Of a DNA stretch of 64,000 nt, positions 1 to 64,000 are shown piece by piece; the first letter of the stretch is position 1, and each line of letters opens with the position of its first letter. Under the pieces are notes generated by a model. The model saw only the letters and a list, made by a program, of their open reading frames with translations. It was not told the DNA's origin and made no database searches. The translations under genes were made by a program, and so were the position numbers. The DNA comes from Sphingobium sp. (GTDB lineage Bacteria > Pseudomonadota > Alphaproteobacteria > Sphingomonadales > Sphingomonadaceae). The DNA is taken from contig CP136575.1 of the NCBI GenBank assembly GCA_035196065.1, positions 711,001 to 775,000 on the forward strand. Reading direction: 5' to 3'.

Positions 1-266
1 TGAACGACAGAAGCGCCGCTATCTTGCAGGACATTTTCAAAATAGGTCGGCTGTGCGACCACATCGGGTCGCCCATTGGCCTTTGCCAGCGGAACGCCCT
101 CGTTGATCGCCTTTTGGCCTTCGCGTGCAGCCGTCAGATTCGGGTTGCTTTGATATGCTGCCAGCAACGCATCGCGCAGCGTTTCTGCCATTGCCGGTGA
201 TGCTATCACCGCCGATGCGGCGAGCAGCAGGGCAACGGATTTCACCTTTGCGGGTGCGTTCTTCAA
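1..266 (-). CDS. tolC: TolC-family outer membrane efflux protein, N-terminus only (runs off the window)
   Basis: Only the first ~88 codons are present. They encode a cleavable signal peptide (hydrophobic LLLAASAVIASPAMA, predicted cut after AMA) followed by ETLRDALLAAYQSNPNL, the typical mature start of TolC-type trimeric outer membrane channels for type I secretion and RND efflux. I chose the TTG at 266 because it overlaps the stop of the upstream gene (TTGA), which suggests translational coupling; a GTG seven codons further in is an alternative. The gene follows pcm on the same strand. The rest of the protein cannot be judged. Confidence 0.8.
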   Translation of the reverse strand, partial: MKNAPAKVKSVALLLAASAVIASPAMAETLRDALLAAYQSNPNLTAAREGQKAINEGVPLAKANGRPDVVAQPTYFENVLQDSGASVV

Positions 267-907
267 AATACAAATTCCTTCGCGCGTTCAAAACCCGGCA
301 GGGCCGCAACTTCAAGATCCGCAAGATTGCGCAGCGCGACATGCCCACCCAGCTTCACGCCGGTAGCGAGCCGGGTGACGGCTCCTTCAATGAGGCCCGT
401 CACTATGCGTCCGCCCTCGCCCAGTTGGTCCAGCAAGGCAGCCGGCAATTGTTCAACCGCGCCGTCGATGAGGATCAGGCTGTAAGGGCCGTGATCGGGC
501 GCACCGGCTTGCATCGGGCCTTCAACAAGAGTGATGCCGGGGACATTCGTACGGGCTTGCGCCGCCAATTGCGCGTCATCTTCTACAGCGACAAGTTCGC
601 TTCCTTGCCCATTCAAAAGGGCGGCAAGATAGCCGGGGCCGGTGCCGACCAACAAAATGCTGTCGGTTGGGGTGATGTCGGCTGCCTGCAACATTTGCCC
701 GTTGGCGAGCGGCGGATTGAGCATCCGATTGCCGGTCAGCGGTACCGAACGATCCATATAGGCAATGGCGGCTTTTTCGTCCGGGAGGAATTTTTCGCGC
801 TCGGTCGCCCCCATTGCGGCGATGATCCATGGTTCGATCACGCCATTGGTGCGCAACTGGCTGTCCACCATATTCTGGCGCATTTGGGCAAACTGCGTTG
901 AATTCAT
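263..907 (-). CDS. pcm: Protein-L-isoaspartate O-methyltransferase
   Basis: The 214-residue protein has the PCMT layout: an N-terminal MVDSQLRTNGV segment, a substrate-side motif around VPLTGNRMLNPP, then a SAM-binding Rossmann core beginning SILLVGTGPGYLAALL (about residues 83-98) and an acidic VAVEDD strand end. The family methylates isoaspartate in damaged proteins from SAM. The usual glycine-rich motif I is slightly changed (GTGPGY), as in the shorter alphaproteobacterial versions that sit before tolC, so enzymatic activity is likely but not certain. It overlaps the start of the tolC-like gene by four bases and probably forms an operon with it. Confidence 0.85.
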   Translation of the reverse strand: MNSTQFAQMRQNMVDSQLRTNGVIEPWIIAAMGATEREKFLPDEKAAIAYMDRSVPLTGNRMLNPPLANGQMLQAADITPTDSILLVGTGPGYLAALLNGQGSELVAVEDDAQLAAQARTNVPGITLVEGPMQAGAPDHGPYSLILIDGAVEQLPAALLDQLGEGGRIVTGLIEGAVTRLATGVKLGGHVALRNLADLEVAALPGFERAKEFVF

Positions 908-1145
908 CTACTTTTCCGACTTTTAAGCGCTTGGGTTGCTTGATCGCATCACTGTATTGCGCAGGCAATACAGGAAATCGACTCTTCTTCTAGTCCGGCG
1001 CGGCTGAAAGGCCAAGCCGGTTTCAGACGAAAACCTGTTTTCACTCCGCAAAAGGCAACATTCCGTTCAAAAGCCGATTGCATAAGCCCCCTCCAGCCGC
1101 TAGGGCGCTCGCCTTACCACCGGCGGCAAGATCGCCGCCGCGCGA

Positions 1146-1219
1146 GGCCCGATGGCGGAGTGGTTACGCAGAGGACTGCAAATCCTTGCACGCCGGTTCG
1201 ATTCCGGCTCGGGCCTCCA
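1146..1219 (+). tRNA. tRNA-Cys (GCA)
   Basis: A full 74-nt cloverleaf can be drawn. The acceptor stem GGCCCGA pairs with TCGGGCC, followed by discriminator T and an encoded CCA. The D arm is GCG/CGC, the anticodon stem GAGGA/TCCTT holds loop CTGCAAA (anticodon GCA), and the T arm GCCGG-TTCGATT-CCGGC is perfect. It lies between pcm and the sulfatase operon; no integrase is next to it. Confidence 0.95.
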
Positions 1220-1257
1220 CTTCACCTCCCAAAAGATACTATACCCTACGCTGCCGG

Positions 1258-2886
1258 TCAGTTGGCCCAGTAGACATATTCCTGATCCTTGCGCCAAGGC
1301 GCGTTGAGCGGAACGTCGACGCGGATCGGTGCTTCCAGCAGTCCGGGCCATAATGGTTTGGGCAGGCCGGCATTTTGTTCCTCGATCATTCGGCGCATCA
1401 TGGCTACGCGTTCGGGTTCCTGCGCAGCCAGGTTCCTCTGTTCGGTGGGGTCGATCGCCAGATTGTAGAGCCAGACCTTGTTGGGCCGCTTGGCGACCTG
1501 CAGCTTCCAGTCGCCAGCGCGTACAACGCGATAGTCGCCCGATCGCCAGAAGGTGATCTCGCGCCGCTCTTTGGGATTGAACAGGTTATAGCTGTCCATC
1601 TTGCGGTCGCTCGGCACCTCCGCCCCCGCGGCCGCAGCGATTGTCGCGAACATGTCGAGATGCTGGGCGACGTCGGGGCGGGTTGTGCCAGCTGGGATCG
1701 TCGCTGGCCAACGCATCAGCAACGGCACGCGAATGCCACCTTCAAAAAAGGTGCCCTTATATCCCCGATAAGGCTTATTATGGTCGGCAATCCCTGTGTA
1801 CCAAGCGCCGCCATTGTCGCTGGTAAAGATCACCAGCGTATTTTGGTCGAGCCCCGTGGCCTTCAGTTTCGCCAATATGTCACCGATCCGACGATCGAGC
1901 TGGCGGACCATTGCGCCATAGACGCGCTGGGTGTGATCCTTGATCTGCGGCAGCGCGTCATAGTCCGATTTCAGCGCCTGCAGCGGTGTGTGCGGCGCAT
2001 TATAAGCAAGATACATGAAGAAGGGCCGGTTCTTGTTGGCCTCGATCGCGGCGAGCGCATTGTCCGTGAAATAGTCGGTCATATGCCCCTTGGGCCGAAA
2101 GCGGCCGCTGTCGCCCCAATAAACGGCATAAGGAAGGTTGGGCCAAAGGAAGCGGTCGATCGGATCCCAAGGAAGCTTCGCATTGACCACGTCCGGATTG
2201 TCGGGATTCAGGAACATGCCGCCACCGGCGCGAAGGCCAAGGCTTTCATCAAAGCCCTGTGATGTGGGACGCAGCGGTTTCGATTCGCCCAGATGCCATT
2301 TGCCGATGTGAATATTGTGATAGCCGCGGGTCTTCAGCACCTCCGAAATCATGATTTGATCTGCGGGTACGCCCTGGTCGGGATAGTCGGGCAGGTCGCG
2401 GTTCAATTCCTTGTGATAGATTATCGGATAGGGGGCATTGCCGCCCTGGTGGGCAAGATTTGAGGCGAAGGCTGCCGGAACCGCAGTAAATTCAAAACCG
2501 AAACGCGTCGGATAGCGCCCGGTCATCAGCGCCGCGCGCGAGGGCGAGCAGGTCGCATTGGCGGCATAGCCATTTGCGAAGCTAACACCCTCTTTGGCAA
2601 TGGAATCGATATTGGGCGTCGGCACCGCACCTTTGGCAACGCCGCCGCCATAAAGGCTGATGTCATTAACGCCGAGATCATCGACCACGATAAGGATGAC
2701 ATTGGGCGGCCGCTTGCCCTGCGGTGCGGTCGCCGGCCCTTGGCTCCAGGCAATCGGGCGATTGTCTGCAATGGGTTCCCGCCATTCGCTGATGATACCG
2801 GGAAGGTAGATTTTATACTGTTGAAAACCGAGATAGCCTAGGCCGCCCAACACTGCCAATGCTGCGATCCATTTTAGCTTCGTCAT
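1258..2886 (-). CDS. Membrane-anchored type I sulfatase (arylsulfatase)
   Basis: The 542-residue protein belongs to the alkaline phosphatase/sulfatase superfamily. An N-terminal hydrophobic helix (residues ~5-22) acts as signal anchor, placing the enzyme in the periplasm. Metal-binding aspartates appear in NVILIVVDDLG (~62-72). The CSPSRAALMTGR signature (~113-124) carries the cysteine that a formylglycine-generating enzyme turns into the catalytic aldehyde. Further family motifs are GKWHLG and TSDNGG. It hydrolyses a sulfate ester of unknown substrate. The ATG at 2886 overlaps the upstream stop (ATGA), so I prefer it to the longer frame that starts at 2934. It is the last gene of a five-gene minus-strand unit beginning at 4646, and a candidate maturase lies at 5379. 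Confidence 0.9.
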   Translation of the reverse strand: MTKLKWIAALAVLGGLGYLGFQQYKIYLPGIISEWREPIADNRPIAWSQGPATAPQGKRPPNVILIVVDDLGVNDISLYGGGVAKGAVPTPNIDSIAKEGVSFANGYAANATCSPSRAALMTGRYPTRFGFEFTAVPAAFASNLAHQGGNAPYPIIYHKELNRDLPDYPDQGVPADQIMISEVLKTRGYHNIHIGKWHLGESKPLRPTSQGFDESLGLRAGGGMFLNPDNPDVVNAKLPWDPIDRFLWPNLPYAVYWGDSGRFRPKGHMTDYFTDNALAAIEANKNRPFFMYLAYNAPHTPLQALKSDYDALPQIKDHTQRVYGAMVRQLDRRIGDILAKLKATGLDQNTLVIFTSDNGGAWYTGIADHNKPYRGYKGTFFEGGIRVPLLMRWPATIPAGTTRPDVAQHLDMFATIAAAAGAEVPSDRKMDSYNLFNPKERREITFWRSGDYRVVRAGDWKLQVAKRPNKVWLYNLAIDPTEQRNLAAQEPERVAMMRRMIEEQNAGLPKPLWPGLLEAPIRVDVPLNAPWRKDQEYVYWAN

Positions 2887-3341
2887 GTAGGACTCTCCGA
2901 CTGGCGAAGGCTCGATCGCTGCAGCGCGAGCCAAAGAAACAGCAAGATCACAGGCAGTGAAACCAGGCTGGCATAATGTTCCGGCGGGTGGTGGCCGCTG
3001 ACGGGTACATGCATCACCCAGCCGGACCAGCTGAGTAATATGCGTTCAAGCAAACTGACAAGCAGAAAGAGCGGCACCAGCGACCGGTAACGCAGTGCGA
3101 CCACCAGTGTGACAATGCCGTGCGCAATCTGGGTTGCGCCGGCCCAAGCAAACATCCCGAAAATCATTGCCGGGTTGTCGCCAAGGTCCAGTCCCGCAAT
3201 GGTGCCCGCGCCGCCATCGGGGAGGAAAGAGTGGATCATGCCTGGAACAATCCAGGCAACTCCGTAAATGGCTAGAAACCAGGCCGCATAGCGTGAGCCT
3301 TGATATTGATCATTGGTGCTCGGCGGCAGGAAGGTGCGCAT
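2883..3341 (-). CDS. Small integral membrane protein, unknown function
   Basis: About 152 residues with four predicted membrane helices: WFLAIYGVAWIVPGMIHSFL, a segment around MIFGMFAWAGATQIAHGI, LVPLFLLVSLLERILL, and a final VILLFLWLALQ. I recognise no family with confidence. A Shine-Dalgarno-like GGGGAG lies eight bases before the ATG at 3341; an upstream ATG at 3362 is possible. It sits between another small membrane protein and the sulfatase, overlapping the latter by four bases, so it is probably co-translated with it and may serve the same uptake or membrane process. Confidence 0.65.
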   Translation of the reverse strand: MRTFLPPSTNDQYQGSRYAAWFLAIYGVAWIVPGMIHSFLPDGGAGTIAGLDLGDNPAMIFGMFAWAGATQIAHGIVTLVVALRYRSLVPLFLLVSLLERILLSWSGWVMHVPVSGHHPPEHYASLVSLPVILLFLWLALQRSSLRQSESPT

Positions 3342-3365
3342 CCCCAAAACTCCCCACTCCATATT

Positions 3366-3761
3366 TTATGAATCTATGTTCCGTCCGGCCGCGAACATGA
3401 TGACCCAGCCACTGGCCATTATGGTCGCTGCAAAAGCGACCAACCAGCCAGCCATTCCGAACAAGCCTGCCGCTGCGCCATAATAAAGCAACGCAAAAAA
3501 TAGCGACCCGCCAAGCAAAAAAGCCGGCGCATGGCGCGCGGCTTCTGCCCCGACATTCATGAAGGTGGCGCAGGCAATACTGGCCATACTGTGCATGAAC
3601 TGAACTTGGGCGCCAAGCCGCACGAGCGGCGAAATATGCTCAGGAAGATGCGCTGAGAGAATAAGCGCGATGGTGGATATGAGCGCATTGATCGTGGCAA
3701 GCCGCATCCATAACCGCCGGCTCCAGCCTATCTTTTGAGGTCCCTTCACCGGCGTGGTCAT
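3366..3761 (-). CDS. Small integral membrane protein, unknown function
   Basis: This 131-residue protein has four hydrophobic segments: ATINALISTIALILSAHL, a segment near MHSMASIACATFM, LLGGSLFFALLYYGAAAGLF and WLVAFAATIMASGWVIMFAA. The topology resembles the DUF423 kind of four-helix inner membrane protein, but I would not assign it. Its ATG at 3761 overlaps the stop of the preceding DUF1330-like gene (ATGA), marking tight coupling inside the sulfatase operon. Confidence 0.65.
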   Translation of the reverse strand: MTTPVKGPQKIGWSRRLWMRLATINALISTIALILSAHLPEHISPLVRLGAQVQFMHSMASIACATFMNVGAEAARHAPAFLLGGSLFFALLYYGAAAGLFGMAGWLVAFAATIMASGWVIMFAAGRNIDS

Positions 3762-4390
3762 GTGCCACACGTCAACAGTGCGATATGTGCCAGCGCGGCC
3801 AGAAGCGCCAGAATTAGAGCCACAGTCACCCGCGGGCTCACATATAGGGACAGGACTCGCTGCGTCGGGAAAGAAAATGTGGCCAAAGTGCCGAGCAGTT
3901 TGTCCGGATGGCCCTCCATGAAAGATGGGTCCATCACCAGCTTCATCATGTCGCGCCGGCTGCGGTAACGCATCAGGCCGAAGATGGTCCAGTTGGGATC
4001 CGCCTCGGTATTCCACGCATCGATATAGCCACCCACCTTGCGTCCGATCATGCCCGGATGGCCGCCATTGCGGAACAGCACGGGCATGAAGCGCTTGGAA
4101 TAGCGTTTGAGCAGTTCAAAGCCTTGCACCATCTCCCCGCTCTTTGGGTCTTCTACCTGCTCCATTTGCGCTTTGACCAAATTCAGCATCACAAATTCGC
4201 GGCCGTCATCTGCCTCCAGAAATGCGCGCATGATATCGATGCTGTTCCCGGTTCCTTCAAAACGGCCTGCCAGTTGGCCAAGAAGTGCGTCAATCTCCGC
4301 AGGCTTTAGCGGGCCCGACCAATTATCATACCAGAGCCGGAATGCCACATAAGCCAGCAGGGCCGCGCCCCATATGATCCAGACTGTCAT
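3758..4390 (-). CDS. DUF1330-like domain protein with flanking membrane helices
   Basis: The 210-residue protein starts with a membrane helix (MTVWIIWGAALLAYVAFRLW) and ends with another (VTVALILALLAALAHIALL). Between them lies a soluble ferredoxin-like domain with GREFVMLNLVK, the core strand motif of DUF1330 and related dimeric alpha-beta barrel proteins. The later part, FGLMRYRSRRDMMKLVMDPSF, matches the equivalent strand and helix of the stand-alone DUF1330 protein at 9249-9659. Its biochemical role is unknown. It is the second gene of the operon, five bases after the Cys-rich secreted protein, and overlaps the next gene by four bases. Confidence 0.7.
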   Translation of the reverse strand: MTVWIIWGAALLAYVAFRLWYDNWSGPLKPAEIDALLGQLAGRFEGTGNSIDIMRAFLEADDGREFVMLNLVKAQMEQVEDPKSGEMVQGFELLKRYSKRFMPVLFRNGGHPGMIGRKVGGYIDAWNTEADPNWTIFGLMRYRSRRDMMKLVMDPSFMEGHPDKLLGTLATFSFPTQRVLSLYVSPRVTVALILALLAALAHIALLTCGT

Positions 4391-4394
4391 GTCT

Positions 4395-4646
4395 TTAGCT
4401 ATCCTTCTTCTTTGCGCGCTCGGCATCGCGCCGCGCCTTTGCCGCTGCTTGGCAGCCAGGTGACGTTTTTTTGATATTCTTGACGAGACAGGCGCGAACC
4501 TTTTCGCGGCTAAAACTTGCCAGTTCGGCCGAGCAAAATTGGCGGATGTCCGCCATGCATGCTTCGCGCACATTGTCCTGCGCCGACAACGGCGCAGCAA
4601 ATGCCAGCACCGCCATTGCCCCCCAGATGATCACCGCTTTTGCCAT
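4395..4646 (-). CDS. Small secreted cysteine-containing protein (Cys-rich GLG1-like repeat)
   Basis: An 83-residue protein with a clear signal peptide (MAKAVIIWGAMAVLAFAAPLSA). The mature part, DNVREACMADIRQFCS...VRACLVKN...GCQAA, carries four cysteines spaced as in the short eukaryote-type cysteine-rich GLG1 repeat also found in bacterial exported proteins. It ends in a basic and charged tail. A strong ribosome site (GGGAGGAG) lies about ten bases before the ATG. It is the first gene of the sulfatase operon and diverges from a TetR gene, with a palindrome between them. The function is unknown. Confidence 0.7.
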   Translation of the reverse strand: MAKAVIIWGAMAVLAFAAPLSAQDNVREACMADIRQFCSAELASFSREKVRACLVKNIKKTSPGCQAAAKARRDAERAKKKDS

Positions 4647-4680
4647 CCTCGTCTCCTCCCGACAGATTGGCGGAATATTA

Positions 4681-4699
4681 TTGGCACTAATTATGCCAA
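4681..4699. promoter_or_regulatory. Palindromic operator candidate, copy 1 (TGGCA-N7-TGCCA)
   Basis: TTGGCACTAATTATGCCAA is an inverted repeat centred between the divergent sulfatase operon (start 4646) and tetR (start 4762). The same 5-7-5 palindrome with AT-rich flanks recurs at 8310-8326 and 13541-13557, each time in front of a catabolic gene. The adjacent TetR protein is the simplest candidate ligand. Confidence 0.65.
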
Positions 4700-4761
4700 A
4701 ATATATTTGCAATCGCTTTTGTTGCTTGCGCCAAGGGCTGTTTGCCGCAAAATACAGGTTC

Positions 4762-5382
4762 ATGACCAAGGCTTCGCACAATATGGCATCACGCTCGAAC
4801 GCGCCTCTGGCCGATGGTCGGCGCGAACGGAGCCGATCCAGCCGGAGCAAGATCGTTGCAGCGATGCTGGATCTGGTCGGCAAGGGCGATGTTGCGCCCA
4901 GCGCTGCGCGCGTTGCCGAGGTGGCGGGCGTTGGCCTGCGTTCGGTCTTCCGTCACTTTGACGACATGGATGAGCTATACCGAGAGATGGGCGGCGTCAT
5001 CGAGGCTCAGGTGATGCCCATCATCCTTCAGGCCCCCTCGGGCGCCAGTTGGAAGGAAAAACTTCTCGATATTGCTGACAGGCGGGCGACGGTCTTTGAA
5101 ACGATCCTGCCCTTCAGGATTTCGGGCAACCTCAAACGATTCCAGTCGCCTTATCTGATGCAGGATTATCGACGGATGCTGCGGCTCGAAACCGAGATCA
5201 TAGAGGCACATTTGCCTGCATCGGTAAAGGCAGATGTCACAGGAGCGCATAGCCTTAATGTCATCCTGAGCTTTCAGACTTGGCGACTGTTGCGTCACGA
5301 TCAGTCGCTGACCGTTGAAGATGCCAAGGCCGTTGTGCGACGTTTGCTGAACGATGTTCTGGCCGGAATGCCAGAAGAATGA
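4762..5382 (+). CDS. TetR/AcrR-family transcriptional regulator
   Basis: This 206-residue protein has an N-terminal helix-turn-helix (SRSKIVAAMLDLVGKGD...AARVAEVAGVGLRSVFRHF, about residues 27-66) and an all-helical ligand domain. The turn sequence VGLRSVFRHFDD is the TetR recognition helix region. The ATG at 4762 was chosen because upstream codons fall inside the divergent gene. It is transcribed away from the sulfatase operon across a palindrome, the usual arrangement for an autoregulated repressor. Its stop overlaps the start of the FGE-like gene, so both are probably one unit. The inducer is unknown; the pathway suggests a hydrophobic halogenated or sulfated compound (inference). Confidence 0.85.
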   Translation: MTKASHNMASRSNAPLADGRRERSRSSRSKIVAAMLDLVGKGDVAPSAARVAEVAGVGLRSVFRHFDDMDELYREMGGVIEAQVMPIILQAPSGASWKEKLLDIADRRATVFETILPFRISGNLKRFQSPYLMQDYRRMLRLETEIIEAHLPASVKADVTGAHSLNVILSFQTWRLLRHDQSLTVEDAKAVVRRLLNDVLAGMPEE

Positions 5383-6296
5383 TGCAGCGACTGTCGCTTG
5401 CTTTCAGCTTGCTGGTGCTACTGTCTGCATGCGGTGATGCATCGGTTCCGGCTGGAAGATCATGTACCGCGTTGCCTGACAAAACAATGCAATGGATCCC
5501 CGACGGTCGCTTTACCATGGGCGCTGACCCGCAATACCCCGAGGAGGGACCGCCACGCGAGGTTGCGGTCGACGGCTTCTGGATGGCAACGCATGAGGTG
5601 ACCAACGCCGAATTTGCAGCCTTTGTGAAGGCCACCGGTTATAAGACCATGGCGGAGCGCGATCCTCCGCCGCTTCCCGGTGCGCCGCCCGAAATGCTCC
5701 AGCCCGGCTCGGCAGTGTTTACCGTGCCGACGGCGGAAAATAACAGCTGGTGGCGCTGGGAGGTTGGCGCACAATGGCGGCATCCGTCCGGGCGGGACAG
5801 CGCAATTGCGGGCGAAGATGCAATGCCCGTCGTGCAGATCGCCTATCAGGATGCGCAGGCCTATGCGCAATGGGCGGGGATGGAATTGCCGAGCGAGGAA
5901 CAGTGGGAATATGCTGCCCGGGGCGGTGCCCCTGCGCTTGCCGAGCCGCTCGACGAACAGGGCGGACCGCAGGCGAACTATTATCAGGGCGTATTTCCGC
6001 AGCGCGATATGGGCATTGATGGCTTTACCGGCCGTGCGCCGGTCGGCTGTTTCAAACCTAATGGCTATGGCCTTTACGACATGATCGGAAACGTCTGGGA
6101 ATGGACCAGTTCAGGCGGTGACAGGGCGGGCGCGATCGAGGCGGTCAATGTGATCAAAGGCGGGTCCTTCCTATGCGCCGCCAATTATTGCGCGCGCTAT
6201 CGGCCGGCTGCGCGGCAATTTCAGGAAAGGGGCCTAGGTACCGACCATATCGGGTTTCGGCTGGTGGATAATGTGAAGGCCGGACCCGGGCAATGA
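5379..6296 (+). CDS. Formylglycine-generating enzyme family lipoprotein (SUMF1/FGE)
   Basis: The 305-residue protein begins with a lipoprotein signal (LLVLLSAC, lipobox cysteine 18), followed by an FGE-sulfatase domain: MQWIPDGRFTMGAD, VDGFWMATHEVTNAEFAAF, LPSEEQWEYAARGG, GNVWEWTSS and GGSFLCAANYCARYRPAAR. The two cysteines C266 and C271 have the C-x4-C spacing of the copper-binding redox pair of true aerobic FGE, which many SUMF1 look-alikes lack. That favours a real sulfatase-activating oxidase that makes C-alpha-formylglycine. The lipoprotein signal would put it in the periplasm, unlike typical cytosolic bacterial FGE. It overlaps tetR by four bases and lies near two sulfatases with CSPSR and CSPTR motifs. 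Confidence 0.85.
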   Translation: MMQRLSLAFSLLVLLSACGDASVPAGRSCTALPDKTMQWIPDGRFTMGADPQYPEEGPPREVAVDGFWMATHEVTNAEFAAFVKATGYKTMAERDPPPLPGAPPEMLQPGSAVFTVPTAENNSWWRWEVGAQWRHPSGRDSAIAGEDAMPVVQIAYQDAQAYAQWAGMELPSEEQWEYAARGGAPALAEPLDEQGGPQANYYQGVFPQRDMGIDGFTGRAPVGCFKPNGYGLYDMIGNVWEWTSSGGDRAGAIEAVNVIKGGSFLCAANYCARYRPAARQFQERGLGTDHIGFRLVDNVKAGPGQ

Positions 6297-6355
6297 CGCT
6301 GCAAAGCCTGCCATTTCAGCAAAGCGCTTCGGCCTTATAGATTGACCTCGGCAGG

Positions 6356-6377
6356 AATTAGGGTATTTACCCTAATT
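6356..6377. promoter_or_regulatory. Perfect 22-bp palindrome upstream of the P450 gene
   Basis: AATTAGGGTA-TT-TACCCTAATT is a perfect inverted repeat ending 30 bases before the P450 ATG. It differs from the TGGCA-N7-TGCCA sites, so a different regulator probably reads it. The TetR protein encoded directly behind the P450 gene (7658) is the obvious candidate. Confidence 0.65.
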
Positions 6378-6407
6378 CGGTGAATCGAAGTTGAAAGGCC
6401 CTTGTCC

Positions 6408-7658
6408 ATGTCTGAAGCCACCATGCGCGACCGCAGCGAAGCCCCCGTTGACCCCTTCGACGTGTCACGGCCGGAGCTTTATGCCGAGGATCGCTGGCAA
6501 GAGCCGTTCCGCAAGTTGCGCGCGGAATCGCCGATCCATTATGTGCCCGAATCCGGTTTTGGCCCCTATTGGTCGGTCAGCACCTACAAGCCGATCGTGA
6601 AGATCGAGGCGCTGCCCAAGATCTTTTCGTCCGATTGGGAAAAGGGCGGCATTGCCATTTCGGGCGATCCCGCGCTGCTGGAACAGTATAACATGCGTGA
6701 GCCGATGTTCATTGCCATGGACCCGCCCAAACACACCGGCCAGCGCCGCACCGTCGCGCCCAGCTTTGGCCCCAGCGAAGTGGCGGCGATGAAGGCGGAA
6801 TGCGCGGCGCGCACCGGCGAAGTGCTTGATAGCCTGCCGATTGGGGAGCCGTTTGACTGGGTACAACGTGTTTCGATCGAACTTACGACGGGGATGCTCG
6901 CCAAGATCTTCGGCTTCCCCTGGGAACAGCGCCACAAGCTGACCGAATGGTCTGACTATGGCGGCGATGTCGAACTGACCAAATCGCCCGAAACGATCGA
7001 ACTCAGGCTCGCCAAGATGCAGGAAATGGGCATGGCCTTTGCCGCGCTGTGGCAGGAACGCATGGCCAATCCGGGCAAGGATCTGATCTCGGTCATGCTG
7101 CAATCCGATGCGATGCGCGAGATGGAGCCCGAGGAATTTATCGGCAACCTGATCCTGCTGATCGTGGGCGGGAATGATACCACCCGCAATTCGATGTCGG
7201 CCTATGCCTATGGTCTGTCGAAATTCCCCGAAGAGCGCGCCAAGCTGGAAGCCGATCCTTCGCTGATCCCCAATGCGGTGCAGGAACTGATCCGCTGGCA
7301 GACCCCGCTTTCGCACATGCGCCGTACAGTGACCGAGGATACCGAGGTTGACGGCGTGCAGATGAAGGCCGGCGACAAAGTGGTGATGTGGTACATTTCC
7401 GCAAACCGCGATGAGAGCGTGTTCCCCGATGGCGAAGCGATCAAGGTTGACCGCGAGAATGCGCGGCGGCATTTATCATTCGGTTATGGCATCCACCGCT
7501 GTGTCGGCGCCCGCGTCGCTGAACTGCAGCTGGTGACGCTCCTTGAAGAAATGGCTAAACGACGCTTGCGCGCCAATGTCATTGAGGAACCGGTGCGCGT
7601 CCCCGCTTGCTTCGTCCATGGTTATAAATCGCTGCTGGTCGAACTTTCGAAATATTGA
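6408..7658 (+). CDS. Cytochrome P450, CYP153-like
   Basis: The 416-residue soluble bacterial P450 has the I-helix oxygen-activation motif GGNDTTRNSMS, the ExxR-type helix ELIRWQTPLSHMRR, and the heme loop LSFGYGIHRCVGARVAE with the cysteine ligand near residue 365. The combination LLIVGGNDTTRNSMS, MWYISANRDE and ARRHLSFGYGIHRCVG is what I know from CYP153-type alkane and terpenoid hydroxylases, but the subfamily is inferred. It would need ferredoxin and ferredoxin reductase partners, which are not visible nearby. The ATG at 6408, with AAAGG upstream, is preferred to the TTG at 6402. The next tetR gene starts within its stop codon (TGATG). Confidence 0.9.
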   Translation: MSEATMRDRSEAPVDPFDVSRPELYAEDRWQEPFRKLRAESPIHYVPESGFGPYWSVSTYKPIVKIEALPKIFSSDWEKGGIAISGDPALLEQYNMREPMFIAMDPPKHTGQRRTVAPSFGPSEVAAMKAECAARTGEVLDSLPIGEPFDWVQRVSIELTTGMLAKIFGFPWEQRHKLTEWSDYGGDVELTKSPETIELRLAKMQEMGMAFAALWQERMANPGKDLISVMLQSDAMREMEPEEFIGNLILLIVGGNDTTRNSMSAYAYGLSKFPEERAKLEADPSLIPNAVQELIRWQTPLSHMRRTVTEDTEVDGVQMKAGDKVVMWYISANRDESVFPDGEAIKVDRENARRHLSFGYGIHRCVGARVAELQLVTLLEEMAKRRLRANVIEEPVRVPACFVHGYKSLLVELSKY

Positions 7659-8293
7659 TGAAGACCCGGGATCGGATTGTCGAGGCTGCGCGCGACCTGT
7701 TCAATTTGCAGGGCTATGGCGCGATAACGACAGCAACGCTCGCGGCGCATCTGGGGATTGCCGAAGGCAATCTCTGGTATCATTTCAAGACCAGGCGTGC
7801 GTTACTGGATGCGATTGCGGAGCAGTTTTCGAAAGCGATTGAGGCGCGGTTAGCTTTAAGGCCAGACAATGATCCTGTTGCCGCCTATGTCGTGCTTCTG
7901 CAAGCTATGATGGCTGAATTCCGTAGCTTTCGCTTCTTCTATCGCGATCAGCAATCCTATGGCGAGCATACAGACATTATTCGAAACCGTGCGCCGGACT
8001 GGATCGAACGCACCTATGTTCAAATCGAGACGCATCATGCTGCATTGGTCGATGCCCGCCTTCTCGAATGGCCCAAGGTTCAACTGCGCGATCTGGCCAT
8101 CAACGCCACCATCATCCTGCGCTATGGGCTGGAACATTATCGCGAACTTGGCGCGCCGACCGGCGAGGGAACCGGCGCTGTGCGCAGAACCTTACTACGG
8201 CACCTGACGCTGTTTGAACATGGCCTGACCTCAGAAGCCGCTGCGAAAATCCGCGACGCCATTGGCCAGATTGATGCGGCGCCTGTGCATTGA
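7658..8293 (+). CDS. TetR-family transcriptional regulator
   Basis: A 211-residue regulator whose first ~50 residues form the TetR helix-turn-helix (TRDRIVEAARDLFNLQGYGA...LAAHLGIAEGNLWYHFKTRRAL). The LGIAEGNLWYHF recognition helix is typical. The remaining helical domain would bind an effector. The ATG overlaps the P450 stop by one base, so the two are co-transcribed and probably autoregulated through the 22-bp palindrome at 6356-6377. It is followed by the dehalogenase promoter region containing a TGGCA-N7-TGCCA site. Confidence 0.85.
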   Translation: MKTRDRIVEAARDLFNLQGYGAITTATLAAHLGIAEGNLWYHFKTRRALLDAIAEQFSKAIEARLALRPDNDPVAAYVVLLQAMMAEFRSFRFFYRDQQSYGEHTDIIRNRAPDWIERTYVQIETHHAALVDARLLEWPKVQLRDLAINATIILRYGLEHYRELGAPTGEGTGAVRRTLLRHLTLFEHGLTSEAAAKIRDAIGQIDAAPVH

Positions 8294-8309
8294 CCCGCGC
8301 CTGATAATA

Positions 8310-8326
8310 TGGCACTCACAATGCCA
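8310..8326. promoter_or_regulatory. Palindromic operator candidate, copy 2
   Basis: TGGCACTCACAATGCCA lies 30 bases before the dehalogenase start and in the 62-bp gap after the second tetR. It has the same 5-base arms and 7-base spacer as the sites at 4682 and 13541, and AT-rich flanks on both sides. Confidence 0.65.
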
Positions 8327-8355
8327 ATTCTATCATTCTGACAAGGAACAGTCCT

Positions 8356-9252
8356 TTGAAAGTCCTGCGCACCCCCGACAGCGCCTTTGCCGATATCGAC
8401 GATTTTCCCTTTGCGCCGCACTATCTGGAAATCACCGATCCGGATGATGGCACCAAGCTGCGGGTGCATTATGTCGATGAAGGGCCGCGCGACGCTCCGA
8501 TCGTGCTGATGATGCATGGTGAACCAAGCTGGTGCTATCTCTATCGCCACATGATCGCCCCCGTCGTCGCGGCAGGGTATCGCGTGATCGCGCCCGACCT
8601 CATCGGTTTTGGTAAATCGGACAAGCCAAGCAAAAAGACTGACTATAGCTATGCCCGTCATGTCGGCTGGATGCGCCAATGGGTTGAGGCGCTTGACCTT
8701 ACCAACATGACGCTTGTCTGCCAAGATTGGGGGTCGCTGATTGGCTTGCGCCTTGTTGCGGACATGCCGGATCGCTTCTCAGCCGTTGTGCTGTCCAATG
8801 GCGGCCTGCCCGAAGGCGGCCCGGCCCCGCGCGCCTTTGCCATCTGGCGCGCCTTTGCGACATGGAGCCCGATCTTCCGGATTGGCAGTATCGTCAATAT
8901 GGGAGTCAAACGCACACTGAGCGCTGCGGAGATCGCAGCCTATAATGCCCCCTTTCCCGACAGCAGTTACAAAGCCGGCGCGCGCATCTTCCCCAGCTTT
9001 GTTCCTTTTGAGAATAATGTTGCAGTTCCTGACCAGAAACGCGCCTGGAAGGTGTTTGACCAATGGGACAAGCCGTTTCTGTGCTGCTTCAGCGATGGCG
9101 ATCCGGTGACACGTGGCGGCGAAAGCCGCTTCATCGGCCGTGTCCCCGGCACGGCGGGCCAGCCCCACCGCACATTAAAGGGCGGGCATTTCGTTCAGGA
9201 AGACGATCCTGAAGGTTTTGTGCAGGCCATTTTGGAAGTGGCGAAGAAATGA
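8356..9252 (+). CDS. Haloalkane dehalogenase, DhlA-like (alpha/beta hydrolase)
   Basis: The 298-residue alpha/beta hydrolase aligns along its length with haloalkane dehalogenase subfamily I as I remember DhlA: MKVLRTPDSAF start, YLEITDPD, oxyanion motif HGEPSW (54-59), and VCQDWGS with nucleophile D124 and halide-binding W125 at the same numbers as DhlA. The catalytic acid is probably D247 or D249 (SDGDP) and the base H278 in GGHFVQED. It would hydrolyse carbon-halogen bonds to alcohol and halide; epoxide hydrolase is the alternative but the start and D-W pair argue against it. The start is TTG with AAGGA just upstream. It overlaps the DUF1330 gene by four bases. Confidence 0.8.
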   Translation: MKVLRTPDSAFADIDDFPFAPHYLEITDPDDGTKLRVHYVDEGPRDAPIVLMMHGEPSWCYLYRHMIAPVVAAGYRVIAPDLIGFGKSDKPSKKTDYSYARHVGWMRQWVEALDLTNMTLVCQDWGSLIGLRLVADMPDRFSAVVLSNGGLPEGGPAPRAFAIWRAFATWSPIFRIGSIVNMGVKRTLSAAEIAAYNAPFPDSSYKAGARIFPSFVPFENNVAVPDQKRAWKVFDQWDKPFLCCFSDGDPVTRGGESRFIGRVPGTAGQPHRTLKGGHFVQEDDPEGFVQAILEVAKK

Positions 9253-9659
9253 AGGTCGTCAATCATCTCCACCCCAGCCCTGAACAGGCGAAGGCCTTTT
9301 TCACCGGTGAAGAAGACGGGCCGATGTGCATGGTCAATCTTCTAAAGTTTAAGCACAAGGCCAGCTATGCCGACGGCTCCGAACCTGAGCTTTCGGGCCG
9401 TGATGCCTATCTGCGTTATGGCGCAGGTGTGCAGGCTTGTGTCGCGGCCGTCGGTGGCAAGGCCCGCTTTTCTGGCATGGTCACTGACCTGATGCTGGGC
9501 GAGGTGGACGAGCTTTGGGATATGGTCGCGATTGTCGAATATCCCTCGCGCGCAGCAATGCTGCAGATGGTCCAGTCACCTGAATATCAGGCGATTACCA
9601 AGCACCGCGATGCGGGGCTTGCAGGCCAGCTCAATATCAGGACGAAGGCACAGGGCTGA
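9249..9659 (+). CDS. DUF1330 family protein
   Basis: A 136-residue soluble protein with the DUF1330 core: GPMCMVNLLKFK strand, GRDAYLRYG helix, then VDELWDMVAIVEYPSRAAMLQMVQSPEYQ near the C-terminus. These small dimeric ferredoxin-like proteins often lie beside oxygenases and hydrolases; no reaction is established. The ATG overlaps the dehalogenase stop (ATGA), so the two are co-translated. It shares its core with the membrane-anchored protein at 3758-4390, suggesting a common role in both operons. Confidence 0.8.
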   Translation: MKVVNHLHPSPEQAKAFFTGEEDGPMCMVNLLKFKHKASYADGSEPELSGRDAYLRYGAGVQACVAAVGGKARFSGMVTDLMLGEVDELWDMVAIVEYPSRAAMLQMVQSPEYQAITKHRDAGLAGQLNIRTKAQG

Positions 9660-9928
9660 TCCAGCGTTTGCGCCTGCGCTTCGTTCAGACGATGCCGCCC
9701 ATCCCCAAGGTCAGATTGCGCAGATGGGGTGCCCCCAAATGTGCATTTCTGGGCCCATTACAGCGGCCATCGGCCCGCCATTGCCGCGCAGTGAGGGATT
9801 TTATGGGTTAGGACATTTCCGGATTACTTGAACGGCCCCCGGCGCTTAGTCCTTGCTATGCAAGCATAACGGCGTTTCCGAGCGGATTATGTCCGCACGA
9901 TTGAGCGCCGCCCAACCGGAGAAGAGGC

Positions 9929-10336
9929 ATGCGCAAAGGTCTAATCCTTATCATGGCAGTCGTGACATTGGGTGCCTGTACCAGCGATGGCGGTGATTAC
10001 CGCCCGAACTCGTCTTGGCGCCAATATGACTATAATCGACCCGATCCCAATTATGGCGGCTACTATGCCGACCGCTATTATAAGGAGAACCCTCGCCGGT
10101 ATCGCGAACGCAAGCTGACGCGGAACGAGCGGATCTACCGCGGTCAGGATGGGCGTTATTATTGTCGCCGTTCCGATGGAACGACCGGGTTGATCGTGGG
10201 CGCGATTGCGGGCGGCGTGCTTGGCAATGTCATCGCCCCGGGCGGATCGGAAGAACTCGGCACGATATTAGGTGCCATTGCTGGAGGCATTGCGGGCCGC
10301 TCCATCGACAAGTCGGATGATGTGCGATGCCGTTAG
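9929..10336 (+). CDS. Glycine-zipper outer membrane lipoprotein
   Basis: The 135-residue protein has a lipoprotein signal (ILIMAVVTLGAC, lipobox LGAC), a tyrosine-rich and basic middle (YGGYYADRYYKENPRRYRERK) and a C-terminal glycine zipper, GLIVGAIAGGVLGNVI followed by LGTILGAIAGGIAGRSI, characteristic of glycine zipper 2TM (SlyB/RcnB-neighbour type) proteins. It probably sits in the outer membrane or periplasmic face and contributes to envelope integrity. It stands alone, about 270 bases after the catabolic genes, and is likely housekeeping. Confidence 0.8.
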   Translation: MRKGLILIMAVVTLGACTSDGGDYRPNSSWRQYDYNRPDPNYGGYYADRYYKENPRRYRERKLTRNERIYRGQDGRYYCRRSDGTTGLIVGAIAGGVLGNVIAPGGSEELGTILGAIAGGIAGRSIDKSDDVRCR

Positions 10337-10398
10337 ATGCCGCCGCGTTTGATCATGATCAGGGGCCCTATGCCCACCATCCTTAAAGGAGGAATGTC

Positions 10399-10590
10399 AT
10401 GTCGCTTATCACCCTGATCTTGGTCCTCGTTGTCGTCGGCGTCATACTTTGGCTGATCAACACCTACCTGCCGATGGACGGTAAGATAAAAAGCATATTG
10501 AATGTGGTTGTCGGGATCGTTGTGATCCTTTGGTTGCTGCAAGCCTTTGGCGTGCTCGGCCCGATCAGCGGCGTTCGGGTTGGCATTTGA
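10399..10590 (+). CDS. Small two-helix membrane protein (Thivi_2564-like)
   Basis: This 63-residue protein is almost wholly two membrane helices (SLITLILVLVVVGVILWLI and ILNVVVGIVVILWLLQAFGV) joined by a short NTYLPMDGKIKS loop. I recognise it as the small Thivi_2564-type membrane protein common in Gram-negatives, function unknown. A perfect ribosome site, AAAGGAGG, lies at 10385-10392. Confidence 0.75.
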   Translation: MSLITLILVLVVVGVILWLINTYLPMDGKIKSILNVVVGIVVILWLLQAFGVLGPISGVRVGI

Positions 10591-10694
10591 TCTTGATTGT
10601 TCGGCATGGGGAGCGACGTGGCAAATGGCCCCATCACCCCATTATCCGGCCACCGTGCAACATCATGGTGCGCGGCTTTCCTGCGCACTCGCCA

Positions 10695-12497
10695 TCAGGA
10701 TGAAGGCACTGGGGTGACCCGGTGCCTGCGCCAGACCCAGACGAGCCCGCCCAGCAGCAAGGCCAGACCGCCCAGATAAGGCAACATCGCAAGCAGGCGC
10801 GGGACGAGCAGAGTATCAAGGGCATTGTCGAAAATCTGTTGCGGCGCGCTGTAGCCCGGCGGCATGGGCAGCACGCCATTGGCTTTGGCAAAGGCGGCAT
10901 AATCGGCCTGCATTTGTGCAAAGCGGGCAGGCATGTCCGCTGACAGGTCGCGTGTCTCGCCCGGATCTGCTATGATGTCGTACAGCCGCCAGCGCCCGTC
11001 GCCATAAGGGGGAAGGTTCTTCACCAGCTTATAGTGCCCCTTGAACAAGGCGGCATTGCCCGACAATTCATAGCCGATGGGCTTGCCCTCTGCATGCACG
11101 GTTGCTGCAGGGTTGGCGAGCATGGGCCGCAGATCGGCGCCGCGCATCGGCTCAACGGCGCGTCCGGCAAAGCGGCCTTGCTGGGCCGGCGCTCCTGCAA
11201 GCGCAAGCAAGGTGGGCGCGACGTCGGTGACATGGGTAAAATTGCCCGCAATAGCGCCACTGCGAATTTCTGGATGGCCTGGCCATGCGACGATCAGCGG
11301 TACGCGCAGGCCGCCCTCGCTGGCGGTGAATTTATAGCCACGAAGCGGGGCGGCGGACGCGCTGGCAAATCCAGCGCCAGTGGCCGTCAGCGATCCTGGC
11401 CGACCCTGTTCGCTGATGCTCTGATTGTACAGAATGCGCGCGTTCCAGTGCGATAGCAGCCCCAATTCCATCGGGTCGGTTGCCTCTGAACCATTGTCCG
11501 ACAGGAAGAGGAAGATGGTATTTTCATATTCGCCCTCAGCCTTGAGATAGGCAATCAGACGTCCGATTTCGCGGTCCATAGCCGTGGCCATTGCGGCATA
11601 GGCGGCCATCGCGCCCGCGCGCTGGCGGCGCTGTGTGTCTGATAGGGAATTCCAGTCCCGGGTGGTTTTCATGCGCACCATCGGCACGCCTGCCGGCATG
11701 ACGCCTTGGGCAATGGCGCCGGCACGCCGGCCTTCGCGCAGCACGGTCCAGCCTTGCGCATAGCGCCCCTGATAGGCGGCGATGTCGGTATCGCTTGCCT
11801 GCACTGGGATATGGTTGGCGAGGAAATTGATCGAGGCGAAAAAGGGTTTCCCGCTTGCCCGTCCGGATTGGATATAGCTGATCGCGCGATCAACCAGTAG
11901 TGTTGACGAGTAAAAGCGCGCAGGCAGCTTTGCAGGCTTGCCGTCCTCGGTCCAATCGGCGCGGGTATATAGCAGCAGGTTAGGCTTATTCTCGAAATTG
12001 TCGGCGCCCGATTGCGACAGCGCCAGCGCCCGGTCATATCCGCGCGCGGTCGGCACCGTGGCGGGACTGTGCCCCAAATGCCATTTGCCGGTGAAATAGG
12101 TGCGATAGCCCTGCGCGCGCAGCAGTTCGGCCAGGGTTATGACGCGGTTGTTGAGGTGCGTTTCATAGCCGGGCTTGCCGCGATGCGCCGGCGGGATCGT
12201 CTCGGGCATGTTGCCAAGGCCGGCACGGTGGCTGATTACCCCGGTTTGCAGCATCGCGCGCGTGGGTGAACAGCTTCCCGCGACATGAAAGTTGGAAAAG
12301 CGCACGCCCTTGCGCGCCAGTTGATCGAGATGCGGCGTTGCAATTTCGCCGCCATAGGCACCGATATCGGAAAAGCCGATATCGTCTGCCAAAAGGATGA
12401 CGATATTGGGCTGACGCGCCGTGCTGCGTTTTGCGAAGGCGGTCTGCGGCAGGCATATTGTCGCTGCCACTGCCCACAGGATCAGCCGGCGCAACAT
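10695..12497 (-). CDS. Exported type I sulfatase with C-terminal membrane anchor
   Basis: The 600-residue sulfatase has a signal peptide (LILWAVAATICLPQTAFA), metal-binding NIVILLADDIG (~31-41), the formylglycine signature CSPTRAMLQTG with the cysteine at ~76, GKWHLGH and FLSDNGSE. Unlike the first sulfatase it ends with a membrane helix (PYLGGLALLLGGLVWVW) and basic tail, so it is probably held on the outside of the inner membrane. It would hydrolyse an unknown sulfate ester after maturation by an FGE. Its ATG overlaps the stop of the upstream GST-like gene by one base (TGATG), so expression should follow the operator at 13541. Confidence 0.9.
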   Translation of the reverse strand: MLRRLILWAVAATICLPQTAFAKRSTARQPNIVILLADDIGFSDIGAYGGEIATPHLDQLARKGVRFSNFHVAGSCSPTRAMLQTGVISHRAGLGNMPETIPPAHRGKPGYETHLNNRVITLAELLRAQGYRTYFTGKWHLGHSPATVPTARGYDRALALSQSGADNFENKPNLLLYTRADWTEDGKPAKLPARFYSSTLLVDRAISYIQSGRASGKPFFASINFLANHIPVQASDTDIAAYQGRYAQGWTVLREGRRAGAIAQGVMPAGVPMVRMKTTRDWNSLSDTQRRQRAGAMAAYAAMATAMDREIGRLIAYLKAEGEYENTIFLFLSDNGSEATDPMELGLLSHWNARILYNQSISEQGRPGSLTATGAGFASASAAPLRGYKFTASEGGLRVPLIVAWPGHPEIRSGAIAGNFTHVTDVAPTLLALAGAPAQQGRFAGRAVEPMRGADLRPMLANPAATVHAEGKPIGYELSGNAALFKGHYKLVKNLPPYGDGRWRLYDIIADPGETRDLSADMPARFAQMQADYAAFAKANGVLPMPPGYSAPQQIFDNALDTLLVPRLLAMLPYLGGLALLLGGLVWVWRRHRVTPVPSS

Positions 12498-13492
12498 CAA
12501 CGATCCTCCAGCACCGCAAGGCAGCCGGTTTCAGTTAGCAGCGGCGCAATCGATGCGCGCGCATCCGCATTAAGCGCTGCGTATCGGCTGCGCAGGTCGG
12601 CCAGGCATTTGACCTGATATTTGAACACGCCCTGCGAATAGGGATGGCCCATTGCCTCGATTGCGAATTGATCCTGTCCGGCCGCATTTGCCTCGGCATT
12701 GGCGACGAGAAAGGGCAGGTAGATTGCGCCTGCCTGCCGCAAGATTTCGACCACGACTGGCGGCAAGGGCGCGTCGGGTGCATCCCATTCGCCATCGATG
12801 CCCGACATATCGTCGATATGGAGCAGCCAGCGCAGGCTATAGGGATAGTCGGCGCGCATCATCGCCTCGGGCGTCGGGTCTACGCCCAATTGCGATAGCT
12901 GTCCGTAGAGGCTGAATTCGGCAAGGCTGGGGCGGCTACCAAAGAAGAGATGCCGGTCTGTGACATGCGCCTCCAGCGCTGCCAGCAAGGCGCGCGTCGA
13001 GGCCTCGATCAGCGGGAAGTTTTCGGCCGTGCAGCCGACGATCGCCATGCGCCCTACCTGTCGGCTGCGAAATTGTTCGGCAAAGCCTTGGCTCGTTGCA
13101 AGCCCGCCGCCCTTCAGATTGTCAAAGGCAAGCCATCGGCTCATCTGGATCTGGTCGACTTGCGCCAGCCAGCGATAGCCGAACATCGCCTTGGTCACCC
13201 ATTCGTCGGCAAAATCCTCGATCAGATGGGCGAGAAAGGCGCGTGCCGGATGGGGGGGCACGACGGACCGCTCGGGGTGGCGCTGCTCCAGCGTGTAGAT
13301 GAGCGGCGTCGAATCATTGTGAAAGCTGCCGTCGGGAAATTGCAGCACTGGGATTACAGGCGCCTTCACCTGCGCCAACGCATCGCGCGCCTCTCCTCCA
13401 TGCGACCAGATATGGGGAATGCGGCGATAGCGCAGCAGCGCCCGCATCTTGAGCGAGTAGGGCGATCCCAGTGCCCCATAAAGTGTGTACAT
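12497..13492 (-). CDS. Glutathione S-transferase family protein
   Basis: The 331-residue protein opens with a thioredoxin-fold GST N-terminal domain (MYTLYGALGSPYSLKMRALL; APVIPVLQFPDGSFHNDSTPLI, where the cis-proline and the D-S pair bind glutathione), followed by an unusually long helical C-terminal domain with a GST-like RPSLAEFSLYGQL segment near residue 195. It is longer than standard GSTs (200-230 residues), like GST-fold proteins found in xenobiotic clusters. The reaction is unknown; conjugation or dehalogenation would fit the neighbourhood. First gene of a two-gene unit with the second sulfatase, preceded by the third palindrome. Confidence 0.75.
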   Translation of the reverse strand: MYTLYGALGSPYSLKMRALLRYRRIPHIWSHGGEARDALAQVKAPVIPVLQFPDGSFHNDSTPLIYTLEQRHPERSVVPPHPARAFLAHLIEDFADEWVTKAMFGYRWLAQVDQIQMSRWLAFDNLKGGGLATSQGFAEQFRSRQVGRMAIVGCTAENFPLIEASTRALLAALEAHVTDRHLFFGSRPSLAEFSLYGQLSQLGVDPTPEAMMRADYPYSLRWLLHIDDMSGIDGEWDAPDAPLPPVVVEILRQAGAIYLPFLVANAEANAAGQDQFAIEAMGHPYSQGVFKYQVKCLADLRSRYAALNADARASIAPLLTETGCLAVLEDR

Positions 13493-13540
13493 GCGGGCCT
13501 CCTCCTTCCGGTTATTGCGCTCTATCGTGCCGCAATATTA

Positions 13541-13557
13541 TGGCATTATCAATGCCA
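13541..13557. promoter_or_regulatory. Palindromic operator candidate, copy 3
   Basis: TGGCATTATCAATGCCA lies 49 bases upstream of the GST-sulfatase unit. It matches copies 1 and 2 in arms and spacing, and its left flank AATATTA also matches copy 1. Confidence 0.65.
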
Positions 13558-13724
13558 ATAAATGGCGCGTTGGTGAAATTACCGCGCCGCATCGCGGACC
13601 CGCGCAAGCCGTGTCCCGGACACGAAACCGGCACCGGCTTTCTGCTGCAGAGCTAAGGGATCTCGCCTAAGCCGCGCAGTGTCGCGCCTGTTTGGGTTGG
13701 GTTTTGGCGTTTGCAGCGGGAGGT

Positions 13725-14027
13725 TCAGGCAGCAAACAGGACTTCGTCAACGACAATGTGGTCAGACTGTGCGCGGGCCTTTGCCAGATCGTGGGCCGTC
13801 TGCATGCGCATCAGCGTATCTGCCTTTACGCCAAAGGCCTTCTCGAACCGGATCGCCATTTCTGCCGAGAGCGCAGTATGGCCATTGAATAGATTGCTCA
13901 GCGTCTGGCGGGTGACATGGAAAGAGGCGGCGAGGCGATTGATGCTCACGCCATGTGGATCGACGATCTCGCTCTTCAGCCAGTCGCCGGGGTGAACTGC
14001 TAGAGAGGGGTGCATGTTTAAGGCCAT
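13725..14027 (-). CDS. higA: HigA-type antitoxin (XRE helix-turn-helix)
   Basis: The 100-residue protein has the HigA pattern MHPSLAVHPGDWLKSEIVDPHGVSI and an XRE helix-turn-helix (INRLAASFHVTRQTLSNLFNGH, about residues 29-50) with the conserved LSAEMAIRFEKAFG. HigA normally neutralises the HigB ribonuclease encoded just upstream and represses the operon. Here the upstream higB has lost its N-terminal half, so this antitoxin is probably an orphan regulator. The second methionine (MHPS) could be the true start. Confidence 0.8.
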   Translation of the reverse strand: MALNMHPSLAVHPGDWLKSEIVDPHGVSINRLAASFHVTRQTLSNLFNGHTALSAEMAIRFEKAFGVKADTLMRMQTAHDLAKARAQSDHIVVDEVLFAA

Positions 14028-14039
14028 CTATGATAGTCT

Positions 14040-14204
14040 TTACAAGTTCAGTTTTGAGATCGTTACGTCATCAATTTTGATGAAGGTAAGCCGCCAATTT
14101 TTTGTCACTGTCACTGTCACAGGCATGGCCCATTGACCCGCCTTGTCTCCAACCAGCTCATGCAGCCCATAATTTGGTGGCACGGCCGGACAGTTTTTGC
14201 CCAT
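14040..14204 (-). pseudogene. higB: Truncated higB toxin remnant
   Basis: Twelve bases before higA, a 54-codon frame reads VPPNYGLHELVGDKAGQWA and then NWRLTF, the conserved C-terminal core of HigB/RelE toxins (x-LHEL-x-G-D-x-x-G-x-W...NWRLTF). Upstream there is an in-frame TAG at once and no N-terminal HigB half. The end also departs from the usual acidic DYxDYH tail. Within it, TGTCAC is repeated three times (14103-14120), inserting extra VTVT before NWRLTF. It is very unlikely to be active. Confidence 0.65.
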
Positions 14205-14291
14205 GCGCGCGTCTGCTACTGGCGTGGTTCTTGTTCTGGATGGGTTTCGAGTGGTTCGCAGCCCTATCCCTCTTTAGCCCCTGTAGGAACC

Positions 14292-14585
14292 TCAACCCGC
14301 CCGCAACGCCTCTCGCGCTTCTCCCGGCAGATGGGCGATGACGCTGAGATAGGCGCTGGCGGTGGCATCGGGTTGGCGACGGCCTTGTTCCCAGCCTTTC
14401 AGGGTAGCAAGCGGTATCCCGTAGGCGCGGGCAAAGGCGTTCTGCGATAGACCAAGCCCCTCGCGGATCGCGCGGACGTCTGGCACGTTCACAATATGCT
14501 CCCGCGCCGCTGTGCTACGCCCGCTCGCATGGGCAACCGCCTCTTTCATGCTGGCGATCAACTCTTGTCCGAAGGCTGTGCTCAT
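14292..14585 (-). CDS. Helix-turn-helix antitoxin of a type II toxin-antitoxin pair (NadS-like)
   Basis: The 97-residue protein carries a central XRE-type helix-turn-helix: VPDVRAIREGLGLSQNAFAR followed by AYGIPLATLKGWEQGRRQPD, the NadS/HigA2 form in which the WEQGRRxPD helix reads DNA. The N-terminus is amphipathic and probably wraps the toxin. It lies four bases downstream of a RelE-like toxin gene in the toxin-first order usual for this type, so the pair should be self-regulated. Confidence 0.85.
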   Translation of the reverse strand: MSTAFGQELIASMKEAVAHASGRSTAAREHIVNVPDVRAIREGLGLSQNAFARAYGIPLATLKGWEQGRRQPDATASAYLSVIAHLPGEAREALRAG

Positions 14586-14589
14586 ATCT

Positions 14590-14931
14590 TCATCCTTTGC
14601 CCTGTTTGATTGCTGCAGCGAGAGCGGTCAGGGTGCGCTTCTCGTCTTGGGTGAGGTCGGTCGCCTGCGCCTTGGCATAAGCGAGCAACAAGTAGAGCGG
14701 CATATCGGCGTTGTGATAAAAGTAGATCACCCGAACACCGCCACGCTTGCCCGCTCCCGCCTTGCCCCAACGCAGCTTTCGAATGCCGCCTGTGCCGGGG
14801 ATCACATCACCGTCCTGCGGATTGGTGCCTAGATGATCAATCAGCACGGCCAACTCAGCTTCCGACCAAATCTTCTCGGCCTGCCGTCTAAACATATGCG
14901 TCTCTGCGACGGTGATTGGGCGGGTTTGCAC
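14590..14931 (-). CDS. RelE/HigB-like toxin
   Basis: A 113-residue RelE-superfamily toxin: FRRQAEKIWSEAELAVLIDHL helices, NPQDGDVIPGTGGIRKLRW loop and strand, GVRVIYFYHNADMPLYLLLAYAKAQ strands with the basic and aromatic residues typical of ribosome-dependent mRNA cleavage, then a charged C-terminal helix. The start is the GTG at 14931; an ATG at MFRRQ (14896) is possible. It pairs with the antitoxin just downstream. Confidence 0.85.
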   Translation of the reverse strand: MQTRPITVAETHMFRRQAEKIWSEAELAVLIDHLGTNPQDGDVIPGTGGIRKLRWGKAGAGKRGGVRVIYFYHNADMPLYLLLAYAKAQATDLTQDEKRTLTALAAAIKQGKG

Positions 14932-15017
14932 GGGGACGTATATGCGTCAATGACGCCTAAAAGGCAAGCGAAATTTGGCACATTCGATCTTTGCCAACAC
15001 ATAGAACCGATAAGAGG

Positions 15018-15050
15018 GGCGGTTCTACGCGAGGCAAACGAAGGATAAGG
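15018..15050 (+). repeat. Inverted, diverged copy of the ACGCAAACGA repeat family
   Basis: The stretch reading TTCTACGCGAGGCAAACGA then AGGATAAGG matches, in opposite orientation, the core of the 41-bp tandem repeat that follows. It matches in the same orientation the GGTTCTACGCGACGCAAACG repeats at 63816-63884, at the far side of the polysaccharide locus. Confidence 0.7.
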
Positions 15051-15058
15051 TGATGGGT

Positions 15059-15181
15059 GGACTTATCGGTCGTTTGCGTCGTGTTTTGGTCATGGACGTG
15101 GACTTATCGGTCGTCTGCGTCGTGTTTTGGTCATGGACGTGGACTTATCGGTCGTTTGCGTCGTGTTTTGGTCATGGACGT
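15059..15181. repeat. Three tandem copies of a 41-bp repeat
   Basis: Units 15059-15099, 15100-15140 and 15141-15181 are identical apart from one T/C change, each opening with GGACTTATCGGTCGTTTGCG and closing with GTCATGGACGT. A partial fourth copy (GTTATCGG) follows. No gene overlaps them. Their core is the reverse complement of the repeats near 63.8 kb. They look like iterons or protein-binding arrays rather than coding DNA. Confidence 0.85.
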
Positions 15182-15208
15182 GCAGTTATCGGGAGTTTGG
15201 GGGCATTT

Positions 15209-15240
15209 GGTCCATAATGGAGTGCTGTGGTCCATTTTGG
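15209..15240. repeat. Paired GGTCCATWWTGG boxes
   Basis: GGTCCATAATGG and GGTCCATTTTGG occur 20 bases apart, about two helix turns. The second is identical to the arm of an inverted repeat at 62903. No gene lies here. Confidence 0.5.
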
Positions 15241-15298
15241 TGTGAAGTGTTGCAGGATTTGGAATGTCTCGGAGGTCTGTCTGCGGATAGACACTAGA

Positions 15299-16318
15299 CT
15301 ACATCAGTGTCTGGTATCCGTTTGGGTTTTTAGATTGCCAGTCCCAGCTCGACCTACAAATATCCTCCAGCGAATGCACGGCGCGCCAGTTCAGTTTGTC
15401 CGCAGCCTTGGCCACGCCTGCCACACTGGTCGCAATGTCTCCAGGGCGCCGATCGACGATTTGGAATGGAATGCTTTGACCGGATACCGCCTCAAACTCC
15501 TTTATAATCTGAAGGACGGAAGTGGGCGAACCGGTGCCGATGTTGAACGCTTCACAGCCAGACTGCGCCTTAATAAACTCGACCGCCGCGAGGTGGGCTT
15601 TGGCAAGATCGACAACGTGAATATAGTCGCGCTCACCAGTTCCATCGCCTGTTTCATAATCCGCACCAAAAACGCTAAGCCGTTCGCGTCGTCCGACCGC
15701 CACTTGAGTCACAAAAGGCATGAGATTATTTGGTGTGCCCGTTGGATCTTCTCCAATGTCTCCCGATGCATGCGCGCCAACTGGGTTGAAGTAGCGCAGT
15801 AACGCGGCAGAAGCCAAAGGACGGGCCCTGCACCAGTCCTCTATGATTTGTTCAACCATGTATTTTGTGCGGCCATAAGGATTTGTGGGCGCGCATGGAT
15901 GCGCTTCATTAAACGGGAGGTAGACGGGTTCGCCATAGACCGTAGCAGAAGACGAGAATACTAACCGGCTGCAACCAACACTGTCCATGGCCGATAAAAG
16001 GCGAAGCGAACCAACGACATTGTTGTCGTAATAATCAAGTGGCAGCTCGTTCGATTCCCCCACGGCCTTGAGCCCGGCAAAATGGATGACTGCATCAGGC
16101 TTAAAGGACGCAAGTGCGTCAGCCAAACGCTGTTCATCGCGAATATCAACCTCGATCTGATGGAAATCCGAATTTGCGAGCCTGCGCACGCGATCTAGGG
16201 CAATTGGGGAGCTATTACGATAATTATCACCGACACAAACTTCATGGCCGGCCCGGATCAACTCCAAAACCGTATGGCTTCCAATGTAGCCCGCTCCACC
16301 TGTTACAAAAATACGCAT
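15299..16318 (-). CDS. galE: UDP-glucose 4-epimerase
   Basis: The 339-residue extended short-chain dehydrogenase has GGAGYIGSHTV (NAD-binding, residues 7-17), SSSATVYG with the catalytic serine/threonine, and YGRTKYMVEQ with the YxxxK pair. It interconverts UDP-glucose and UDP-galactose, supplying galactose donors for the polysaccharide. The ATG at 16318 (MRIFVTGG) is chosen over an upstream in-frame start because the Rossmann strand begins here. It is the outermost gene of cluster A on the minus strand and sits alone after a 180-bp gap. Confidence 0.92.
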   Translation of the reverse strand: MRIFVTGGAGYIGSHTVLELIRAGHEVCVGDNYRNSSPIALDRVRRLANSDFHQIEVDIRDEQRLADALASFKPDAVIHFAGLKAVGESNELPLDYYDNNVVGSLRLLSAMDSVGCSRLVFSSSATVYGEPVYLPFNEAHPCAPTNPYGRTKYMVEQIIEDWCRARPLASAALLRYFNPVGAHASGDIGEDPTGTPNNLMPFVTQVAVGRRERLSVFGADYETGDGTGERDYIHVVDLAKAHLAAVEFIKAQSGCEAFNIGTGSPTSVLQIIKEFEAVSGQSIPFQIVDRRPGDIATSVAGVAKAADKLNWRAVHSLEDICRSSWDWQSKNPNGYQTLM

Positions 16319-16497
16319 ACAAAATTTCTCATAAAATAGACTCAGGGTGTTGGCCCGCAACACGTCGACCACATACTGAAGCAGCATCCGATCAGCGACA
16401 AGCTGCATCTACTTCGGTATCGCCTCAGTCGCGCAAACCGTCCCGTGGAAAACTTGTCCTATAACGCTTCTACTCAGATGCGATCATCATCGCACTG

Positions 16498-16884
16498 CTA
16501 CTCCGTGGAACTAAGCCCGAAGTCATTCGGCCATCCTGCTATCATCAAATCTTGGTTTGTAAGTAGCCATCGATAAGGGTCAGCAATGCCGCCGGCCCGG
16601 GAGGGACGTTCGGGGTGACCAATTTCGGTGAGACGCATCACTTCCATTAGCTTGCGGGGTGTTCCGTCTGGCTTCAATGTTTCGAACGAAATTTGGCCGG
16701 TGCACTTGGCAATCTGGGAAGTGATCTTGGCCAGATCGATGATCGAGACATCTTCTCCGCAGCCGATATTGTTGCCGCTAAGCATGGGCAGTGTGACCGC
16801 ACGCGGATAGATGAAGGACAAGCCAAGGGCCAACAATTTGCGTATAGTCTTCCGGAATGCCTGATGGATGACATTGCATTCCAT
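16498..16884 (-). pseudogene. fcl: GDP-L-fucose synthase remnant with internal deletion
   Basis: The frame joins two separate parts of GDP-fucose synthase. NVIHQAFRKTIRKLLALG and FIYPRAVTLPM correspond to the region around residue 100 (NVIHAAYxxGVKKLLFLGSSCIYP). GEDVSIIDLAKI and KPDGTPRKLMEV...YRWLL correspond to the C-terminal third. The catalytic YxxxK core between them is missing, as is the N-terminal Rossmann fold; homologous codons (ENLI) continue just before the ATG but run into a TAA. No gmd partner is present. The cluster has therefore lost a GDP-fucose branch. Confidence 0.8.
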
Positions 16885-16948
16885 AATCAGGTTTTCTTAG
16901 TAGCAAGCAGAGCGTCGATGTGAGTTGATCTAGCACTCATTCGGCTTG

Positions 16949-18172
16949 TCAGGCGCAGTTATCGATAATTGCAAGCATGCGCCTAGCAAGAACTTTCCGA
17001 TCATAATGCTTAGCAGCCAATGGGCCGTTATGGGCCAGGCGCTTTCGTGTGTCCTGATCATCATGAAGCTGTTTTAGGCGTTCTGTTAATTCAACGTGAT
17101 TTTCAGGCTCGAACGTAAGGCCAATGTCGTGTTTGCGAACAATTTCGGCCGACTCGCCTTCGACCCCATGCAGGATAGGTATCGCCATTCCCATGCATTC
17201 AAACATCTTTGATGGAATGACTGTAGTGAACAGTTCGGAGCGCCTGAGGTGTATGATCGACGTATCCAGAATTGACCAGTAACGGGCCACTTGTTCCTTC
17301 GAGACGCTGTCCAAAAAGATAACGTTTCGAAGACGTTCAGTGCGTGCACGCGCCTCAAGTTTTTGACGGTGCGCCCCGTCGCCAAGCATCAATATTCGGA
17401 TCCGATCGCAATGTTCAGAGTTCGCCAGCAGGTGTGCCGCGTCAAGCAATGTATCCAGGCCATGAGCCAAGCCGTGCGTTCCAATATATCCCGCCACAAA
17501 AGCTTCTTGCAGGCCCAATTCCTCCAAAAGCTCTTGATCCTTAGGTATGGGTGAGAAACGTGAACCATCAACACCATTCGTCACGACATGGATCTTTGTG
17601 CCATCAATTCCACGGCCAATTAGGTTTTGCCGGAATGCATGGGTTACCGAGATGATTATGGTCGCCCTTCGGTATAGAAACAGCTCGACCTTTTCGAGGA
17701 GATCGAGGAACCGCTCCTTCTTCATCGCGCCAACGGCGCGGATGGACTCGGGCCAAATATCGCGTAGCTCAAATACCCAAGGCCGGCGCTTAGCGACGCT
17801 CACTGCATATGCCGCACATGCGGTAAAAAACTGTGGCGAAGTGCCTATAACTACATCGACCCGGCGTATGAATAATGAGGCAAGGAAGGCCATCACCATG
17901 AAACTGAGATAGTCTAATATGCGTTTGGCAAAACCCTCGTTTCGGGTGATGTAAGTCCAGACACGGATTACGCGGATGCCATCTATGTCCTCAGTCTGCC
18001 AAAGCCGGTTTTTATATCCTGCGAATACCTGGCCCTTCGGGAAATTCGGTGCGCAAGTGACGACGGTGACCTTCTGCCCTGCCTTTACCCATTCGCGGCA
18101 ATGCTCGAACGTGCGGCTCGCTGGCGCATTGACCTCCGGCGCGAAGTTGTCGGTCAGGAAGAGTATATGCAT
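16949..18172 (-). CDS. Family 4 glycosyltransferase, WbuB-like
   Basis: The 407-residue GT-B enzyme begins MHILFLTDNFAPEVNAPASR and contains PNFPKGQVFAGY, RPWVFELRDIWPESI and the nucleotide-sugar site ECMGMAIPILHGVEGES (about 315-331). This pattern is that of WbuB-type transferases, which often add N-acetylfucosamine or a related sugar in O-antigen assembly; the sugar is not predictable. It starts four bases after the stop of a heparinase remnant, the same order seen at 30.3 kb, where the heparinase is whole and the transferase is a fragment. Confidence 0.88.
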   Translation of the reverse strand: MHILFLTDNFAPEVNAPASRTFEHCREWVKAGQKVTVVTCAPNFPKGQVFAGYKNRLWQTEDIDGIRVIRVWTYITRNEGFAKRILDYLSFMVMAFLASLFIRRVDVVIGTSPQFFTACAAYAVSVAKRRPWVFELRDIWPESIRAVGAMKKERFLDLLEKVELFLYRRATIIISVTHAFRQNLIGRGIDGTKIHVVTNGVDGSRFSPIPKDQELLEELGLQEAFVAGYIGTHGLAHGLDTLLDAAHLLANSEHCDRIRILMLGDGAHRQKLEARARTERLRNVIFLDSVSKEQVARYWSILDTSIIHLRRSELFTTVIPSKMFECMGMAIPILHGVEGESAEIVRKHDIGLTFEPENHVELTERLKQLHDDQDTRKRLAHNGPLAAKHYDRKVLARRMLAIIDNCA

Positions 18173-18176
18173 ATGA

Positions 18177-18432
18177 TCAATTGCCTTCCACGTCCAGATT
18201 GGCGCGACCGGCCACCAAGGGGACTATGGGGCAGCGGTTGGGGATGCTTATACCAAATTTTGGGTGCAATGTTGTATCTTCTGCGCGCATGTCACCCCCT
18301 TCACTTTTTACACGCAAATTAAGACCACCGGGCAATGTGAGCAATGCTTCATTGGGGGGCATATCTTCAGCGAGATTTGCGGGTGTAAGTGAAACCGCGC
18401 TTCCGCTTGGATCCTCGAACTCAACAGATTGG
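18177..18432 (-). pseudogene. C-terminal remnant of a heparinase II/III-like protein
   Basis: The last ~84 codons before the stop read LPGGLNLRV...LHPKFGISIPNRCPIVPLVAGRANLDVEGN, matching the tail of the full heparinase-like protein at 30384 (VPGGQQLRL...WHPEFGVSIPNYCLVLPIHAGRASLSVESK). The homology stops exactly where the terminal inverted repeat of a dead IS3-type element begins (18433), so insertion and deletion removed the front of the gene. Confidence 0.8.
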
Positions 18433-18993
18433 TGACGTGACCCCCAGCTTTCCACCAACTGGAATTTGAGCCTGACTGCTTTTTGCACTGCTACCCAACC
18501 TTGGATCACTCATGCCCGGAGTTTTCCCCTTGCTCAGATCCGGTGGGCTGGTCTCACTAGCTGAGTTTGCCAGCATGATCGGGGGGATATTCCCGGTCGC
18601 GCTGTGCGGTCGCTCTTCATTGTAGTGTCTGCGCCAAGTCTCTAACTTTTCGCAAGTATCTTGCAGCGATAAGAACCAGCGCGCGTTAAGGCATTCGCTG
18701 CGCAGTTGGGGCCCCGTCGTCAACTGGTCATGAACAAAGTCCATCACCGACACATCGTTCGACCGGATCGCCGTCGTGCGATTCGCCCTGAGCTTCGCCT
18801 TGCCCCGCCGTTTGGGGGTCTTGTTGCGCAGCTGCAGGCCCAACTCCCTGAAAACCTTCTTCATGTTCACCTGCCAACCGTCCCGGCGCAAGAGATGGAA
18901 CATCCGCCGGTAGCCATAACGGACATGCGTCTCGCAGATCTCCTTGATGCGCTTCTTCAGAAAGGCCGGATCGGCAAGGCGGGTCTGGTAGTG
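18421..18993 (-). pseudogene. IS3-family transposase OrfB, internally deleted
   Basis: The N-terminal part (YQTRLADPAFLKKRIKEICE, YGYRRMFHLLRRDGW, NKTPKRRGKAKLRANRTTA) and the end (LNARWFLSLQDTCEKLETWR, YNEERPHSATGNIPP) are typical of IS3-type OrfB. The catalytic rve core with the first two acidic DDE residues is missing between VMDFVHDQLTTG and SECLNARWF. A TAG precedes the preserved part. The frame runs past the IS end into the neighbouring remnant. Confidence 0.8.
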
Positions 18994-19485
18994 CTAACTG
19001 GAAGTGTCGAACGGCAGAGCCTGGCAGGCCCTCCGGATCGGCACATCCCAGTCTGATAGCATCCCATAGGAACAGCTCGCGCTTCCGATCCGGCCTCAGG
19101 GCTTTCGGCGGATGACGTCCTGCAGCATCTCACGGTCCAGCCTCAGATCGGCGACGATTTTCTCCAGTCGTCCGTTCTTGTCTTCCAGATCTCGCAGGCG
19201 CCGCATCTCTGACGGCATCAGCCCCGCGCATCTCTTCTTCCGGTTGAAGTCGATCGCTTGGCTGATCCCTGCCTTGCGACAGATCTCAGCGACTAGCGGG
19301 CCTTCCTTCCCTTGCTTGATAACGAACGCCTTCTGTGTGTCCGTAAACTTCGATGCCTTCATGCCATAATTCCTCGTCCAGCCAGGGCTGTATAACGCGA
19401 AAAACTCTAACTGCGAATGGTCCAAAATTCAGGCGGCAGAGCACAGACGCTATGCAATACTCAAAGAAAATCAGGGGGTCATGTT
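18433..19485 (-). mobile_element. Degenerate IS3-family insertion sequence
   Basis: The ends are TGACGTGACCCCC (18433-18445) and GGGGGTCATGT (19475-19485), imperfect inverted repeats. Inside are a shortened orfB and a diverged orfA, both on the minus strand. The element truncates a heparinase gene at its left end and abuts the intact IS3 element directly at its right end. Confidence 0.75.
19096..19362 (-). pseudogene. IS3-family transposase OrfA, diverged
   Basis: An 88-codon frame reads MKASKFTDTQKAFVIKQG, VAEICRKAGIS and MRRLRDLEDKNGRLEKIVAD, the helix-turn-helix and leucine zipper of IS3 OrfA. Substitutions in the conserved helix (QAIDFNRKKRC where QATYFNWKKKY is usual) and the defective OrfB mark the element as dead. 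Confidence 0.75.
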
Positions 19486-19532
19486 GACGTGCTCCCCTGA
19501 AATGTGACCGCTTTTTGGTAGAGTCTGACGAT

Positions 19533-19799
19533 ATGAAGCGAAGCAGGTTCAACGAAGAGCAGATCATTGCGATCTTGAAGGAGCAGGAAGCTGGGATGGC
19601 GACGGCGGAGGTCTGCCGCCGTCACGGGATCAGCTCGGCGACATTCTACAAGTGGAAGTCGAAGTTTGGCGGTCTGGAGGTGTCTGAGGCCCGACGGTTG
19701 CGGTCGCTCGAGGAGGAGAACTCGCGGCTGAAGAAGCTGTTGGCCGAAGCGATGCTCGACAATGCCGTGTTGAAGGATCTGGCCTCAAAAAAATGGTAA
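19533..19799 (+). CDS. IS3-family transposase OrfA
   Basis: 88 residues: the helix-turn-helix of the transposase_8 family ([37 protein letters not shown]) and a leucine zipper ([20 protein letters not shown]). It binds the IS ends. The gene ends in TGGTAA after an A7 run (19787-19793), where a -1 frameshift would fuse it to OrfB. Confidence 0.93.
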
Positions 19800-20683
19800 C
19801 GCCCGGCGCCAAGCGGGAAGCCGTCGCCCATGCCCGGGAGCATCACGGGGTGAGCGAGCGTCGGGCGTGTGCACTGATTGGTGTGAGCCGCAGGGTGGTT
19901 CGGTATGAACCGAGCAGGCCAGATGACGGGGCGCTGCGGCAACGGCTGCGCGAGCTGGCGGCGGAACGTCGCCGGTTCGGCTGTCGCCGCCTGGGCTATC
20001 TGCTGGCGCGGGAAGGCATCGCACCCAACCACAAGAAGCTGCTGCGGATCTACCGCGAGGAAGGACTGCGCATGCGTCGCCGTGGCGGCCTGAAACGGGC
20101 GTTGGGCACGCGCAGACCGATGGTGCTGCCGGATGGCCCGAACCAGCGCTGGTCGCTCGACTTCGTCTCTGACAGCCTGATCTGCGGTCGGCGCTTCCGC
20201 ATCCTGTGCGTGGTCGATGACTACACGCGGGAGTGCCTGGCGCTGGTGGCCGATACGTCACTGTCAGGTGCTCGGGTGGCCCGCGAACTGACCAGCCTGA
20301 TGGGGAGTCGCGGCAAGCCGCACACGGTGGTCAGCGACAATGGGACTGAACTGACCTCGTCAGCCATCCTGCGCTGGTCGCAGGAGCGACGGGTCGAGTG
20401 GCATTACATCGCTCCGGGCAAGCCGATGCAGAACGGCTTCGTCGAGAGCTTCAACGGTCGCCTGCGGGACGAATGCCTCAACGAGATCTTGTTCACCTCG
20501 CTGGCTCATGCCCGGTTCGTGCTGGCCGCCTGGCGGCATGACTACAACACGGTGAGGCCGCACTCGAAACTGGGCGGGAAGACTCCCGCCGAGATCGCCG
20601 GCCAACGTGTCTGGGGGCATGCCCCCAGACACGTTGGCATCACATCAAACATCCATGATGAAGGAACGGGACTCTACCTCTGA
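19793..20683 (+). CDS. IS3-family transposase OrfB (DDE integrase)
   Basis: 296 residues: an HTH_21 segment ([34 protein letters not shown]) followed by the rve integrase core with the DDE triad, D in [10 protein letters not shown] in [10 protein letters not shown], and E in [36 protein letters not shown] ends the domain. The frame is -1 relative to OrfA across the slippery A run, so the active enzyme is probably an OrfAB fusion. It appears complete and potentially active. Confidence 0.93.
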
Positions 20684-20808
20684 CTGGTAACAAGTAGGGG
20701 AGCACGTCAGGTTGTTCAAGGATTTTGATGCGAGAAATTTCGCATTCTAACCGAACTAAAAGACGAATATGTAAATCAATCCAATTGGTAAATTAAATTT
20801 TAATGAAA

Positions 20809-22653
20809 TTACATGCTGAAATCGCGATCGTTCATTCGATGGTCGCACCAAAAAGCAAAGTAAATAAGCTGCCAAATTCTATATGTATTATTTCTTTTGC
20901 CTTTAAAATGTTCTATAATGATGCGCTCAACTGAATTTTTTTCAATAAAATTGTAGGTATTAAGGCTATCAAATATTTCCAGTGCTTTTGCCTGACCTAA
21001 ACTTTTGATCATGCCGTCCAATGGGGGATTGAAACCCCTTTTAGCTCGCCGAAAATGGTGCCCGACCCCTTCGTCATGTAAGAACTTTCTCAACGGCATT
21101 TTCCCATCTAGGCCGTGGATTAAATTTTGATCATCCAGACTGTTTGCAAAACGGCTGGCCGCCTCCGAGACGAACGGTACGCGTAGTTCGACACTTTGGG
21201 ACATGCTAGCCCGATCAGCCACAGTGAGATTGTGGGCCAAATAACCTGTTTGATCCAAAAAGAGTGCTCGGCGAAGTGAGGAACACGTATCAAATTGACT
21301 TAAGTGGCTATTAACTCTTTCATAAAAAAAGCGAATATCGTCGGATGTTCCGACCATCTCCGCAACTTCTGCTTCAGAGAAGTAGCCCACCAAGCTGGTA
21401 TAACCGCGTACGAAATCTCCTGAGCGAACAAACTCAAGAAAACGGTGAACTCGTTTATCTCCAGGACGGAAATATGTTGCTACTTTGGCGACCAATTCAC
21501 TGATAGGTTTAGTTCGACTGATGAGCGACCACTGCCGGGCTAAAGTGTACCTAGGGTAGCCGCCAAACATCTCATCGGCTCCCATGCCACTTAGCATCAC
21601 CTTAAACCCTGCCTCGCGTGCAATGCCCGCAAGGGAAGCAGTAGAAATATAAGTATAATCGGAAATAAGTTCTTCATTTCCGATGGCACATTGTTGAAAT
21701 GAAGCTAAAATAGTGTCTACACTATTGCCTGAATTTGGAAATTTGTAAGACTCCAGTTGTAATTTTTTTTCACGACAAAAAGCCTCAGCAACTGCCAAGT
21801 CAGCTTCGTAACCCTTTCCGTAATCTACAAAAAAGCATTTGATTCCCTCTGCCTTTGCGGCGAGTGCAATCACGCTCGAGTCTATTCCTCCGCTGTAGAA
21901 AATGCCAACCGGAACGTCAGCATTGGCCTCCAATTTAACCTGCGCCAGCACGTCAGACCAAGTCGGCTGCTTACTTTCATTTAAATGATAACGCCTGTAG
22001 ATGATTTTCCGCTCGGGAAGCCTAATCTCGATTGTCGAACCAGGCATCACCTTTGCGACGCCGAGCACACCGGTCCGAGGTTCGTAGAGAAAGCCGTTAA
22101 GAAAAAACTCGCTAAACGCACTTCGATCAGGCTGAAGCCGTCTTCCTAACGCAGCCTCGACCCCCCGAATTTCAGACGATAGGACGATTTGATCGTCATG
22201 TTCATAAATGTAAAGTGGCTTAATTCCGAATCTATCTCGCCCGGCTAGAATTTGGCCTTCTTGAACGTTAATGTAAACAAAAGCGAACATACCATTAACG
22301 CGAGATAAGAATTCTTGACCAAAGATCCTAATTCCTTCAAGCAAAACTTCTGTGTCAGAGTTTGTTTTGAATTTTGATCCATAATTAATCAAATCAATTT
22401 TTAATGATTTCCAGTTATATATTTCTCCATTGTAAATTAAAACGTGCGAACCGCATTTACTTATAAATGGCTGATTTGCGTGATGATTTAAATCTATTAT
22501 ACTAAGTCGCCTATGCAAAGCATCAATATACCATTCATTAATCTTGTTATGGTATACTCCTGTCGCATCTGGACCTCGATGCCAAATTTTTTTTGAAATC
22601 TGTGCGGAATGAAATTTCGGAAACTTACTGATTTGAACAACGAAACCGCACAT
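20809..22653 (-). CDS. Asparagine synthase (glutamine-hydrolysing)-like amidotransferase, cluster A
   Basis: The 614-residue protein has Cys2 at the mature N-terminus (MCGFVV), the glutaminase motifs RGPDATGVY, RRLSIIDL and LIYNGEIYNW, and a synthetase domain with the ATP pyrophosphatase loop FYSGGIDSSVIA and SGMGADEMFGGYPRY. Such AsnB homologues in O-antigen clusters often amidate sugar carboxyl groups (uronamides), which fits the wecC-type dehydrogenase here, but free asparagine synthesis is possible. It is strongly AT-rich compared with the flanking regions. A GC-rich paralogue lies at 50751. Confidence 0.88.
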   Translation of the reverse strand: MCGFVVQISKFPKFHSAQISKKIWHRGPDATGVYHNKINEWYIDALHRRLSIIDLNHHANQPFISKCGSHVLIYNGEIYNWKSLKIDLINYGSKFKTNSDTEVLLEGIRIFGQEFLSRVNGMFAFVYINVQEGQILAGRDRFGIKPLYIYEHDDQIVLSSEIRGVEAALGRRLQPDRSAFSEFFLNGFLYEPRTGVLGVAKVMPGSTIEIRLPERKIIYRRYHLNESKQPTWSDVLAQVKLEANADVPVGIFYSGGIDSSVIALAAKAEGIKCFFVDYGKGYEADLAVAEAFCREKKLQLESYKFPNSGNSVDTILASFQQCAIGNEELISDYTYISTASLAGIAREAGFKVMLSGMGADEMFGGYPRYTLARQWSLISRTKPISELVAKVATYFRPGDKRVHRFLEFVRSGDFVRGYTSLVGYFSEAEVAEMVGTSDDIRFFYERVNSHLSQFDTCSSLRRALFLDQTGYLAHNLTVADRASMSQSVELRVPFVSEAASRFANSLDDQNLIHGLDGKMPLRKFLHDEGVGHHFRRAKRGFNPPLDGMIKSLGQAKALEIFDSLNTYNFIEKNSVERIIIEHFKGKRNNTYRIWQLIYFAFWCDHRMNDRDFSM

Positions 22654-22738
22654 ATTTTTGTCAACTCCAGAGTAATGTTGTTAAGTGAGTAAATTCACTG
22701 TTCTATTCTGTAATATCGGTGAGAATTAGTACGGATAA

Positions 22739-23794
22739 TCAATAGTAATTTGGCGAAGCCGAGAGGTTTCTGCAAAGGCGCAAAAATACACGAGCCCACA
22801 CATGACCGTCGAACCGGTTTGCAGTCGCCACGCAATCTTTGGCCAACGCTTCAGGTTCATCAATCAAAGCCTGCCGGAGCAACCCAATTGATTCGGTTAA
22901 AGATGAAGCAGAGCCCGGGTCCGAAAGCATCCAACAGCGTACATTTAAAAGTTCCGGTATAGCTCTCCAGCGGGTTGAAATTACCGGCACTCCAACGCTG
23001 AGCGCTTCGATGATCACGCCGGGGTACCCCTCTCCACGATAGAAAGTTGGCAGAAGCAGTGCGTCAAAGTTGCTGATTGTCTTAGTTACCTGACTACTAT
23101 CCAGCAACCCACTATACTTCACGTTAGGCGGCAGTTCACGAGGGAGTTCACATTCGAGCGGTCCGAATATAACAAGAGACGCTGTCTTTCCAAGAGATGC
23201 AACGGCTTCGATGGCCTGAAACACTCCTTTAGTCTCTGTTACGCGACCGATGTATACCAAATTAAGACTACATCTATTGAGGCGTGGCCTCAGGTTAGCA
23301 GCATCGCCCTCTGAGAACGCTACCCGCGTGTTGGGGTACCATACGCACCGTCTGACCCCCCTCTGCTCGAAGAACCTTTTTAGCGAGCGTGTCTCTACTA
23401 ACAGTAGGGGGCAGAGACGAACTAGTTGCAAACATACACGCCCCTTTATCGCGCCGTCAGAAAACCATATATCTGAGTCCCCGCCAAATAAACGAAGCAG
23501 CCAAGGGGTTTTGTAGAATACCCCCATCATCAAAAGTAGAGGCAACAAAACAAGAGCACCACGCGGTGATAGATGTACAGTCACAACGTCGTTTCTACGA
23601 AACGCGTTAGCAATATGCACGCAGTCGCGAAATAGATTTCTAACAACTTGAAACGGCCCGCCACTACCTCCCGCTAACTCCACCCGGTCGATATTTAAAC
23701 CGGGGAAGGATCTGAGAATCTCTTCCAACTGCTTCAATAAAAGCGTTGTACCGCCCTCGGGCGGCGGAAACGATCCGATGATACCTATGTGCAC
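22739..23794 (-). CDS. Family 4 glycosyltransferase
   Basis: A 351-residue GT-B protein: HIGIIGSFPPPEGGTTLLLKQL start, LNLVYIGRVTETKGVFQAIEA donor domain opening, and YRGEGYPGVIIEALSVGVPVIST, the E-x7-E nucleotide-sugar motif of GT4. The substrate is unknown. It is the last gene of a tightly packed minus-strand run of six genes (28475 down to 22739), separated by 16 bp from the acetyltransferase. Confidence 0.85.
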   Translation of the reverse strand: MHIGIIGSFPPPEGGTTLLLKQLEEILRSFPGLNIDRVELAGGSGGPFQVVRNLFRDCVHIANAFRRNDVVTVHLSPRGALVLLPLLLMMGVFYKTPWLLRLFGGDSDIWFSDGAIKGRVCLQLVRLCPLLLVETRSLKRFFEQRGVRRCVWYPNTRVAFSEGDAANLRPRLNRCSLNLVYIGRVTETKGVFQAIEAVASLGKTASLVIFGPLECELPRELPPNVKYSGLLDSSQVTKTISNFDALLLPTFYRGEGYPGVIIEALSVGVPVISTRWRAIPELLNVRCWMLSDPGSASSLTESIGLLRQALIDEPEALAKDCVATANRFDGHVWARVFLRLCRNLSASPNYY

Positions 23795-23810
23795 GTTGAT
23801 GGCCTAATGT

Positions 23811-24263
23811 TTAATCAATATGAAGGTAATGAAAATAGTCCACTCCGGCGCGCTTGATTTTTGCCGGGGCGCCAGCGACCATCGTCCCGCTCGGAACATC
23901 ATCAAGTACAACCGAGTTTGCGCCAATAACTGAATTCGACCCAATGATAATCGGACCTAGCACAACGGCACCTGCGCCGATATAGACGTTGGACCCGATC
24001 TTCGGAACACCTGTAATCGTTGCCTTGCCTCCTATAGTTACGTTTTGATCAATGTGAACGTTATCGCCGATTTCCGTGTCACCGTGAATGACTATACCCA
24101 AGCCACCATATCCCAAAACCAAACCAGTTCCATGCTTCACGCTGCTCGGAAACCAACAGCAAAAAATCAGTCGGATCGAATAATCAAAAAAAAGCGACAA
24201 TTTGGTCGCCTTTCGAGCCAGAAACCATGCTCCTAAGCAATGGAGAAGCATGATTATTTTCAC
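23811..24263 (-). CDS. Hexapeptide-repeat acyltransferase (serine acetyltransferase-like)
   Basis: The 150-residue protein has a short hydrophobic N-terminus and then a left-handed beta-helix of hexapeptide repeats (GDTEIGDNVHIDQNVTIGG; GSNVYIGAGAVVLGPIIIGS; IGANSVVLDDVPSGTMVAG). The layout matches the CysE-like end domain used in polysaccharide O- or N-acetylation. It overlaps the upstream glycosyltransferase gene by four bases. The acceptor sugar is unknown. Confidence 0.85.
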   Translation of the reverse strand: MKIIMLLHCLGAWFLARKATKLSLFFDYSIRLIFCCWFPSSVKHGTGLVLGYGGLGIVIHGDTEIGDNVHIDQNVTIGGKATITGVPKIGSNVYIGAGAVVLGPIIIGSNSVIGANSVVLDDVPSGTMVAGAPAKIKRAGVDYFHYLHID

Positions 24264-25480
24264 GATAAATCTCCCGAGTGAGGAATAACTTTCAAAGTTT
24301 TAAGTCCGAATGTTCCAATATAATCATCAACATATCGACTTCGATCAAAGTATTTTTCTGCCAATTTTCTAGCCTGAACTTTGCTATTATCCTTTTTCGC
24401 TATTCTGCAAAAACGATGCAATGCATCATAATCTCTGCCAATTTCCGTAAGAGGATAGCCGGCAAGATGGTTTTCAGAAAAAACCATGCTTAGGTCGCCA
24501 ACGCAAGGACTGAATATCACGGGGAGGCCACAAGCAAGATATTCCCCAACTTTAATTGGGCTCGCTGCACGATTTAGCTCAACGTCATGGCGAAGTACTA
24601 CTGAAACGTCTGCTGCCGACAAAAATGCGGGGACCTTCGCGAAATCGGCGCTAACAACCTTGACCTTAACCTCGTCGATACCTGAGTCCTTTAACTTTGA
24701 CGATACAATGTCTAAGTCACGAGATATTATGAGAAATCTAAAATTTTCATCTTTTTCAGATAACTTAACGAACAGGTTGATAGTATCATCAATCCGCTGC
24801 CAATGCGCCAGTCCTCCTGAGTAACAAACTACGATATGCTCATCTCTAAATTCAAATTTCTTTCGCAAGAATGTTCTGTCGGCTACAGAAAAATGGAACA
24901 TATCGAGATCAGGACATGAAGGAACAACCGCTATGTCGCTGCGCCTACTGCGTAATCTAATGAAACGTTCAAGATATAATGAAACCGTCAACAATTTATC
25001 TGTTCGTCGTAAACTGAAATCTTCAAATAAAACTAGCAACTGTGATTTAAATTTATTTCCTTTGACTTCGGCACTGACGATCGATCTTACATCGAAAACA
25101 ATAGTCGCGCCTAGTGGGCGGAATATTATTATTGCAGCGAAAGCGGAGAAAACAGATCGCACATATACGTGTGTGGCGTCGATTGAGCTAATGAATTCAC
25201 GAGCCCGTAGGGCGCCCCATAAGCAACGGATAACCATTCCTATCGCACCCATGTGTCGCAGTATGGGCTTCATGAGCAATATTTTATCGCCTCTAGCTTG
25301 GCAATCTTGCGCGTTGTTTAGGCCGGCGTTGGCTGAGCAACCGACGATTGCAGTTGTGGCGCCCAATGCATCAAGCGTCTCCGATAACGACACTATCTGC
25401 GATTGAACGACCGGATGCCGTAAATCTAGCCACTCCGGTATGAAAAAAGCGACGGTTGTCCTTTCAAGCGGACTGTACAT
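24260..25480 (-). CDS. Glycosyltransferase, GT-B fold (GT4-like)
   Basis: The 406-residue protein has a GT-B arrangement. The N-terminal domain has VAFFIPEWLDLRHPVVQSQI and IVFDVRSIVSAE. The C-terminal domain has HIVVCYSGGLAHWQRIDDTI, the strand SAADVSVVLRHD, and ASPIKVGEYLACGLPVIFSP in place of the standard E-x7-E loop. The sugar is unknown. It overlaps both neighbours (17 bp with the polymerase gene, 4 bp with the acetyltransferase), so it is certainly part of the same transcript. Confidence 0.8.
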   Translation of the reverse strand: MYSPLERTTVAFFIPEWLDLRHPVVQSQIVSLSETLDALGATTAIVGCSANAGLNNAQDCQARGDKILLMKPILRHMGAIGMVIRCLWGALRAREFISSIDATHVYVRSVFSAFAAIIIFRPLGATIVFDVRSIVSAEVKGNKFKSQLLVLFEDFSLRRTDKLLTVSLYLERFIRLRSRRSDIAVVPSCPDLDMFHFSVADRTFLRKKFEFRDEHIVVCYSGGLAHWQRIDDTINLFVKLSEKDENFRFLIISRDLDIVSSKLKDSGIDEVKVKVVSADFAKVPAFLSAADVSVVLRHDVELNRAASPIKVGEYLACGLPVIFSPCVGDLSMVFSENHLAGYPLTEIGRDYDALHRFCRIAKKDNSKVQARKLAEKYFDRSRYVDDYIGTFGLKTLKVIPHSGDLS

Positions 25481-26900
25481 GCGATCTTTCCTGTTGTTGA
25501 GATAACAATTGCGTCTGATTTGCGTGTATCAACAATAGTACTAATGCAAACCATAAGAACTTCACGTCATGTATTGTGATTGTTGCTGCAATTAGAAGCG
25601 TTGATACAAATCCCAATGATAGATCCAAGAGGAAACCTCGTTCGCTGGAAACACTCGAGCGGACAGCCACATGGAGGGCTCTTTGAATTGTGAATAAAGG
25701 CACAGCAAGCCACAGAATAAGGCCAACAATGCCAGTTTCAGCAAGAATTTGGATATATGTGTTGTGTGCAGCCCATCCAACATGAACGAAGTATGAGGTC
25801 AAACCGTTTCCAAAAAACGGGGCGTTGCTCCACTCGTCCACCGCAAGGCCCCATAAGTTATAACGCTCGCCAGTAGTGCCGGACGTGTCGTTTAGCATGC
25901 TCGCCAATCGTTCTTGAAATGGGGGATAAAGAGAATAAGTTATCAGCGCTCCAATCGCCGCCACAACGCTGAAGCCGCCAAAAACCTTGCCACCCCTAGC
26001 AGCATGGTAAAATAATAGTGCAGTTGCCGCCAACATTCCCGACCGACTATATGAGCCGGCAATTTGAACGATGATCGCTGCGGAGCAAAGGAGCCATCCT
26101 AATCTCCGTTCAGGTTGCGACCTCGCGAGTGCGAGTGCAATAGCCAACCCGATTGTCAAAAGCGCACTAGCATAATTTGGCTCGTCACCTGGCCAAATGA
26201 GACGCGGCACAAGGCTGCCCGCTGAAAAAATGGCGACCCGTTGTTCGATTGCTACATCGCTAGCAGTTACCGCGTCTGCCATCAGTCCGTACAGAAAGGT
26301 GTCAGGGCCGAGCGTGACATGTGTGAATTTAACGAAAAGGGCGCTGCCAGCAGCCATCGCCCAGACCTCCATTAATGTCTTGGCGGTGCCTGATCGCGCA
26401 ACAAGCACCGTTCCCGCCAGGCAAAGCAAAACAGCCTGCCAATAAAATGTAACATATTTAAAAAAATATGTTGAATCTTCGAGCCAGAAAAAAGTTAAAA
26501 GCGCATATAATGAAAATAAAATTGCTGAAATTACGGATGGATATCGGAAGTTTTTTATGAAATTTAATTTTGTTATCTCAATAAATATTCTCGGCAATAA
26601 AGCCGCGGCCGCCCATGAAAAAGCTCCACCAGGTATGAGTAGTGATGCGCTCGGTGAATGCATTATAATTATTAAAAGAGCAATTCCTGCTTTCGCACTT
26701 AAATAATTAATATAAAAAACTATGGAAATAAATATGTATATTATTGTATTTGGTAATTGAGTTATTGAAGATATGAATATTAATATCCATGCAGAAATCA
26801 GAAAATACGTTTCTCTCCATTTCCATGGCGCACTTTTTTGACTAAAATACAAGATTTTTTCTTTATTATCAGGAGATTTTACGTACTGTTTATTGAGCAT
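25464..26900 (-). CDS. wzy: O-antigen polymerase/ligase family membrane protein (Wzy), cluster A
   Basis: The 478-residue protein has about 11-12 membrane helices and the Wzy_C periplasmic loop signature (FGNGLTSYFVHVGWAAHNTY then IQILAETGIVGLILWLAVP). In a Wzx/Wzy pathway it joins repeat units on undecaprenyl carrier in the periplasm. The first ~120 residues are extremely AT-rich. It lies between two glycosyltransferase genes and overlaps both. A WaaL-type ligase cannot be excluded from sequence, but cluster context favours Wzy. Confidence 0.8.
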   Translation of the reverse strand: MLNKQYVKSPDNKEKILYFSQKSAPWKWRETYFLISAWILIFISSITQLPNTIIYIFISIVFYINYLSAKAGIALLIIIMHSPSASLLIPGGAFSWAAAALLPRIFIEITKLNFIKNFRYPSVISAILFSLYALLTFFWLEDSTYFFKYVTFYWQAVLLCLAGTVLVARSGTAKTLMEVWAMAAGSALFVKFTHVTLGPDTFLYGLMADAVTASDVAIEQRVAIFSAGSLVPRLIWPGDEPNYASALLTIGLAIALALARSQPERRLGWLLCSAAIIVQIAGSYSRSGMLAATALLFYHAARGGKVFGGFSVVAAIGALITYSLYPPFQERLASMLNDTSGTTGERYNLWGLAVDEWSNAPFFGNGLTSYFVHVGWAAHNTYIQILAETGIVGLILWLAVPLFTIQRALHVAVRSSVSSERGFLLDLSLGFVSTLLIAATITIHDVKFLWFALVLLLIHANQTQLLSQQQERSHVQSA

Positions 26901-27885
26901 AGCAGGCCAAGATGCGTTTTGCGACCGTTTGCCATATCAAGCTCTGATTGCAGCCGTATCGTTCCATCGTACACGCTGAGATCGCATAAGCTAGAGCTCT
27001 CCAGTTGTTTGGGGGGAAGCGTCCAGCGAGACCAGCCTGACAACTTGGATGTACGGGCACTGTTTCGGACACTAGAACGGGAAGGCCCGCTGCATTGGCT
27101 TCCAGTAGGACTAATGGCATAACCTCGCGAAAACTCGGTAACAACATCAAAGATGCTGCTGCATAGGCTGAGTATAGGAGCTCGTCATCATGGCCGACGT
27201 ATCCCAAGAATGTGACCCTATCACCACCTTCCGTTCTGCAGCGTTCGTAATAAGCCATGTGCTCTGGGTGCGGCCTACCAATGAGTACCAAATCCCGACC
27301 AGATTCTTTACAAGCCTGAATAGATGCAAGTTGATTTTTATTCGGCTCGATGGATCCAACCTGCAAAATGAACTTTTCTTTTTTATATCGCTCACGAAAG
27401 AAATCAGGACTCGCCTTAAGAAAATTTTCCGACACACCATTAGGGATTATAGTGGTTGAACATGGGTTTACGTCGAAAAATTCGATTAGGGAATGCTGCT
27501 CTTGCTCAGTGAGGCATATTATTTTGTCAGCTAAGGACAAGAGATATGCCGACGCAGAAATATTTTTGTAAAAACCAGGAACGAAAGAGCTAAGCTTTAC
27601 CTTTGCGCCGAAGAATTTGTCGGTTTGAGAGGTTATATTGAACACTGGAGATACAATCACCTGCACTCCATTGCGAGCGTAGTGCCGTGCATATGCCAAA
27701 CCGCTCGGGTCTAAGGAAAATACATGACAAGTATCCAAATTACGTGGATCATAGTAATGCCAAGGGTTATAAAAATTGACGTTCACACCAAGGGACGTGA
27801 GGGCTGAGGCAGTTTCCCGGATTTGAATATGAAGTCCACCTTCATTCAGCCCGACATGCGGATATGTTACAAAGAGAATGTTCAT
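26890..27885 (-). CDS. Family 4 glycosyltransferase
   Basis: A 331-residue GT-B protein: MNILFVTYPHVGLNEGGLHI start, IIPNGVSENFLKASPDF, EKFILQVGSIEPNKNQLASI, and LPSFREVMPLVLLEANAAGL as the nucleotide-sugar E-x7-E motif. The substrate is unknown. It overlaps the acyltransferase before it (ATGA) and the polymerase after it. Confidence 0.85.
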   Translation of the reverse strand: MNILFVTYPHVGLNEGGLHIQIRETASALTSLGVNVNFYNPWHYYDPRNLDTCHVFSLDPSGLAYARHYARNGVQVIVSPVFNITSQTDKFFGAKVKLSSFVPGFYKNISASAYLLSLADKIICLTEQEQHSLIEFFDVNPCSTTIIPNGVSENFLKASPDFFRERYKKEKFILQVGSIEPNKNQLASIQACKESGRDLVLIGRPHPEHMAYYERCRTEGGDRVTFLGYVGHDDELLYSAYAAASLMLLPSFREVMPLVLLEANAAGLPVLVSETVPVHPSCQAGLAGRFPPNNWRALAYAISACTMERYGCNQSLIWQTVAKRILACYAQ

Positions 27886-28475
27886 TTTATCGTTTGCTTA
27901 TCTATATTCACGCACCGCGTGCGTACCAGCCTACCAGGGTTACCTACAAAGATCGCATTTTTTGGTACATCTTTGGTAACAACAGTACCAGCGCCAATTA
28001 TCGCTCCAGTTCCTACACGCACCCCTGATAGGATTATTACTCCAGCACCAATCCAAACATTATCTTCAATGTATATTTTTTTATAATCCCCCATGCCTTG
28101 TTGGTTCATAGGTTTATTAATGTCTATGAAGATATGATCTCTACCGTAGATAATAACACGCGGTCCCATCATAACGTCGCACCCTATTTCTATTTCTGCT
28201 CTGATCCAAGCATCGACGCCGATTCCGCTCCTACTTCCAATTGAAATTCCATCGCCAAAACCGAAGTCTGCACCTTTCTCAACATTGACGTCGGCGCCAC
28301 AAGAACGGAAGAGGCGCTTGGCGGCCGCGAAGCGAAGTTGGCGAGCCACGCCTCCTCCTGGATAGCCACTGATCGGTAGACGCTTAGCCAGTGAGTAATA
28401 AAATAAAAATGCAAACCACTTGGTTCCCTTTACGACCAATTTCTTCGATTTTCTTAATAAAAGTGACATGCTCAT
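27882..28475 (-). CDS. Hexapeptide acyltransferase (maltose/galactoside O-acetyltransferase type)
   Basis: 197 residues, with hexapeptide coils GISIGSRSGIGVDAWIRAEI, IEIGCDVMMGPRVIIYGRDH (catalytic histidine), YIEDNVWIGAGVIILSGVRV and IIGAGTVVTKDVPKNAIFVG. This is the WcaF/LacA-like family that O-acetylates sugars using acetyl-CoA. It is probably the first intact gene after the broken flippase in cluster A. Confidence 0.85.
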   Translation of the reverse strand: MSMSLLLRKSKKLVVKGTKWFAFLFYYSLAKRLPISGYPGGGVARQLRFAAAKRLFRSCGADVNVEKGADFGFGDGISIGSRSGIGVDAWIRAEIEIGCDVMMGPRVIIYGRDHIFIDINKPMNQQGMGDYKKIYIEDNVWIGAGVIILSGVRVGTGAIIGAGTVVTKDVPKNAIFVGNPGRLVRTRCVNIDKQTIK

Positions 28476-28665
28476 AATTGTTGAATCTTTTTAGAATTTA
28501 TTGGCCAAATCCGGTATTCACTGAGGGTATGAGTTTCAGTTTTGTTGAGTTCTGATCGAGCTTGATTGGCGTTGATGTTTGATATTGGGGGTGCCTGTCT
28601 ATTCGGGCGCCGCCTTTTAGGTGTTGCCACAGCTTAAAGCAGTATTCTGTCATCAAAACCATATA

Positions 28666-30106
28666 TTATCGACGCACCAGGCTTCGTAAAGTTGTGGCGA
28701 ATGCCAGTACTATACAAACGGTCAAAACGCTTAAAACTACGATCCTAAAAGACAGCGCGGGCGCCCAAATGGTCATTGCGAAACAAAGTGTGAAGAGGAC
28801 GCCACACGCAGAAATGCCTAAGATCATTGGATTTTTCATGTCAACCTCCATGTAGAGCTTTAATGCCGTCCCAGAAAGGCCGGCTCCCAGAATGGCTGTC
28901 GCCAGCATTGCTGCTGCTGCGCCTTTGGCACCTAAGCAAGGAACAAGGAAATATGCTCCAGCAATCATTACAAAAATTTGCGCTGCAGCAAAATATAGCA
29001 CTATCCTACCGTGCCCCCGGGCAATCAATGCGGTGGCCATAAGTAGGTTCGCTCCTGAGGGCACGAGCCATATAGACAACAGCCAGGATACATCCGTTGA
29101 ACCATCTAACTTCCCAGCGTACAATAATATATTTATCTCGGGGCCAAGAATTATGAGACTGGAAGAGATCAGAAATGACATGGTTAGAAGAGAGTAATAT
29201 GCAATTTTGAATGACCTAATATCGAAATCTTCTTCAACAAATTTCCTTTGCAGTATTGGCCTAATGGGATCTAATATTCTCAATGAAACGGATGGTATTT
29301 GTAACGCGAGATTAAATATAGCAAGATGAGAAACATTTCCACCAAATGAAAGAAGGGATACATCTACAATTTTCATCTGCATTAAAGATAGAAGAGAGGT
29401 TGCATAAATGCTAGCATAACGAATAAATATCCGTTTTAAATTTTTTATACCATCGATAAAGAAAAATGCAGTAATATTTATTTTATATGAAAAATAAATA
29501 ATTCCAAATCCCAGTAATTCTACTTATGGGCCATGATAAACAAATAAGTTCTAGCTTATAATTACTAAAAAGTGCCAAAATTGATAAAATTAACCGTTGA
29601 ATTTCGGCGTTCATTAAAATTTTTGCGGAGTCGGCAGCTTTTCCATCTGCGATTTTGATGATGGTACCATTTTGAAATAGGATATTTAAAGCTATACAAG
29701 GTATGGACAATAGGAAAGCGTTGCGCGTGGGAGTAGCCATGCTCTGCGAAAAAAATCCGATTAGCAAAACGATACCCATGATCGCTACAAGTGCCTGAGC
29801 AACTCCTTGCCCGAGATAATAGGTTTGGAGTTGCCCGCTCTCAGGCGGATACACATGCGGCGCTTCTTGGATGATAGATGAGCGAAGTCCGCAGTCTACC
29901 AAAACAGAAACTATCTGAGTTATAAGCAAAACTTGAAAGTAGGTTCCGAGCTCTTCAAGAGACAAGAACCGCGCGGCACAAAATATTATTATAGTTGATA
30001 TTAAAACATTTACGACAGCAGATGTCGCATTGCTTAAATATTTATTTGCAACAATTTTTCGTAAATTTATCAAGATAGATGCAGACCATTCAATAAAAGA
30101 TGGCAA
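28666..30106 (-). pseudogene. wzx: Wzx-type flippase broken by a frameshift
   Basis: Two frames make one polysaccharide flippase. The front half (30106 to 29483) has ANKYLSNATSAVVNVLISTI and CAARFLSLEELGTYFQVLLI. The rear half (28666 to ~29500) includes FNLALQIPSVSLRILDPIRP and LSIWLVPSGANLLMATALIA. Between them the second frame stays open through GFGIIYFSYKINIT...FIRYASIYATSL, so removing one base from the CCC at 29510-29512 restores a single protein of about 480 residues with 12 helices. Cluster B has an intact Wzx (49418), which may substitute. A sequencing error is the other explanation. Confidence 0.8.
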
Positions 30107-30216
30107 TAATTCGACAAAATTGAATTTTATTTGTATTAAATTTCGTTGTGTCTAGAATGTAGGGTATGAATTTTATAAAATCAAAAATTTGTTCGACTAG
30201 CGAATTGAGTTCGCGT

Positions 30217-30378
30217 TCAAGTGTAGTGCGAGTGAGTTACTCGTTCTTCGTGCAGCACAAAGCGAGGTTCAACTAGTTTAATTCGGTTTTCTGATTCCAA
30301 AATCATGCCGATACAGTGCTGAACAAGTTTCACAACCGCATCGCCTTTGGCGCCGTGTAGGATAAGGATCGCCATGCA
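30217..30378 (-). pseudogene. Remnant of a second WbuB-like glycosyltransferase
   Basis: Directly after the heparinase gene a 53-codon frame reads CMAILILHGAKGDAVVKLV, QHCIGMILESENRIKLVE, then LHEE. It aligns with ECMGMAIPILHGVEGESAEIV, HDIGLTFEPENHVELTE, LHDD of the intact transferase at 16949. About 310 N-terminal residues are missing and the end has drifted. Gene order (heparinase, then transferase) is the same as at 16.9-18.4 kb. Confidence 0.75.
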
Positions 30379-30383
30379 TGCGA

Positions 30384-32012
30384 TTATTTACTTTCTACGC
30401 TCAGGCTAGCGCGACCGGCATGTATGGGAAGGACGAGGCAGTAATTTGGGATGCTGACGCCGAATTCTGGATGCCACGTTGAGCCTTCAAGACGAAGCGG
30501 CTCACTGCAGCTTAGCAGTCGCAGTTGCTGCCCGCCGGGTACCTCGAGCAAAACGCAATCCTCAGTTATCGAAGTAACAATGACCGAGGGGTGCAAATGG
30601 AACCGGGCCTCACACTGTGCCTTCGAACTGATAGTATCTATGATGAGCAAGCGGGACTTTTTCAGTTCGAAATGACGAGTGACAAGTGGTCGTCCCGGCA
30701 GGTGCCGGTATCCGTTATGTGCCGCTTGCGCAAACTGAGCCCCGCTCCCGTCTACACCGACGGTGACTGCTAGCGGTTTGGCGCGTCGGCCAACTCGAAA
30801 CCCAGACCACACTTCAGACGAATTGTGTCCTTCTATGATTACCGTGTTATGAGCTGCTGTTCCCCGCTGTCGGAGTCGTTCTGGTCCGGTACCGTATTCG
30901 GATATACCCGAATTCACAAAGATGCGGTGTCCGGCCCAAGACAGTTCGAAACTCAGTGTATCGGCATGGGCATGACCGGGGAGATAGTCGGGTCCAATCT
31001 GCGCAAGATCGGCCAGTAGGGTAAATTTGCCGACTTCCATTCTGACGTACCCGCTGCTTTCCAGATGCGTCAGCGCGGGCACAATCTCTTTTGTCTTTAT
31101 ATCAAGACGGCGAGCGTAGCCTGAGAGTTCTGTATTGCTGGGGGCGATGCCGAACGCTGTATCATTGAAAAAGGCGAGGTAGCCGTCGGGATGGCTCATC
31201 ACCTGCAGCCATCGCAGCATCAATGGAACGTGCGTAAGCCAACTTGTTACGAGATCTTTTCGCCCGAAAGCTTTAGCTATGTTGATGAGGTCAAGCATAT
31301 CTTCGAGGGCTAAGGCGTGATACATTGGACTTAGCTCAAATTGTCCGCCATCTGGCCCTATTTGTTCGGAGATCTCGCGCTTCAGGACGTTCAGGCCGCA
31401 CTCGAGCCAACTTTGCGCTTCTTTTCCTGAGAAATATAAGCCTGCGAAGATGAGTGCTTTAGCGTTGGAGAAGAGGTGATTGCCGAGAAGGTGCCATTCC
31501 AGCCTGCGAGCCAACCAGCGGGTTTGAACGGCAAGACTGGCGATTGCTTCTTCAGGCAAGGCGTTGCCGGCTAACGCCCATTTGATCCAGTTCACGATCC
31601 GCAGTGATGTCGGATATGGTTCCCATCCGGAGCCTTGGCCGGGCAAGTTCGCACTGATCCACTTGCGCATTAGCACTTTGTGCCAACCAAGTCGCTCTTC
31701 GGATGCCTCGGCATTCAAGTCGTCGAAATAGTGCTGATTGTAGCGCCATAGCTTGGCCTTTGCCGGATTGTCCCACCCCAGCTCGGCAAGACTGCCCGCT
31801 TCATTAAGGAACCAGAAACATTGCGGTGCTATAAGGCTGGGTGCGCGTCGGGCTGGAACCTGCCAACTCCCGCACTGCTTCCGCAATTTCGGCGCTGTTG
31901 AAAGGTCTGGCTGCGGTCGAGCCAGCCAGAACAACGGTCGCCCATAAATCTGCACAGGACGTAGATGCCTCACCGTGCGCCATAGACGGGCCGCGTCGCG
32001 CAGTCGTTTCAT
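30384..32012 (-). CDS. Heparinase II/III family protein
   Basis: The 542-residue protein has an N-terminal alpha/alpha-toroid (LFWLARP, FWFLNEAGSLAELGWDNPAK, WHLLGNHLFSNAKALIFAGL) and a C-terminal beta-sheet Hepar_II_III domain with LADLAQIGPDYLPGHAHADTLSFELSW-like residues (catalytic-type His-Ala-His-Ala-Asp) and GTAAHNTVIIEGHNSSEVW. Members in surface polysaccharide clusters are thought to act as lyases or to help processing or export; the exact role is not established. It overlaps the methyltransferase gene upstream by four bases and is followed by a transferase remnant. Confidence 0.82.
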   Translation of the reverse strand: MKRLRDAARLWRTVRHLRPVQIYGRPLFWLARPQPDLSTAPKLRKQCGSWQVPARRAPSLIAPQCFWFLNEAGSLAELGWDNPAKAKLWRYNQHYFDDLNAEASEERLGWHKVLMRKWISANLPGQGSGWEPYPTSLRIVNWIKWALAGNALPEEAIASLAVQTRWLARRLEWHLLGNHLFSNAKALIFAGLYFSGKEAQSWLECGLNVLKREISEQIGPDGGQFELSPMYHALALEDMLDLINIAKAFGRKDLVTSWLTHVPLMLRWLQVMSHPDGYLAFFNDTAFGIAPSNTELSGYARRLDIKTKEIVPALTHLESSGYVRMEVGKFTLLADLAQIGPDYLPGHAHADTLSFELSWAGHRIFVNSGISEYGTGPERLRQRGTAAHNTVIIEGHNSSEVWSGFRVGRRAKPLAVTVGVDGSGAQFAQAAHNGYRHLPGRPLVTRHFELKKSRLLIIDTISSKAQCEARFHLHPSVIVTSITEDCVLLEVPGGQQLRLLSCSEPLRLEGSTWHPEFGVSIPNYCLVLPIHAGRASLSVESK

Positions 32013-32737
32013 GGGGTTTCGGAAGTAGGCTTCTGAAGATCCGCAATCAGCAGGATACGGAATTGGGCCAGTCCAGAAAAGCAGTTGACTAGGCGCTCGT
32101 AAGCTATGCCGAAAAGATAGCTCATTGCGGTGATCCGCAAATACTCCGGTCGACTTTCGATTAATTCCACCCTTCGAACAACAAATCCGCTACGATTAGC
32201 CAATTCCTGCACATCGTGCGGCGTGTTTGCTCTATATACGGTCGGAAAGGTGTCGACTTCGTCCCGTCCACGTAGTCGGTTAATGAACTGGTGGAAGCGG
32301 TGAGGCGTCATCCTTGCGATCAGTGGCATATAGTGCCAGCGGTTTGGGGTTTTGAAAAGCAGACGGCCGCCGGGCTTGAGGACGCGCGCGGCTTCTTTCA
32401 AGACCAGTTCCGGCTGCTCGAGATGTTCGAACACATTGTCAGAAAAGATTAGGTCGAAGCTGTTATCAGGATAGGGAATGGAATTAGCATCGCAAACCTG
32501 TCCCTCGTCGAGATAAGGATTATCGATCACTCTAGGGTCGAGGTCGATCCCGCAGATGCGTCTGGCTTTACCGCGGAAGTTCATGACAGCAATAATGCCT
32601 GCCCCGGCGCCGAGATCGAGAACGTTGTCATTGGCCCTTAGGACGGCATGGATACGTTCCGCAAATATTTGGTCATCCCAATTACCGTTCACGGCCGGAT
32701 AAAAATGGCTGTCCATTCTGGCGATCATTTTACTCAT
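32009..32737 (-). CDS. Class I SAM-dependent methyltransferase
   Basis: 242 residues: SAM site NVLDLGAGAGIIAVMN (~38-53), DLDPRVIDNP, SFDLIFSDNVFEHLEQPELV and RVLKPGGRLLFKTPN are the Methyltransf_11 motifs. The product could methylate a sugar or the glycan end. It precedes and overlaps the heparinase gene and follows wecC after a 160-bp gap, in which a GCGGTAGC element lies on the transcribed strand. Confidence 0.85.
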   Translation of the reverse strand: MSKMIARMDSHFYPAVNGNWDDQIFAERIHAVLRANDNVLDLGAGAGIIAVMNFRGKARRICGIDLDPRVIDNPYLDEGQVCDANSIPYPDNSFDLIFSDNVFEHLEQPELVLKEAARVLKPGGRLLFKTPNRWHYMPLIARMTPHRFHQFINRLRGRDEVDTFPTVYRANTPHDVQELANRSGFVVRRVELIESRPEYLRITAMSYLFGIAYERLVNCFSGLAQFRILLIADLQKPTSETP

Positions 32738-32901
32738 CGGACTGGGCTTCCTGCTTCGTTCGAAAGACGTTAAATCTCGAATATCTAATTCTGACTAATC
32801 TGTGGGTTAGAATTAGCGTGGCCACAAAATTCGCAAATGCTCCGAATTGTGTTCTTGCTTCGGTACGAGAGCTACCGCCCCGATATCCCAAGGAGACGCG
32901 A

Positions 32902-34185
32902 TTATGATTCAATATTAGATGACCACACACCTCTAGCGTCCACAATTAGCCCCGCAGGTGCAGGTACGGATTTGAATGATTGATGATCTACAAGCATTAC
33001 ATGAATATCAGCCTTTGCAGCATCTGCAAAAGAAACCAATCGAGCTTTGCTAAGTCCGGACGGCAGCGTCTTGATATTTGGCTCGATAATTAAGATCGCG
33101 CCAGGAATGGTAGAGGTCAGATCGCGCGCGATTTCCAGAGCAGGACTTTCGCGTAAATCGTCTATGTCTGGCTTGAAGGCCAGGCCATAGATCGCTAGCG
33201 TCACATCATATGCTGAGCGTGCGGGGTTGCTCATCAAGACAGCGCCGATCGCTCTCGTGACCTTTTCAATCACCCATTTGGGCTTGGCGTCGTTCACCTC
33301 TCGTGCAGTGCGAATGAGCCGTGCGTGTTCAGGCGCCGATGACACAATGAACCAGGGATCAACTGCGATGCAGTGGCCGCCAACGCCCGGGCCGGGCTGT
33401 AGAATGTTAACACGCGGATGGCGGTTTGCCAGCGAGATAAGCTCCCAGACGTTGATATCCAATGTGTCGCAAATCAGTGACAGCTCGTTAGCGAAAGCGA
33501 TATTGACGTCGCGAAAACTATTTTCCGTAAGTTTAGCCATTTCGGCGACCTGTGGATTGGCTGCAATTATGCAATCGCCGCTCACGAACATCTTGTAGAG
33601 TAAAGCAGCTTCTCGTGAACAGCGACGGGTTATGCCGCCGATTATACGGTCGTTTGTGATTAACTCCTGCATCACTTTGCCGGGCAGAACACGTTCCGGG
33701 CAATGCGCAATTCGAATGTCTGATCCCTCACCAACCTTCTGTGGGAAGGACAGATCAGGTCGAGCCTCGGCGAGCCAGTCGGCCATCGCAAGAGTTGCGC
33801 CAACCGGAGACGTTGATTCGAGAACTACCAGATCGCCTGATCTGAGAACGGGCGCGATGGCTCGCGATGCGGCTTCGATGTAGCTCAGATCTGGCTCGTG
33901 ATTCTCGCCTTTGAACGGTGTTGGCACCGCAATCAGGAACGCGTCAGCCGCCTCGGGTATGGTCGTGGCGCGCAGGTAACCTTGTGAGACCGCGGATTGC
34001 ACGACGATATCGAGGTCTGGTTCAATGATGTGGATCTCGCCGCGATTGATCGTTTCGACAATGCTACGGTTTACGTCGACGCCGATCACTTCGATCTTTC
34101 GGGACGCGAACATCGCCGCGGTCGGCAAACCAATATAGCCGAGCCCGATGACTGAAATCCTACGGACAGATAGTTGATTTTCCAT
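32902..34185 (-). CDS. wecC: UDP-N-acetyl-D-mannosamine dehydrogenase
   Basis: 427 residues of the UDP-glucose/GDP-mannose dehydrogenase family: NAD site ISVIGLGYIGLPTAAMFAS (~10-28), VPTPFKGENHEPDLSYI, ESTSPVGAT, and the active-site cysteine in GPGVGGHCIAVDPWF (~270). It oxidises UDP-ManNAc twice to UDP-ManNAcA. The assignment rests on adjacency to wecB (the stop and start are contiguous) and on WecC-like sequence. It provides the acidic sugar of cluster A. Confidence 0.9.
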   Translation of the reverse strand: MENQLSVRRISVIGLGYIGLPTAAMFASRKIEVIGVDVNRSIVETINRGEIHIIEPDLDIVVQSAVSQGYLRATTIPEAADAFLIAVPTPFKGENHEPDLSYIEAASRAIAPVLRSGDLVVLESTSPVGATLAMADWLAEARPDLSFPQKVGEGSDIRIAHCPERVLPGKVMQELITNDRIIGGITRRCSREAALLYKMFVSGDCIIAANPQVAEMAKLTENSFRDVNIAFANELSLICDTLDINVWELISLANRHPRVNILQPGPGVGGHCIAVDPWFIVSSAPEHARLIRTAREVNDAKPKWVIEKVTRAIGAVLMSNPARSAYDVTLAIYGLAFKPDIDDLRESPALEIARDLTSTIPGAILIIEPNIKTLPSGLSKARLVSFADAAKADIHVMLVDHQSFKSVPAPAGLIVDARGVWSSNIES

Positions 34186-35337
34186 TTAAGTTCCAGGGCA
34201 GTTGAGATTGTCTGTGTTTGCTTGAATGCTCGCTATGATACGCTTGGCGGCAAAGCCGTCACCGTAAGGATTGTGCGCAAAGCTCATCGCGTCGTAAACC
34301 GCTTGATCATCAAGCAAGCTATTTACAGAAGAGACGATCAAATCTTCATTAGTTCCAACGAGGCGCACCGTTCCTGCATCTAATGCTTCGGGGCGCTCCG
34401 TGGTGTCACGCATAACCAAAACTGGCTTTCCAAGTGTAGGCGCTTCTTCTTGGACGCCCCCGGAATCAGTTAAAATCAGAGTTGAACGGTACATGAGATA
34501 TACGAACGGAAGGTAATCTTGCGGTTCGATCAAGCGCACGTTGGAAAGCCCTGAAAGTAGCGCTTCAACTGGCCCTTTCACATTTGGATTAAGATGGACA
34601 GGGTAAATGATTTCTACATCAGTCCGCTTAGCTATACGTCGCAATGCGCCACAGATCCGCTCGAAGCCACCGCCAAAGCTTTCGCGACGATGACCAGTGA
34701 CAAGTATCATTCTTCGTGAAGGATCAAGTGGTAGTCTTGCATCCAGATTCTGTGCTAGGATTAAGTCGCTCTCAATTCGTGCGACGACTTCCTTAAGCGC
34801 GTCGATCACCGTGTTACCGGTGACATGGATATAATCAGAGGGGACATTTTCGGCGATTAAGTTTTGACGTGAGCGCTCTGTTGGCGCGAAATGAAGCCGC
34901 GTGATTGCACCTGCAACCTTCCGATTCACCTCCTCTGGCCAAGGAGATAGGATATTTCCGGTGCGGAGGCCGGCTTCGACGTGGCCAACTGGAATGCGTT
35001 GATAATAGGCAGCAAGTGATGCAGCTAATGCTGTTGTTGTATCCCCGTGGACTAATATGAGGTCAGGGCGATAGTCTTCAAGAACGGGCTTAAGCCCATA
35101 GAGCACATTAGCCGTAAGATCCGTCAGGTCTTGCCCCGGCTTCATGAGGTCAAGATCATAGTTCGGAATAATCTGAAAGAGTTCAAGAACCTGATCGAGC
35201 ATCTCTCGATGCTGCGCTGTTACGCACACACGGGAGTCGATTTGATCGGCGGCAGCAAGCGCCTTCACTACTGGCGCCATTTTGATTGCCTCGGGTCTTG
35301 TTCCGAATACCGATAAGACACGAAATGAAGTAACCAT
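34186..35337 (-). CDS. wecB: UDP-N-acetylglucosamine 2-epimerase (non-hydrolysing)
   Basis: 383 residues with the WecB signature: [88 protein letters not shown] and [19 protein letters not shown]. It converts UDP-GlcNAc to UDP-ManNAc, the substrate of the adjacent wecC product. It is the most upstream gene of cluster A on the minus strand; its promoter should lie in the 35.3-35.7 kb gap. Confidence 0.95.
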
Positions 35338-35724
35338 GATTATTTATTCCAAGATATCAAAAATAAGTAAGGGTAAGACATCGGTTCAATGCAACTTAGC
35401 CGCGAGCGCCATATGCCTCAAAAACTAATTGTACGTCTGGCATATTCGTCTGGTTGGTTATGCAATTGTGAACATCATCGACGGCGATTTAGAGGGGTCT
35501 CATCAGCCTGGCGCTTTCATCCAGTGTTTTTTTGCGTTCAAGCTGGCGCAGCAGTTTTAAGGTATTCGTCTCTCTCTATCCTAATTTGCATTAGCTGTTT
35601 CTATGGATAGTTTTGGGTGCTGAAGGCCCCAAGATTTTTTTGGCCAACACATGCCCTAACGGCCGAACTCTTAAGAATGAATATTGCGGTAGGCCATTTA
35701 TCTTGCCAGTTGGTTTGCAACGCT
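35338..35724. other. 387-bp AT-rich intergenic region upstream of wecB
   Basis: I see no gene here. It should contain the promoter of the wecB-wecC transcript and the end of the MarR gene transcript. No clear terminator or palindrome stands out. Confidence 0.5.
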
Positions 35725-36090
35725 TCAGTCGCGGGGAAAGTTGCGCAAATCTACCAAAAGCTCGCTGCGCAGCTGTTCCAAGTCAGCACGGATAGCCTCG
35801 TATTGAGTTGCCTTGCGTTCAATAAAACGCGCTGCAAGTCTAGCCCGATGTGCAATGCCGTTCGGCGTCAGGACATAGACGTAGCCGAGTTTGCTTTTTG
35901 ACGCTTTGAAGTTAGCGAGCTTGATGTGTCCCTTGTCTATCAGCGCTTTGACGCAAAAGTTAACTGCACCAAGGCTCACGCCCACCTCTTCGGCGATCTT
36001 GCGCTGTGATAGGTCAGGTTGACTTTCCAGGAGGCGCAGGACCTTGAAATGCAAGTCTTCGCGTTGCTGTACAATCTTGTCACTAGCCAT
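35725..36090 (-). CDS. MarR-type EPS-associated transcriptional regulator
   Basis: The 121-residue winged-helix protein (EDLHFKVLRLLESQPDLSQRKIAEEVGVSLGAVNFCVKALIDKGHIKLANF) matches the small MarR-like regulators that accompany exopolysaccharide clusters in Proteobacteria. The winged helix covers residues ~12-65 and the rest is a coiled-coil-like helix (AARFIERKATQYEAIRADLEQ). It lies at the boundary between the two clusters, divergent from the RfaH-like gene, and probably controls one or both. Confidence 0.85.
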   Translation of the reverse strand: MASDKIVQQREDLHFKVLRLLESQPDLSQRKIAEEVGVSLGAVNFCVKALIDKGHIKLANFKASKSKLGYVYVLTPNGIAHRARLAARFIERKATQYEAIRADLEQLRSELLVDLRNFPRD

Positions 36091-36414
36091 AGGATACCAC
36101 CAAGGGGTTTGGGAAAAAGCTACCGCACGGCAAGTGGCGATCCACTTGCCTTGAATTGAAAAGTCTGCGATCGAACCCAGGCTCGTCGTTCACACTTGAA
36201 CGTATATTGAGTCCTTGGAGATTTGAAAAGGCCTCTCCGATCTCGGTTGAACATAATTTGCTTCGCTTCGTTTCCGTCCGGTTCCTTTGCGGCGTTTTCT
36301 ATCAAAATAGATCATATTCCAAAGCTGCAGGTCATTTTCATGCTAATTTTGATATTCTTTTTTATAACTAATCTCAATTGACTCTGCCGACTTTGATAAT
36401 AATGACACTTGGCA
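36091..36414. promoter_or_regulatory. Divergent promoter region between the MarR-type and RfaH-like genes
   Basis: This 324-bp AT-rich stretch holds no gene. It must carry promoters for both divergent regulators. A GCGGTAGCT motif on the minus strand (36118-36126) lies 28 bases before the MarR-type start and resembles the core of the enterobacterial ops pause element. Confidence 0.5.
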
Positions 36415-36960
36415 ATGTACGAAAAGGTTGCCGAAGCCTCCCAAGCCGCTTTAGATTTTAAGCATCCTTGGTTTGTAGCGCAAATTAAGCCAAATTCCGA
36501 GACTATCGCCAAGCGCAATTTGCTGCAGCAAGGTATTAATATATTTATGCCTTTTGAGGAATTGACCGTCCGAAAGGCGAGCAAACTGATCAATACGGGT
36601 AAGACGTTGTTCCCGGGTTACCTCTTTGTCAGCTTTGACCCCGAAATCATTAGGTGGAGAACGGTCAACAGTACGATAGGCGTTAGTCGATTGGTCGGCT
36701 TAGCCGAGGATAAACCTGCCCAAGTTCCTCTAGATTTGATTGCCGGTTTGATGCGACGCTGCGATCCATTCGGTAAGCTGCTACCGCCACTTTATCTGCA
36801 TGGGGGTGATCTTGTGCGGGTGACGAATGGCCCATTTGCAGAATTCATTGGCACTGTGGAGCATTCCGGGTCCAATGAACGGATCTGGATACTCCTTGAT
36901 ATACTTGGCAAAAATACCCGGGTTGCTATTAGGTCTGAAGATTTAAGTCTCGCCGGTTAG
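36415..36960 (+). CDS. NusG/RfaH-like transcription antitermination factor
   Basis: 181 residues: an NGN domain (HPWFVAQIKPNSETIAKRNL, INIFMPFEELTVRKAS, LFPGYLFVSFDP) followed by a KOW domain (GGDLVRVTNGPFAEFIGTVE). Specialised NusG paralogues of this type let RNA polymerase read through long polysaccharide operons. Start is ATG 36415; an in-frame TTG at 36409 is possible. The housekeeping nusG is normally near rpl genes, absent here, so this is a cluster-specific paralogue. It sits between the two polysaccharide clusters. Confidence 0.88.
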   Translation: MYEKVAEASQAALDFKHPWFVAQIKPNSETIAKRNLLQQGINIFMPFEELTVRKASKLINTGKTLFPGYLFVSFDPEIIRWRTVNSTIGVSRLVGLAEDKPAQVPLDLIAGLMRRCDPFGKLLPPLYLHGGDLVRVTNGPFAEFIGTVEHSGSNERIWILLDILGKNTRVAIRSEDLSLAG

Positions 36961-37036
36961 TCAATGTAAATCCTTGAGATTTTTGCATTTGATGGGCTCC
37001 AGATAAGTGGCCGTCATAAATCGGCAGGGACGCTGA

Positions 37037-38056
37037 TCAGCAGTTATAATATTCGCGATACCATTCGACGAACTTCGCAACACCATCTCTAAATGGCGTT
37101 TGGGGTTTGTAGCCGGTAAGGTTTTGCAGCAACGATGCATCGGCCCAGGTCGCGGGGACATCGCCTTGCTGCATGGGCATATAGTTGCGGATTGCCTTGG
37201 TCCCGATCTCGTCTTCAATCGCCTCGATGAAATCGAGCAAGCGCACTTTATCGGAATTGCCTATATTCACGACGCGAAAGGGGGCTGCCGGGCTAAGGCT
37301 GTCCCCGCTGGGCAGCTCCTCGGATCTCTCCGGACGTTGCGGAACGGCATCAATCAGGCCGGCAATGCCGCGCACTAAGTCCTCTACGTATGTAAAGTCG
37401 CGCCACATATCGCCATTATTGTAGATATCGATTGGCGTGCCTTCGATAATCCCTTTGGTGAACTTGAATAGTGCCATGTCCGGCCGACCCCATGGGCCGT
37501 ACACCGTGAAGAAGCGAAACATTGTCACCGGCAGAGCGTAGATGTTGGCGTAGCTGTGGCCCATTGCCTCATTTGCGAGCTTCGTCGCGGCGTAAAAGGT
37601 GAGTGGTGTGGCAACCCGCTCGGTTTCAGTGAAAGGCATCTCGGTATTGGCGCCATATACGCTTGACGTCGAAGCCATCAGCAAATGCTGGACTTTGGCC
37701 TTTCTTGCTGCCTCCATCACGTTGAAAGTACCGACAATATTCGCATCGAGATAAGCGCGAGGGTTGTCGATGCTGTAGCGCACACCGGCTTGCGCCGCGA
37801 GATGCACAATTGCATCAGGTTCAAACGCGGCGATTGCATCGCTCACCCGTTCCTCATCCTCGAGCATGGCTTCAGTTGCAGCAAAACCCTCATGCTGGTT
37901 GAGCATGGCATGCCGACGCTGCTTGAGGCGTACGTCATAATAGTCTGTCATGCCATCATAGCCGGCGACTTGATGACCCTGCGACAATAGCAGTTGGGAC
38001 AGATGATATCCGATAAACCCGGCGCTGCCGGTAATGAAGATGCGTTTTTGGGTCAT
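37037..38056 (-). CDS. NAD-dependent epimerase, UDP-glucuronate 4-epimerase-like
   Basis: 339 residues, extended SDR family: IFITGSAGFIGYHLSQLLL (~5-23), ASTSSVYGANTEMPF, and FYAATKLANEAMGHSYANI with the YxxxK pair. DYYDVRLKQRR after the Rossmann fold is characteristic of the UDP-glucuronate 4-epimerase/CapI branch. It would make UDP-galacturonate for cluster B or A. It is convergent with the RfaH-like gene and the last of three minus-strand genes (40734 to 37037). Confidence 0.87.
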   Translation of the reverse strand: MTQKRIFITGSAGFIGYHLSQLLLSQGHQVAGYDGMTDYYDVRLKQRRHAMLNQHEGFAATEAMLEDEERVSDAIAAFEPDAIVHLAAQAGVRYSIDNPRAYLDANIVGTFNVMEAARKAKVQHLLMASTSSVYGANTEMPFTETERVATPLTFYAATKLANEAMGHSYANIYALPVTMFRFFTVYGPWGRPDMALFKFTKGIIEGTPIDIYNNGDMWRDFTYVEDLVRGIAGLIDAVPQRPERSEELPSGDSLSPAAPFRVVNIGNSDKVRLLDFIEAIEDEIGTKAIRNYMPMQQGDVPATWADASLLQNLTGYKPQTPFRDGVAKFVEWYREYYNC

Positions 38057-38075
38057 GTACTTCTCTTGATGGCGG

Positions 38076-39326
38076 TTATTGTCTGGCAGCGACTAGCGCA
38101 ACCGAAGCAACGGTCGCCTCGAGGCCGGTTTGCCCATTGCCGCCCGATGCGATTAAATCGAGATACTGGACTGGGCAGGACACAGGGACTGACAATTCGC
38201 TGCTGGTTGACCGTGCGCTATTCTGGACTGACCAGATCGCGCCCAAGCTGGGGACGGATGGGCAGCGCAATTGCCATTTGATGAATCCACTTACACCTTG
38301 ATTGACCATGCTCAATTGGGCCCTGAAATCATAACGTCCAGGTTTCAGATAGAGGAGCTTGCTCGCGACGGTTCGGGTCGTCGCGGAGTTTGCGAATAAG
38401 GACAGCATCACCTGTCGGTCGCCGCTTGTGCGAGAAAAGGCACCGCCAACATCGGGATCATCCGACACGGTCCAGCCCATAGCGCCCAAGCTATCGTCGA
38501 TATCGCTAGCATCAAATGCTGTACTTGTCAGTCGAACCGCGCGCGCGCCGGGGAGTTGAAGGTACAGTCTGCGCGCTTGGTCAAAAAAGCCTTCATTCAC
38601 GAGACGCCCCAGCAACCCCAGTTCCTGATTCTTGGCGGTTTCGGGATCTGTTAGGCCTCCCGTCTCCACGATCAAATCAACCAAGGCAGGGAGATTCTGG
38701 CTATTGGAATTGGCGAAGAACAGAAAACTTGCTCCCCAGCCATTTCCGGCCCGAATATAGGGTTTGAGGTTGGTGCGTATATCTTTGTCGTCAATCGCGG
38801 ATAACAGTCTGGGATAGAGAATGGACTGTGTGTCCGGCTTGGTCCGTAATGCAATGTCATAATGAACCAAGGTTTGCGGGATATTCCCTGTGCGAGCGGC
38901 AGCTTCGATCAGCCACAATTGTGCGCCCGGCTCGCGACGCGACAGCTTGGCTGCCATCCGAACATATTTTTCAGCCATGACGCTGTCGCCTTTGGTCTCA
39001 GCGACATAGCCCAAAACACGCAAAGCCTTCGCATTGATTGCTTGATTGGCAAGGGCTTCACGGGCAAGTTTCGTCACCTCGGGCGGCGGCGCCTTAGGGC
39101 TCGCGAAGAACATTTGGTCAGCGCGCGACGCGAGCGCGACGCTGTCACTGGCAACAAAGCTGAGCGCTGCGGCTGGAGCCTTGATGCGGGTAACACCGGA
39201 TATTGCAAGAGCAAGCGCAAGCCATGTGCCTACCAACCCTGCAATTACGCAGATCAGCAACCTGGCCACGCCAACGGCCTTGATGCGGCTCAGCCAGTTG
39301 GTTGTTTTCTTTTTGCTCCGTGCCAT
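38076..39326 (-). CDS. Membrane-anchored TPR-like protein, unknown function
   Basis: The 416-residue protein has one N-terminal membrane helix (ARLLICVIAGLVGTWLALALAI). It then has TPR-like helical pairs (LAREALANQAINAKALRVLGY, AEKYVRMAAKLSRREPGAQL, AARTGNIPQTLVHYDIAL) and a C-terminal part that looks beta-rich (LLYLKPGRYDFRAQL). I recognise no named family. Start MARSKKK at 39326 follows the Wzy-like stop by one base, so the two are translationally linked; it probably assists polymer assembly or export in the periplasm (inference). Confidence 0.75.
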   Translation of the reverse strand: MARSKKKTTNWLSRIKAVGVARLLICVIAGLVGTWLALALAISGVTRIKAPAAALSFVASDSVALASRADQMFFASPKAPPPEVTKLAREALANQAINAKALRVLGYVAETKGDSVMAEKYVRMAAKLSRREPGAQLWLIEAAARTGNIPQTLVHYDIALRTKPDTQSILYPRLLSAIDDKDIRTNLKPYIRAGNGWGASFLFFANSNSQNLPALVDLIVETGGLTDPETAKNQELGLLGRLVNEGFFDQARRLYLQLPGARAVRLTSTAFDASDIDDSLGAMGWTVSDDPDVGGAFSRTSGDRQVMLSLFANSATTRTVASKLLYLKPGRYDFRAQLSMVNQGVSGFIKWQLRCPSVPSLGAIWSVQNSARSTSSELSVPVSCPVQYLDLIASGGNGQTGLEATVASVALVAARQ

Positions 39327-39327
39327 C

Positions 39328-40734
39328 TTAACTCTCACGTCCGCCAAAAGTCTGATCAGTAACGCTGCGCCGCGCTGGTTCGGCAAGCCACAACAAACAC
39401 AACGCCAACACCGCCATCATCGTAGGCGTCCGAAGCGGATAATCAGAGAGACTGGCAATAGCTATGATGCCGATCATTACAGACGCTGCGCGCGCCAACA
39501 GCACCGAACGTCGTGAACCATCCATCTGCCTCCACACGGCATAGGCTCTCAAAGCCAAAAACAATGCGCCTGCCCCAACCATCAGGAGACCTGGCACGCC
39601 GAATGTGAGTGCAGTTTCGAGAAGGTCATTATGTGCCCTATTGGCATATACTGCGATCAAAATGCTATCCGGCTCGGCAATCTGGAAGGCCTCTACAAAG
39701 GAACCGGAGCCGGAACCCCATGGGAAATATTTCCAGAAAAGACCGAGCGATACTTTCCAATAGTCTGCCCGACTGACATCCGACGCTTCTTCAAACAGAC
39801 GGTCGATCGCGACCGCACGTGAAAAGAATACGGTCAGGAAGCCAACTGACAAGACGGCGAGCGCGATCAGGATCGGCGCCGCGCCGATGCGGCGCGTCTT
39901 GTCTCCGCGCCGGACCTTGCGGCTTTCCACCGGCTTTCGATAAAGCAATGTCGCCGCGATCAAGCCAATAGCTGCTCCTACAAGTCCCGAACGTGACCCT
40001 GTAACCAATATCAGAGGCACAGCCACAATGGCGATTGCGGCTGCCATAAGTATGCGGCTCTTTATTTGGTCGTCTGTGCCGGTGGCGGTCGACGCATGGA
40101 CGGCCAGCATTGGAAACAAACAGGCAAGCAGCGTTGCTGCATGGTTGCGGTTGGCAAACAGCCCCACTGCCGACCCATTATTGGTGATCCGGTAAAAATA
40201 CAGCGGACCTTCGGGGTCGCTGATAACCTGCAGCAATCCGATGAAACCAGACAGGGCAGCCAATGCAATCAGCAGAGGCAACAGGCGAAGCAGATCATGC
40301 CGATTGAGTTGGATGGCCATAAGTATGACGGCCAATGGCGTGGCGAGTGAAAGGAGGGCGTGCCACCCATTGGCAGGGGCAATACTCAGGGGACGCCAAA
40401 CGTCGCCAAGCCCAATTAGAGCGTCGACCTGAACCAAATCTTCACGGCCCGGTAGCGCTTGCCATATTGCTGGTGGCAATGGAATGACATGAAGCAGGGC
40501 CAATAGCGCCGCGCCTGCAAAGCCCCACAATATCCATGAGCGACCGGCAAAATGCTCGGGGCGCAACGTTACGCAGGCGACTGCGCAGGCAATCACGGAC
40601 AAGGGCCGCAAAATGATCAGCGATTGGACGTCAATGCGTGACGCACCACCAGTGGCAAAGACAAGACACAGAAACGCGGCCAGTATCCAAAACTGGGGCG
40701 CTGGCCTGCCGTCCGAATGTCCTGTGTTTGACAA
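39328..40734 (-). CDS. O-antigen ligase/polymerase family membrane protein
   Basis: 468 residues with about 11 membrane helices and the Wzy_C signature in a large periplasmic loop (YFPWGSGSGSFVEAFQIAEP, ANRAHNDLLETALTFGVPGL). Members either polymerise repeat units or ligate chains. It is divergent from the Wzc-type autokinase gene. This is one of three Wzy_C proteins in the window (also 25464 and 48198), so one of them may be a ligase. Confidence 0.82.
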   Translation of the reverse strand: MSNTGHSDGRPAPQFWILAAFLCLVFATGGASRIDVQSLIILRPLSVIACAVACVTLRPEHFAGRSWILWGFAGAALLALLHVIPLPPAIWQALPGREDLVQVDALIGLGDVWRPLSIAPANGWHALLSLATPLAVILMAIQLNRHDLLRLLPLLIALAALSGFIGLLQVISDPEGPLYFYRITNNGSAVGLFANRNHAATLLACLFPMLAVHASTATGTDDQIKSRILMAAAIAIVAVPLILVTGSRSGLVGAAIGLIAATLLYRKPVESRKVRRGDKTRRIGAAPILIALAVLSVGFLTVFFSRAVAIDRLFEEASDVSRADYWKVSLGLFWKYFPWGSGSGSFVEAFQIAEPDSILIAVYANRAHNDLLETALTFGVPGLLMVGAGALFLALRAYAVWRQMDGSRRSVLLARAASVMIGIIAIASLSDYPLRTPTMMAVLALCLLWLAEPARRSVTDQTFGGRES

Positions 40735-40970
40735 ATTGTTACCTCAAGCGGCTATAGTATTTGTATTTTTCTTGAGCAGACGCAGTAAGTTTAACGTGAC
40801 TGCTTGGCAAGCATGACTATCAGCGGCTGCCCATATAGCAGTACATCGAAAAAGGGTGGAACTGAAAGAGGCTTTCGGCTAGCCCGCAGACAAATTCGGG
40901 TGGCTTCACGGCCTGCCAAGCTATGTTGGTCGCGAACACAAGCACTTAAGTTATCGAGACAAGGACGGAA

Positions 40971-43175
40971 ATGCTTCAAACCACGCCCCCGGCACTAGCG
41001 ATAAGTCAGCCGGTGCCCGCGAAAGGCAATGTGCCAACAGACCGGCAGGCTGGCCTCGCGCCGCCGATCCTGCTGCAATATTGGCAAGTTGTCGTGCGGT
41101 GGAAATGGTTGATCGCCGGTATCGTTGCCGCTGCTTTTGCGCTTGGTCTTGTCCTGACACTTTTGGCGACGCCGCAATATACTGCGACGTCCCGGATCGA
41201 AATCAGCCGCGACCAGAAAAAGGTCACATCGATTGAAGGCTTGGAATCCCAGGATGCCGGCCGCGATCTCGAATTCTACCAGACGCAATATTCGCTGTTG
41301 CAGGCGCGTTCGCTTGCCGAGCGCGTTTCACGGCAGTTGCGACTTGCCAGCAACGATGCTTTTTTTGAAGCACATGGCGTGAGCCCTGATGACAATGCAC
41401 TTTTTGGGAACCAATCCGGACAGCCCTTAAGTCAGGGTGATCGACAGAAGCGAGAAAAGCTTGCGGTGGACCTGTTGATGGAGAATGTGGCGATTGCTCC
41501 CATTCGTGGATCAGCGCTCGTAGACATCAGCTACACCAGTGCGTCGCCTGCGCTCTCGGCGCAGATTTCTAACACTTGGACTGAACAGTTTATCGTTCAA
41601 AGTATGGACCGCCGTTTTGCTTCGACAGCAGACGCGCGCAAATTCCTTGAAGGGCGCCTTGCTGACCTGCGGGCAAGGCTTGAGACGTCTGAACGCGATC
41701 TTGTGAACTATGCCGAAACAAAAGGCATTTTGGCACTGGGCAAAAGTAAGAGCATTGACGGCAGGACTGAAGTCGAACGGACTTTGGTCTCTAGCGACCT
41801 TGAAGCATTGAACAGTGCTTTGGCGGAAGCAACAGCCGCGCGCATCGCCGCTGAAAGCAAGGCAAAACAGCGTAACAGTGGGGCCAATGTCGAATCGCTC
41901 AACAATGTTGCCATCGCACAGCTTCGTCAGAAGCGTGCAGAAGTGGCTGCAGAATATGCCAAGCTGCTTGTGCAGTTTGAGCCAGATTATCCTGCAGCGA
42001 AAGCACTGGCCGAGCAGATGCGCGCTTTGGATAGCAGCATCACGCGTGAAGAGAGCCGCGTTCTTGCCAGCCGCTCATCAGAATATCGGGAAGCTCTGCA
42101 GCGCGAGGCGGATTTGCGGAGTCAGGTCAATGATCTGAAGAACCAGATGAACCGCCAGCAGCGCGACAGCATTCAGTATAACATCTATCAGCGTGAAGCT
42201 GACACCAACCGCGAACTTTATGATGGTCTGCTGCAGCGGTATAAGGAGATCGGCGTTGCGGGTGTGGGCGCCAATAATGTGGCAATTGTCGATACCGCCA
42301 AGGTACCCGATAATCCGTCCTCTCCCAATTTGCCATTGAACCTTCTGCTCTCGCTCGTTCTTGGACTTGGCATTGCAGCGGTCGCCACCTTTGCGCTGGA
42401 CCAGATTGACGAAGGGCTTCGAGATCCGACGCAAATCAGCCGTGTATTGCAGGTGCCGCTGTTGGGCAGCATCCCCGATACGGAAGAAGAGAATGCACTC
42501 GATCTGCTGAGAGATCCAAAATCGATACTCTCCGAAGCCTATCTGAGTGTGCGGTCAAACCTCGCATTTTCCACCGACCACGGCGTACCCCGCTCTCTAA
42601 TGGTAACGAGTACGCGTCCTGCAGAGGGCAAGAGTACATCGAGCCTTGCCATTGCGACGGTATTGGGGCGGACCGGGAAGAGAGTGCTCCTGCTCGATGC
42701 CGATATGCGTTCGCCTTCGATGCACCAGTTTACTGGGCAGGCGAACACTATGGGGCTGAGCAATTTCCTCGCCGGAGAGAATGATTGGCGCCAATTGATT
42801 TTGGACACCGGCGTTAAGGGTCTTAGCCTGATGCCTGCAGGGCCGACGCCTCCCAGTGCCGCCGAATTGCTTAGCAGCGACCGCATGTTGATGTTGGTTA
42901 GGCAACTGATGGAAAACTTTGACCATATCGTGATCGACTCGCCGCCCATTTTGGGCCTTGCCGATGCGCCGCTTCTGGCTCGGGCTGTCGAAGGTTGCAT
43001 CTTTGTAGCTGAGGCCGAGGGTGTTGCCGTACGCGGCATCAAGGCGTCCTTGGGTCGCCTCCAGTCCGTCCATGCCCATATTTTTGGCCTCGTGCTCACG
43101 AAGCTCCGGCAGCGCCAGGCCGGCTATGGTTATGGCTATGGCTATGGCTATGGCTATGGCGCAGACAAGGGCTGA
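40971..43175 (+). CDS. Wzc/ExoP-type polysaccharide copolymerase with tyrosine autokinase domain
   Basis: The 734-residue protein has a Wzz chain-length domain with flanking membrane helices (WKWLIAGIVAAAFALGLVLT near 45; LPLNLLLSLVLGLGIAAVAT near 450), a periplasmic coiled coil, and a cytoplasmic BY-kinase: Walker A STRPAEGKSTSS (~544), A' LLLDADMRSPSMH, Walker B HIVIDSPPILGLADAP. It ends in a tyrosine-rich tail of six YG repeats, the autophosphorylation cluster. It controls polymer length and export with Wza. The tail is encoded by GGYTAT hexamer repeats (43123-43161). A broken paralogue is at 57158. Confidence 0.93.
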   Translation: MLQTTPPALAISQPVPAKGNVPTDRQAGLAPPILLQYWQVVVRWKWLIAGIVAAAFALGLVLTLLATPQYTATSRIEISRDQKKVTSIEGLESQDAGRDLEFYQTQYSLLQARSLAERVSRQLRLASNDAFFEAHGVSPDDNALFGNQSGQPLSQGDRQKREKLAVDLLMENVAIAPIRGSALVDISYTSASPALSAQISNTWTEQFIVQSMDRRFASTADARKFLEGRLADLRARLETSERDLVNYAETKGILALGKSKSIDGRTEVERTLVSSDLEALNSALAEATAARIAAESKAKQRNSGANVESLNNVAIAQLRQKRAEVAAEYAKLLVQFEPDYPAAKALAEQMRALDSSITREESRVLASRSSEYREALQREADLRSQVNDLKNQMNRQQRDSIQYNIYQREADTNRELYDGLLQRYKEIGVAGVGANNVAIVDTAKVPDNPSSPNLPLNLLLSLVLGLGIAAVATFALDQIDEGLRDPTQISRVLQVPLLGSIPDTEEENALDLLRDPKSILSEAYLSVRSNLAFSTDHGVPRSLMVTSTRPAEGKSTSSLAIATVLGRTGKRVLLLDADMRSPSMHQFTGQANTMGLSNFLAGENDWRQLILDTGVKGLSLMPAGPTPPSAAELLSSDRMLMLVRQLMENFDHIVIDSPPILGLADAPLLARAVEGCIFVAEAEGVAVRGIKASLGRLQSVHAHIFGLVLTKLRQRQAGYGYGYGYGYGYGADKG

Positions 43176-43187
43176 GCTGGTAAGTAT

Positions 43188-43781
43188 ATGAAACGACTGG
43201 TCGACGTGCTGGTAAGCGGAGCGCTGCTTATCGGATGCGCGCCATTTCTGGTTGTTCTTGCGCTGCTTGTCCGGTCACGGCTCGGATCGCCGGTGCTCTT
43301 CATTCAGGAACGGCCCGGCAAAGCGGGCCAACCGTTCCGGATGATGAAATTTCGGACAATGACCGACGCTCGCGACCCGTCTGGGGCCCTACTGTCAGAT
43401 GCCGAGCGTCTGACGCCATTTGGCCGCTGGCTGCGATCGAGCAGCCTCGATGAGTTGCCCGAATTGTGGAATGTGCTTCGAGGTGACATGAGCCTTGTGG
43501 GTCCGCGCCCCCTGCTTATGTCCTATCTTCCGCTCTATAATGACCATCAGCGACGCCGGCACGAGGTGCGGCCCGGAATTACCGGGTGGGCCCAAGTGAA
43601 TGGGCGCAACAGCCTGTCATGGGAACAGAAATTTGACCTCGACGTCTGGTACGTAGATCATGCCAGTCTTCGCCTGGACTTTCACATTTTATTCAAGACA
43701 ATCACGCAGGTTCTGAAACGGGATGGCGTAAATGCGGCCGAAGATGTCACAATGCCGCCTTTCGAAGGGAACACGCAATGA
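43188..43781 (+). CDS. Initiating sugar phosphotransferase, PglC-like
   Basis: A 197-residue bacterial sugar transferase: one re-entrant membrane helix (VLVSGALLIGCAPFLVVLAL), FIQERPGKAGQPFRMMKFRTM, SSLDELPELWNVLRGDMSLV, GPRPLL and RPGITGWAQVNGRNSLSW. It lacks the extra N-terminal helices of WbaP, and its size and motifs match Campylobacter PglC, which moves bacillosamine phosphate to undecaprenyl phosphate. Next to pglD-like and sugar aminotransferase genes, that role is likely. It follows wzc by 12 bp and overlaps the next gene by four. Confidence 0.88.
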   Translation: MKRLVDVLVSGALLIGCAPFLVVLALLVRSRLGSPVLFIQERPGKAGQPFRMMKFRTMTDARDPSGALLSDAERLTPFGRWLRSSSLDELPELWNVLRGDMSLVGPRPLLMSYLPLYNDHQRRRHEVRPGITGWAQVNGRNSLSWEQKFDLDVWYVDHASLRLDFHILFKTITQVLKRDGVNAAEDVTMPPFEGNTQ

Positions 43782-44428
43782 AAGAGCTCGTTGGAATTTA
43801 CGGTGCAAGCGGCTTTGGCAGGGAGGTTCTGCCTACCATTCGCTCATGTATGGATACCAGTCTTGTCGACATAGTTTTCATCGATGATGCCAGCGATACC
43901 AATCAAAACTATGGCACCTACGACATCTTGTCTTGGGACGATTTCCTCGCCAGACCAGCAAAACGGCGATCCGTCTCGATAGCGATCGCGAACTCGGCGG
44001 TCAGGCAGGCGCTCACGGAGCGCTGCCAACAAGCCGGCGTGTCTCTTTTGACGGTTTCCGCCGATAATGTCGTCATGGGTGACAACGTGAATTTAGGTGA
44101 AGGTGCAATCTTGCAGCCATTTGTCATGCTCACTGCTGACGTTCAGATAGGCGCGAGTTTCCACGCAAATATTTACAGTTATGTGGCTCATGACTGCGTT
44201 ATCGGCGACTTTGTTACTTTCGCTCCAAGCGTAAAGTGCAACGGCAACGTCCGAATTGAGGACCACGCATATATCGGAACCGGGGCGATTTTGAAGCAAG
44301 GCACACCAGAAAAGCCTCTGATAATCGGCGCAGGGGCGGTAATTGGCATGGGGGCGGTGGTCACCAAGGACGTCCCGCCCGGCGCGACAGTTGTCGGCAA
44401 CCCTGCCAAGCCTTTGCTCAAAGGCTGA
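43778..44428 (+). CDS. Sugar O/N-acetyltransferase, PglD/NeuD-like
   Basis: 216 residues in two parts: an N-terminal Rossmann-like domain (LVGIYGASGFGREVLPTIRS) and a C-terminal left-handed beta-helix (GDNVNLGEGAILQPFVMLTA, IGDFVTFAPSVKCNGNVRIE, AYIGTGAILKQG, VIGMGAVVTKDVPPGATVVG). This is the PglD/NeuD fold, with the catalytic histidine in YSYVAHDCVIGD. It would acetylate UDP-4-amino-trideoxy-GlcNAc to UDP-diacetylbacillosamine. It overlaps the pglC-like gene (ATGA). Confidence 0.87.
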   Translation: MKELVGIYGASGFGREVLPTIRSCMDTSLVDIVFIDDASDTNQNYGTYDILSWDDFLARPAKRRSVSIAIANSAVRQALTERCQQAGVSLLTVSADNVVMGDNVNLGEGAILQPFVMLTADVQIGASFHANIYSYVAHDCVIGDFVTFAPSVKCNGNVRIEDHAYIGTGAILKQGTPEKPLIIGAGAVIGMGAVVTKDVPPGATVVGNPAKPLLKG

Positions 44429-44437
44429 GCAGCGGTC

Positions 44438-45616
44438 TTAGCGGCAAGCCTCGCTCACCACCGCCGAAAGCACGCTGCACACCCGATTGATGTCCTCATC
44501 GCTTTGGTTTGGGTGGGTAAGAAACATAAGGCTTGTTTCGCCCAATTCCCGGGCAACGGGAAGCCGCTCGGTCGGGCGCCAAGGCGTTCCATCAAATGCC
44601 TTTTCAAGATAGACTTCCGAACAGCTGCCATGAAAGACCGGAATATCACGTGCCGTGCATTCGGCAACGATACGGTCTCTGCTCCATCCATCCTTGAGGC
44701 CATCCGTGCGGACATAGCCATATTGCCGGTAATAGGCATGTTTGAAGCGCGCTTCGGGCTCCGGGACGCGCACCGCATGGGCAAAAGGTGCCAGCGCTGC
44801 GGCTATGCGTTTTGCAATAAATGTTCGACGTTCGGTCCACTCAGTCATGCGGCGCAGTTGAATGCGTCCGATGGCAGCCTGAAATTCCAATATGCGCCAG
44901 TTGGTACCGAAACTCTCATGAACCCAGCGGAAGCCGGGCGCATGCTGCCGATTGTAAACGGCATCCCAATCTTTCCCATGATCTTTGAATGACCACATTT
45001 TTGACCAAGCATCAGCGTCCGAAGTGGTGACCATGCCGCCCTCGCCGCCAGTGGACATGATCTTGTCCTGGCAGAATGACCAGGCGCCCACATCGCCTAT
45101 CGTGCCGACGCTTCGCCCGTTGATTTGTGCGCCATGTGCCTGCGCACAATCTTCGATGATCTTGATGTCTTTGCCGGCGGTCAGCGCCAATATCTCATCA
45201 AGATCTGCCGGCCAGCCGGCCAAATGCACTGGGACAATGCATCGCGTTCGGTCTGTAAGCACAGCAGATATTGTGTCGGCGGAAATGTTGCCGCTTTCAT
45301 AGTCTACATCGGCGAAGACGGGTGTCGCCCCTGCATTCACAACCGCGGATACCGACGCAATAAATGTTCGGGGCGTAACAATAACCTCGTCGCCCGGCCC
45401 GATACCGCAGGCTTTCAATGCGAGATCCAGCGCCACTGTCCCGTTGGCAAGCGCAATAGCATGGGGCACCCCAGTCCAGGCGGCGAATTCCTTTTCGAAT
45501 TCCCGGCCTTCCTGCCCCGTCCAATAATTGACGCGATTGGAAAGCAGAACATCGCGGATGTATTCGGCCTCTTCATTCGAGTAGCAGGGCCAGGGCGCTA
45601 AAGATGTATTGAGCAT
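44438..45616 (-). CDS. DegT/DnrJ/EryC1/StrS-family sugar aminotransferase
   Basis: 392 residues of the PLP-dependent nucleotide-sugar aminotransferase family: LANGTVALDLALKACGIGPG, DEVIVTPRTFIASVSAVVNA, IIEDCAQAHGAQINGRSVGT and SFCQDKIMSTGGEGGMV with the PLP lysine. It would aminate the 4-keto sugar produced by the PglF/WbpM-like dehydratase (53876). I start at ATG 45616 because the family begins near LAPWPCYSNEEAEYI; an upstream extension is less likely. It is opposite in strand to its neighbours, convergent with the pglD-like gene and divergent from a glycosyltransferase. Confidence 0.87.
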   Translation of the reverse strand: MLNTSLAPWPCYSNEEAEYIRDVLLSNRVNYWTGQEGREFEKEFAAWTGVPHAIALANGTVALDLALKACGIGPGDEVIVTPRTFIASVSAVVNAGATPVFADVDYESGNISADTISAVLTDRTRCIVPVHLAGWPADLDEILALTAGKDIKIIEDCAQAHGAQINGRSVGTIGDVGAWSFCQDKIMSTGGEGGMVTTSDADAWSKMWSFKDHGKDWDAVYNRQHAPGFRWVHESFGTNWRILEFQAAIGRIQLRRMTEWTERRTFIAKRIAAALAPFAHAVRVPEPEARFKHAYYRQYGYVRTDGLKDGWSRDRIVAECTARDIPVFHGSCSEVYLEKAFDGTPWRPTERLPVARELGETSLMFLTHPNQSDEDINRVCSVLSAVVSEACR

Positions 45617-45695
45617 GGTCGGGGATATAGACCAATTATAGACCGCGCCAAGAGACATTGCTACGGGGCCAAGCGAACACGCAAAAGGACCTCTT

Positions 45696-46802
45696 GTGCC
45701 AAAAATCCTGATCAACGCCTCACTGGCCTTGTCTTTGCACAACTTCAGAGGGCCTTTGATCCGCGATCTTTTGGCCGATGGGTTCGAAGTACATGTTTCC
45801 GCCCCGGCGTTCCGGCCCCTCGACCGCAGTCTCGTGGAGGCGCTTGGTGCCCAGGTTCATGAATTGCCCTTATCGAGATCGGGCCTCGGGATATTCGGCG
45901 ACCTCAAATATCTGCTGTCCATGGTTCGACTGGTGTCCAAACTTCAGCCAGATCACATCTTGAATTATACCATCAAGCCAAACATCTGGGGCAGCCTTGC
46001 GGCACGTTTGGCAGGGGTTCCCGCAGCGTCAATGATCACGGGCCTGGGCTTTGCATTCGCGCGCCCCAAGGGGCATTTGCAGGCGTTGGTTCAGTTCATT
46101 GCCCGCTCGCTTTATCGCTTGGCGCTGGTTCGGAACAGGGTGGTCTTTTTTCAGAACCCGGATGATTTGGCCGATTTTCGCAAAGCCGGAATTTTGCCTG
46201 CTTCAGCCCGGATATGCATGATCAACGGGTCCGGTGTTGACCTTGATCATTATGGCCCACAGCCATTACCGGACACGCCCATATTCCTTATGATTGCGCG
46301 CCTACTTGGCGCCAAGGGGATCAGGGAATTTGCCTCTGCCTGCGCAAAGGTGCGTTCCGCATATCCGGAGGCGCGTTTCATCCTCGTCGGTCCAAGTGAT
46401 GAAGGACCTGATGGCATTTCGGTCGAGGACGTCAAATCTCTATGTTCAGGTACGATCGATTATTGGGGTTCCCTCGAAGATGTGCGGCCCGCAATCGCGG
46501 AGGCGAGCGTCTATGTGCTGCCCAGTTATCGTGAGGGGACGCCTCGTTCGTCTCTCGAAGCGATGGCAATGGGGAGGCCCGTGATCACAACCGACGCGCC
46601 GGGCTGCCGCGCGACCGTGGTCGACGGCGAGAATGGATTTCTGGTACCCGTTGCTGACGCAGGCGCATTAGCACTGGCAATGGAAAAGCTGGCCGTCGAT
46701 GCAGAACTGCGCCGCAGCATGGGGGCTAAATCACTGGAAATTGCTCAGACCCGTTTCAATGTAAAAATTGTCAATGATGCGATAATCAGCGAATTAAGAT
46801 AA
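45696..46802 (+). CDS. Family 4 glycosyltransferase (PglA/WbpX-like)
   Basis: 368 residues: KILINASLALSLHNFRGPLI, NYTIKPNIWGSLAARLAGVP, MITGLGFAFARPKG, and the donor site VYVLPSYREGTPRSSLEAMA. N-terminal sequences like YTIKPNIWG and ITGLGxxF are typical of the transferase that adds a hexosamine to an undecaprenyl-linked first sugar (PglA-like). It follows the initiating sugar genes and is probably the second-step transferase. Confidence 0.87.
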   Translation: MPKILINASLALSLHNFRGPLIRDLLADGFEVHVSAPAFRPLDRSLVEALGAQVHELPLSRSGLGIFGDLKYLLSMVRLVSKLQPDHILNYTIKPNIWGSLAARLAGVPAASMITGLGFAFARPKGHLQALVQFIARSLYRLALVRNRVVFFQNPDDLADFRKAGILPASARICMINGSGVDLDHYGPQPLPDTPIFLMIARLLGAKGIREFASACAKVRSAYPEARFILVGPSDEGPDGISVEDVKSLCSGTIDYWGSLEDVRPAIAEASVYVLPSYREGTPRSSLEAMAMGRPVITTDAPGCRATVVDGENGFLVPVADAGALALAMEKLAVDAELRRSMGAKSLEIAQTRFNVKIVNDAIISELR

Positions 46803-46859
46803 CCATTTCTCCTTCCAATCGTTTAGAGCAGCCCTCTCTTCCATAGAAAGCCATTGTTG

Positions 46860-48155
46860 ATGTCTGTTACGCCCCAACAGGAAAAAATTGTCGTAGTAGG
46901 TTTGGGTTATGTCGGATTGCCGGTGGCAGTCGCTTTGGCGCGCGTATATGACAATGTCATCGGCTTCGATATTTCCGCGTCGCGCGTGGCAGCCCTAGCG
47001 GATGGGCATGATTGGACCGGTGAAGTTGCTGATGCCGACCTGCAGCGTTCGACCATCCGGTTTAGCGACAGTCCGGAAATCCTTTCCGGTGCGAGTTTCA
47101 TCATTGTTACCGTGCCGACGCCTATCGATGGGATGCGTAAACCTGACCTCGGCCCTGTCGAAGGGGCGTGCAATATGATCGCGCCTCATCTGCAAAAAAA
47201 TGCCGTGGTTGTGTTTGAATCAACCGTTTACCCCGGCGTTACCGAAGACATTTGCGGCCCTCTGCTCGAAGCGGGTTCGGGGCTGAAAGCCGGAACGGAT
47301 TTCTTCCTGGGCTACAGTCCGGAACGTATCAATCCGGGCGACAAGGTGCGTCGTCTGGAAACCATCGTGAAAATTGTAGCGGCTGACACGCCGTCAACCA
47401 TGGATCGGGTGCGCTCGGTATATGGTTCGATTGTCGAAGCTGGACTTCATGAAGCACCCAGCATCAAAGTTGCCGAAGCGGCCAAAGTCATCGAAAATGC
47501 CCAGCGCGACATCAACATCGCCTTCATGAACGAAGTCGCCCGCATATTCTCGCTAGAAGGCATTTCGGTTTGGGACGTACTCGAGGCAGCGGGGACCAAA
47601 TGGAACTTCCTGCCTTTCGCTCCGGGGCTGGTTGGGGGGCACTGCATCGGTGTCGATCCCTATTATTTGTCGTATCGTGCCGAGATGCTCGGCCATGATC
47701 CGCAGGTCATTCTGGCAGGCCGCAAGATTAATGACGAGATGGGGCAATGGATTGCGGACAGTATGCATGATCAATTGGGCGGCCGCTCGAGCAGCGTGCT
47801 GGTGCTGGGACTGACCTTCAAGGAGGATGTCCCCGATCTTCGCAATAGCAAAGTATATGATGTCATTCAGCGTCTGCAGTGGCTCGGGCACAAGGTAACC
47901 GTCCACGATCCCATGGCTGACGCTGCAGAAGCGATGCACGAATATGGCGTGGTTCTGGAAAAAGACGCGCTGAAGGGTACGTATGACGTGGTGTTCGCTG
48001 CGGTACCTCATCAGTCATATCGGGACATGGCCGCTGCTGAGGTAGAAGCGTTGCTGCAGCCCGAAGGCCTTTTGTTCGACCTTAAGCGGGCGTGGCCAGC
48101 ATTCGCCCGATCGGAAGTTGCCTTGTCCGAGCGCCGGCGATACCGCACATTGTGA
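46860..48155 (+). CDS. UDP-N-acetylhexosamine 6-dehydrogenase (TviB/WbpO-like)
   Basis: 431 residues: IVVVGLGYVGLPVAVALARV (~9-28), GHDWTGEV, VTVPTPIDGMRKPDLGPVEG, ESTVYPGVTEDICGP, SPERINPGDK and the active-site cysteine in GLVGGHCIGVDPYYLSYRAE. The Vi-type spacing and KINDEMGQW place it with TviB/WbpO enzymes that oxidise UDP-GlcNAc or UDP-GalNAc to the uronic acid, unlike the WecC-type at 32902. Start ATG 46860 is preferred to two TTG codons just before. Confidence 0.9.
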   Translation: MSVTPQQEKIVVVGLGYVGLPVAVALARVYDNVIGFDISASRVAALADGHDWTGEVADADLQRSTIRFSDSPEILSGASFIIVTVPTPIDGMRKPDLGPVEGACNMIAPHLQKNAVVVFESTVYPGVTEDICGPLLEAGSGLKAGTDFFLGYSPERINPGDKVRRLETIVKIVAADTPSTMDRVRSVYGSIVEAGLHEAPSIKVAEAAKVIENAQRDINIAFMNEVARIFSLEGISVWDVLEAAGTKWNFLPFAPGLVGGHCIGVDPYYLSYRAEMLGHDPQVILAGRKINDEMGQWIADSMHDQLGGRSSSVLVLGLTFKEDVPDLRNSKVYDVIQRLQWLGHKVTVHDPMADAAEAMHEYGVVLEKDALKGTYDVVFAAVPHQSYRDMAAAEVEALLQPEGLLFDLKRAWPAFARSEVALSERRRYRTL

Positions 48156-48197
48156 CCGGCGCTGATGCTTTGACCGCGATGATGAAAGTGTAAGGCA

Positions 48198-49421
48198 GTG
48201 ATACTTGCTTTTTTGCTCGGTGCCTTCTTAGTTTTGGCGCAGATGACGCAATTGCGGGGTGACGAGCCAATTGGTATCCTCGACCTTTTGCTCGTTGCTG
48301 GCGCACTTGCTGCCGCGGGTTCGAACTTCATCAAGCCCAAGTCACTGGCTGACGAACCTTTGGGTGGAGGCGAAGATTCTTCACTAAAAATCTATTTTCG
48401 TAGTCCCGTCTTCATCTACGCGATCTGGTCAATCTTGGCGATTGGGGCGTCAACCGTCATCAACAGTCAAAGCGGGCTGTATCCGTTAGCATCGTTTTTC
48501 GTTCCGGCCGCTCCCTTTATAGCCACGTCCTTGGTAACAATCTGTCTGGTCATTGTAGTGGAGGGAGATGAGGGGGACTCGTTGCTGGCGGGCTTTGCCT
48601 TTGCGTCGCTCTTTCTAGGAATTATCTACACCTTCGGCGCGCTCACATCTAACGCTGCGATGATGTATGAAGACCGCTTCAGCGGCTTATCTGCCAACCC
48701 GAACCAGGTGGCGTTGCAGGCTCTGGCGACTTTGGTCGCGCTGGCAATGGTCATCATGCACACGCGCTCCAATATCACTTTCTATATCGCGGCAGCGGCC
48801 ACTCCATTCACCCTCGCTTATGGTTTGGCCTCAAAGAGCGATGCCTTCATGATATGCTTGCCAGTTGCGACCGCGGTTTTTGGTCTCATCGTGCTCAAGC
48901 GTTACCAGATCAAATTATGGCTTGTTATCGTTGCTGGGACGTTTTTGTCGCTGGCCTTCCTCTTAAGTCTGGCCGCCGCCTTTCCGCATATCTTCGGAGG
49001 CGTGGGTGGGCTCATCGAAAGCCAGTTGCAGCAAGGCGGGCAGGATACGGACCGAACACTTTTGTGGCGCCATGGCTGGATGGCGTGGCAGCACAGTCCG
49101 CTATTTGGCAACGGGCCGGGGGCGTGGTCGGGGCTGGGTGCGCCCTTCCAAGGCTTCGAAGCCCACAACTCATTGATTGATTGGCTCAGCATTTCCGGCC
49201 TTTTTGGTTTTGTCCCAATCGCTCTGATCATCGTCCAACTATTTAGGAAATATGATGATGTGCGATTGATCCGGGCCTTAGGTATCGTAGCCCTGGCGAT
49301 ATTCACGGCATTCCACTTCGTATTTCGCCTCCCCATTTTCTGGTTCACGGTTTTGTTGCTTCTCATGCCCTATTATGTGCAATGGCAGCGGGTCGTTGAG
49401 AATGATGCGCCCCAGCAATGA
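48198..49421 (+). CDS. O-antigen ligase/polymerase family membrane protein (Wzy), cluster B
   Basis: 407 residues, about ten membrane helices, with the Wzy_C region GWMAWQHSPLFGNGPGAWSG then AHNSLIDWLSISGLFGFVPI. The start is GTG 48198. It overlaps the flippase gene by four bases (ATGA), so Wzy and Wzx of cluster B are co-translated. It is probably the polymerase for the cluster B unit. Confidence 0.82.
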   Translation: MILAFLLGAFLVLAQMTQLRGDEPIGILDLLLVAGALAAAGSNFIKPKSLADEPLGGGEDSSLKIYFRSPVFIYAIWSILAIGASTVINSQSGLYPLASFFVPAAPFIATSLVTICLVIVVEGDEGDSLLAGFAFASLFLGIIYTFGALTSNAAMMYEDRFSGLSANPNQVALQALATLVALAMVIMHTRSNITFYIAAAATPFTLAYGLASKSDAFMICLPVATAVFGLIVLKRYQIKLWLVIVAGTFLSLAFLLSLAAAFPHIFGGVGGLIESQLQQGGQDTDRTLLWRHGWMAWQHSPLFGNGPGAWSGLGAPFQGFEAHNSLIDWLSISGLFGFVPIALIIVQLFRKYDDVRLIRALGIVALAIFTAFHFVFRLPIFWFTVLLLLMPYYVQWQRVVENDAPQQ

Positions 49422-50719
49422 CGCTTTTGGGCAGGTTTAGCAGCAGTATTTTAGAGCCTCTGCGGCGATTTGGCGGACTTTACTCGTCGCTGATTTTTTG
49501 CGTTGGCCTCTTCGCGACTTTTGCTGGGCAGTTGATTCTGGGCAAAGTCCTCAGCCCTCAAGATTTCGGGACTTATATCCTGATTTACTCGGTAGCCGCC
49601 ATTTTGTCTGCCGTGGGCGCTGCGGGGCTTGATGTATCTGCCGTTCGCTTTGTGTCGGTCGCGCACGCCAAAAATGACGACACCAAGCTGCGCAGTTTCA
49701 TCCTTTACGCCATTCGATTGACTGCCTTGCCCAGCATTGCCGCGGCTCTGGGTGGGGCATTATATCTTTATTTCGTCGATGCCGTCTCCGGCACCATCCT
49801 GCTTCTGTCGATCGGCATCATTCTGACCTGGGGTGCAACACGGAGCCTGTCGGGGATATTGCGCGGAATGGGCGGGCTCTCGCTGGCAATTGGCCTTGAT
49901 CGTGTGGCGCGCGATCTTGCCGTTTTTCTGGCGGCGCTGGCCATGCTTTTCTTGGCGTGGTCGGCAACATTGATCGAAGCCCTCACGGCGCTGTTCATTG
50001 GTGGGCTGGCAGGGTTCCTTGTCGGCGGCACAGTGCTGTTGCGGAAATTCAGTGCCCTGCGCAGCGAGCCGTCGACGGGAACGACGCCCGCGCAAGCGAA
50101 GGAGTGGCGAAACGCTTCCCTTGGCTTGATGACCTATAACCTTACCGAGCTGCTTTCCTCCCGGTTCGACATCATTTTCTTGTCGATTTTCCTTCCCAAG
50201 GATGAAATCGGTGCGCTTGGAATATTGCTCATTCTGATGAACATATGCGCCATCCCGTCCGTGTTCATCGGCATCTTCATCATGCCCAAGCTTGCCGTAT
50301 TGGCGAGCGCGAAGGATCATCGCGGCCTGCGGCAGATATGTCTGTTTTCAACGGCGGCATCTGTTGGTTTTGGTGCGCTGATCTCGCTTGTGCTGATCGC
50401 CCTCAAGGATCCCATGCTCGACTTTATCGGTGTGGGGCTGACGCGCTATGTTTCGATGGACATCCTCGTAGCGGCGCTCGTCATCCGATGCCTGTCAATG
50501 GTTGGTACATTCCCGGCTGCCTATCTCACAATGACGGGAGGGCATCGAAAACTCCTGATTGTGAATTTTTCTAGCGTGGCCATGCGAACCATATTCTATC
50601 TGCTGCTTTTCACCCAAATGAGTGCAGCAATGGGCATATTGGCTTTTGTAGGCGCGGCGCTTCTTGTGTCGTTGGTCAATTTTGCGCTGATACGGCGCGA
50701 AGTGTTGAGTGCGACTTGA
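49418..50719 (+). CDS. wzx: Polysaccharide flippase (Wzx), cluster B
   Basis: 433 residues with 12 predicted membrane helices and the MATE/MVF-type flippase start (GGLYSSLIFCVGLFATFAGQ, LSPQDFGTYILIYSVAAILS). It moves undecaprenyl-linked units across the inner membrane. It is intact, in contrast to the cluster A homologue at 28666-30106, and could serve both if its specificity is loose. Next to wzy and upstream of asnB. Confidence 0.87.
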   Translation: MTLLGRFSSSILEPLRRFGGLYSSLIFCVGLFATFAGQLILGKVLSPQDFGTYILIYSVAAILSAVGAAGLDVSAVRFVSVAHAKNDDTKLRSFILYAIRLTALPSIAAALGGALYLYFVDAVSGTILLLSIGIILTWGATRSLSGILRGMGGLSLAIGLDRVARDLAVFLAALAMLFLAWSATLIEALTALFIGGLAGFLVGGTVLLRKFSALRSEPSTGTTPAQAKEWRNASLGLMTYNLTELLSSRFDIIFLSIFLPKDEIGALGILLILMNICAIPSVFIGIFIMPKLAVLASAKDHRGLRQICLFSTAASVGFGALISLVLIALKDPMLDFIGVGLTRYVSMDILVAALVIRCLSMVGTFPAAYLTMTGGHRKLLIVNFSSVAMRTIFYLLLFTQMSAAMGILAFVGAALLVSLVNFALIRREVLSAT

Positions 50720-50750
50720 AACAGTTCTGATCAATAGGTTCTGAAAAACT

Positions 50751-52703
50751 ATGTGCGGTATTGCTGGATTTTGGCGGCCATCAGGGCTTGGTCCCTCCGA
50801 CAAAGACATTCTGACGTCGATGACGGATCGCATCATTCGCCGTGGGCCCGATGCGTCGGGAGCCTGGTTCGACCAGGAAAAAGGGGTCGCCTTTGGCCAT
50901 CGCCGCCTTTCAATCATCGACCTTTCTGAAGCCGGTGCGCAGCCAATGGCCTCTGCCAATGGGCGTTTCATCATCACCTATAATGGCGAGATTTATAATT
51001 TTGAGGATATCCGGCAGCAACTGAGAGTGGAGGGTCATCACTTCGAATGGCGCGGCCATTCGGATACGGAGGTCATCCTTGCCGGGATTATGAGTTGGGG
51101 TGTTGAGCGCACATTGAAGGCGCTCAATGGAATGTTTGCGTTCGCACTTTGGGATCGACAGACCGGGCAGCTGACCATCGCCCGTGACCGGATGGGAGAA
51201 AAGCCGCTCTATTATGGTTGGACCGGTCACGGACCGCATCGCGCGCTCTTGTTTGCCTCAGATCTCGCGGCACTGCGGGCCTATCCCGAATTTGAACCGG
51301 AGACCGCACCGGAAAGCGTCGGCTTGTTGCTGCGCTATGGGCATATTCCGGACCCGCATTGCATCTACCGAAATATCAGCAAGTTGCGGCCCGGGGCGGC
51401 CATGACCTTTGATGCGGAGGGACGCGAACAGTTTAGCGCCTATTGGGATACGATTGACGAATATGTTTCCGCACAGGCCAATCCTTTCGCGGGTTCGCCG
51501 GAGGATGCGGTTGACGAACTTGAGCGACTGCTGACGCAGGCAGTCCAGCGCCAATCCGTGGCGGATGTGCCTTTGGGCACCTTTTTGTCAGGTGGGGTCG
51601 ATTCATCGGCCGTCACAGCCCTGCTGCAGGCGTCCTCAAGCAGTCCGATCAAAACCTTCTCAATCGGCTTCACCGTTAAGGAATATGACGAGTCCCCGCA
51701 TGCGAGAGCTGTGGCTGAGCATTTAGGGACAGATCATCATGAGATGATTGTTTCACCGTCCGAAGCGCAAGCCGTTATCCCGTCACTGCCCTCCTATTAT
51801 AGCGAACCCTTTGCCGATTCCTCTCAGGTTCCCACTTATCTTGTGTCGAAAATGGCACGGGAAGTGGTGACGGTTGCCCTTTCGGGAGATGCCGGTGACG
51901 AAATGTTCGCAGGCTATAATCGCCACATTCATGCCCACAAAACATGGCCAGCGATTTCCCGGATTCCGCGTCCAGTCAGGCTGGCATCTAAATATATGAT
52001 CGAGGCCATATCGCCTAATGGATGGGATCAGGTTGATCGCAGATTGCTCGGCGGCAAAATGTCGGGGCTGGGCGAAAAACTCCATAAAACCGCGAACATT
52101 CTGGCCTCGCGCGATGGGGATTCCGTGTATCAAGGATTGCTCAGCATCAACCAGAATGTGGCCGAGCTTGCAGTGGGCTCAGTCGAATATGACGGCTTTG
52201 AGGGCCGCGATATTGCGCGTCTTGCGAAGCTATCTTTGACGGACCAGATGATGGCCAAGGACTGCATTCATTATCTGCCGGGTGACATCCTAACCAAAGT
52301 CGACCGAGCCGCGATGGCCGTTTCGCTCGAAACGCGGGTGCCGATGCTCGATGTCGACGTCATGCGATTTGCATGGAGCCTGCCCGTCGACATTAAGCTG
52401 GCTCACGGCGTTACAAAATGGCCATTGCGGGAAGTCTTGTACCGGCATGTACCTAGAAAGCTGATTGAGCGGCCCAAACATGGTTTTGGCATCCCGATCC
52501 ATGTGTGGCTGCGCGGCCCCCTACGTGAATGGGCCGAAGACCTGTTAAGCTTCCCTGAAAACGGGCAGTATTTCAATATGAAGCAAGTCAACAAGATCTG
52601 GAATGACCATTTGTCGGGAAGAAGAAACTTCCAACATAAAATTTGGCCAATTTTGATGTTTGCCGCTTGGGAAAAATCAAACTTAAGCAATGCAAATCAA
52701 TAA
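50751..52703 (+). CDS. Asparagine synthase (glutamine-hydrolysing)-like amidotransferase, cluster B
   Basis: 650 residues: Cys2 glutaminase (MCGIAGFWRP, RGPDASGAW, HRRLSIIDLSEAGAQPM, ITYNGEIYNFEDI) and a synthetase domain with the PP-loop TFLSGGVDSSAVTALL and SGDAGDEMFAGYNRH. It amidates a carboxylate with glutamine nitrogen and ATP; in this setting a uronic acid made by the TviB-like enzyme is a likely target. GC content matches its neighbours, unlike the AT-rich paralogue at 20809. Confidence 0.9.
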   Translation: MCGIAGFWRPSGLGPSDKDILTSMTDRIIRRGPDASGAWFDQEKGVAFGHRRLSIIDLSEAGAQPMASANGRFIITYNGEIYNFEDIRQQLRVEGHHFEWRGHSDTEVILAGIMSWGVERTLKALNGMFAFALWDRQTGQLTIARDRMGEKPLYYGWTGHGPHRALLFASDLAALRAYPEFEPETAPESVGLLLRYGHIPDPHCIYRNISKLRPGAAMTFDAEGREQFSAYWDTIDEYVSAQANPFAGSPEDAVDELERLLTQAVQRQSVADVPLGTFLSGGVDSSAVTALLQASSSSPIKTFSIGFTVKEYDESPHARAVAEHLGTDHHEMIVSPSEAQAVIPSLPSYYSEPFADSSQVPTYLVSKMAREVVTVALSGDAGDEMFAGYNRHIHAHKTWPAISRIPRPVRLASKYMIEAISPNGWDQVDRRLLGGKMSGLGEKLHKTANILASRDGDSVYQGLLSINQNVAELAVGSVEYDGFEGRDIARLAKLSLTDQMMAKDCIHYLPGDILTKVDRAAMAVSLETRVPMLDVDVMRFAWSLPVDIKLAHGVTKWPLREVLYRHVPRKLIERPKHGFGIPIHVWLRGPLREWAEDLLSFPENGQYFNMKQVNKIWNDHLSGRRNFQHKIWPILMFAAWEKSNLSNANQ

Positions 52704-52747
52704 GTTGATTTTTGTGGTCTTCTGACCTCTGCCGCAGTTTGGGATCG

Positions 52748-53542
52748 TCAGCGCGTTTTCTTGAGTATGAATGCCCGCGTTGATGCAATCTTATGGTGGC
52801 CCGATGTCCAGATTGCTGGCGATATCAATTGCGCTGCCAGCAGACTTGCATGCACGCCGTCGGCCACACGAGCCGACAAACGATTTTGTTCAGCTGGAGC
52901 CATGCGCACAAGCGGAACGCCGAAGTGAAATATTTTCTGAGTTTCAAAACCGCTGGCGATCGCGGCCCGATCTAGCGCCTCATCCGAGTGAAAAATATGC
53001 GCAGAAAAATTGCCCGGCGCATGGAGCTTCCATAACCGCGCTCCAGCGGCAGCCATGTTAGGCATGCTGTAAACCAGATGTCCTCCGGGTTTTAACAGAC
53101 GTGCCGAGATATCGAAAATTAAACCTGGATCCTCAAAATGCTCCATGAGGCCCCAGTGAGTTACAATATCGAACGTTTCATCCAATTCTTCTAAATCAAA
53201 CATATCTCCGAAAATCGTATTTATTTCTACATTTTCTCGAGAAAACAATTGCTTGGATATTTCTATCCCCACCTCGCTGTTGTCGACAATGGTGACGTCG
53301 CATTGAGCAAATTTAGCTAAATCGATCGCAAAACGAGAGCTGGCTCCACCTAACTCTACCAACCGCGCAGTGGCAAATAGGCCAGGAGCATGCCGGTTCA
53401 AGACGCGCAGGAAGGCGCCTTTCTCACCAAAATCCGCCGATCGTAGTTTGCTCGCAATTCCGCCATATGCAGACCGCTGGTTCCATTGCGCATCCCAAAA
53501 TTCTACGTTTGTGTGGGCACCATTATCCTTTTGAATGCTCAA
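52748..53542 (-). CDS. Class I SAM-dependent methyltransferase
   Basis: 264 residues: FWDAQWNQRSAYGG, LVELGGASSRFAIDLAKFAQ (motif I with a serine in the loop), VTIVDNSEVGIEIS, TFDIVTHWGLMEHFEDPGLI and LLKPGGHLVYSMPNMAAAG. It belongs to the Methyltransf_11/23 group. It is opposite in strand to both neighbours and may be a later addition. Its substrate, a sugar or lipid-linked intermediate, is unknown. Confidence 0.82.
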   Translation of the reverse strand: MSIQKDNGAHTNVEFWDAQWNQRSAYGGIASKLRSADFGEKGAFLRVLNRHAPGLFATARLVELGGASSRFAIDLAKFAQCDVTIVDNSEVGIEISKQLFSRENVEINTIFGDMFDLEELDETFDIVTHWGLMEHFEDPGLIFDISARLLKPGGHLVYSMPNMAAAGARLWKLHAPGNFSAHIFHSDEALDRAAIASGFETQKIFHFGVPLVRMAPAEQNRLSARVADGVHASLLAAQLISPAIWTSGHHKIASTRAFILKKTR

Positions 53543-53875
53543 TTTGCATCTCCAAATATTTGGATTACCTATTGATATTAGGGGGACCTGCCTTCGCAGT
53601 TAACTTCAATAAAGGGGTAATCATCAATTTTCATGAGAACTTTGGAAAATGTAATTTGGAGTTCTTCTAAATAAAAATGAATCTCTATGCAAACTTTACA
53701 GTTAAGTTTGTATTAAAGGTCTTCAATTGAGAAATTTTACATTAATTTGAATATATTTACATTTATCATAATTTAATTTGTATTTAGTGATTTTCTTTTT
53801 TACAAATCCGCTTGTAAAACGCGAAGCGTCGATAGGTTGTACTAATCGGAGCGCTCGGCTACATGCCGTGCCGTT
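53543..53875. other. 333-bp AT-rich region with a hairpin before the PglF/WbpM-like gene
   Basis: No gene is visible. An exact inverted repeat TTTTACAA-ATCCGC-TTGTAAAA (53798-53819) lies 57-78 bases upstream of the 53876 start. It could be an operator for the dehydratase gene; the long AT-rich stretch before it would suit a promoter. Confidence 0.55.
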
Positions 53876-55774
53876 ATGCTGACAGATGTCGCCTTCGGAG
53901 ATCGATTGATCGCCCTTCCGCGCCCGGCCAAGCGTGCGCTAGCCATGAGCGTTGATATCCTGCTCTGCATCGCCACCGTTGCGCTGGCGTACCGATTACG
54001 GCTTGATGACTGGGTTTTTCCTCAAGGAAACCAATGGCTATCCTATGCAGTGGCAATCCTGCTGGCTTTGCCTATTTTCGTACGCTTTGGCCTTTACCGG
54101 GCTATATTCCGATACGTGGGCTGGCATGCGCTGAGCAGTGTCGCTTGGGCGTGCATCCTATATGGGGTCGGATATGCCCTGATCTTCAGTGTTTTAGGAC
54201 TTTTCCTCGTTCCTCGCACGACTGGGGTCTTGCAGCCGATCTTGTTGTTTTTGGCGATTGGGGCGTCACGCGCCTTTGCCCGCCTTTGGCTTGGCGACGG
54301 TTATCACACAATATTGAAAGGCGGGAATCGCCGGCGGGTTCTGGTTTATGGAGCTGGCTCTGCAGGGCGGCAGTTGGAGGCAGGTCTATCCAGCAGTGCC
54401 GAACTGGGCGTGGTTGGATTTCTTGACGACGACAGGAGCATGTGGGGCAGCAATCTGAATGGCAAAACCATTTACCCACCTGAAGAACTGCCCGACCTAA
54501 TCGAGAGCCTCGAGGTAAGTGACGTTCTCTTGGCGATCCCTTCGGCGACGCGGCAACATAGGCAGGAGATTGTTGACCGCTTGCGTGGTCAAAAGGTCAC
54601 TGTCCGAACTCTGCCCGGCATAGCTGAACTGGCTGATGGGAAGGTCACGATTAGCGACCTTCGTCCCCTGCAGATTGAAGATCTATTGGGCCGTGATCCG
54701 GTGCCGCCCGATCCAGCGCTGATCAGCAAATCGATCACAGGCCAAAGAATCCTTGTAACTGGCGCAGGTGGGTCGATTGGCAGCGAACTTTGCCGCCAGA
54801 TTGTTCGGCAAAAACCCGCACAGCTCATATTGTTCGAGCATGGCGAGTATAATCTTTACGCGATCGAACAGGAATTGACTGCGCTCGCTCGCTCTCACGA
54901 AATTGACGTTGATATCATACCCTGGCTGGCATCGGTCGCCGATGCTGTCCGCGTGGCGGATGCATTCGCACGCTATAAGCCAGACACGGTCTTTCATGCC
55001 GCAGCCTATAAGCATGTCCCCTTGGTGGAGGCCAATCCGACCGAGGGCGCGCGCAACAATGTCTTTGGAACAAGAACCGTTGCGCAGCAGGCAATTAAAC
55101 ATGGCACCACCAATTTTGTTCTTGTGAGCACGGATAAGGCAGTGCGCCCAACCAATGTAATGGGTGCCACCAAACGCCTCGCTGAAATGGTTTTGCAGTC
55201 GTTGGCGAAGTCCAACCCTTCCACCTGTTTCTCGATGGTGCGGTTCGGAAATGTGTTGGGCTCAAGTGGATCGGTTGTGCCCTTGTTCCGGCGACAGATA
55301 GCAGCGGGTGGGCCTATTACCCTGACCCATAAGGACGTCACGCGTTACTTTATGACGATCCCAGAGGCTGCACAGCTTGTCATTCAGGCCGGTGCAATGG
55401 CGGAAGGCGGCGATGTATTTGTGCTCGACATGGGCGAGCCTATTCGCATTTATGATCTCGCGGTTCGCATGATTGAGCTTAGCGGGCTGAGTGTAAAATC
55501 TCAGGATGGCCACGCCGGTGATGTCGCGATCAGGGTGACAGGATTGCGGCCCGGCGAAAAGCTCTATGAAGAATTGTTGATAGGCAATTCGCCTTCAACA
55601 ACGTCGCACCCATTGATCATGAAAGCGCATGAGCCAACGCCGCCATGTGCAGAGTTGGAGCTTGCCTTGCAGCAATTAGATGAGGCGATTGAGGGCAATT
55701 CGGCGGCGCGTGCTATTGAGATACTCTCTGGAATTATTCCCGAATTCCAGCATGCACCTCACGCCCAAGCGTGA
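53876..55774 (+). CDS. Membrane-bound nucleotide-sugar 4,6-dehydratase (PglF/WbpM/CapD type)
   Basis: 632 residues: four N-terminal membrane helices (SVDILLCIATVALAYRL, SYAVAILLALPIFVRFGL, SSVAWACILYGVGYALIFSV, GVLQPILLFLAIGASRAF), a CoA-binding-like domain (LVYGAGSAGRQLEAGL) and a C-terminal SDR dehydratase (ILVTGAGGSIGSELCRQIVR, NVFGTRTVAQ, STDKAVRPTNVMGATKR). Full-length WbpM/PglF enzymes dehydrate UDP-GlcNAc to the 4-keto-6-deoxy sugar. With the aminotransferase and PglD/PglC-like genes this completes a UDP-bacillosamine-type route. Its start is ATG 53876. Confidence 0.92.
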   Translation: MLTDVAFGDRLIALPRPAKRALAMSVDILLCIATVALAYRLRLDDWVFPQGNQWLSYAVAILLALPIFVRFGLYRAIFRYVGWHALSSVAWACILYGVGYALIFSVLGLFLVPRTTGVLQPILLFLAIGASRAFARLWLGDGYHTILKGGNRRRVLVYGAGSAGRQLEAGLSSSAELGVVGFLDDDRSMWGSNLNGKTIYPPEELPDLIESLEVSDVLLAIPSATRQHRQEIVDRLRGQKVTVRTLPGIAELADGKVTISDLRPLQIEDLLGRDPVPPDPALISKSITGQRILVTGAGGSIGSELCRQIVRQKPAQLILFEHGEYNLYAIEQELTALARSHEIDVDIIPWLASVADAVRVADAFARYKPDTVFHAAAYKHVPLVEANPTEGARNNVFGTRTVAQQAIKHGTTNFVLVSTDKAVRPTNVMGATKRLAEMVLQSLAKSNPSTCFSMVRFGNVLGSSGSVVPLFRRQIAAGGPITLTHKDVTRYFMTIPEAAQLVIQAGAMAEGGDVFVLDMGEPIRIYDLAVRMIELSGLSVKSQDGHAGDVAIRVTGLRPGEKLYEELLIGNSPSTTSHPLIMKAHEPTPPCAELELALQQLDEAIEGNSAARAIEILSGIIPEFQHAPHAQA

Positions 55775-55789
55775 GCCTGCCGATCAAAT

Positions 55790-56740
55790 TTATAGGAAGT
55801 TGAGATATACAGTTGCAGGCGCGAGCGCCACGAACCAGTAAACAAATAGTCCTCTCGGCCAGCCAAATCGATCCTGAAGATGGTGATGGAGATGGTCGCG
55901 ATCCGCCGCCATGGGAGATTGGCCTCGACGCATACGCTTCCATGACAATCGGAAGGCATCCAAAACCGGAACGGCGAACAATATCATGATTTCATCGGCA
56001 GATATTGCACGCGTGCTATGCTCGCCAGGTCTGTTGTAAATTGCGATGGTGAGAAGCGCCAAGGCGGTTGCAAGGCCATAGGCGCCGCCATCCCCTAAAA
56101 AGAGTTTGCCATCCTTATTGAAAGCCAGAAGCACGGCCAAAGTGGCAACGAGCAGGCCTATATAGGGAATGAGCGTGATTGGCGCGCGCGGCGTTATGAG
56201 GAACAGCCAGCCCAGACAGAGACCGATAACGAGCGCGTTTTTGCCGTCCGCCATATTCACTGCATTAACGAGGCCAACACAGCACAGTACAGTGAACAAG
56301 ATTGCGACCGTTTTGGGACCTAAGCCGATCATCAAATTTGGATATTCGAAATCCAGCACACGGACATTGAATGCCGGATCGGCATAGGCGGCCAGCGCAA
56401 ATATCGACGCTGAAGCAAATAGTCTTGTCCGCGGCGATATTGAGTGCCGGTCGTCCAATATACCAACCAAGGCCATGCCTGCCACGCTTAACGTCCAGAT
56501 GATCCCAGGCCTTGAGAAGACGCCGCCATTAACCTGGCTGGCAAGGGCTAAGGAAATAGGCAGAAAGACAATGAGTAGAGCGAGGCCGCCTAATAAGGGC
56601 GTCGCGCGTTGATGCAATTTGCGAGCATTGGGCATGTCCATGAGGCGCAGCGCATGCCCGATCCGCTCACCATTTACGGAAAGTCCATAAGTGAGACCTG
56701 CAGTGAGCAATATATATAAAATATAGACCTGAATTTGCAT
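55790..56740 (-). CDS. Undecaprenyl-phosphate N-acetylhexosamine-1-phosphate transferase (WecA/MraY family)
   Basis: 316 residues, about ten membrane helices. MraY-family motifs: ATPLLGGLALLIVFLPISLA, GILDDRHSISPRTRLF (DDxxxxxP), and VNAVNMADGKNALVIG with the catalytic-type DG, then LFLGDGGAYGLATA and AVPVLDAFRLSWKRM. It transfers GlcNAc-1-phosphate or a related sugar phosphate to the lipid carrier, so the window has two possible initiating enzymes (also 43188). ATG 56740 is chosen because the first helix begins there. Confidence 0.87.
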   Translation of the reverse strand: MQIQVYILYILLTAGLTYGLSVNGERIGHALRLMDMPNARKLHQRATPLLGGLALLIVFLPISLALASQVNGGVFSRPGIIWTLSVAGMALVGILDDRHSISPRTRLFASASIFALAAYADPAFNVRVLDFEYPNLMIGLGPKTVAILFTVLCCVGLVNAVNMADGKNALVIGLCLGWLFLITPRAPITLIPYIGLLVATLAVLLAFNKDGKLFLGDGGAYGLATALALLTIAIYNRPGEHSTRAISADEIMILFAVPVLDAFRLSWKRMRRGQSPMAADRDHLHHHLQDRFGWPRGLFVYWFVALAPATVYLNFL

Positions 56741-56878
56741 GCGACCAACTGCAGGAGACGTTTTTTCATATGTGCAATGGTTTATAAAAATCAACTATGA
56801 TTATCATGATATAGCCATAAATTTTAAGCAAAGTCGCTACTCGTAATTGGCCGGCTATATTTGGGACTGGATCTCACT

Positions 56879-57100
56879 TTATTCAGCGATTATCCATTTC
56901 CTCTTCTTTATTCGGGTCATTGATATGCCGCAATTGCGACACTGGCTATGCCAATGGCCATCGACCCAGAAACTGCTTCGCTTTAGTGGCTGATGTTCGC
57001 CTCTGCGGCAGAAGAATGTTCTGCCATAATATTTAGCTATTCCCTTCACCATCGACCGGAAGAGGCGATGGATGATGCCCTTTTTATGCCTGCTGGCCAT
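56879..57100 (-). CDS. Small basic zinc-ribbon-like protein, unknown function
   Basis: 73 residues: basic N-terminus (ASRHKKGIIHRLFRS), CRRGEHQPLKRSSFW and HSQCRNCGISMTRIKKRKW. The Cys/His pairs (C-x3-H and C-x2-C) suggest a small zinc ribbon. I know similar small proteins beside sphingomonad polysaccharide clusters, but no function. It lies between the WecA-like gene and the broken autokinase, all on the minus strand. Confidence 0.65.
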   Translation of the reverse strand: MASRHKKGIIHRLFRSMVKGIAKYYGRTFFCRRGEHQPLKRSSFWVDGHWHSQCRNCGISMTRIKKRKWIIAE

Positions 57101-57157
57101 TGCGGCTCTCCCTAGCTTCGCCGAGGGGTATTAGCCTTTAGGCCGAGAAAGCGCAAT

Positions 57158-59405
57158 TCAAGCTGCGTCTCGCTCATCGCTATTGTCTTTGCGATTGGAG
57201 CCATAGCTGTATCCATCGCCATAACCATAACCATAGCCATAACCGTAACCATAGCCATAGGAATAGCCATAATGCTGACGCGTCAGGTCGATCTTGGTGA
57301 CAATTACCCCGAAGAGGACGCCTCCAAGCATTTGGATCCGCTGTATCGCTGAGCGGATGCCGCGTACGGGTGCACGACCAGGCTCGATGACGTAAATTGA
57401 GCCTTCGACCGCCCGGCCAATCAATGGGGCGTCGGCAAGGCCAAGCACCGGCGGCGCGTCAAAGATCACATGATCAAATTCTGTGCACAGCATTGCAATC
57501 ACTTCTGCCAAACGATCACTGCTCAGCAATTCAGAGGGGCTTGGCGGCAATGGACCGGTCGGCATCACGCTCAGTCCCTTGAGCGATGTCTTGGTCAGGC
57601 AGGCCTGCACATCATCATCACCAGTCAGCAAATTGCTGAAGCCCCGCACATTGGGTACTTCCATGAGATGGTGCACCGACGGAGAGCGAAGATCTGCGTC
57701 GACCAACAGCACAGATTTGCCGGTTCGCCCAATGATGGTCGCCAAGGCGGCCGCAGTTGTTGATTTACCCTCACTTGGCTGCGTTGAAACCACGGCCAGC
57801 GAGCTTGGCAATCCATGTGTCGTAGAAAATGCCAAGGCCGATCGTATGGAAAAATAGGATTCTGATATTCGCGATTTTACGTCCGCAAGTTCGTCCATCG
57901 GATCGCCACCCGTCAGAGGAACATTGCCCAAGAGCGGCAGTTTCAGAAGGTGCCAAACATCAGCAGGGCTGCGAATGCCTTCGTCGATTTGTTCCAAGGC
58001 CAACACGGCTGCCAAAGCTAGGCCAATGCCGATAAGTAAGGCAATGCCAAGGTTCACCGACAATTTGGGGGCAGAAGGCGATGTTGAGGGTTCTGCTTGA
58101 TCAACAACGGCAATGTTGCTTGCACCTACGGATCCTGCAACACCAATTTCCTTATAGCGCTGCAACAGTGCATCATAAAGCTCGCGGTTGGTGTCCGCCT
58201 CGCGCTGATAAATGTTAAACTGAATGGTATCGCGCCGTTGACGGTCGAGATCCTGCTTCATCGCATTAAATTGTGCGGCCACCTGGCGTTCACGGCTCAA
58301 CGCTTCCTGATAGGCCTGAGACTGATTGGCGCGAAGACGTCGTTCCTCGCGTGTGATCGCGCGGCCCAAAGCATTGTATTGGTCCTGCAATGCTTTGCTG
58401 CCGGATATTCGGGTTCAAAATATGCGAGCGTTTTGGCAAGCTCGGCTTCAACTTCGCCCTGACGCTGGCGCAGGCTCGAAATTGTCGGGCTGTCGATCAC
58501 TTCGCTAGAATTGTTGCTGCCCGATCCTGTGCGGCTTTCAACAGCGATGCGTTGATTGGTCGCCTCGATCAGCGCCTGATTGAGCGCTTCCACCTTAGCC
58601 GACGCCAAGGTGCGCTGTGTCTGGGTTTTCCCGTCGGCGTCGCGGGTTATGTCAAGCGCGACGATATCTTTGTTGGATGCATAAAGCGTCGCATTCCGTT
58701 CCGACTCTTCAAGCCTTACGCGCAAGAATTCCAAACGGCGTTCCAGAAATTGCCGCGCATCGGCAGTGGATGCGAACTCGCGGTCCATATTGGAAGCAAT
58801 AAATTCGCGTACCCAAGCATTGGCAATTTTTGCGCTCATCGCCGGCGAACGGCTTGTGTAAACCACATCCACCAAGCGAGAATTTCGAATTGGCGCGATC
58901 TCGATATTTGTCCGAAGAAGTCCAACTGCTTGGCGCTTTCGATCGGCCGCCTTTTCCGATGGCTTCACGCCATGGTTTTCAAAAAAACTATCATCATTCG
59001 CAAGCTTAAGCGATTTCTCTACGCGCTGCGCCAGAGAAACGCTTCCAATAATTTATACTGGGTTGCGTAAAATTCGAGGTCGCGCCCAGCCTCTGCAGCC
59101 TCCACGCCCTCGACTTTTGTGACATTTTTTTGCTGCCGGCTAATTTCGACCTGCGCGCGCGATGTGTAAAGCGGCGCTGAAATCAAAGTGACGACTAAGC
59201 CTATAACCAAGCTTGCCAAAATGATGGAAAACAGCACCCACCGCCATCTGCGGGCGGTTTGCCAATATTGTAAAAGGATGGGCGGAAGCAGCCGCTCATT
59301 ATCTTCTTCAAGATTATTCTTGTTAAAAAATAATTCTACATCATTCTGATTATCAATAGAATTATTCGACACAATATTTCCGTTTCCTATCGAATTTGGA
59401 TGCAA
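57158..59405 (-). pseudogene. Second Wzc/ExoP-type autokinase, broken by two frameshifts
   Basis: Three frames make one paralogue of the 40971 gene. The front (59405 to ~59040) has LLPPILLQYWQTARRWRWVL and QLEISRQQKN-like sequence up to YKLLEA. The middle (58968 to ~58394) has ASTADARQFLERRLEFLRVR and ends at YPAAK. The rear (58390 to 57158) has QPSEGKSTTAAALA, LLVDADLRSPSVHHL, HVIFDAPPVLGLADAP and a YGYGYGYG tail. The reading frame is lost near 59037 (one base missing in a GCGCG-type stretch) and near 58394 (one G missing). Either a decayed gene or sequence errors; if errors, it is a complete second copolymerase. Confidence 0.85.
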
Positions 59406-59572
59406 GCTGCGTTGCGATCGCCGATCTTCGGCTTTTCCAGATTTCGAATATAGATTTAAGACATCCTACCTATTTAGAATAGCTGGAGGCGCTACCGCAA
59501 GAGCCTTTGTAGGTTAATTTAACTCAATGACGAATTTACATTTTCCTTGTTTTTATCAGCAGCATTGAAAGA

Positions 59573-60521
59573 TCATGGGTTCGTGTCCCCTTCAGGTAGG
59601 CACTTCCCACACTTATGCTCCGCAAATTCGAGATAGCGGGCCAGCACTTCCAATGACTTCCAGCCGCCTGCGCGCATGATCGCCGCGGTATCATGGCCGT
59701 TGCGTAAGAGATCCTGAGCCCGCGCCGACGCGCAGCGAGTGGGCGCTGAATGCTTCTGCTTCGACTGCCTCCAGCCCGCATTCGCGTGCACTATGCTTGA
59801 TGATGAGCTTGACGCTGTCTGCGCTCAAGGCCCGGTTAATGGCTCTATTCTGGTAGATCCCACAAAAGAGCGGTTCGATATAGGGCCCGCGCCAGTCGAG
59901 CCATTCAGCGACCAGATCGCGGCTGCGTTTCGAAGTGAATGCGAGGCGCCCCATACCAAAGGGGTCATTCTTGCTCCGGCGAATGATCAGGCGCAATGTG
60001 CCGTCATGACGTTCCTCAATATCATCGGTCATCAGCGCCACCAGCTCTGAGCGGCGCGCCAATATGTCATAGCCCAGGGAGATGAGCGCCCGATTGCGCA
60101 ACCCCCATGGCGTATCGGGCTGCACCTCCAGAAATTTTGTAAGATATTCCTGGGTCAGCCCCTTGGCCTGTTGGGGCCGGCAATGTTTGGCGCGCATGAT
60201 CCGCCGTATCGACAGGTGCACATCTTCATCGCGGCTTGGATCAGGAAGGCGCAGCAGCTGATGGCAGCGGCTGATTGCATAAAGCCGCCGCCTTACCGAC
60301 GCCACCGCCAGATAGGGGGCGATGTCTTCCAGATAGGCGCAGACGGTAGACGGTGATGCGGGCAACATGGCCACATTTTTAGCGGCGCACCATTTTTCAA
60401 AATCGCCGACATCGATATAATAGGCCTTGATCGTTGAAGGCGCATAAGCGCCTTCAAGACGCTTAAACTCAGCCCGCCAATCCGGGGTTGTTGTATATTC
60501 CTGTAAAACTTGAACTATCAT
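59573..60521 (-). pseudogene. Tyrosine recombinase (phage-type integrase), one frameshift
   Basis: The first frame (60521 to 59691) encodes a SAM-like N-terminal domain (YAPSTIKAYYIDVGDFEKWC) and most of the catalytic domain, with the first active arginine in ILARRSELVALMTDD and the HxxR box HSLRVGA. The second frame (to 59573) completes it: AQDLLRNGHDTAAIMRAGGW and SLEVLARYLE, holding the conserved W and nucleophile Y. Removing one base at CCC 59720-59722 joins them to about 315 residues. It could have moved the accessory segment; no att site is evident. Confidence 0.82.
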
Positions 60522-60579
60522 GTGACTGAGAAAGCTATCTCGCCTTAGCTTACCGCAAATAGCCGGTCTGCCGCAGCGG

Positions 60580-62011
60580 TCAGCCGTTCGCGCCAGGCAA
60601 GTTTCTGGAGCAAGCCGCCGGTATTGCGTCTGCGCCTTCAATCGCGCCCGCCAATTGGCCGGCAATTGCAGCCGTCGTGTCAGCATCATCGCCAAGATTG
60701 GCAGCGCTCAATATGGCCTGGCGATAATTGCCGCTGCGCCCAACAGACCATAATGCCGCTTCCAGGCTGTGCGCCACATAGCCCGATGCAGCGATTTCGC
60801 TCCGCGCCTTGCCGCGCCAAGCGCCGCCAAGGATTTTGGTAATCACCGCATCGCCCTTGATCTTGCGGCCGCCCAACAGCTCATGACGCGGCACGCCCGC
60901 AATCGCATCGCTGAGCAATTCGGCATATTCGACACAAGCCTCGATCGCCTGAGGTGCGCCATGGGTTGTTCGGCTTTGCTGTGCCGCTGCATGCCGCAAG
61001 GATGGCCGGTCACGCCAATAGCGGATCGCAATGGGCGCCAGCCGCATCAGACTGCCATTGCCGGCGCTATCCGGAGCCGTTGATCCGGCCAATGGGTTGC
61101 CGCTCGCCTTCCAACGGCTCAACGCTGCGCGCGTTGTAATCCCAATATCGAAGCAGCGCCCCCGTGCAGCTATAGCTTCCATTTTCATGCCAATCGACAA
61201 AGCGCGCCATGAGATCGGCCTCATCTAGGCCGCCCTGCTCATGGAGGCTGTCAGCAAGCGCGAGCGCCATCGCGCTATCATCCGTCCATTGTCCAGCCTC
61301 AAGCCTGAACGGACCGCCGCCGACCATATCGCTTAAAAAGGGTGCGCTATCCCGACGTGAAAATTCAAGCGTGGTGCCAAGGGCATCACCCACAGCTAGA
61401 CCTAAGAGCGCACCGCGCGCCCGGTCGGCACAGGCCGCTTCGCTTTGATCGGGGCTGGAAAAGCCTAATGCGCTAAGGCCAGTAACATATGCCTCTTGAG
61501 CACGGGTTTCGATGGCGCCGGGCCGCGCCTGCCTAACGCGGGCAATGGCGCTCGGCGCAGGCTCACCCAGTTCGACCAGCAATGCTGCCGCGATCATTCC
61601 GGCACGGCCAAGCCCGCCCTTGCAATGGACCAGCACAGAAAAGCCTGCATGCAGCATGTGTCTTAGCTCTGCACTGGCGCGCTGCCATTGCGCCTCAAAT
61701 TGCGCATCGGGCACCGAGACATCGGTGATGGGCAGATGATACCAATGCATATTGCGCTGGGTAACCGCCTCGCCCAGATGCGGCACGTGAAGGGCCTGCA
61801 TTTCATGAGGCTCGATAAGGCTCACCACGGCGCTCGCGCCCCAATGTTGGATGGCTGCTAAATCACTGTCGAGATCACGCGCCCAGCCGCCGGTCATGGC
61901 GGCTGGCTGATATTTGCCAGGGCAGAAGGTGATACCGATCCGGCCAAGCCCATCGGGCAGCTGGATATTGGCGATTTGTAATGGATGGCTTTGACTGGTG
62001 CGCAAATTCAT
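60580..62011 (-). pseudogene. Tyrosine phosphatase-ADP-ribosylglycohydrolase fusion, one frameshift
   Basis: The first frame (62011 to 61067) holds a dual-specificity-type phosphatase domain with VLVHCKGGLGRAGM (C130, R136 signature HCxxGxxR) and then an ADP-ribosylglycohydrolase start (GALLGLAVGDALGTTLEF; GQWTDDSAMALALADSL, metal-binding TDD). A second frame continues it to 60580 (NGSLMRLAPIAIRYW, SANLGDDADTTAAIAGQLAG). The break is at C5 61159-61163; removing one base joins the halves into about 475 residues. Substrate is probably ADP-ribose on protein or nucleic acid (family knowledge). It overlaps the NUDIX gene by four bases. Confidence 0.82.
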
Positions 62012-62788
62012 GGAGCTTCATTGCCTTGCGCATCGCGGCGCAGTTCAAAAAGTTCAGCAGGCCTGTGCTGGCGGCCGGTCGTGACGATCCCCGTTGCAAA
62101 AAGAGAGCTGCCATCAGCCCATTTTTGCGCAAGCATCTTCTTGCGGAAGAAAGCCTTGTTGAGCTTGCGGCCAAGGATCACCTCATGCACGCATTGGAGC
62201 TCATATAGAGTGAAGCGTTTGGGCAGCAGACCGAAAGCGAGCGTTGACCAATCGAGCTTGCCGCGCAAGCGATCGACCGCGAGCCGGATCATCTGCTCAT
62301 GATCAAAGCCGATCCGCCCCTTTATATTGCCATGATAGAGGGTGCAGGAGCCGGCATCTTTATGATCAGCCTCACCATCATCAGCCCCACCATCATAAGC
62401 AACACGTAAGAGCGCGAGCCCTTCATCGCTGCCGGCGCTTCCTCAAGTTTGGCAAAAGGCACCAGCGCAAAATAGGCAACGCTAACCACCCAACCGCGCG
62501 GATCGCGCTTTGGATCGCTGAAGCTATAAAGCTGCTCGACCGGCAAATTCACAAGATGCGCTTTGTCCTGCAGCACCCGCTTGGCGGTATCATCGAGCGT
62601 TTCTGCCGGATGCACAAAGCCACCAGCAAGGTCAGATGCCCCTTAAAGGGTTCGCTGCCGCGCTCGAGCATCAAAATCTGCAAGGCATCCTCTTCGATCG
62701 TCATGAGGATGAGGTCGACCGTGAGATTGGGGCGCGGAAAATCAGATAAATCGCTGTGCAAAGGGGACGAGTCTTGGAACATTTGCAT
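62008..62788 (-). pseudogene. NUDIX-domain protein with C-terminal winged helix (NrtR-like), two frameshifts
   Basis: Three frames combine. The front is LTVDLILMTIEEDALQILML then ERGSEPFKGHLTL. Next come GGFVHPAETLDDTAKRVLQD, a degenerate Nudix box, and SFSDPKRDPRGWVVSVAYFA. The end is LRGKLDWSTLAFGLLPKRFT, LYELQCVHEVILGRKLNKA, FRKKMLAQKW. The Nudix box lacks the usual REUXEE acids and the C-terminus is a DNA-binding helix-turn-helix, as in NrtR regulators of NAD metabolism. Breaks lie near 62626 and 62432, each one base missing. It leads an operon with the ADP-ribosylglycohydrolase fusion. Confidence 0.78.
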
Positions 62789-62790
62789 TT

Positions 62791-62812
62791 GATATATTCT
62801 AAAAGGATATAT
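62791..62812. promoter_or_regulatory. AT-rich repeat upstream of the NUDIX gene, operator candidate
   Basis: GATATATTCTAAAAGGATATAT holds two GATATAT copies 15 bases apart and directly precedes the start codon at 62788 on the minus strand. NrtR-type proteins usually bind near their own genes, so this is a reasonable but unproven site. Confidence 0.4.
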
Positions 62813-62902
62813 GTCAAAGCATTATAACTAAGCCTGCATATATGCCTGTCTGCGCACATCTTCTCAAAAAGTGCGGAAGACGCATGGTCAAACAGGTACA
62901 AA

Positions 62903-62963
62903 GGTCCATTTTGGAGGGGTATTTTGGGCGATTTTACCCCCTTTTTTCCTCCAAAATGGGACC
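62903..62963. repeat. Inverted repeat GGTCCATTTTGGAGG ... CCTCCAAAATGGGACC
   Basis: Arms 62903-62917 and 62948-62963 match with a one-base bulge across a 30-base loop. The arm contains GGTCCATTTTGG, also found at 15229-15240. No gene overlaps convincingly, so this is a structured non-coding element. Confidence 0.6.
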
Positions 62964-63815
62964 ATTTGAGGCCAAAATAGCCCCTTCAGACCCCCAAAAT
63001 CGGGTCAAATGGGTGCAATTGGGGGTAAAGCGTGTGCGCAATGCCCTTTTCTCCCCTCACTACGGCCATAAAGGCGGGCACGGATTGGCTGCCGTAAAAA
63101 CCTGTTCCTAGCCATGTTCAAGGGCCAGAAAATTCATATATTTCCGATACCTAATGGTTCTGTATGGATAGCAGGGGGGCAGGGCTTTTCACCGCTATGC
63201 CAATTAGGTGCCCGCTCTTCGATCACGTGAGGGGGCTGAGTCCCTTTTTAATAGACGGGAAGCTATCTCATGCGCGAACCGCAAAGCCGCTTGGAACATG
63301 TGCTGCGGCGCTACCTTGCGCTGCCGTAGGCAGGACAAAACCAACGCAAAACTGCCGAAATCCTAAAGCCTGGCGCGATTCTGGTCTATGGCGTGCAGGA
63401 CAATAGCCTTCTAGCTACAAGGCAGCTTCAACGCTGCCCCCTCTTATAGTCGCTTAGTACTACCCCACGCCCCGAGGGGAAAGGGCTGCAGCCCTATCCA
63501 ACAATAGGGCAGGCTTTGTCTGCCGTTGCGCTTATCCTTGCTAGCGCTGGCTCTGTGGCCTTCGATCTTCATGATGGCGTGCAGCCGGCTCGATCCCCCT
63601 AGCGCCGCCATGCTACCAACCAGGCAGCGCCGATGGCGCGCCCGCTTGCCAAGAGCGCAAAAATCTCGCTGCGACACACAAGAAAACTCCCTGCAAAGCG
63701 CGCAAAAAATTCCCTGCAATTCCCTGCAATCGCAGCAGGGAATTTAGGCACGGTTAGTGGGCCAGGGAGAGCGCAAAATCGGCGGAAATGCGTGCAAATT
63801 CCCGATAATATGGGC
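62964..63815. other. 852-bp region without a recognisable gene
   Basis: Short open frames exist but none matches a family I know. One at 63270-63449 (MREPQSRLEHVLRRYLALP then an in-frame TAG, then KTAEILKPGAILVYGVQD) may be the remains of a small gene. An exact hairpin AATTCCCTGC-N7-GCAGGGAATT lies at 63718-63744, preceded by further TCCCTGCAA copies. Confidence 0.5.
63718..63744. repeat. Perfect hairpin with flanking direct repeats
   Basis: AATTCCCTGC (63718-63727) and GCAGGGAATT (63735-63744) are exact inverted arms around a seven-base loop, and TTCCCTGCAA is also repeated directly just before. No T-run follows, so it is not a typical terminator. Confidence 0.6.
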
Positions 63816-63819
63816 GGTT

Positions 63820-63884
63820 CTACGCGACGCAAACGACGGATAAGTCGGGCCGTCCTACGCGACGCAAACGACGGATAAGTCGGG
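63820..63884. repeat. Two tandem copies of the ACGCAAACGACGG repeat (35-bp period)
   Basis: CTACGCGACGCAAACGACGG followed by ATAAGTCGGG occurs at 63820-63849 and 63855-63884, identical. The core is the reverse complement of the 41-bp tandem repeats at 15059-15181 and matches the copy at 15018-15050. Confidence 0.8.
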
Positions 63885-63888
63885 TGAG

Positions 63889-64000
63889 TCCTTTTTTAGC
63901 AGGCTTGCTGCCGTCCGGCGCGCCGTTAGATGGGTGGCGTCGATCATCAGCCTGTCTGGCTTGCTACCCTTGGCTGCTAGCTCGGCAAAGATCCGGTTGA
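63889..64000 (-). pseudogene. IS5-family transposase fragment (runs off the window)
   Basis: The minus-strand frame reads NRIFAELAAKGSKPDRL, MIDATHLTARRTAASLLKKG, the conserved region around the first catalytic aspartate (MIDATH) in IS5-type DDE transposases. After KKG the usual GRTKGGLNSKLH is absent; the frame instead runs into the tandem repeats. The gene's 3' part has been lost here, and its 5' part lies beyond the window. Confidence 0.7.

Follow-up and report, generated by a model that had tools for sequence, protein, structure and literature searches.

How did one gene cluster for surface sugars come to hold two heparinase-transferase pairs, each of them short of the gene that the other has kept? 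A sequence-only reading of this DNA had described a whole WbuB-like transferase beside the tail of a heparinase at 16.9 to 18.4 kb and a whole heparinase beside a fragment of a transferase at 30.2 to 32.0 kb, in equal order and orientation. Our analysis of the window, i.e., the whole 64,000-nt stretch, to whose positions all coordinates refer unless given as contig positions, bore out this layout: a 407-aa transferase (GT B) is accompanied by a heparinase remnant (hepB), a 542-aa heparinase (hepA) is accompanied by a transferase remnant (GT A), and all four pieces share the minus strand and their order, with about 12 kb between the hepA/GT A pair and the hepB/GT B pair. Two related pairs, each minus the opposite gene, leave one working-looking set drawn from both.

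Two half pairs and the segments around them

The features concerned are as follows, with the evidence for each in parentheses.

16949 to 18172, minus strand: GT B, an intact WbuB/WcaI-like GT4 glycosyltransferase of 407 aa (Pfam GT4 domains; conserved columns)
about 18177 to 18434, minus strand: hepB remnant, the C-terminal part of a second heparinase, spread over two frames by one frameshift (matches to hepA, relatives' frames, shuffles)
18435 to 19484, minus strand: degenerate IS3-type element (inverted repeats; HTH_Tnp_1 and rve_3 fragments)
19485 to 20709, plus strand: IS3-family element of 1225 bp (inverted repeats; IS3 transposase model)
20809 to 30106, minus strand: low-G+C cassette between the pairs (G+C; Pfam)
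30229 to 30378, minus strand: GT A remnant, what is left of a second GT4 transferase (about residues 327 to 377), joined to the region of its start codon (protein match, shuffles, frames, junction)
30384 to 32012, minus strand: hepA, an intact heparinase II/III-like protein of 542 aa (Pfam N and C domains; conserved columns)
32009 to 32737, minus strand: methyltransferase (its stop overlaps the hepA start)
32902 to 35337, minus strand: wecC and wecB, UDP-ManNAc dehydrogenase and UDP-GlcNAc 2-epimerase (NCBIfam equivalogs above cut-off)

The intact heparinase, which still stands behind wecB-wecC-methyltransferase, has both the N and the C domain of the heparinase II/III-like family (PF07940, 174.6 bits, and PF16889, 75.3 bits; cut-offs, 24 and 22) and falls outside the HepC heparin-sulfate lyase equivalog of NCBIfam (58.6 bits versus a cut-off of 700). 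Of 84 columns with a conservation of at least 95% among 66 relatives, it keeps 82; position 444 is a valine where at least 95% of the relatives have histidine. Similarly, GT B carries the N- and C-terminal domains of GT4 transferases (PF13579/PF13439 and PF00534/PF13692, above cut-offs) and keeps 113 of 114 such columns (65 relatives), while its scores place it outside the WcaI type (152.8 bits versus 276 for PRK10307 and 57.3 versus 800.45 for wcaI). WbuB activity, the transfer of L-FucNAc, is a putative role of GT B; a homologue with 51% identity carries the WbuB annotation in CP016036.1. A promoter scan of 16400 to 20900 returned one site, located within GT B, versus 2.5 expected.

Between the pairs, the cassette holds, as listed, an asnB-like gene, a GT gene, a hexapeptide-repeat transferase gene, another GT gene, a wzy-like gene, a third GT gene, a second hexapeptide-repeat transferase gene, and the wzx-like (flippase) gene of the cluster, which is split over two frames. 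Its G+C content is 44%, compared to 51 to 55% for hepA, GT B, the hepB remnant, and the methyltransferase-wecBC stretch and 47% for the GT A remnant. With damaged homologues of cluster genes where segments that differ in composition meet, the arrangement belongs to a known kind, the mosaic polysaccharide cluster with gene remnants, and it is a neat instance of ordinary cluster shuffling among surface-sugar gene clusters. A candidate recombinase trio at the right edge of the window was rejected, since just one of its three frames encodes a tyrosine recombinase.

The near-complete retention of family-conserved residues suggests that hepA and GT B may form a functional set. What stands of the earlier description of one functional set from two sources is that the set looks intact and has kept its conserved residues; "functional" has to be softened to "presumably functional," and the split wzx-like gene weighs against the wording.

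Two kinds of damage

The two remnants are damaged in different ways. Directly downstream of hepA, the GT A remnant is 40% identical to transferase residues 326 to 377 (whole-genome E value, 2.4e-4), and about 975 bp is missing between the start codon and codon 327. The old start codon is found 4 nt from the heparinase stop, a spacing shared with the other pair, but its frame differs from that of the remnant, in which all 43 transferase matches (43/43) fall in one frame. The remnant ends at the cassette edge, where the G+C content falls to 29%. Beyond residue 377, GT A may continue in another frame, as judged by eye.

The hepB remnant covers about residues 457 to 542 of the heparinase, with residues 457 to 477 in a different frame, and stops 4 nt upstream of the GT B start codon. 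Its tail is 44% identical to hepA over 68 aa (E value, 3e-17), and 83 of 85 matches from relatives fall in two frames of one strand. Its break coincides with the end of the degenerate IS3-type element, which is bounded by imperfect inverted repeats (18435 to 18451 and 19468 to 19484, 82% complementary) and is directly adjoined by the complete element. The latter belongs to the IS3 family (NF033516, 225.7 bits versus 160; 14-nt perfect terminal inverted repeats). A comparison of its two flanks for direct matches of 2 to 8 bases turned up no target-site duplication, which is consistent with later rearrangement on one side. Exchange mediated by these elements with other genomic copies was considered and found to be unsupported, since the degenerate element has only partial matches elsewhere in the genome and the sole other sizeable match to the complete element is 67% identical over 878 bp.

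Both remnants are well separated from chance. With profiles that excluded the window's own rows and 1000 dinucleotide shuffles per region, the transferase remnant region scored 16.1 bits (best shuffle, 5.3) and the heparinase remnant region scored 19.6 bits (best shuffle, 5.9), and in neither case did any of the 1000 shuffles reach the remnant score. A DNA alignment of the 30.2-kb fragment, which had been proposed as the means of refuting the sequence-only reading, left that reading standing: the local score was 140, whereas 500 shuffles averaged 105.6 and peaked at 129. In favor of chance stand the shortness of the transferase remnant and its profile score, which at 16.4 bits is similar to the 16.2 bits of a remote GT4 homologue elsewhere in the window. 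Even so, chance resemblance is rejected on the shuffles, and together with assembly error it deserves hardly any credence, given the consistent frames, the position of the transferase remnant directly behind the heparinase with the usual 4-nt spacing, and a genome consisting of one 3.02-Mb contig that is 100% complete.

Kinship and age of the pairs

When compared with 77 heparinases and 100 transferases, a set that includes the window's own rows, each remnant has its best match in the window's own intact copy. The pairs were placed as sisters in a quick tree of 68 rows (SH-aLRT, 84), in a 25-row tree (support, 94/86), and in a concatenated tree of 24 rows (96/86). In the AU tests, however, joining either pair to Oceanicola (L065) was not rejected (P = 0.098 in the 24-row tree and 0.109 to 0.111 in the 25-row tree), and neither was placing pair A with G313 (P = 0.153, 25-row tree). 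Masked controls under the quick method did not produce such a sister grouping, joining none of eight unlike pairs (0/8) and all of three true halves (3/3); the power of these controls is limited, as L085 and L201, neighbors in the 24-row tree (86/78), were left unjoined when masked. The earlier claim of two related pairs with opposite losses is therefore upheld by the best matches and by the three trees, while these AU tests leave rival placements of the pairs standing.

The simplest form of that claim, in which one pair was recently duplicated within the cluster and each copy then rapidly lost one member, would suit the sister placement. Instead of the high DNA identity that marks recent tandem or segmental duplications, though, the copies share about 56 to 61% (101/180 bases where the heparinase tail is in frame and 91/150 bases in the transferase remnant). 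Differences at codon positions 1, 2, and 3 number 25, 17, and 37 in the heparinase (60 codons, in-frame part; P = 0.02 for the modest third-position excess) and 17, 19, and 33 in the transferase (51 codons; P = 0.03 to 0.10 by part used, with the weakest value, 0.10, in the best-aligned part), and 9 of 18 heparinase fourfold sites with the same residue differ (72-codon comparison, about 11 codons of which are out of frame). Such a modest excess would be expected if much of the divergence preceded decay. Combined with the low DNA identity, it argues against a recent duplication, which we regard as improbable; we propose, rather, that two related clusters were joined.

A heparinase gene directly before a transferase gene is common, being found in 64 of 80 loci. 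Families, order, and strand as in the window, with a gene of the heparinase/alginate-lyase family first and a WbuB-type transferase gene second, recur in, e.g., Sulfitobacter indolifex plasmid pDSM14862_a, Oceanicola granulosus (L065), and enterobacterial plasmids; these loci hold an intact adjacent pair, whereas the window holds two half pairs. Closer to the window's condition is locus L188 of G313, from the same class, where an intact heparinase 56 to 57% identical to hepA is followed by a transferase remnant and, about 9 kb further on, by another transferase of the same kind. Unlike in the window, the first 33 transferase residues are left there instead of the C-terminal part, and no heparinase remnant was found beside the second transferase; a long G run in nearby sequence makes the assembly doubtful.

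Within the genus, a heparinase match with an E value of <1e-100 occurred in G031 alone among 43 other genomes, and the intact pair of G031, considered as a possible donor, branches at a different place in the tree (68 rows). A third heparinase in the genome under study (contig positions 790988 to 792007), just 26% identical, was left out, since 42 of the 43 other genomes of the genus show similarly weak matches. When positions 28400 to 32737 were searched as DNA against a plasmid collection, a single record matched, with 67% identity across 8% of the query. A keyword search of one literature library returned, for the terms used, no published account of this heparinase-transferase pair.

A probable joining of clusters and what it would mean

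The best explanation of the whole, and in our view a probable one, is that two long-diverged pairs were joined in one cluster, after which one member of each was lost through redundancy. Both pairs would derive from one small alphaproteobacterial lineage and would have kept working through a long divergence, most likely each in its own cluster, before a horizontal joining placed them on either side of a low-G+C, serotype-type cassette, some 12 kb from each other. Redundancy would then have cost each pair one member: hepB was presumably cut by an IS3-type insertion with an adjoining deletion and gained a frameshift, and GT A lost the stretch from its start codon to codon 327 and now runs into the cassette edge. 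Were each gene type to lose one redundant copy at random, the survivors would come from opposite pairs in half of the cases, and the complementarity would need no special cause. We found no strain in which this cluster still has one or the other pair whole, and the sequence of joining and loss is thus our proposal only.

Alternatively, and with a lesser though real chance of being right, the pairs were never both intact here, and a single illegitimate or IS-assisted splice linked a cluster that ended in hepA and a damaged GT A to a piece starting inside hepB, the halves having arrived broken. That the hepB remnant starts at the end of an IS, that the GT A remnant ends at the drop in G+C content, and that the complete IS lacks a target duplication of 2 to 8 bases, so that one flank was probably exchanged or deleted, all fit such a splice, and the incoming piece could already have been without part of hepB. 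Yet a simple splice at the cassette edge leaves the internal deletion beside the GT A start codon unexplained, and neither IS has a second full copy in the genome with which to recombine today.

Parallels exist in the galactose-initiated O-antigen clusters of Salmonella (PMC3715488), which carry wzy remnants, include group D2 as a D1 × E recombinant, have the remnant of an H-repeat where recombination joined two segments, and lost one polymerase gene after another was gained. As in those clusters, the window has gene remnants from serial deletions with insertion sequences at the sites; it differs in that the redundant unit is a two-gene set with reciprocal losses, with no strain series to order the events.

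Joining followed by loss would make this locus a clean record of polysaccharide clusters merging and shedding redundant genes, in two halves with different damage. The survivors, hepA and GT B, must each work with a partner from the other copy, probably jointly making or trimming one polymer with a uronic-acid-type sugar, which raises the question of whether a transferase can work with a heparinase other than its original partner. Based on transferase stubs in four other loci (G113, G146, L086, and G313), we speculate, without great expectation of being right, that cassette exchange in surface-polysaccharide clusters repeatedly hinges on the heparinase-transferase pair, with partners often swapped, terminal stubs left behind, and mixed two-source sets that could make new glycan types. 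Remnants such as those described here offer marks by which cluster joins may be recognized elsewhere.

Two heparinase-transferase pairs with complementary losses

The source genome is a single contig of 3.02 Mb, and its positions 711001 to 775000 (the window) hold a surface-polysaccharide region encoding a Wzz-type chain-length protein, a sugar transferase, Wzy-type ligases/polymerases, flippase-like genes, nucleotide-sugar enzymes, and several glycosyltransferases. On the minus strand, wecB (76% to a Novosphingobium relative and 68% to an uncultured Erythrobacter relative, as would suit an alphaproteobacterium), wecC, and a methyltransferase gene are followed, in this order, by the first eight features below.

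30384-32012, minus: hepA, intact heparinase II/III-like gene
30229-30378, minus: GT A remnant, C-terminal fragment of a WbuB/WcaI-like transferase
20809-30106, minus: low-G+C cassette, with a wzx-like gene broken into two reading frames (29483-30106 and 28666-29382), only the first of which matches a family
19485-20709, plus: complete-looking IS3 element
18435-19484: degenerate IS3-type element
About 18177-18434, minus: hepB remnant, C-terminal part of a second heparinase
16949-18172, minus: GT B, intact WbuB/WcaI-like transferase
16498-16884: GDP-L-fucose synthase C-terminal remnant, downstream of GT B (positions 233-306 of a 308-position model; 91.7 bits)
49418-50719: second wzx-like gene

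The sequence-only reading, that two related pairs had each lost the opposite member, was borne out as to the pieces themselves: all four (hepA with the GT A remnant, pair A; the hepB remnant with GT B, pair B) lie on one strand in the order it gave. The hepB remnant shares 44% identity with hepA across 68 residues, the GT A remnant shares 40% identity with GT B residues 326-377, and none of 1,000 dinucleotide shuffles of each remnant's own region reached that remnant's score against a profile built without rows from the window. Compared with the two short regions, the proteins of 65 pairs taken from other genomes gave 43 transferase matches to the GT A region, all in one frame (residues 322-384), and 85 heparinase matches to the hepB region. 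Of the latter, 83 lay in two frames, both on one strand, and the hepB remnant therefore contains a frameshift.

The start codon of GT A persists, 4 nt from the heparinase stop as in pair B, and its first six bases (ATGCAT) are those of GT B. This start is fused out of frame to a position equivalent to about codon 327 of GT B, so that about 975 bp are missing; the far end of the remnant enters 122 bp of sequence with 29% G+C at the cassette edge. GT B has two further ATGCAT sites, at nt 532 and nt 974, of which the second lies close to the inner break point, and the deletion may thus have arisen by slippage between short repeats. The hepB remnant, from which about 456 codons are gone, starts at the inverted repeat closing the degenerate IS3-type element, which the complete-looking element directly abuts. 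A direct repeat of 2 to 8 bases was absent from the two flanks of the latter, and one side was therefore probably deleted or exchanged after insertion.

Kinship and origin of the two pairs

With the window's rows included, the hepB remnant was closest to hepA among 77 heparinases and the GT A remnant to GT B among 100 transferases. Concatenated trees placed the two pairs as sisters, with an SH-aLRT of 84 in a quick-method tree of 68 rows and support of 94/86 in a 25-row tree and 96/86 in a 24-row tree in which the hepB row was longer. Trees placing either pair with Oceanicola were not rejected (AU p 0.098 with 24 rows; 0.109-0.111 with 25 rows), nor was one placing pair A with the genome G313 (p 0.153; 25 rows). 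In a quick-method control, with other pairs masked to the same columns, unlike pairs were joined in 0 of 8 cases and split halves of one pair in 3 of 3, with limited power, as L085 and L201, neighbours at 86/78 in the 24-row tree, were not joined once masked.

A recent duplication is hard to reconcile with the DNA, in which the copies are identical at only 101 of 180 positions (in-frame part of the heparinase tail) and 91 of 150 positions (transferase remnant). Differences at codon positions 1/2/3 numbered 25/17/37 for the heparinase (60 codons; p 0.02) and 17/19/33 for the transferase (51 codons; p 0.04; shorter parts, 0.03 and 0.10), a modest third-position excess, as would be expected if much of the divergence accrued under coding constraint. 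Distribution is also patchy: among 43 other genomes of the genus, only one (G031) had a heparinase match below 1e-100, and its single intact pair is placed elsewhere in the tree. Low DNA identity and patchy distribution together fit better with two related lineages, which transfer would have brought together.

The pair in other genomes

In the best 80 of 160 loci found in the genome collection, the heparinase immediately precedes the transferase in 64 and immediately follows it in 6; 3 are cut by a contig edge, and 7 are not adjacent by the survey's own rule, although in two of these (L111 and L144) a heparinase is present, either more distant upstream or fragmented. In G143 the two genes are 20 kb apart, and a search of that genome for a remnant found none. 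Transferase stubs occur outside the window in G113 (residues 298-404), G146 (308-404), and L086 (331-405). The nearest parallel is G313, with a stub of residues 1-33 directly behind the heparinase; its assembly is doubtful because a long G run adjoins the stub. The 97-residue stub in G146 (L148:9910-10200) leads straight into wecB-wecC, and another frame just upstream resembles, by eye, a repeat-type surface protein. In Mesorhizobium sp. bin 2, two contigs each carry an intact pair (L072 and L102), which makes it plausible for one cell to have two, although a bin may combine DNA of several organisms.

For Salmonella O antigens, serial-deletion remnants, insertion sequences at joins, and recombinant clusters are described (PMC3715488), and the two half pairs are a new example of that kind. 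The mutual losses in a two-gene set make a neat pattern, yet one that would be expected half of the time if each gene type dropped one copy at random.

Region edges, further decay, and the surviving genes

A 43-nt repeat (copies 84-91% alike) occurs once at the left edge of the polysaccharide region (15007-15049) and twice at the right edge (63802-63879), in equal orientation and 48.8 kb apart; its core pattern, with up to three mismatches allowed, was matched at these three sites and nowhere else in the 3.02-Mb genome. Together with a tyrosine recombinase at 59691-60695, the repeats have the appearance of the two ends of a genomic island of 49 kb. Beside the left repeat, tandem copies at 41-nt spacing (15057-15199) contain, by eye, an inverted, imperfect version of the core. 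An ADP-ribosylarginine hydrolase-like gene (60580-62011), preceded by a tyrosine-phosphatase-like domain, is split over two frames. A second Wzz/tyrosine-kinase-like gene (57158-58968, minus strand), in two overlapping frames, has a 134-nt inverted match (78%) to the intact plus-strand copy (40971-43175) and is another polysaccharide gene that is both duplicated and decayed.

The split wzx-like gene of the cassette (28666-30106) is either a pseudogene or a sequencing error; given the split, the cluster may be inactive if the second wzx-like gene does not stand in. Of the columns at least 95% conserved in relatives, hepA retains 82 of 84 (66 relatives) and GT B retains 113 of 114 (65 relatives). 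One of the two hepA departures is a valine at 444 where relatives have a conserved histidine. Along its GNH and QFEL-P-YH stretches, hepA aligns to solved heparinase III structures; the tyrosine-histidine pair is putatively catalytic. GT B is whole while both of its neighbours, hepB and the GDP-fucose synthase tail, are broken, which suggests that this transferase is still needed.
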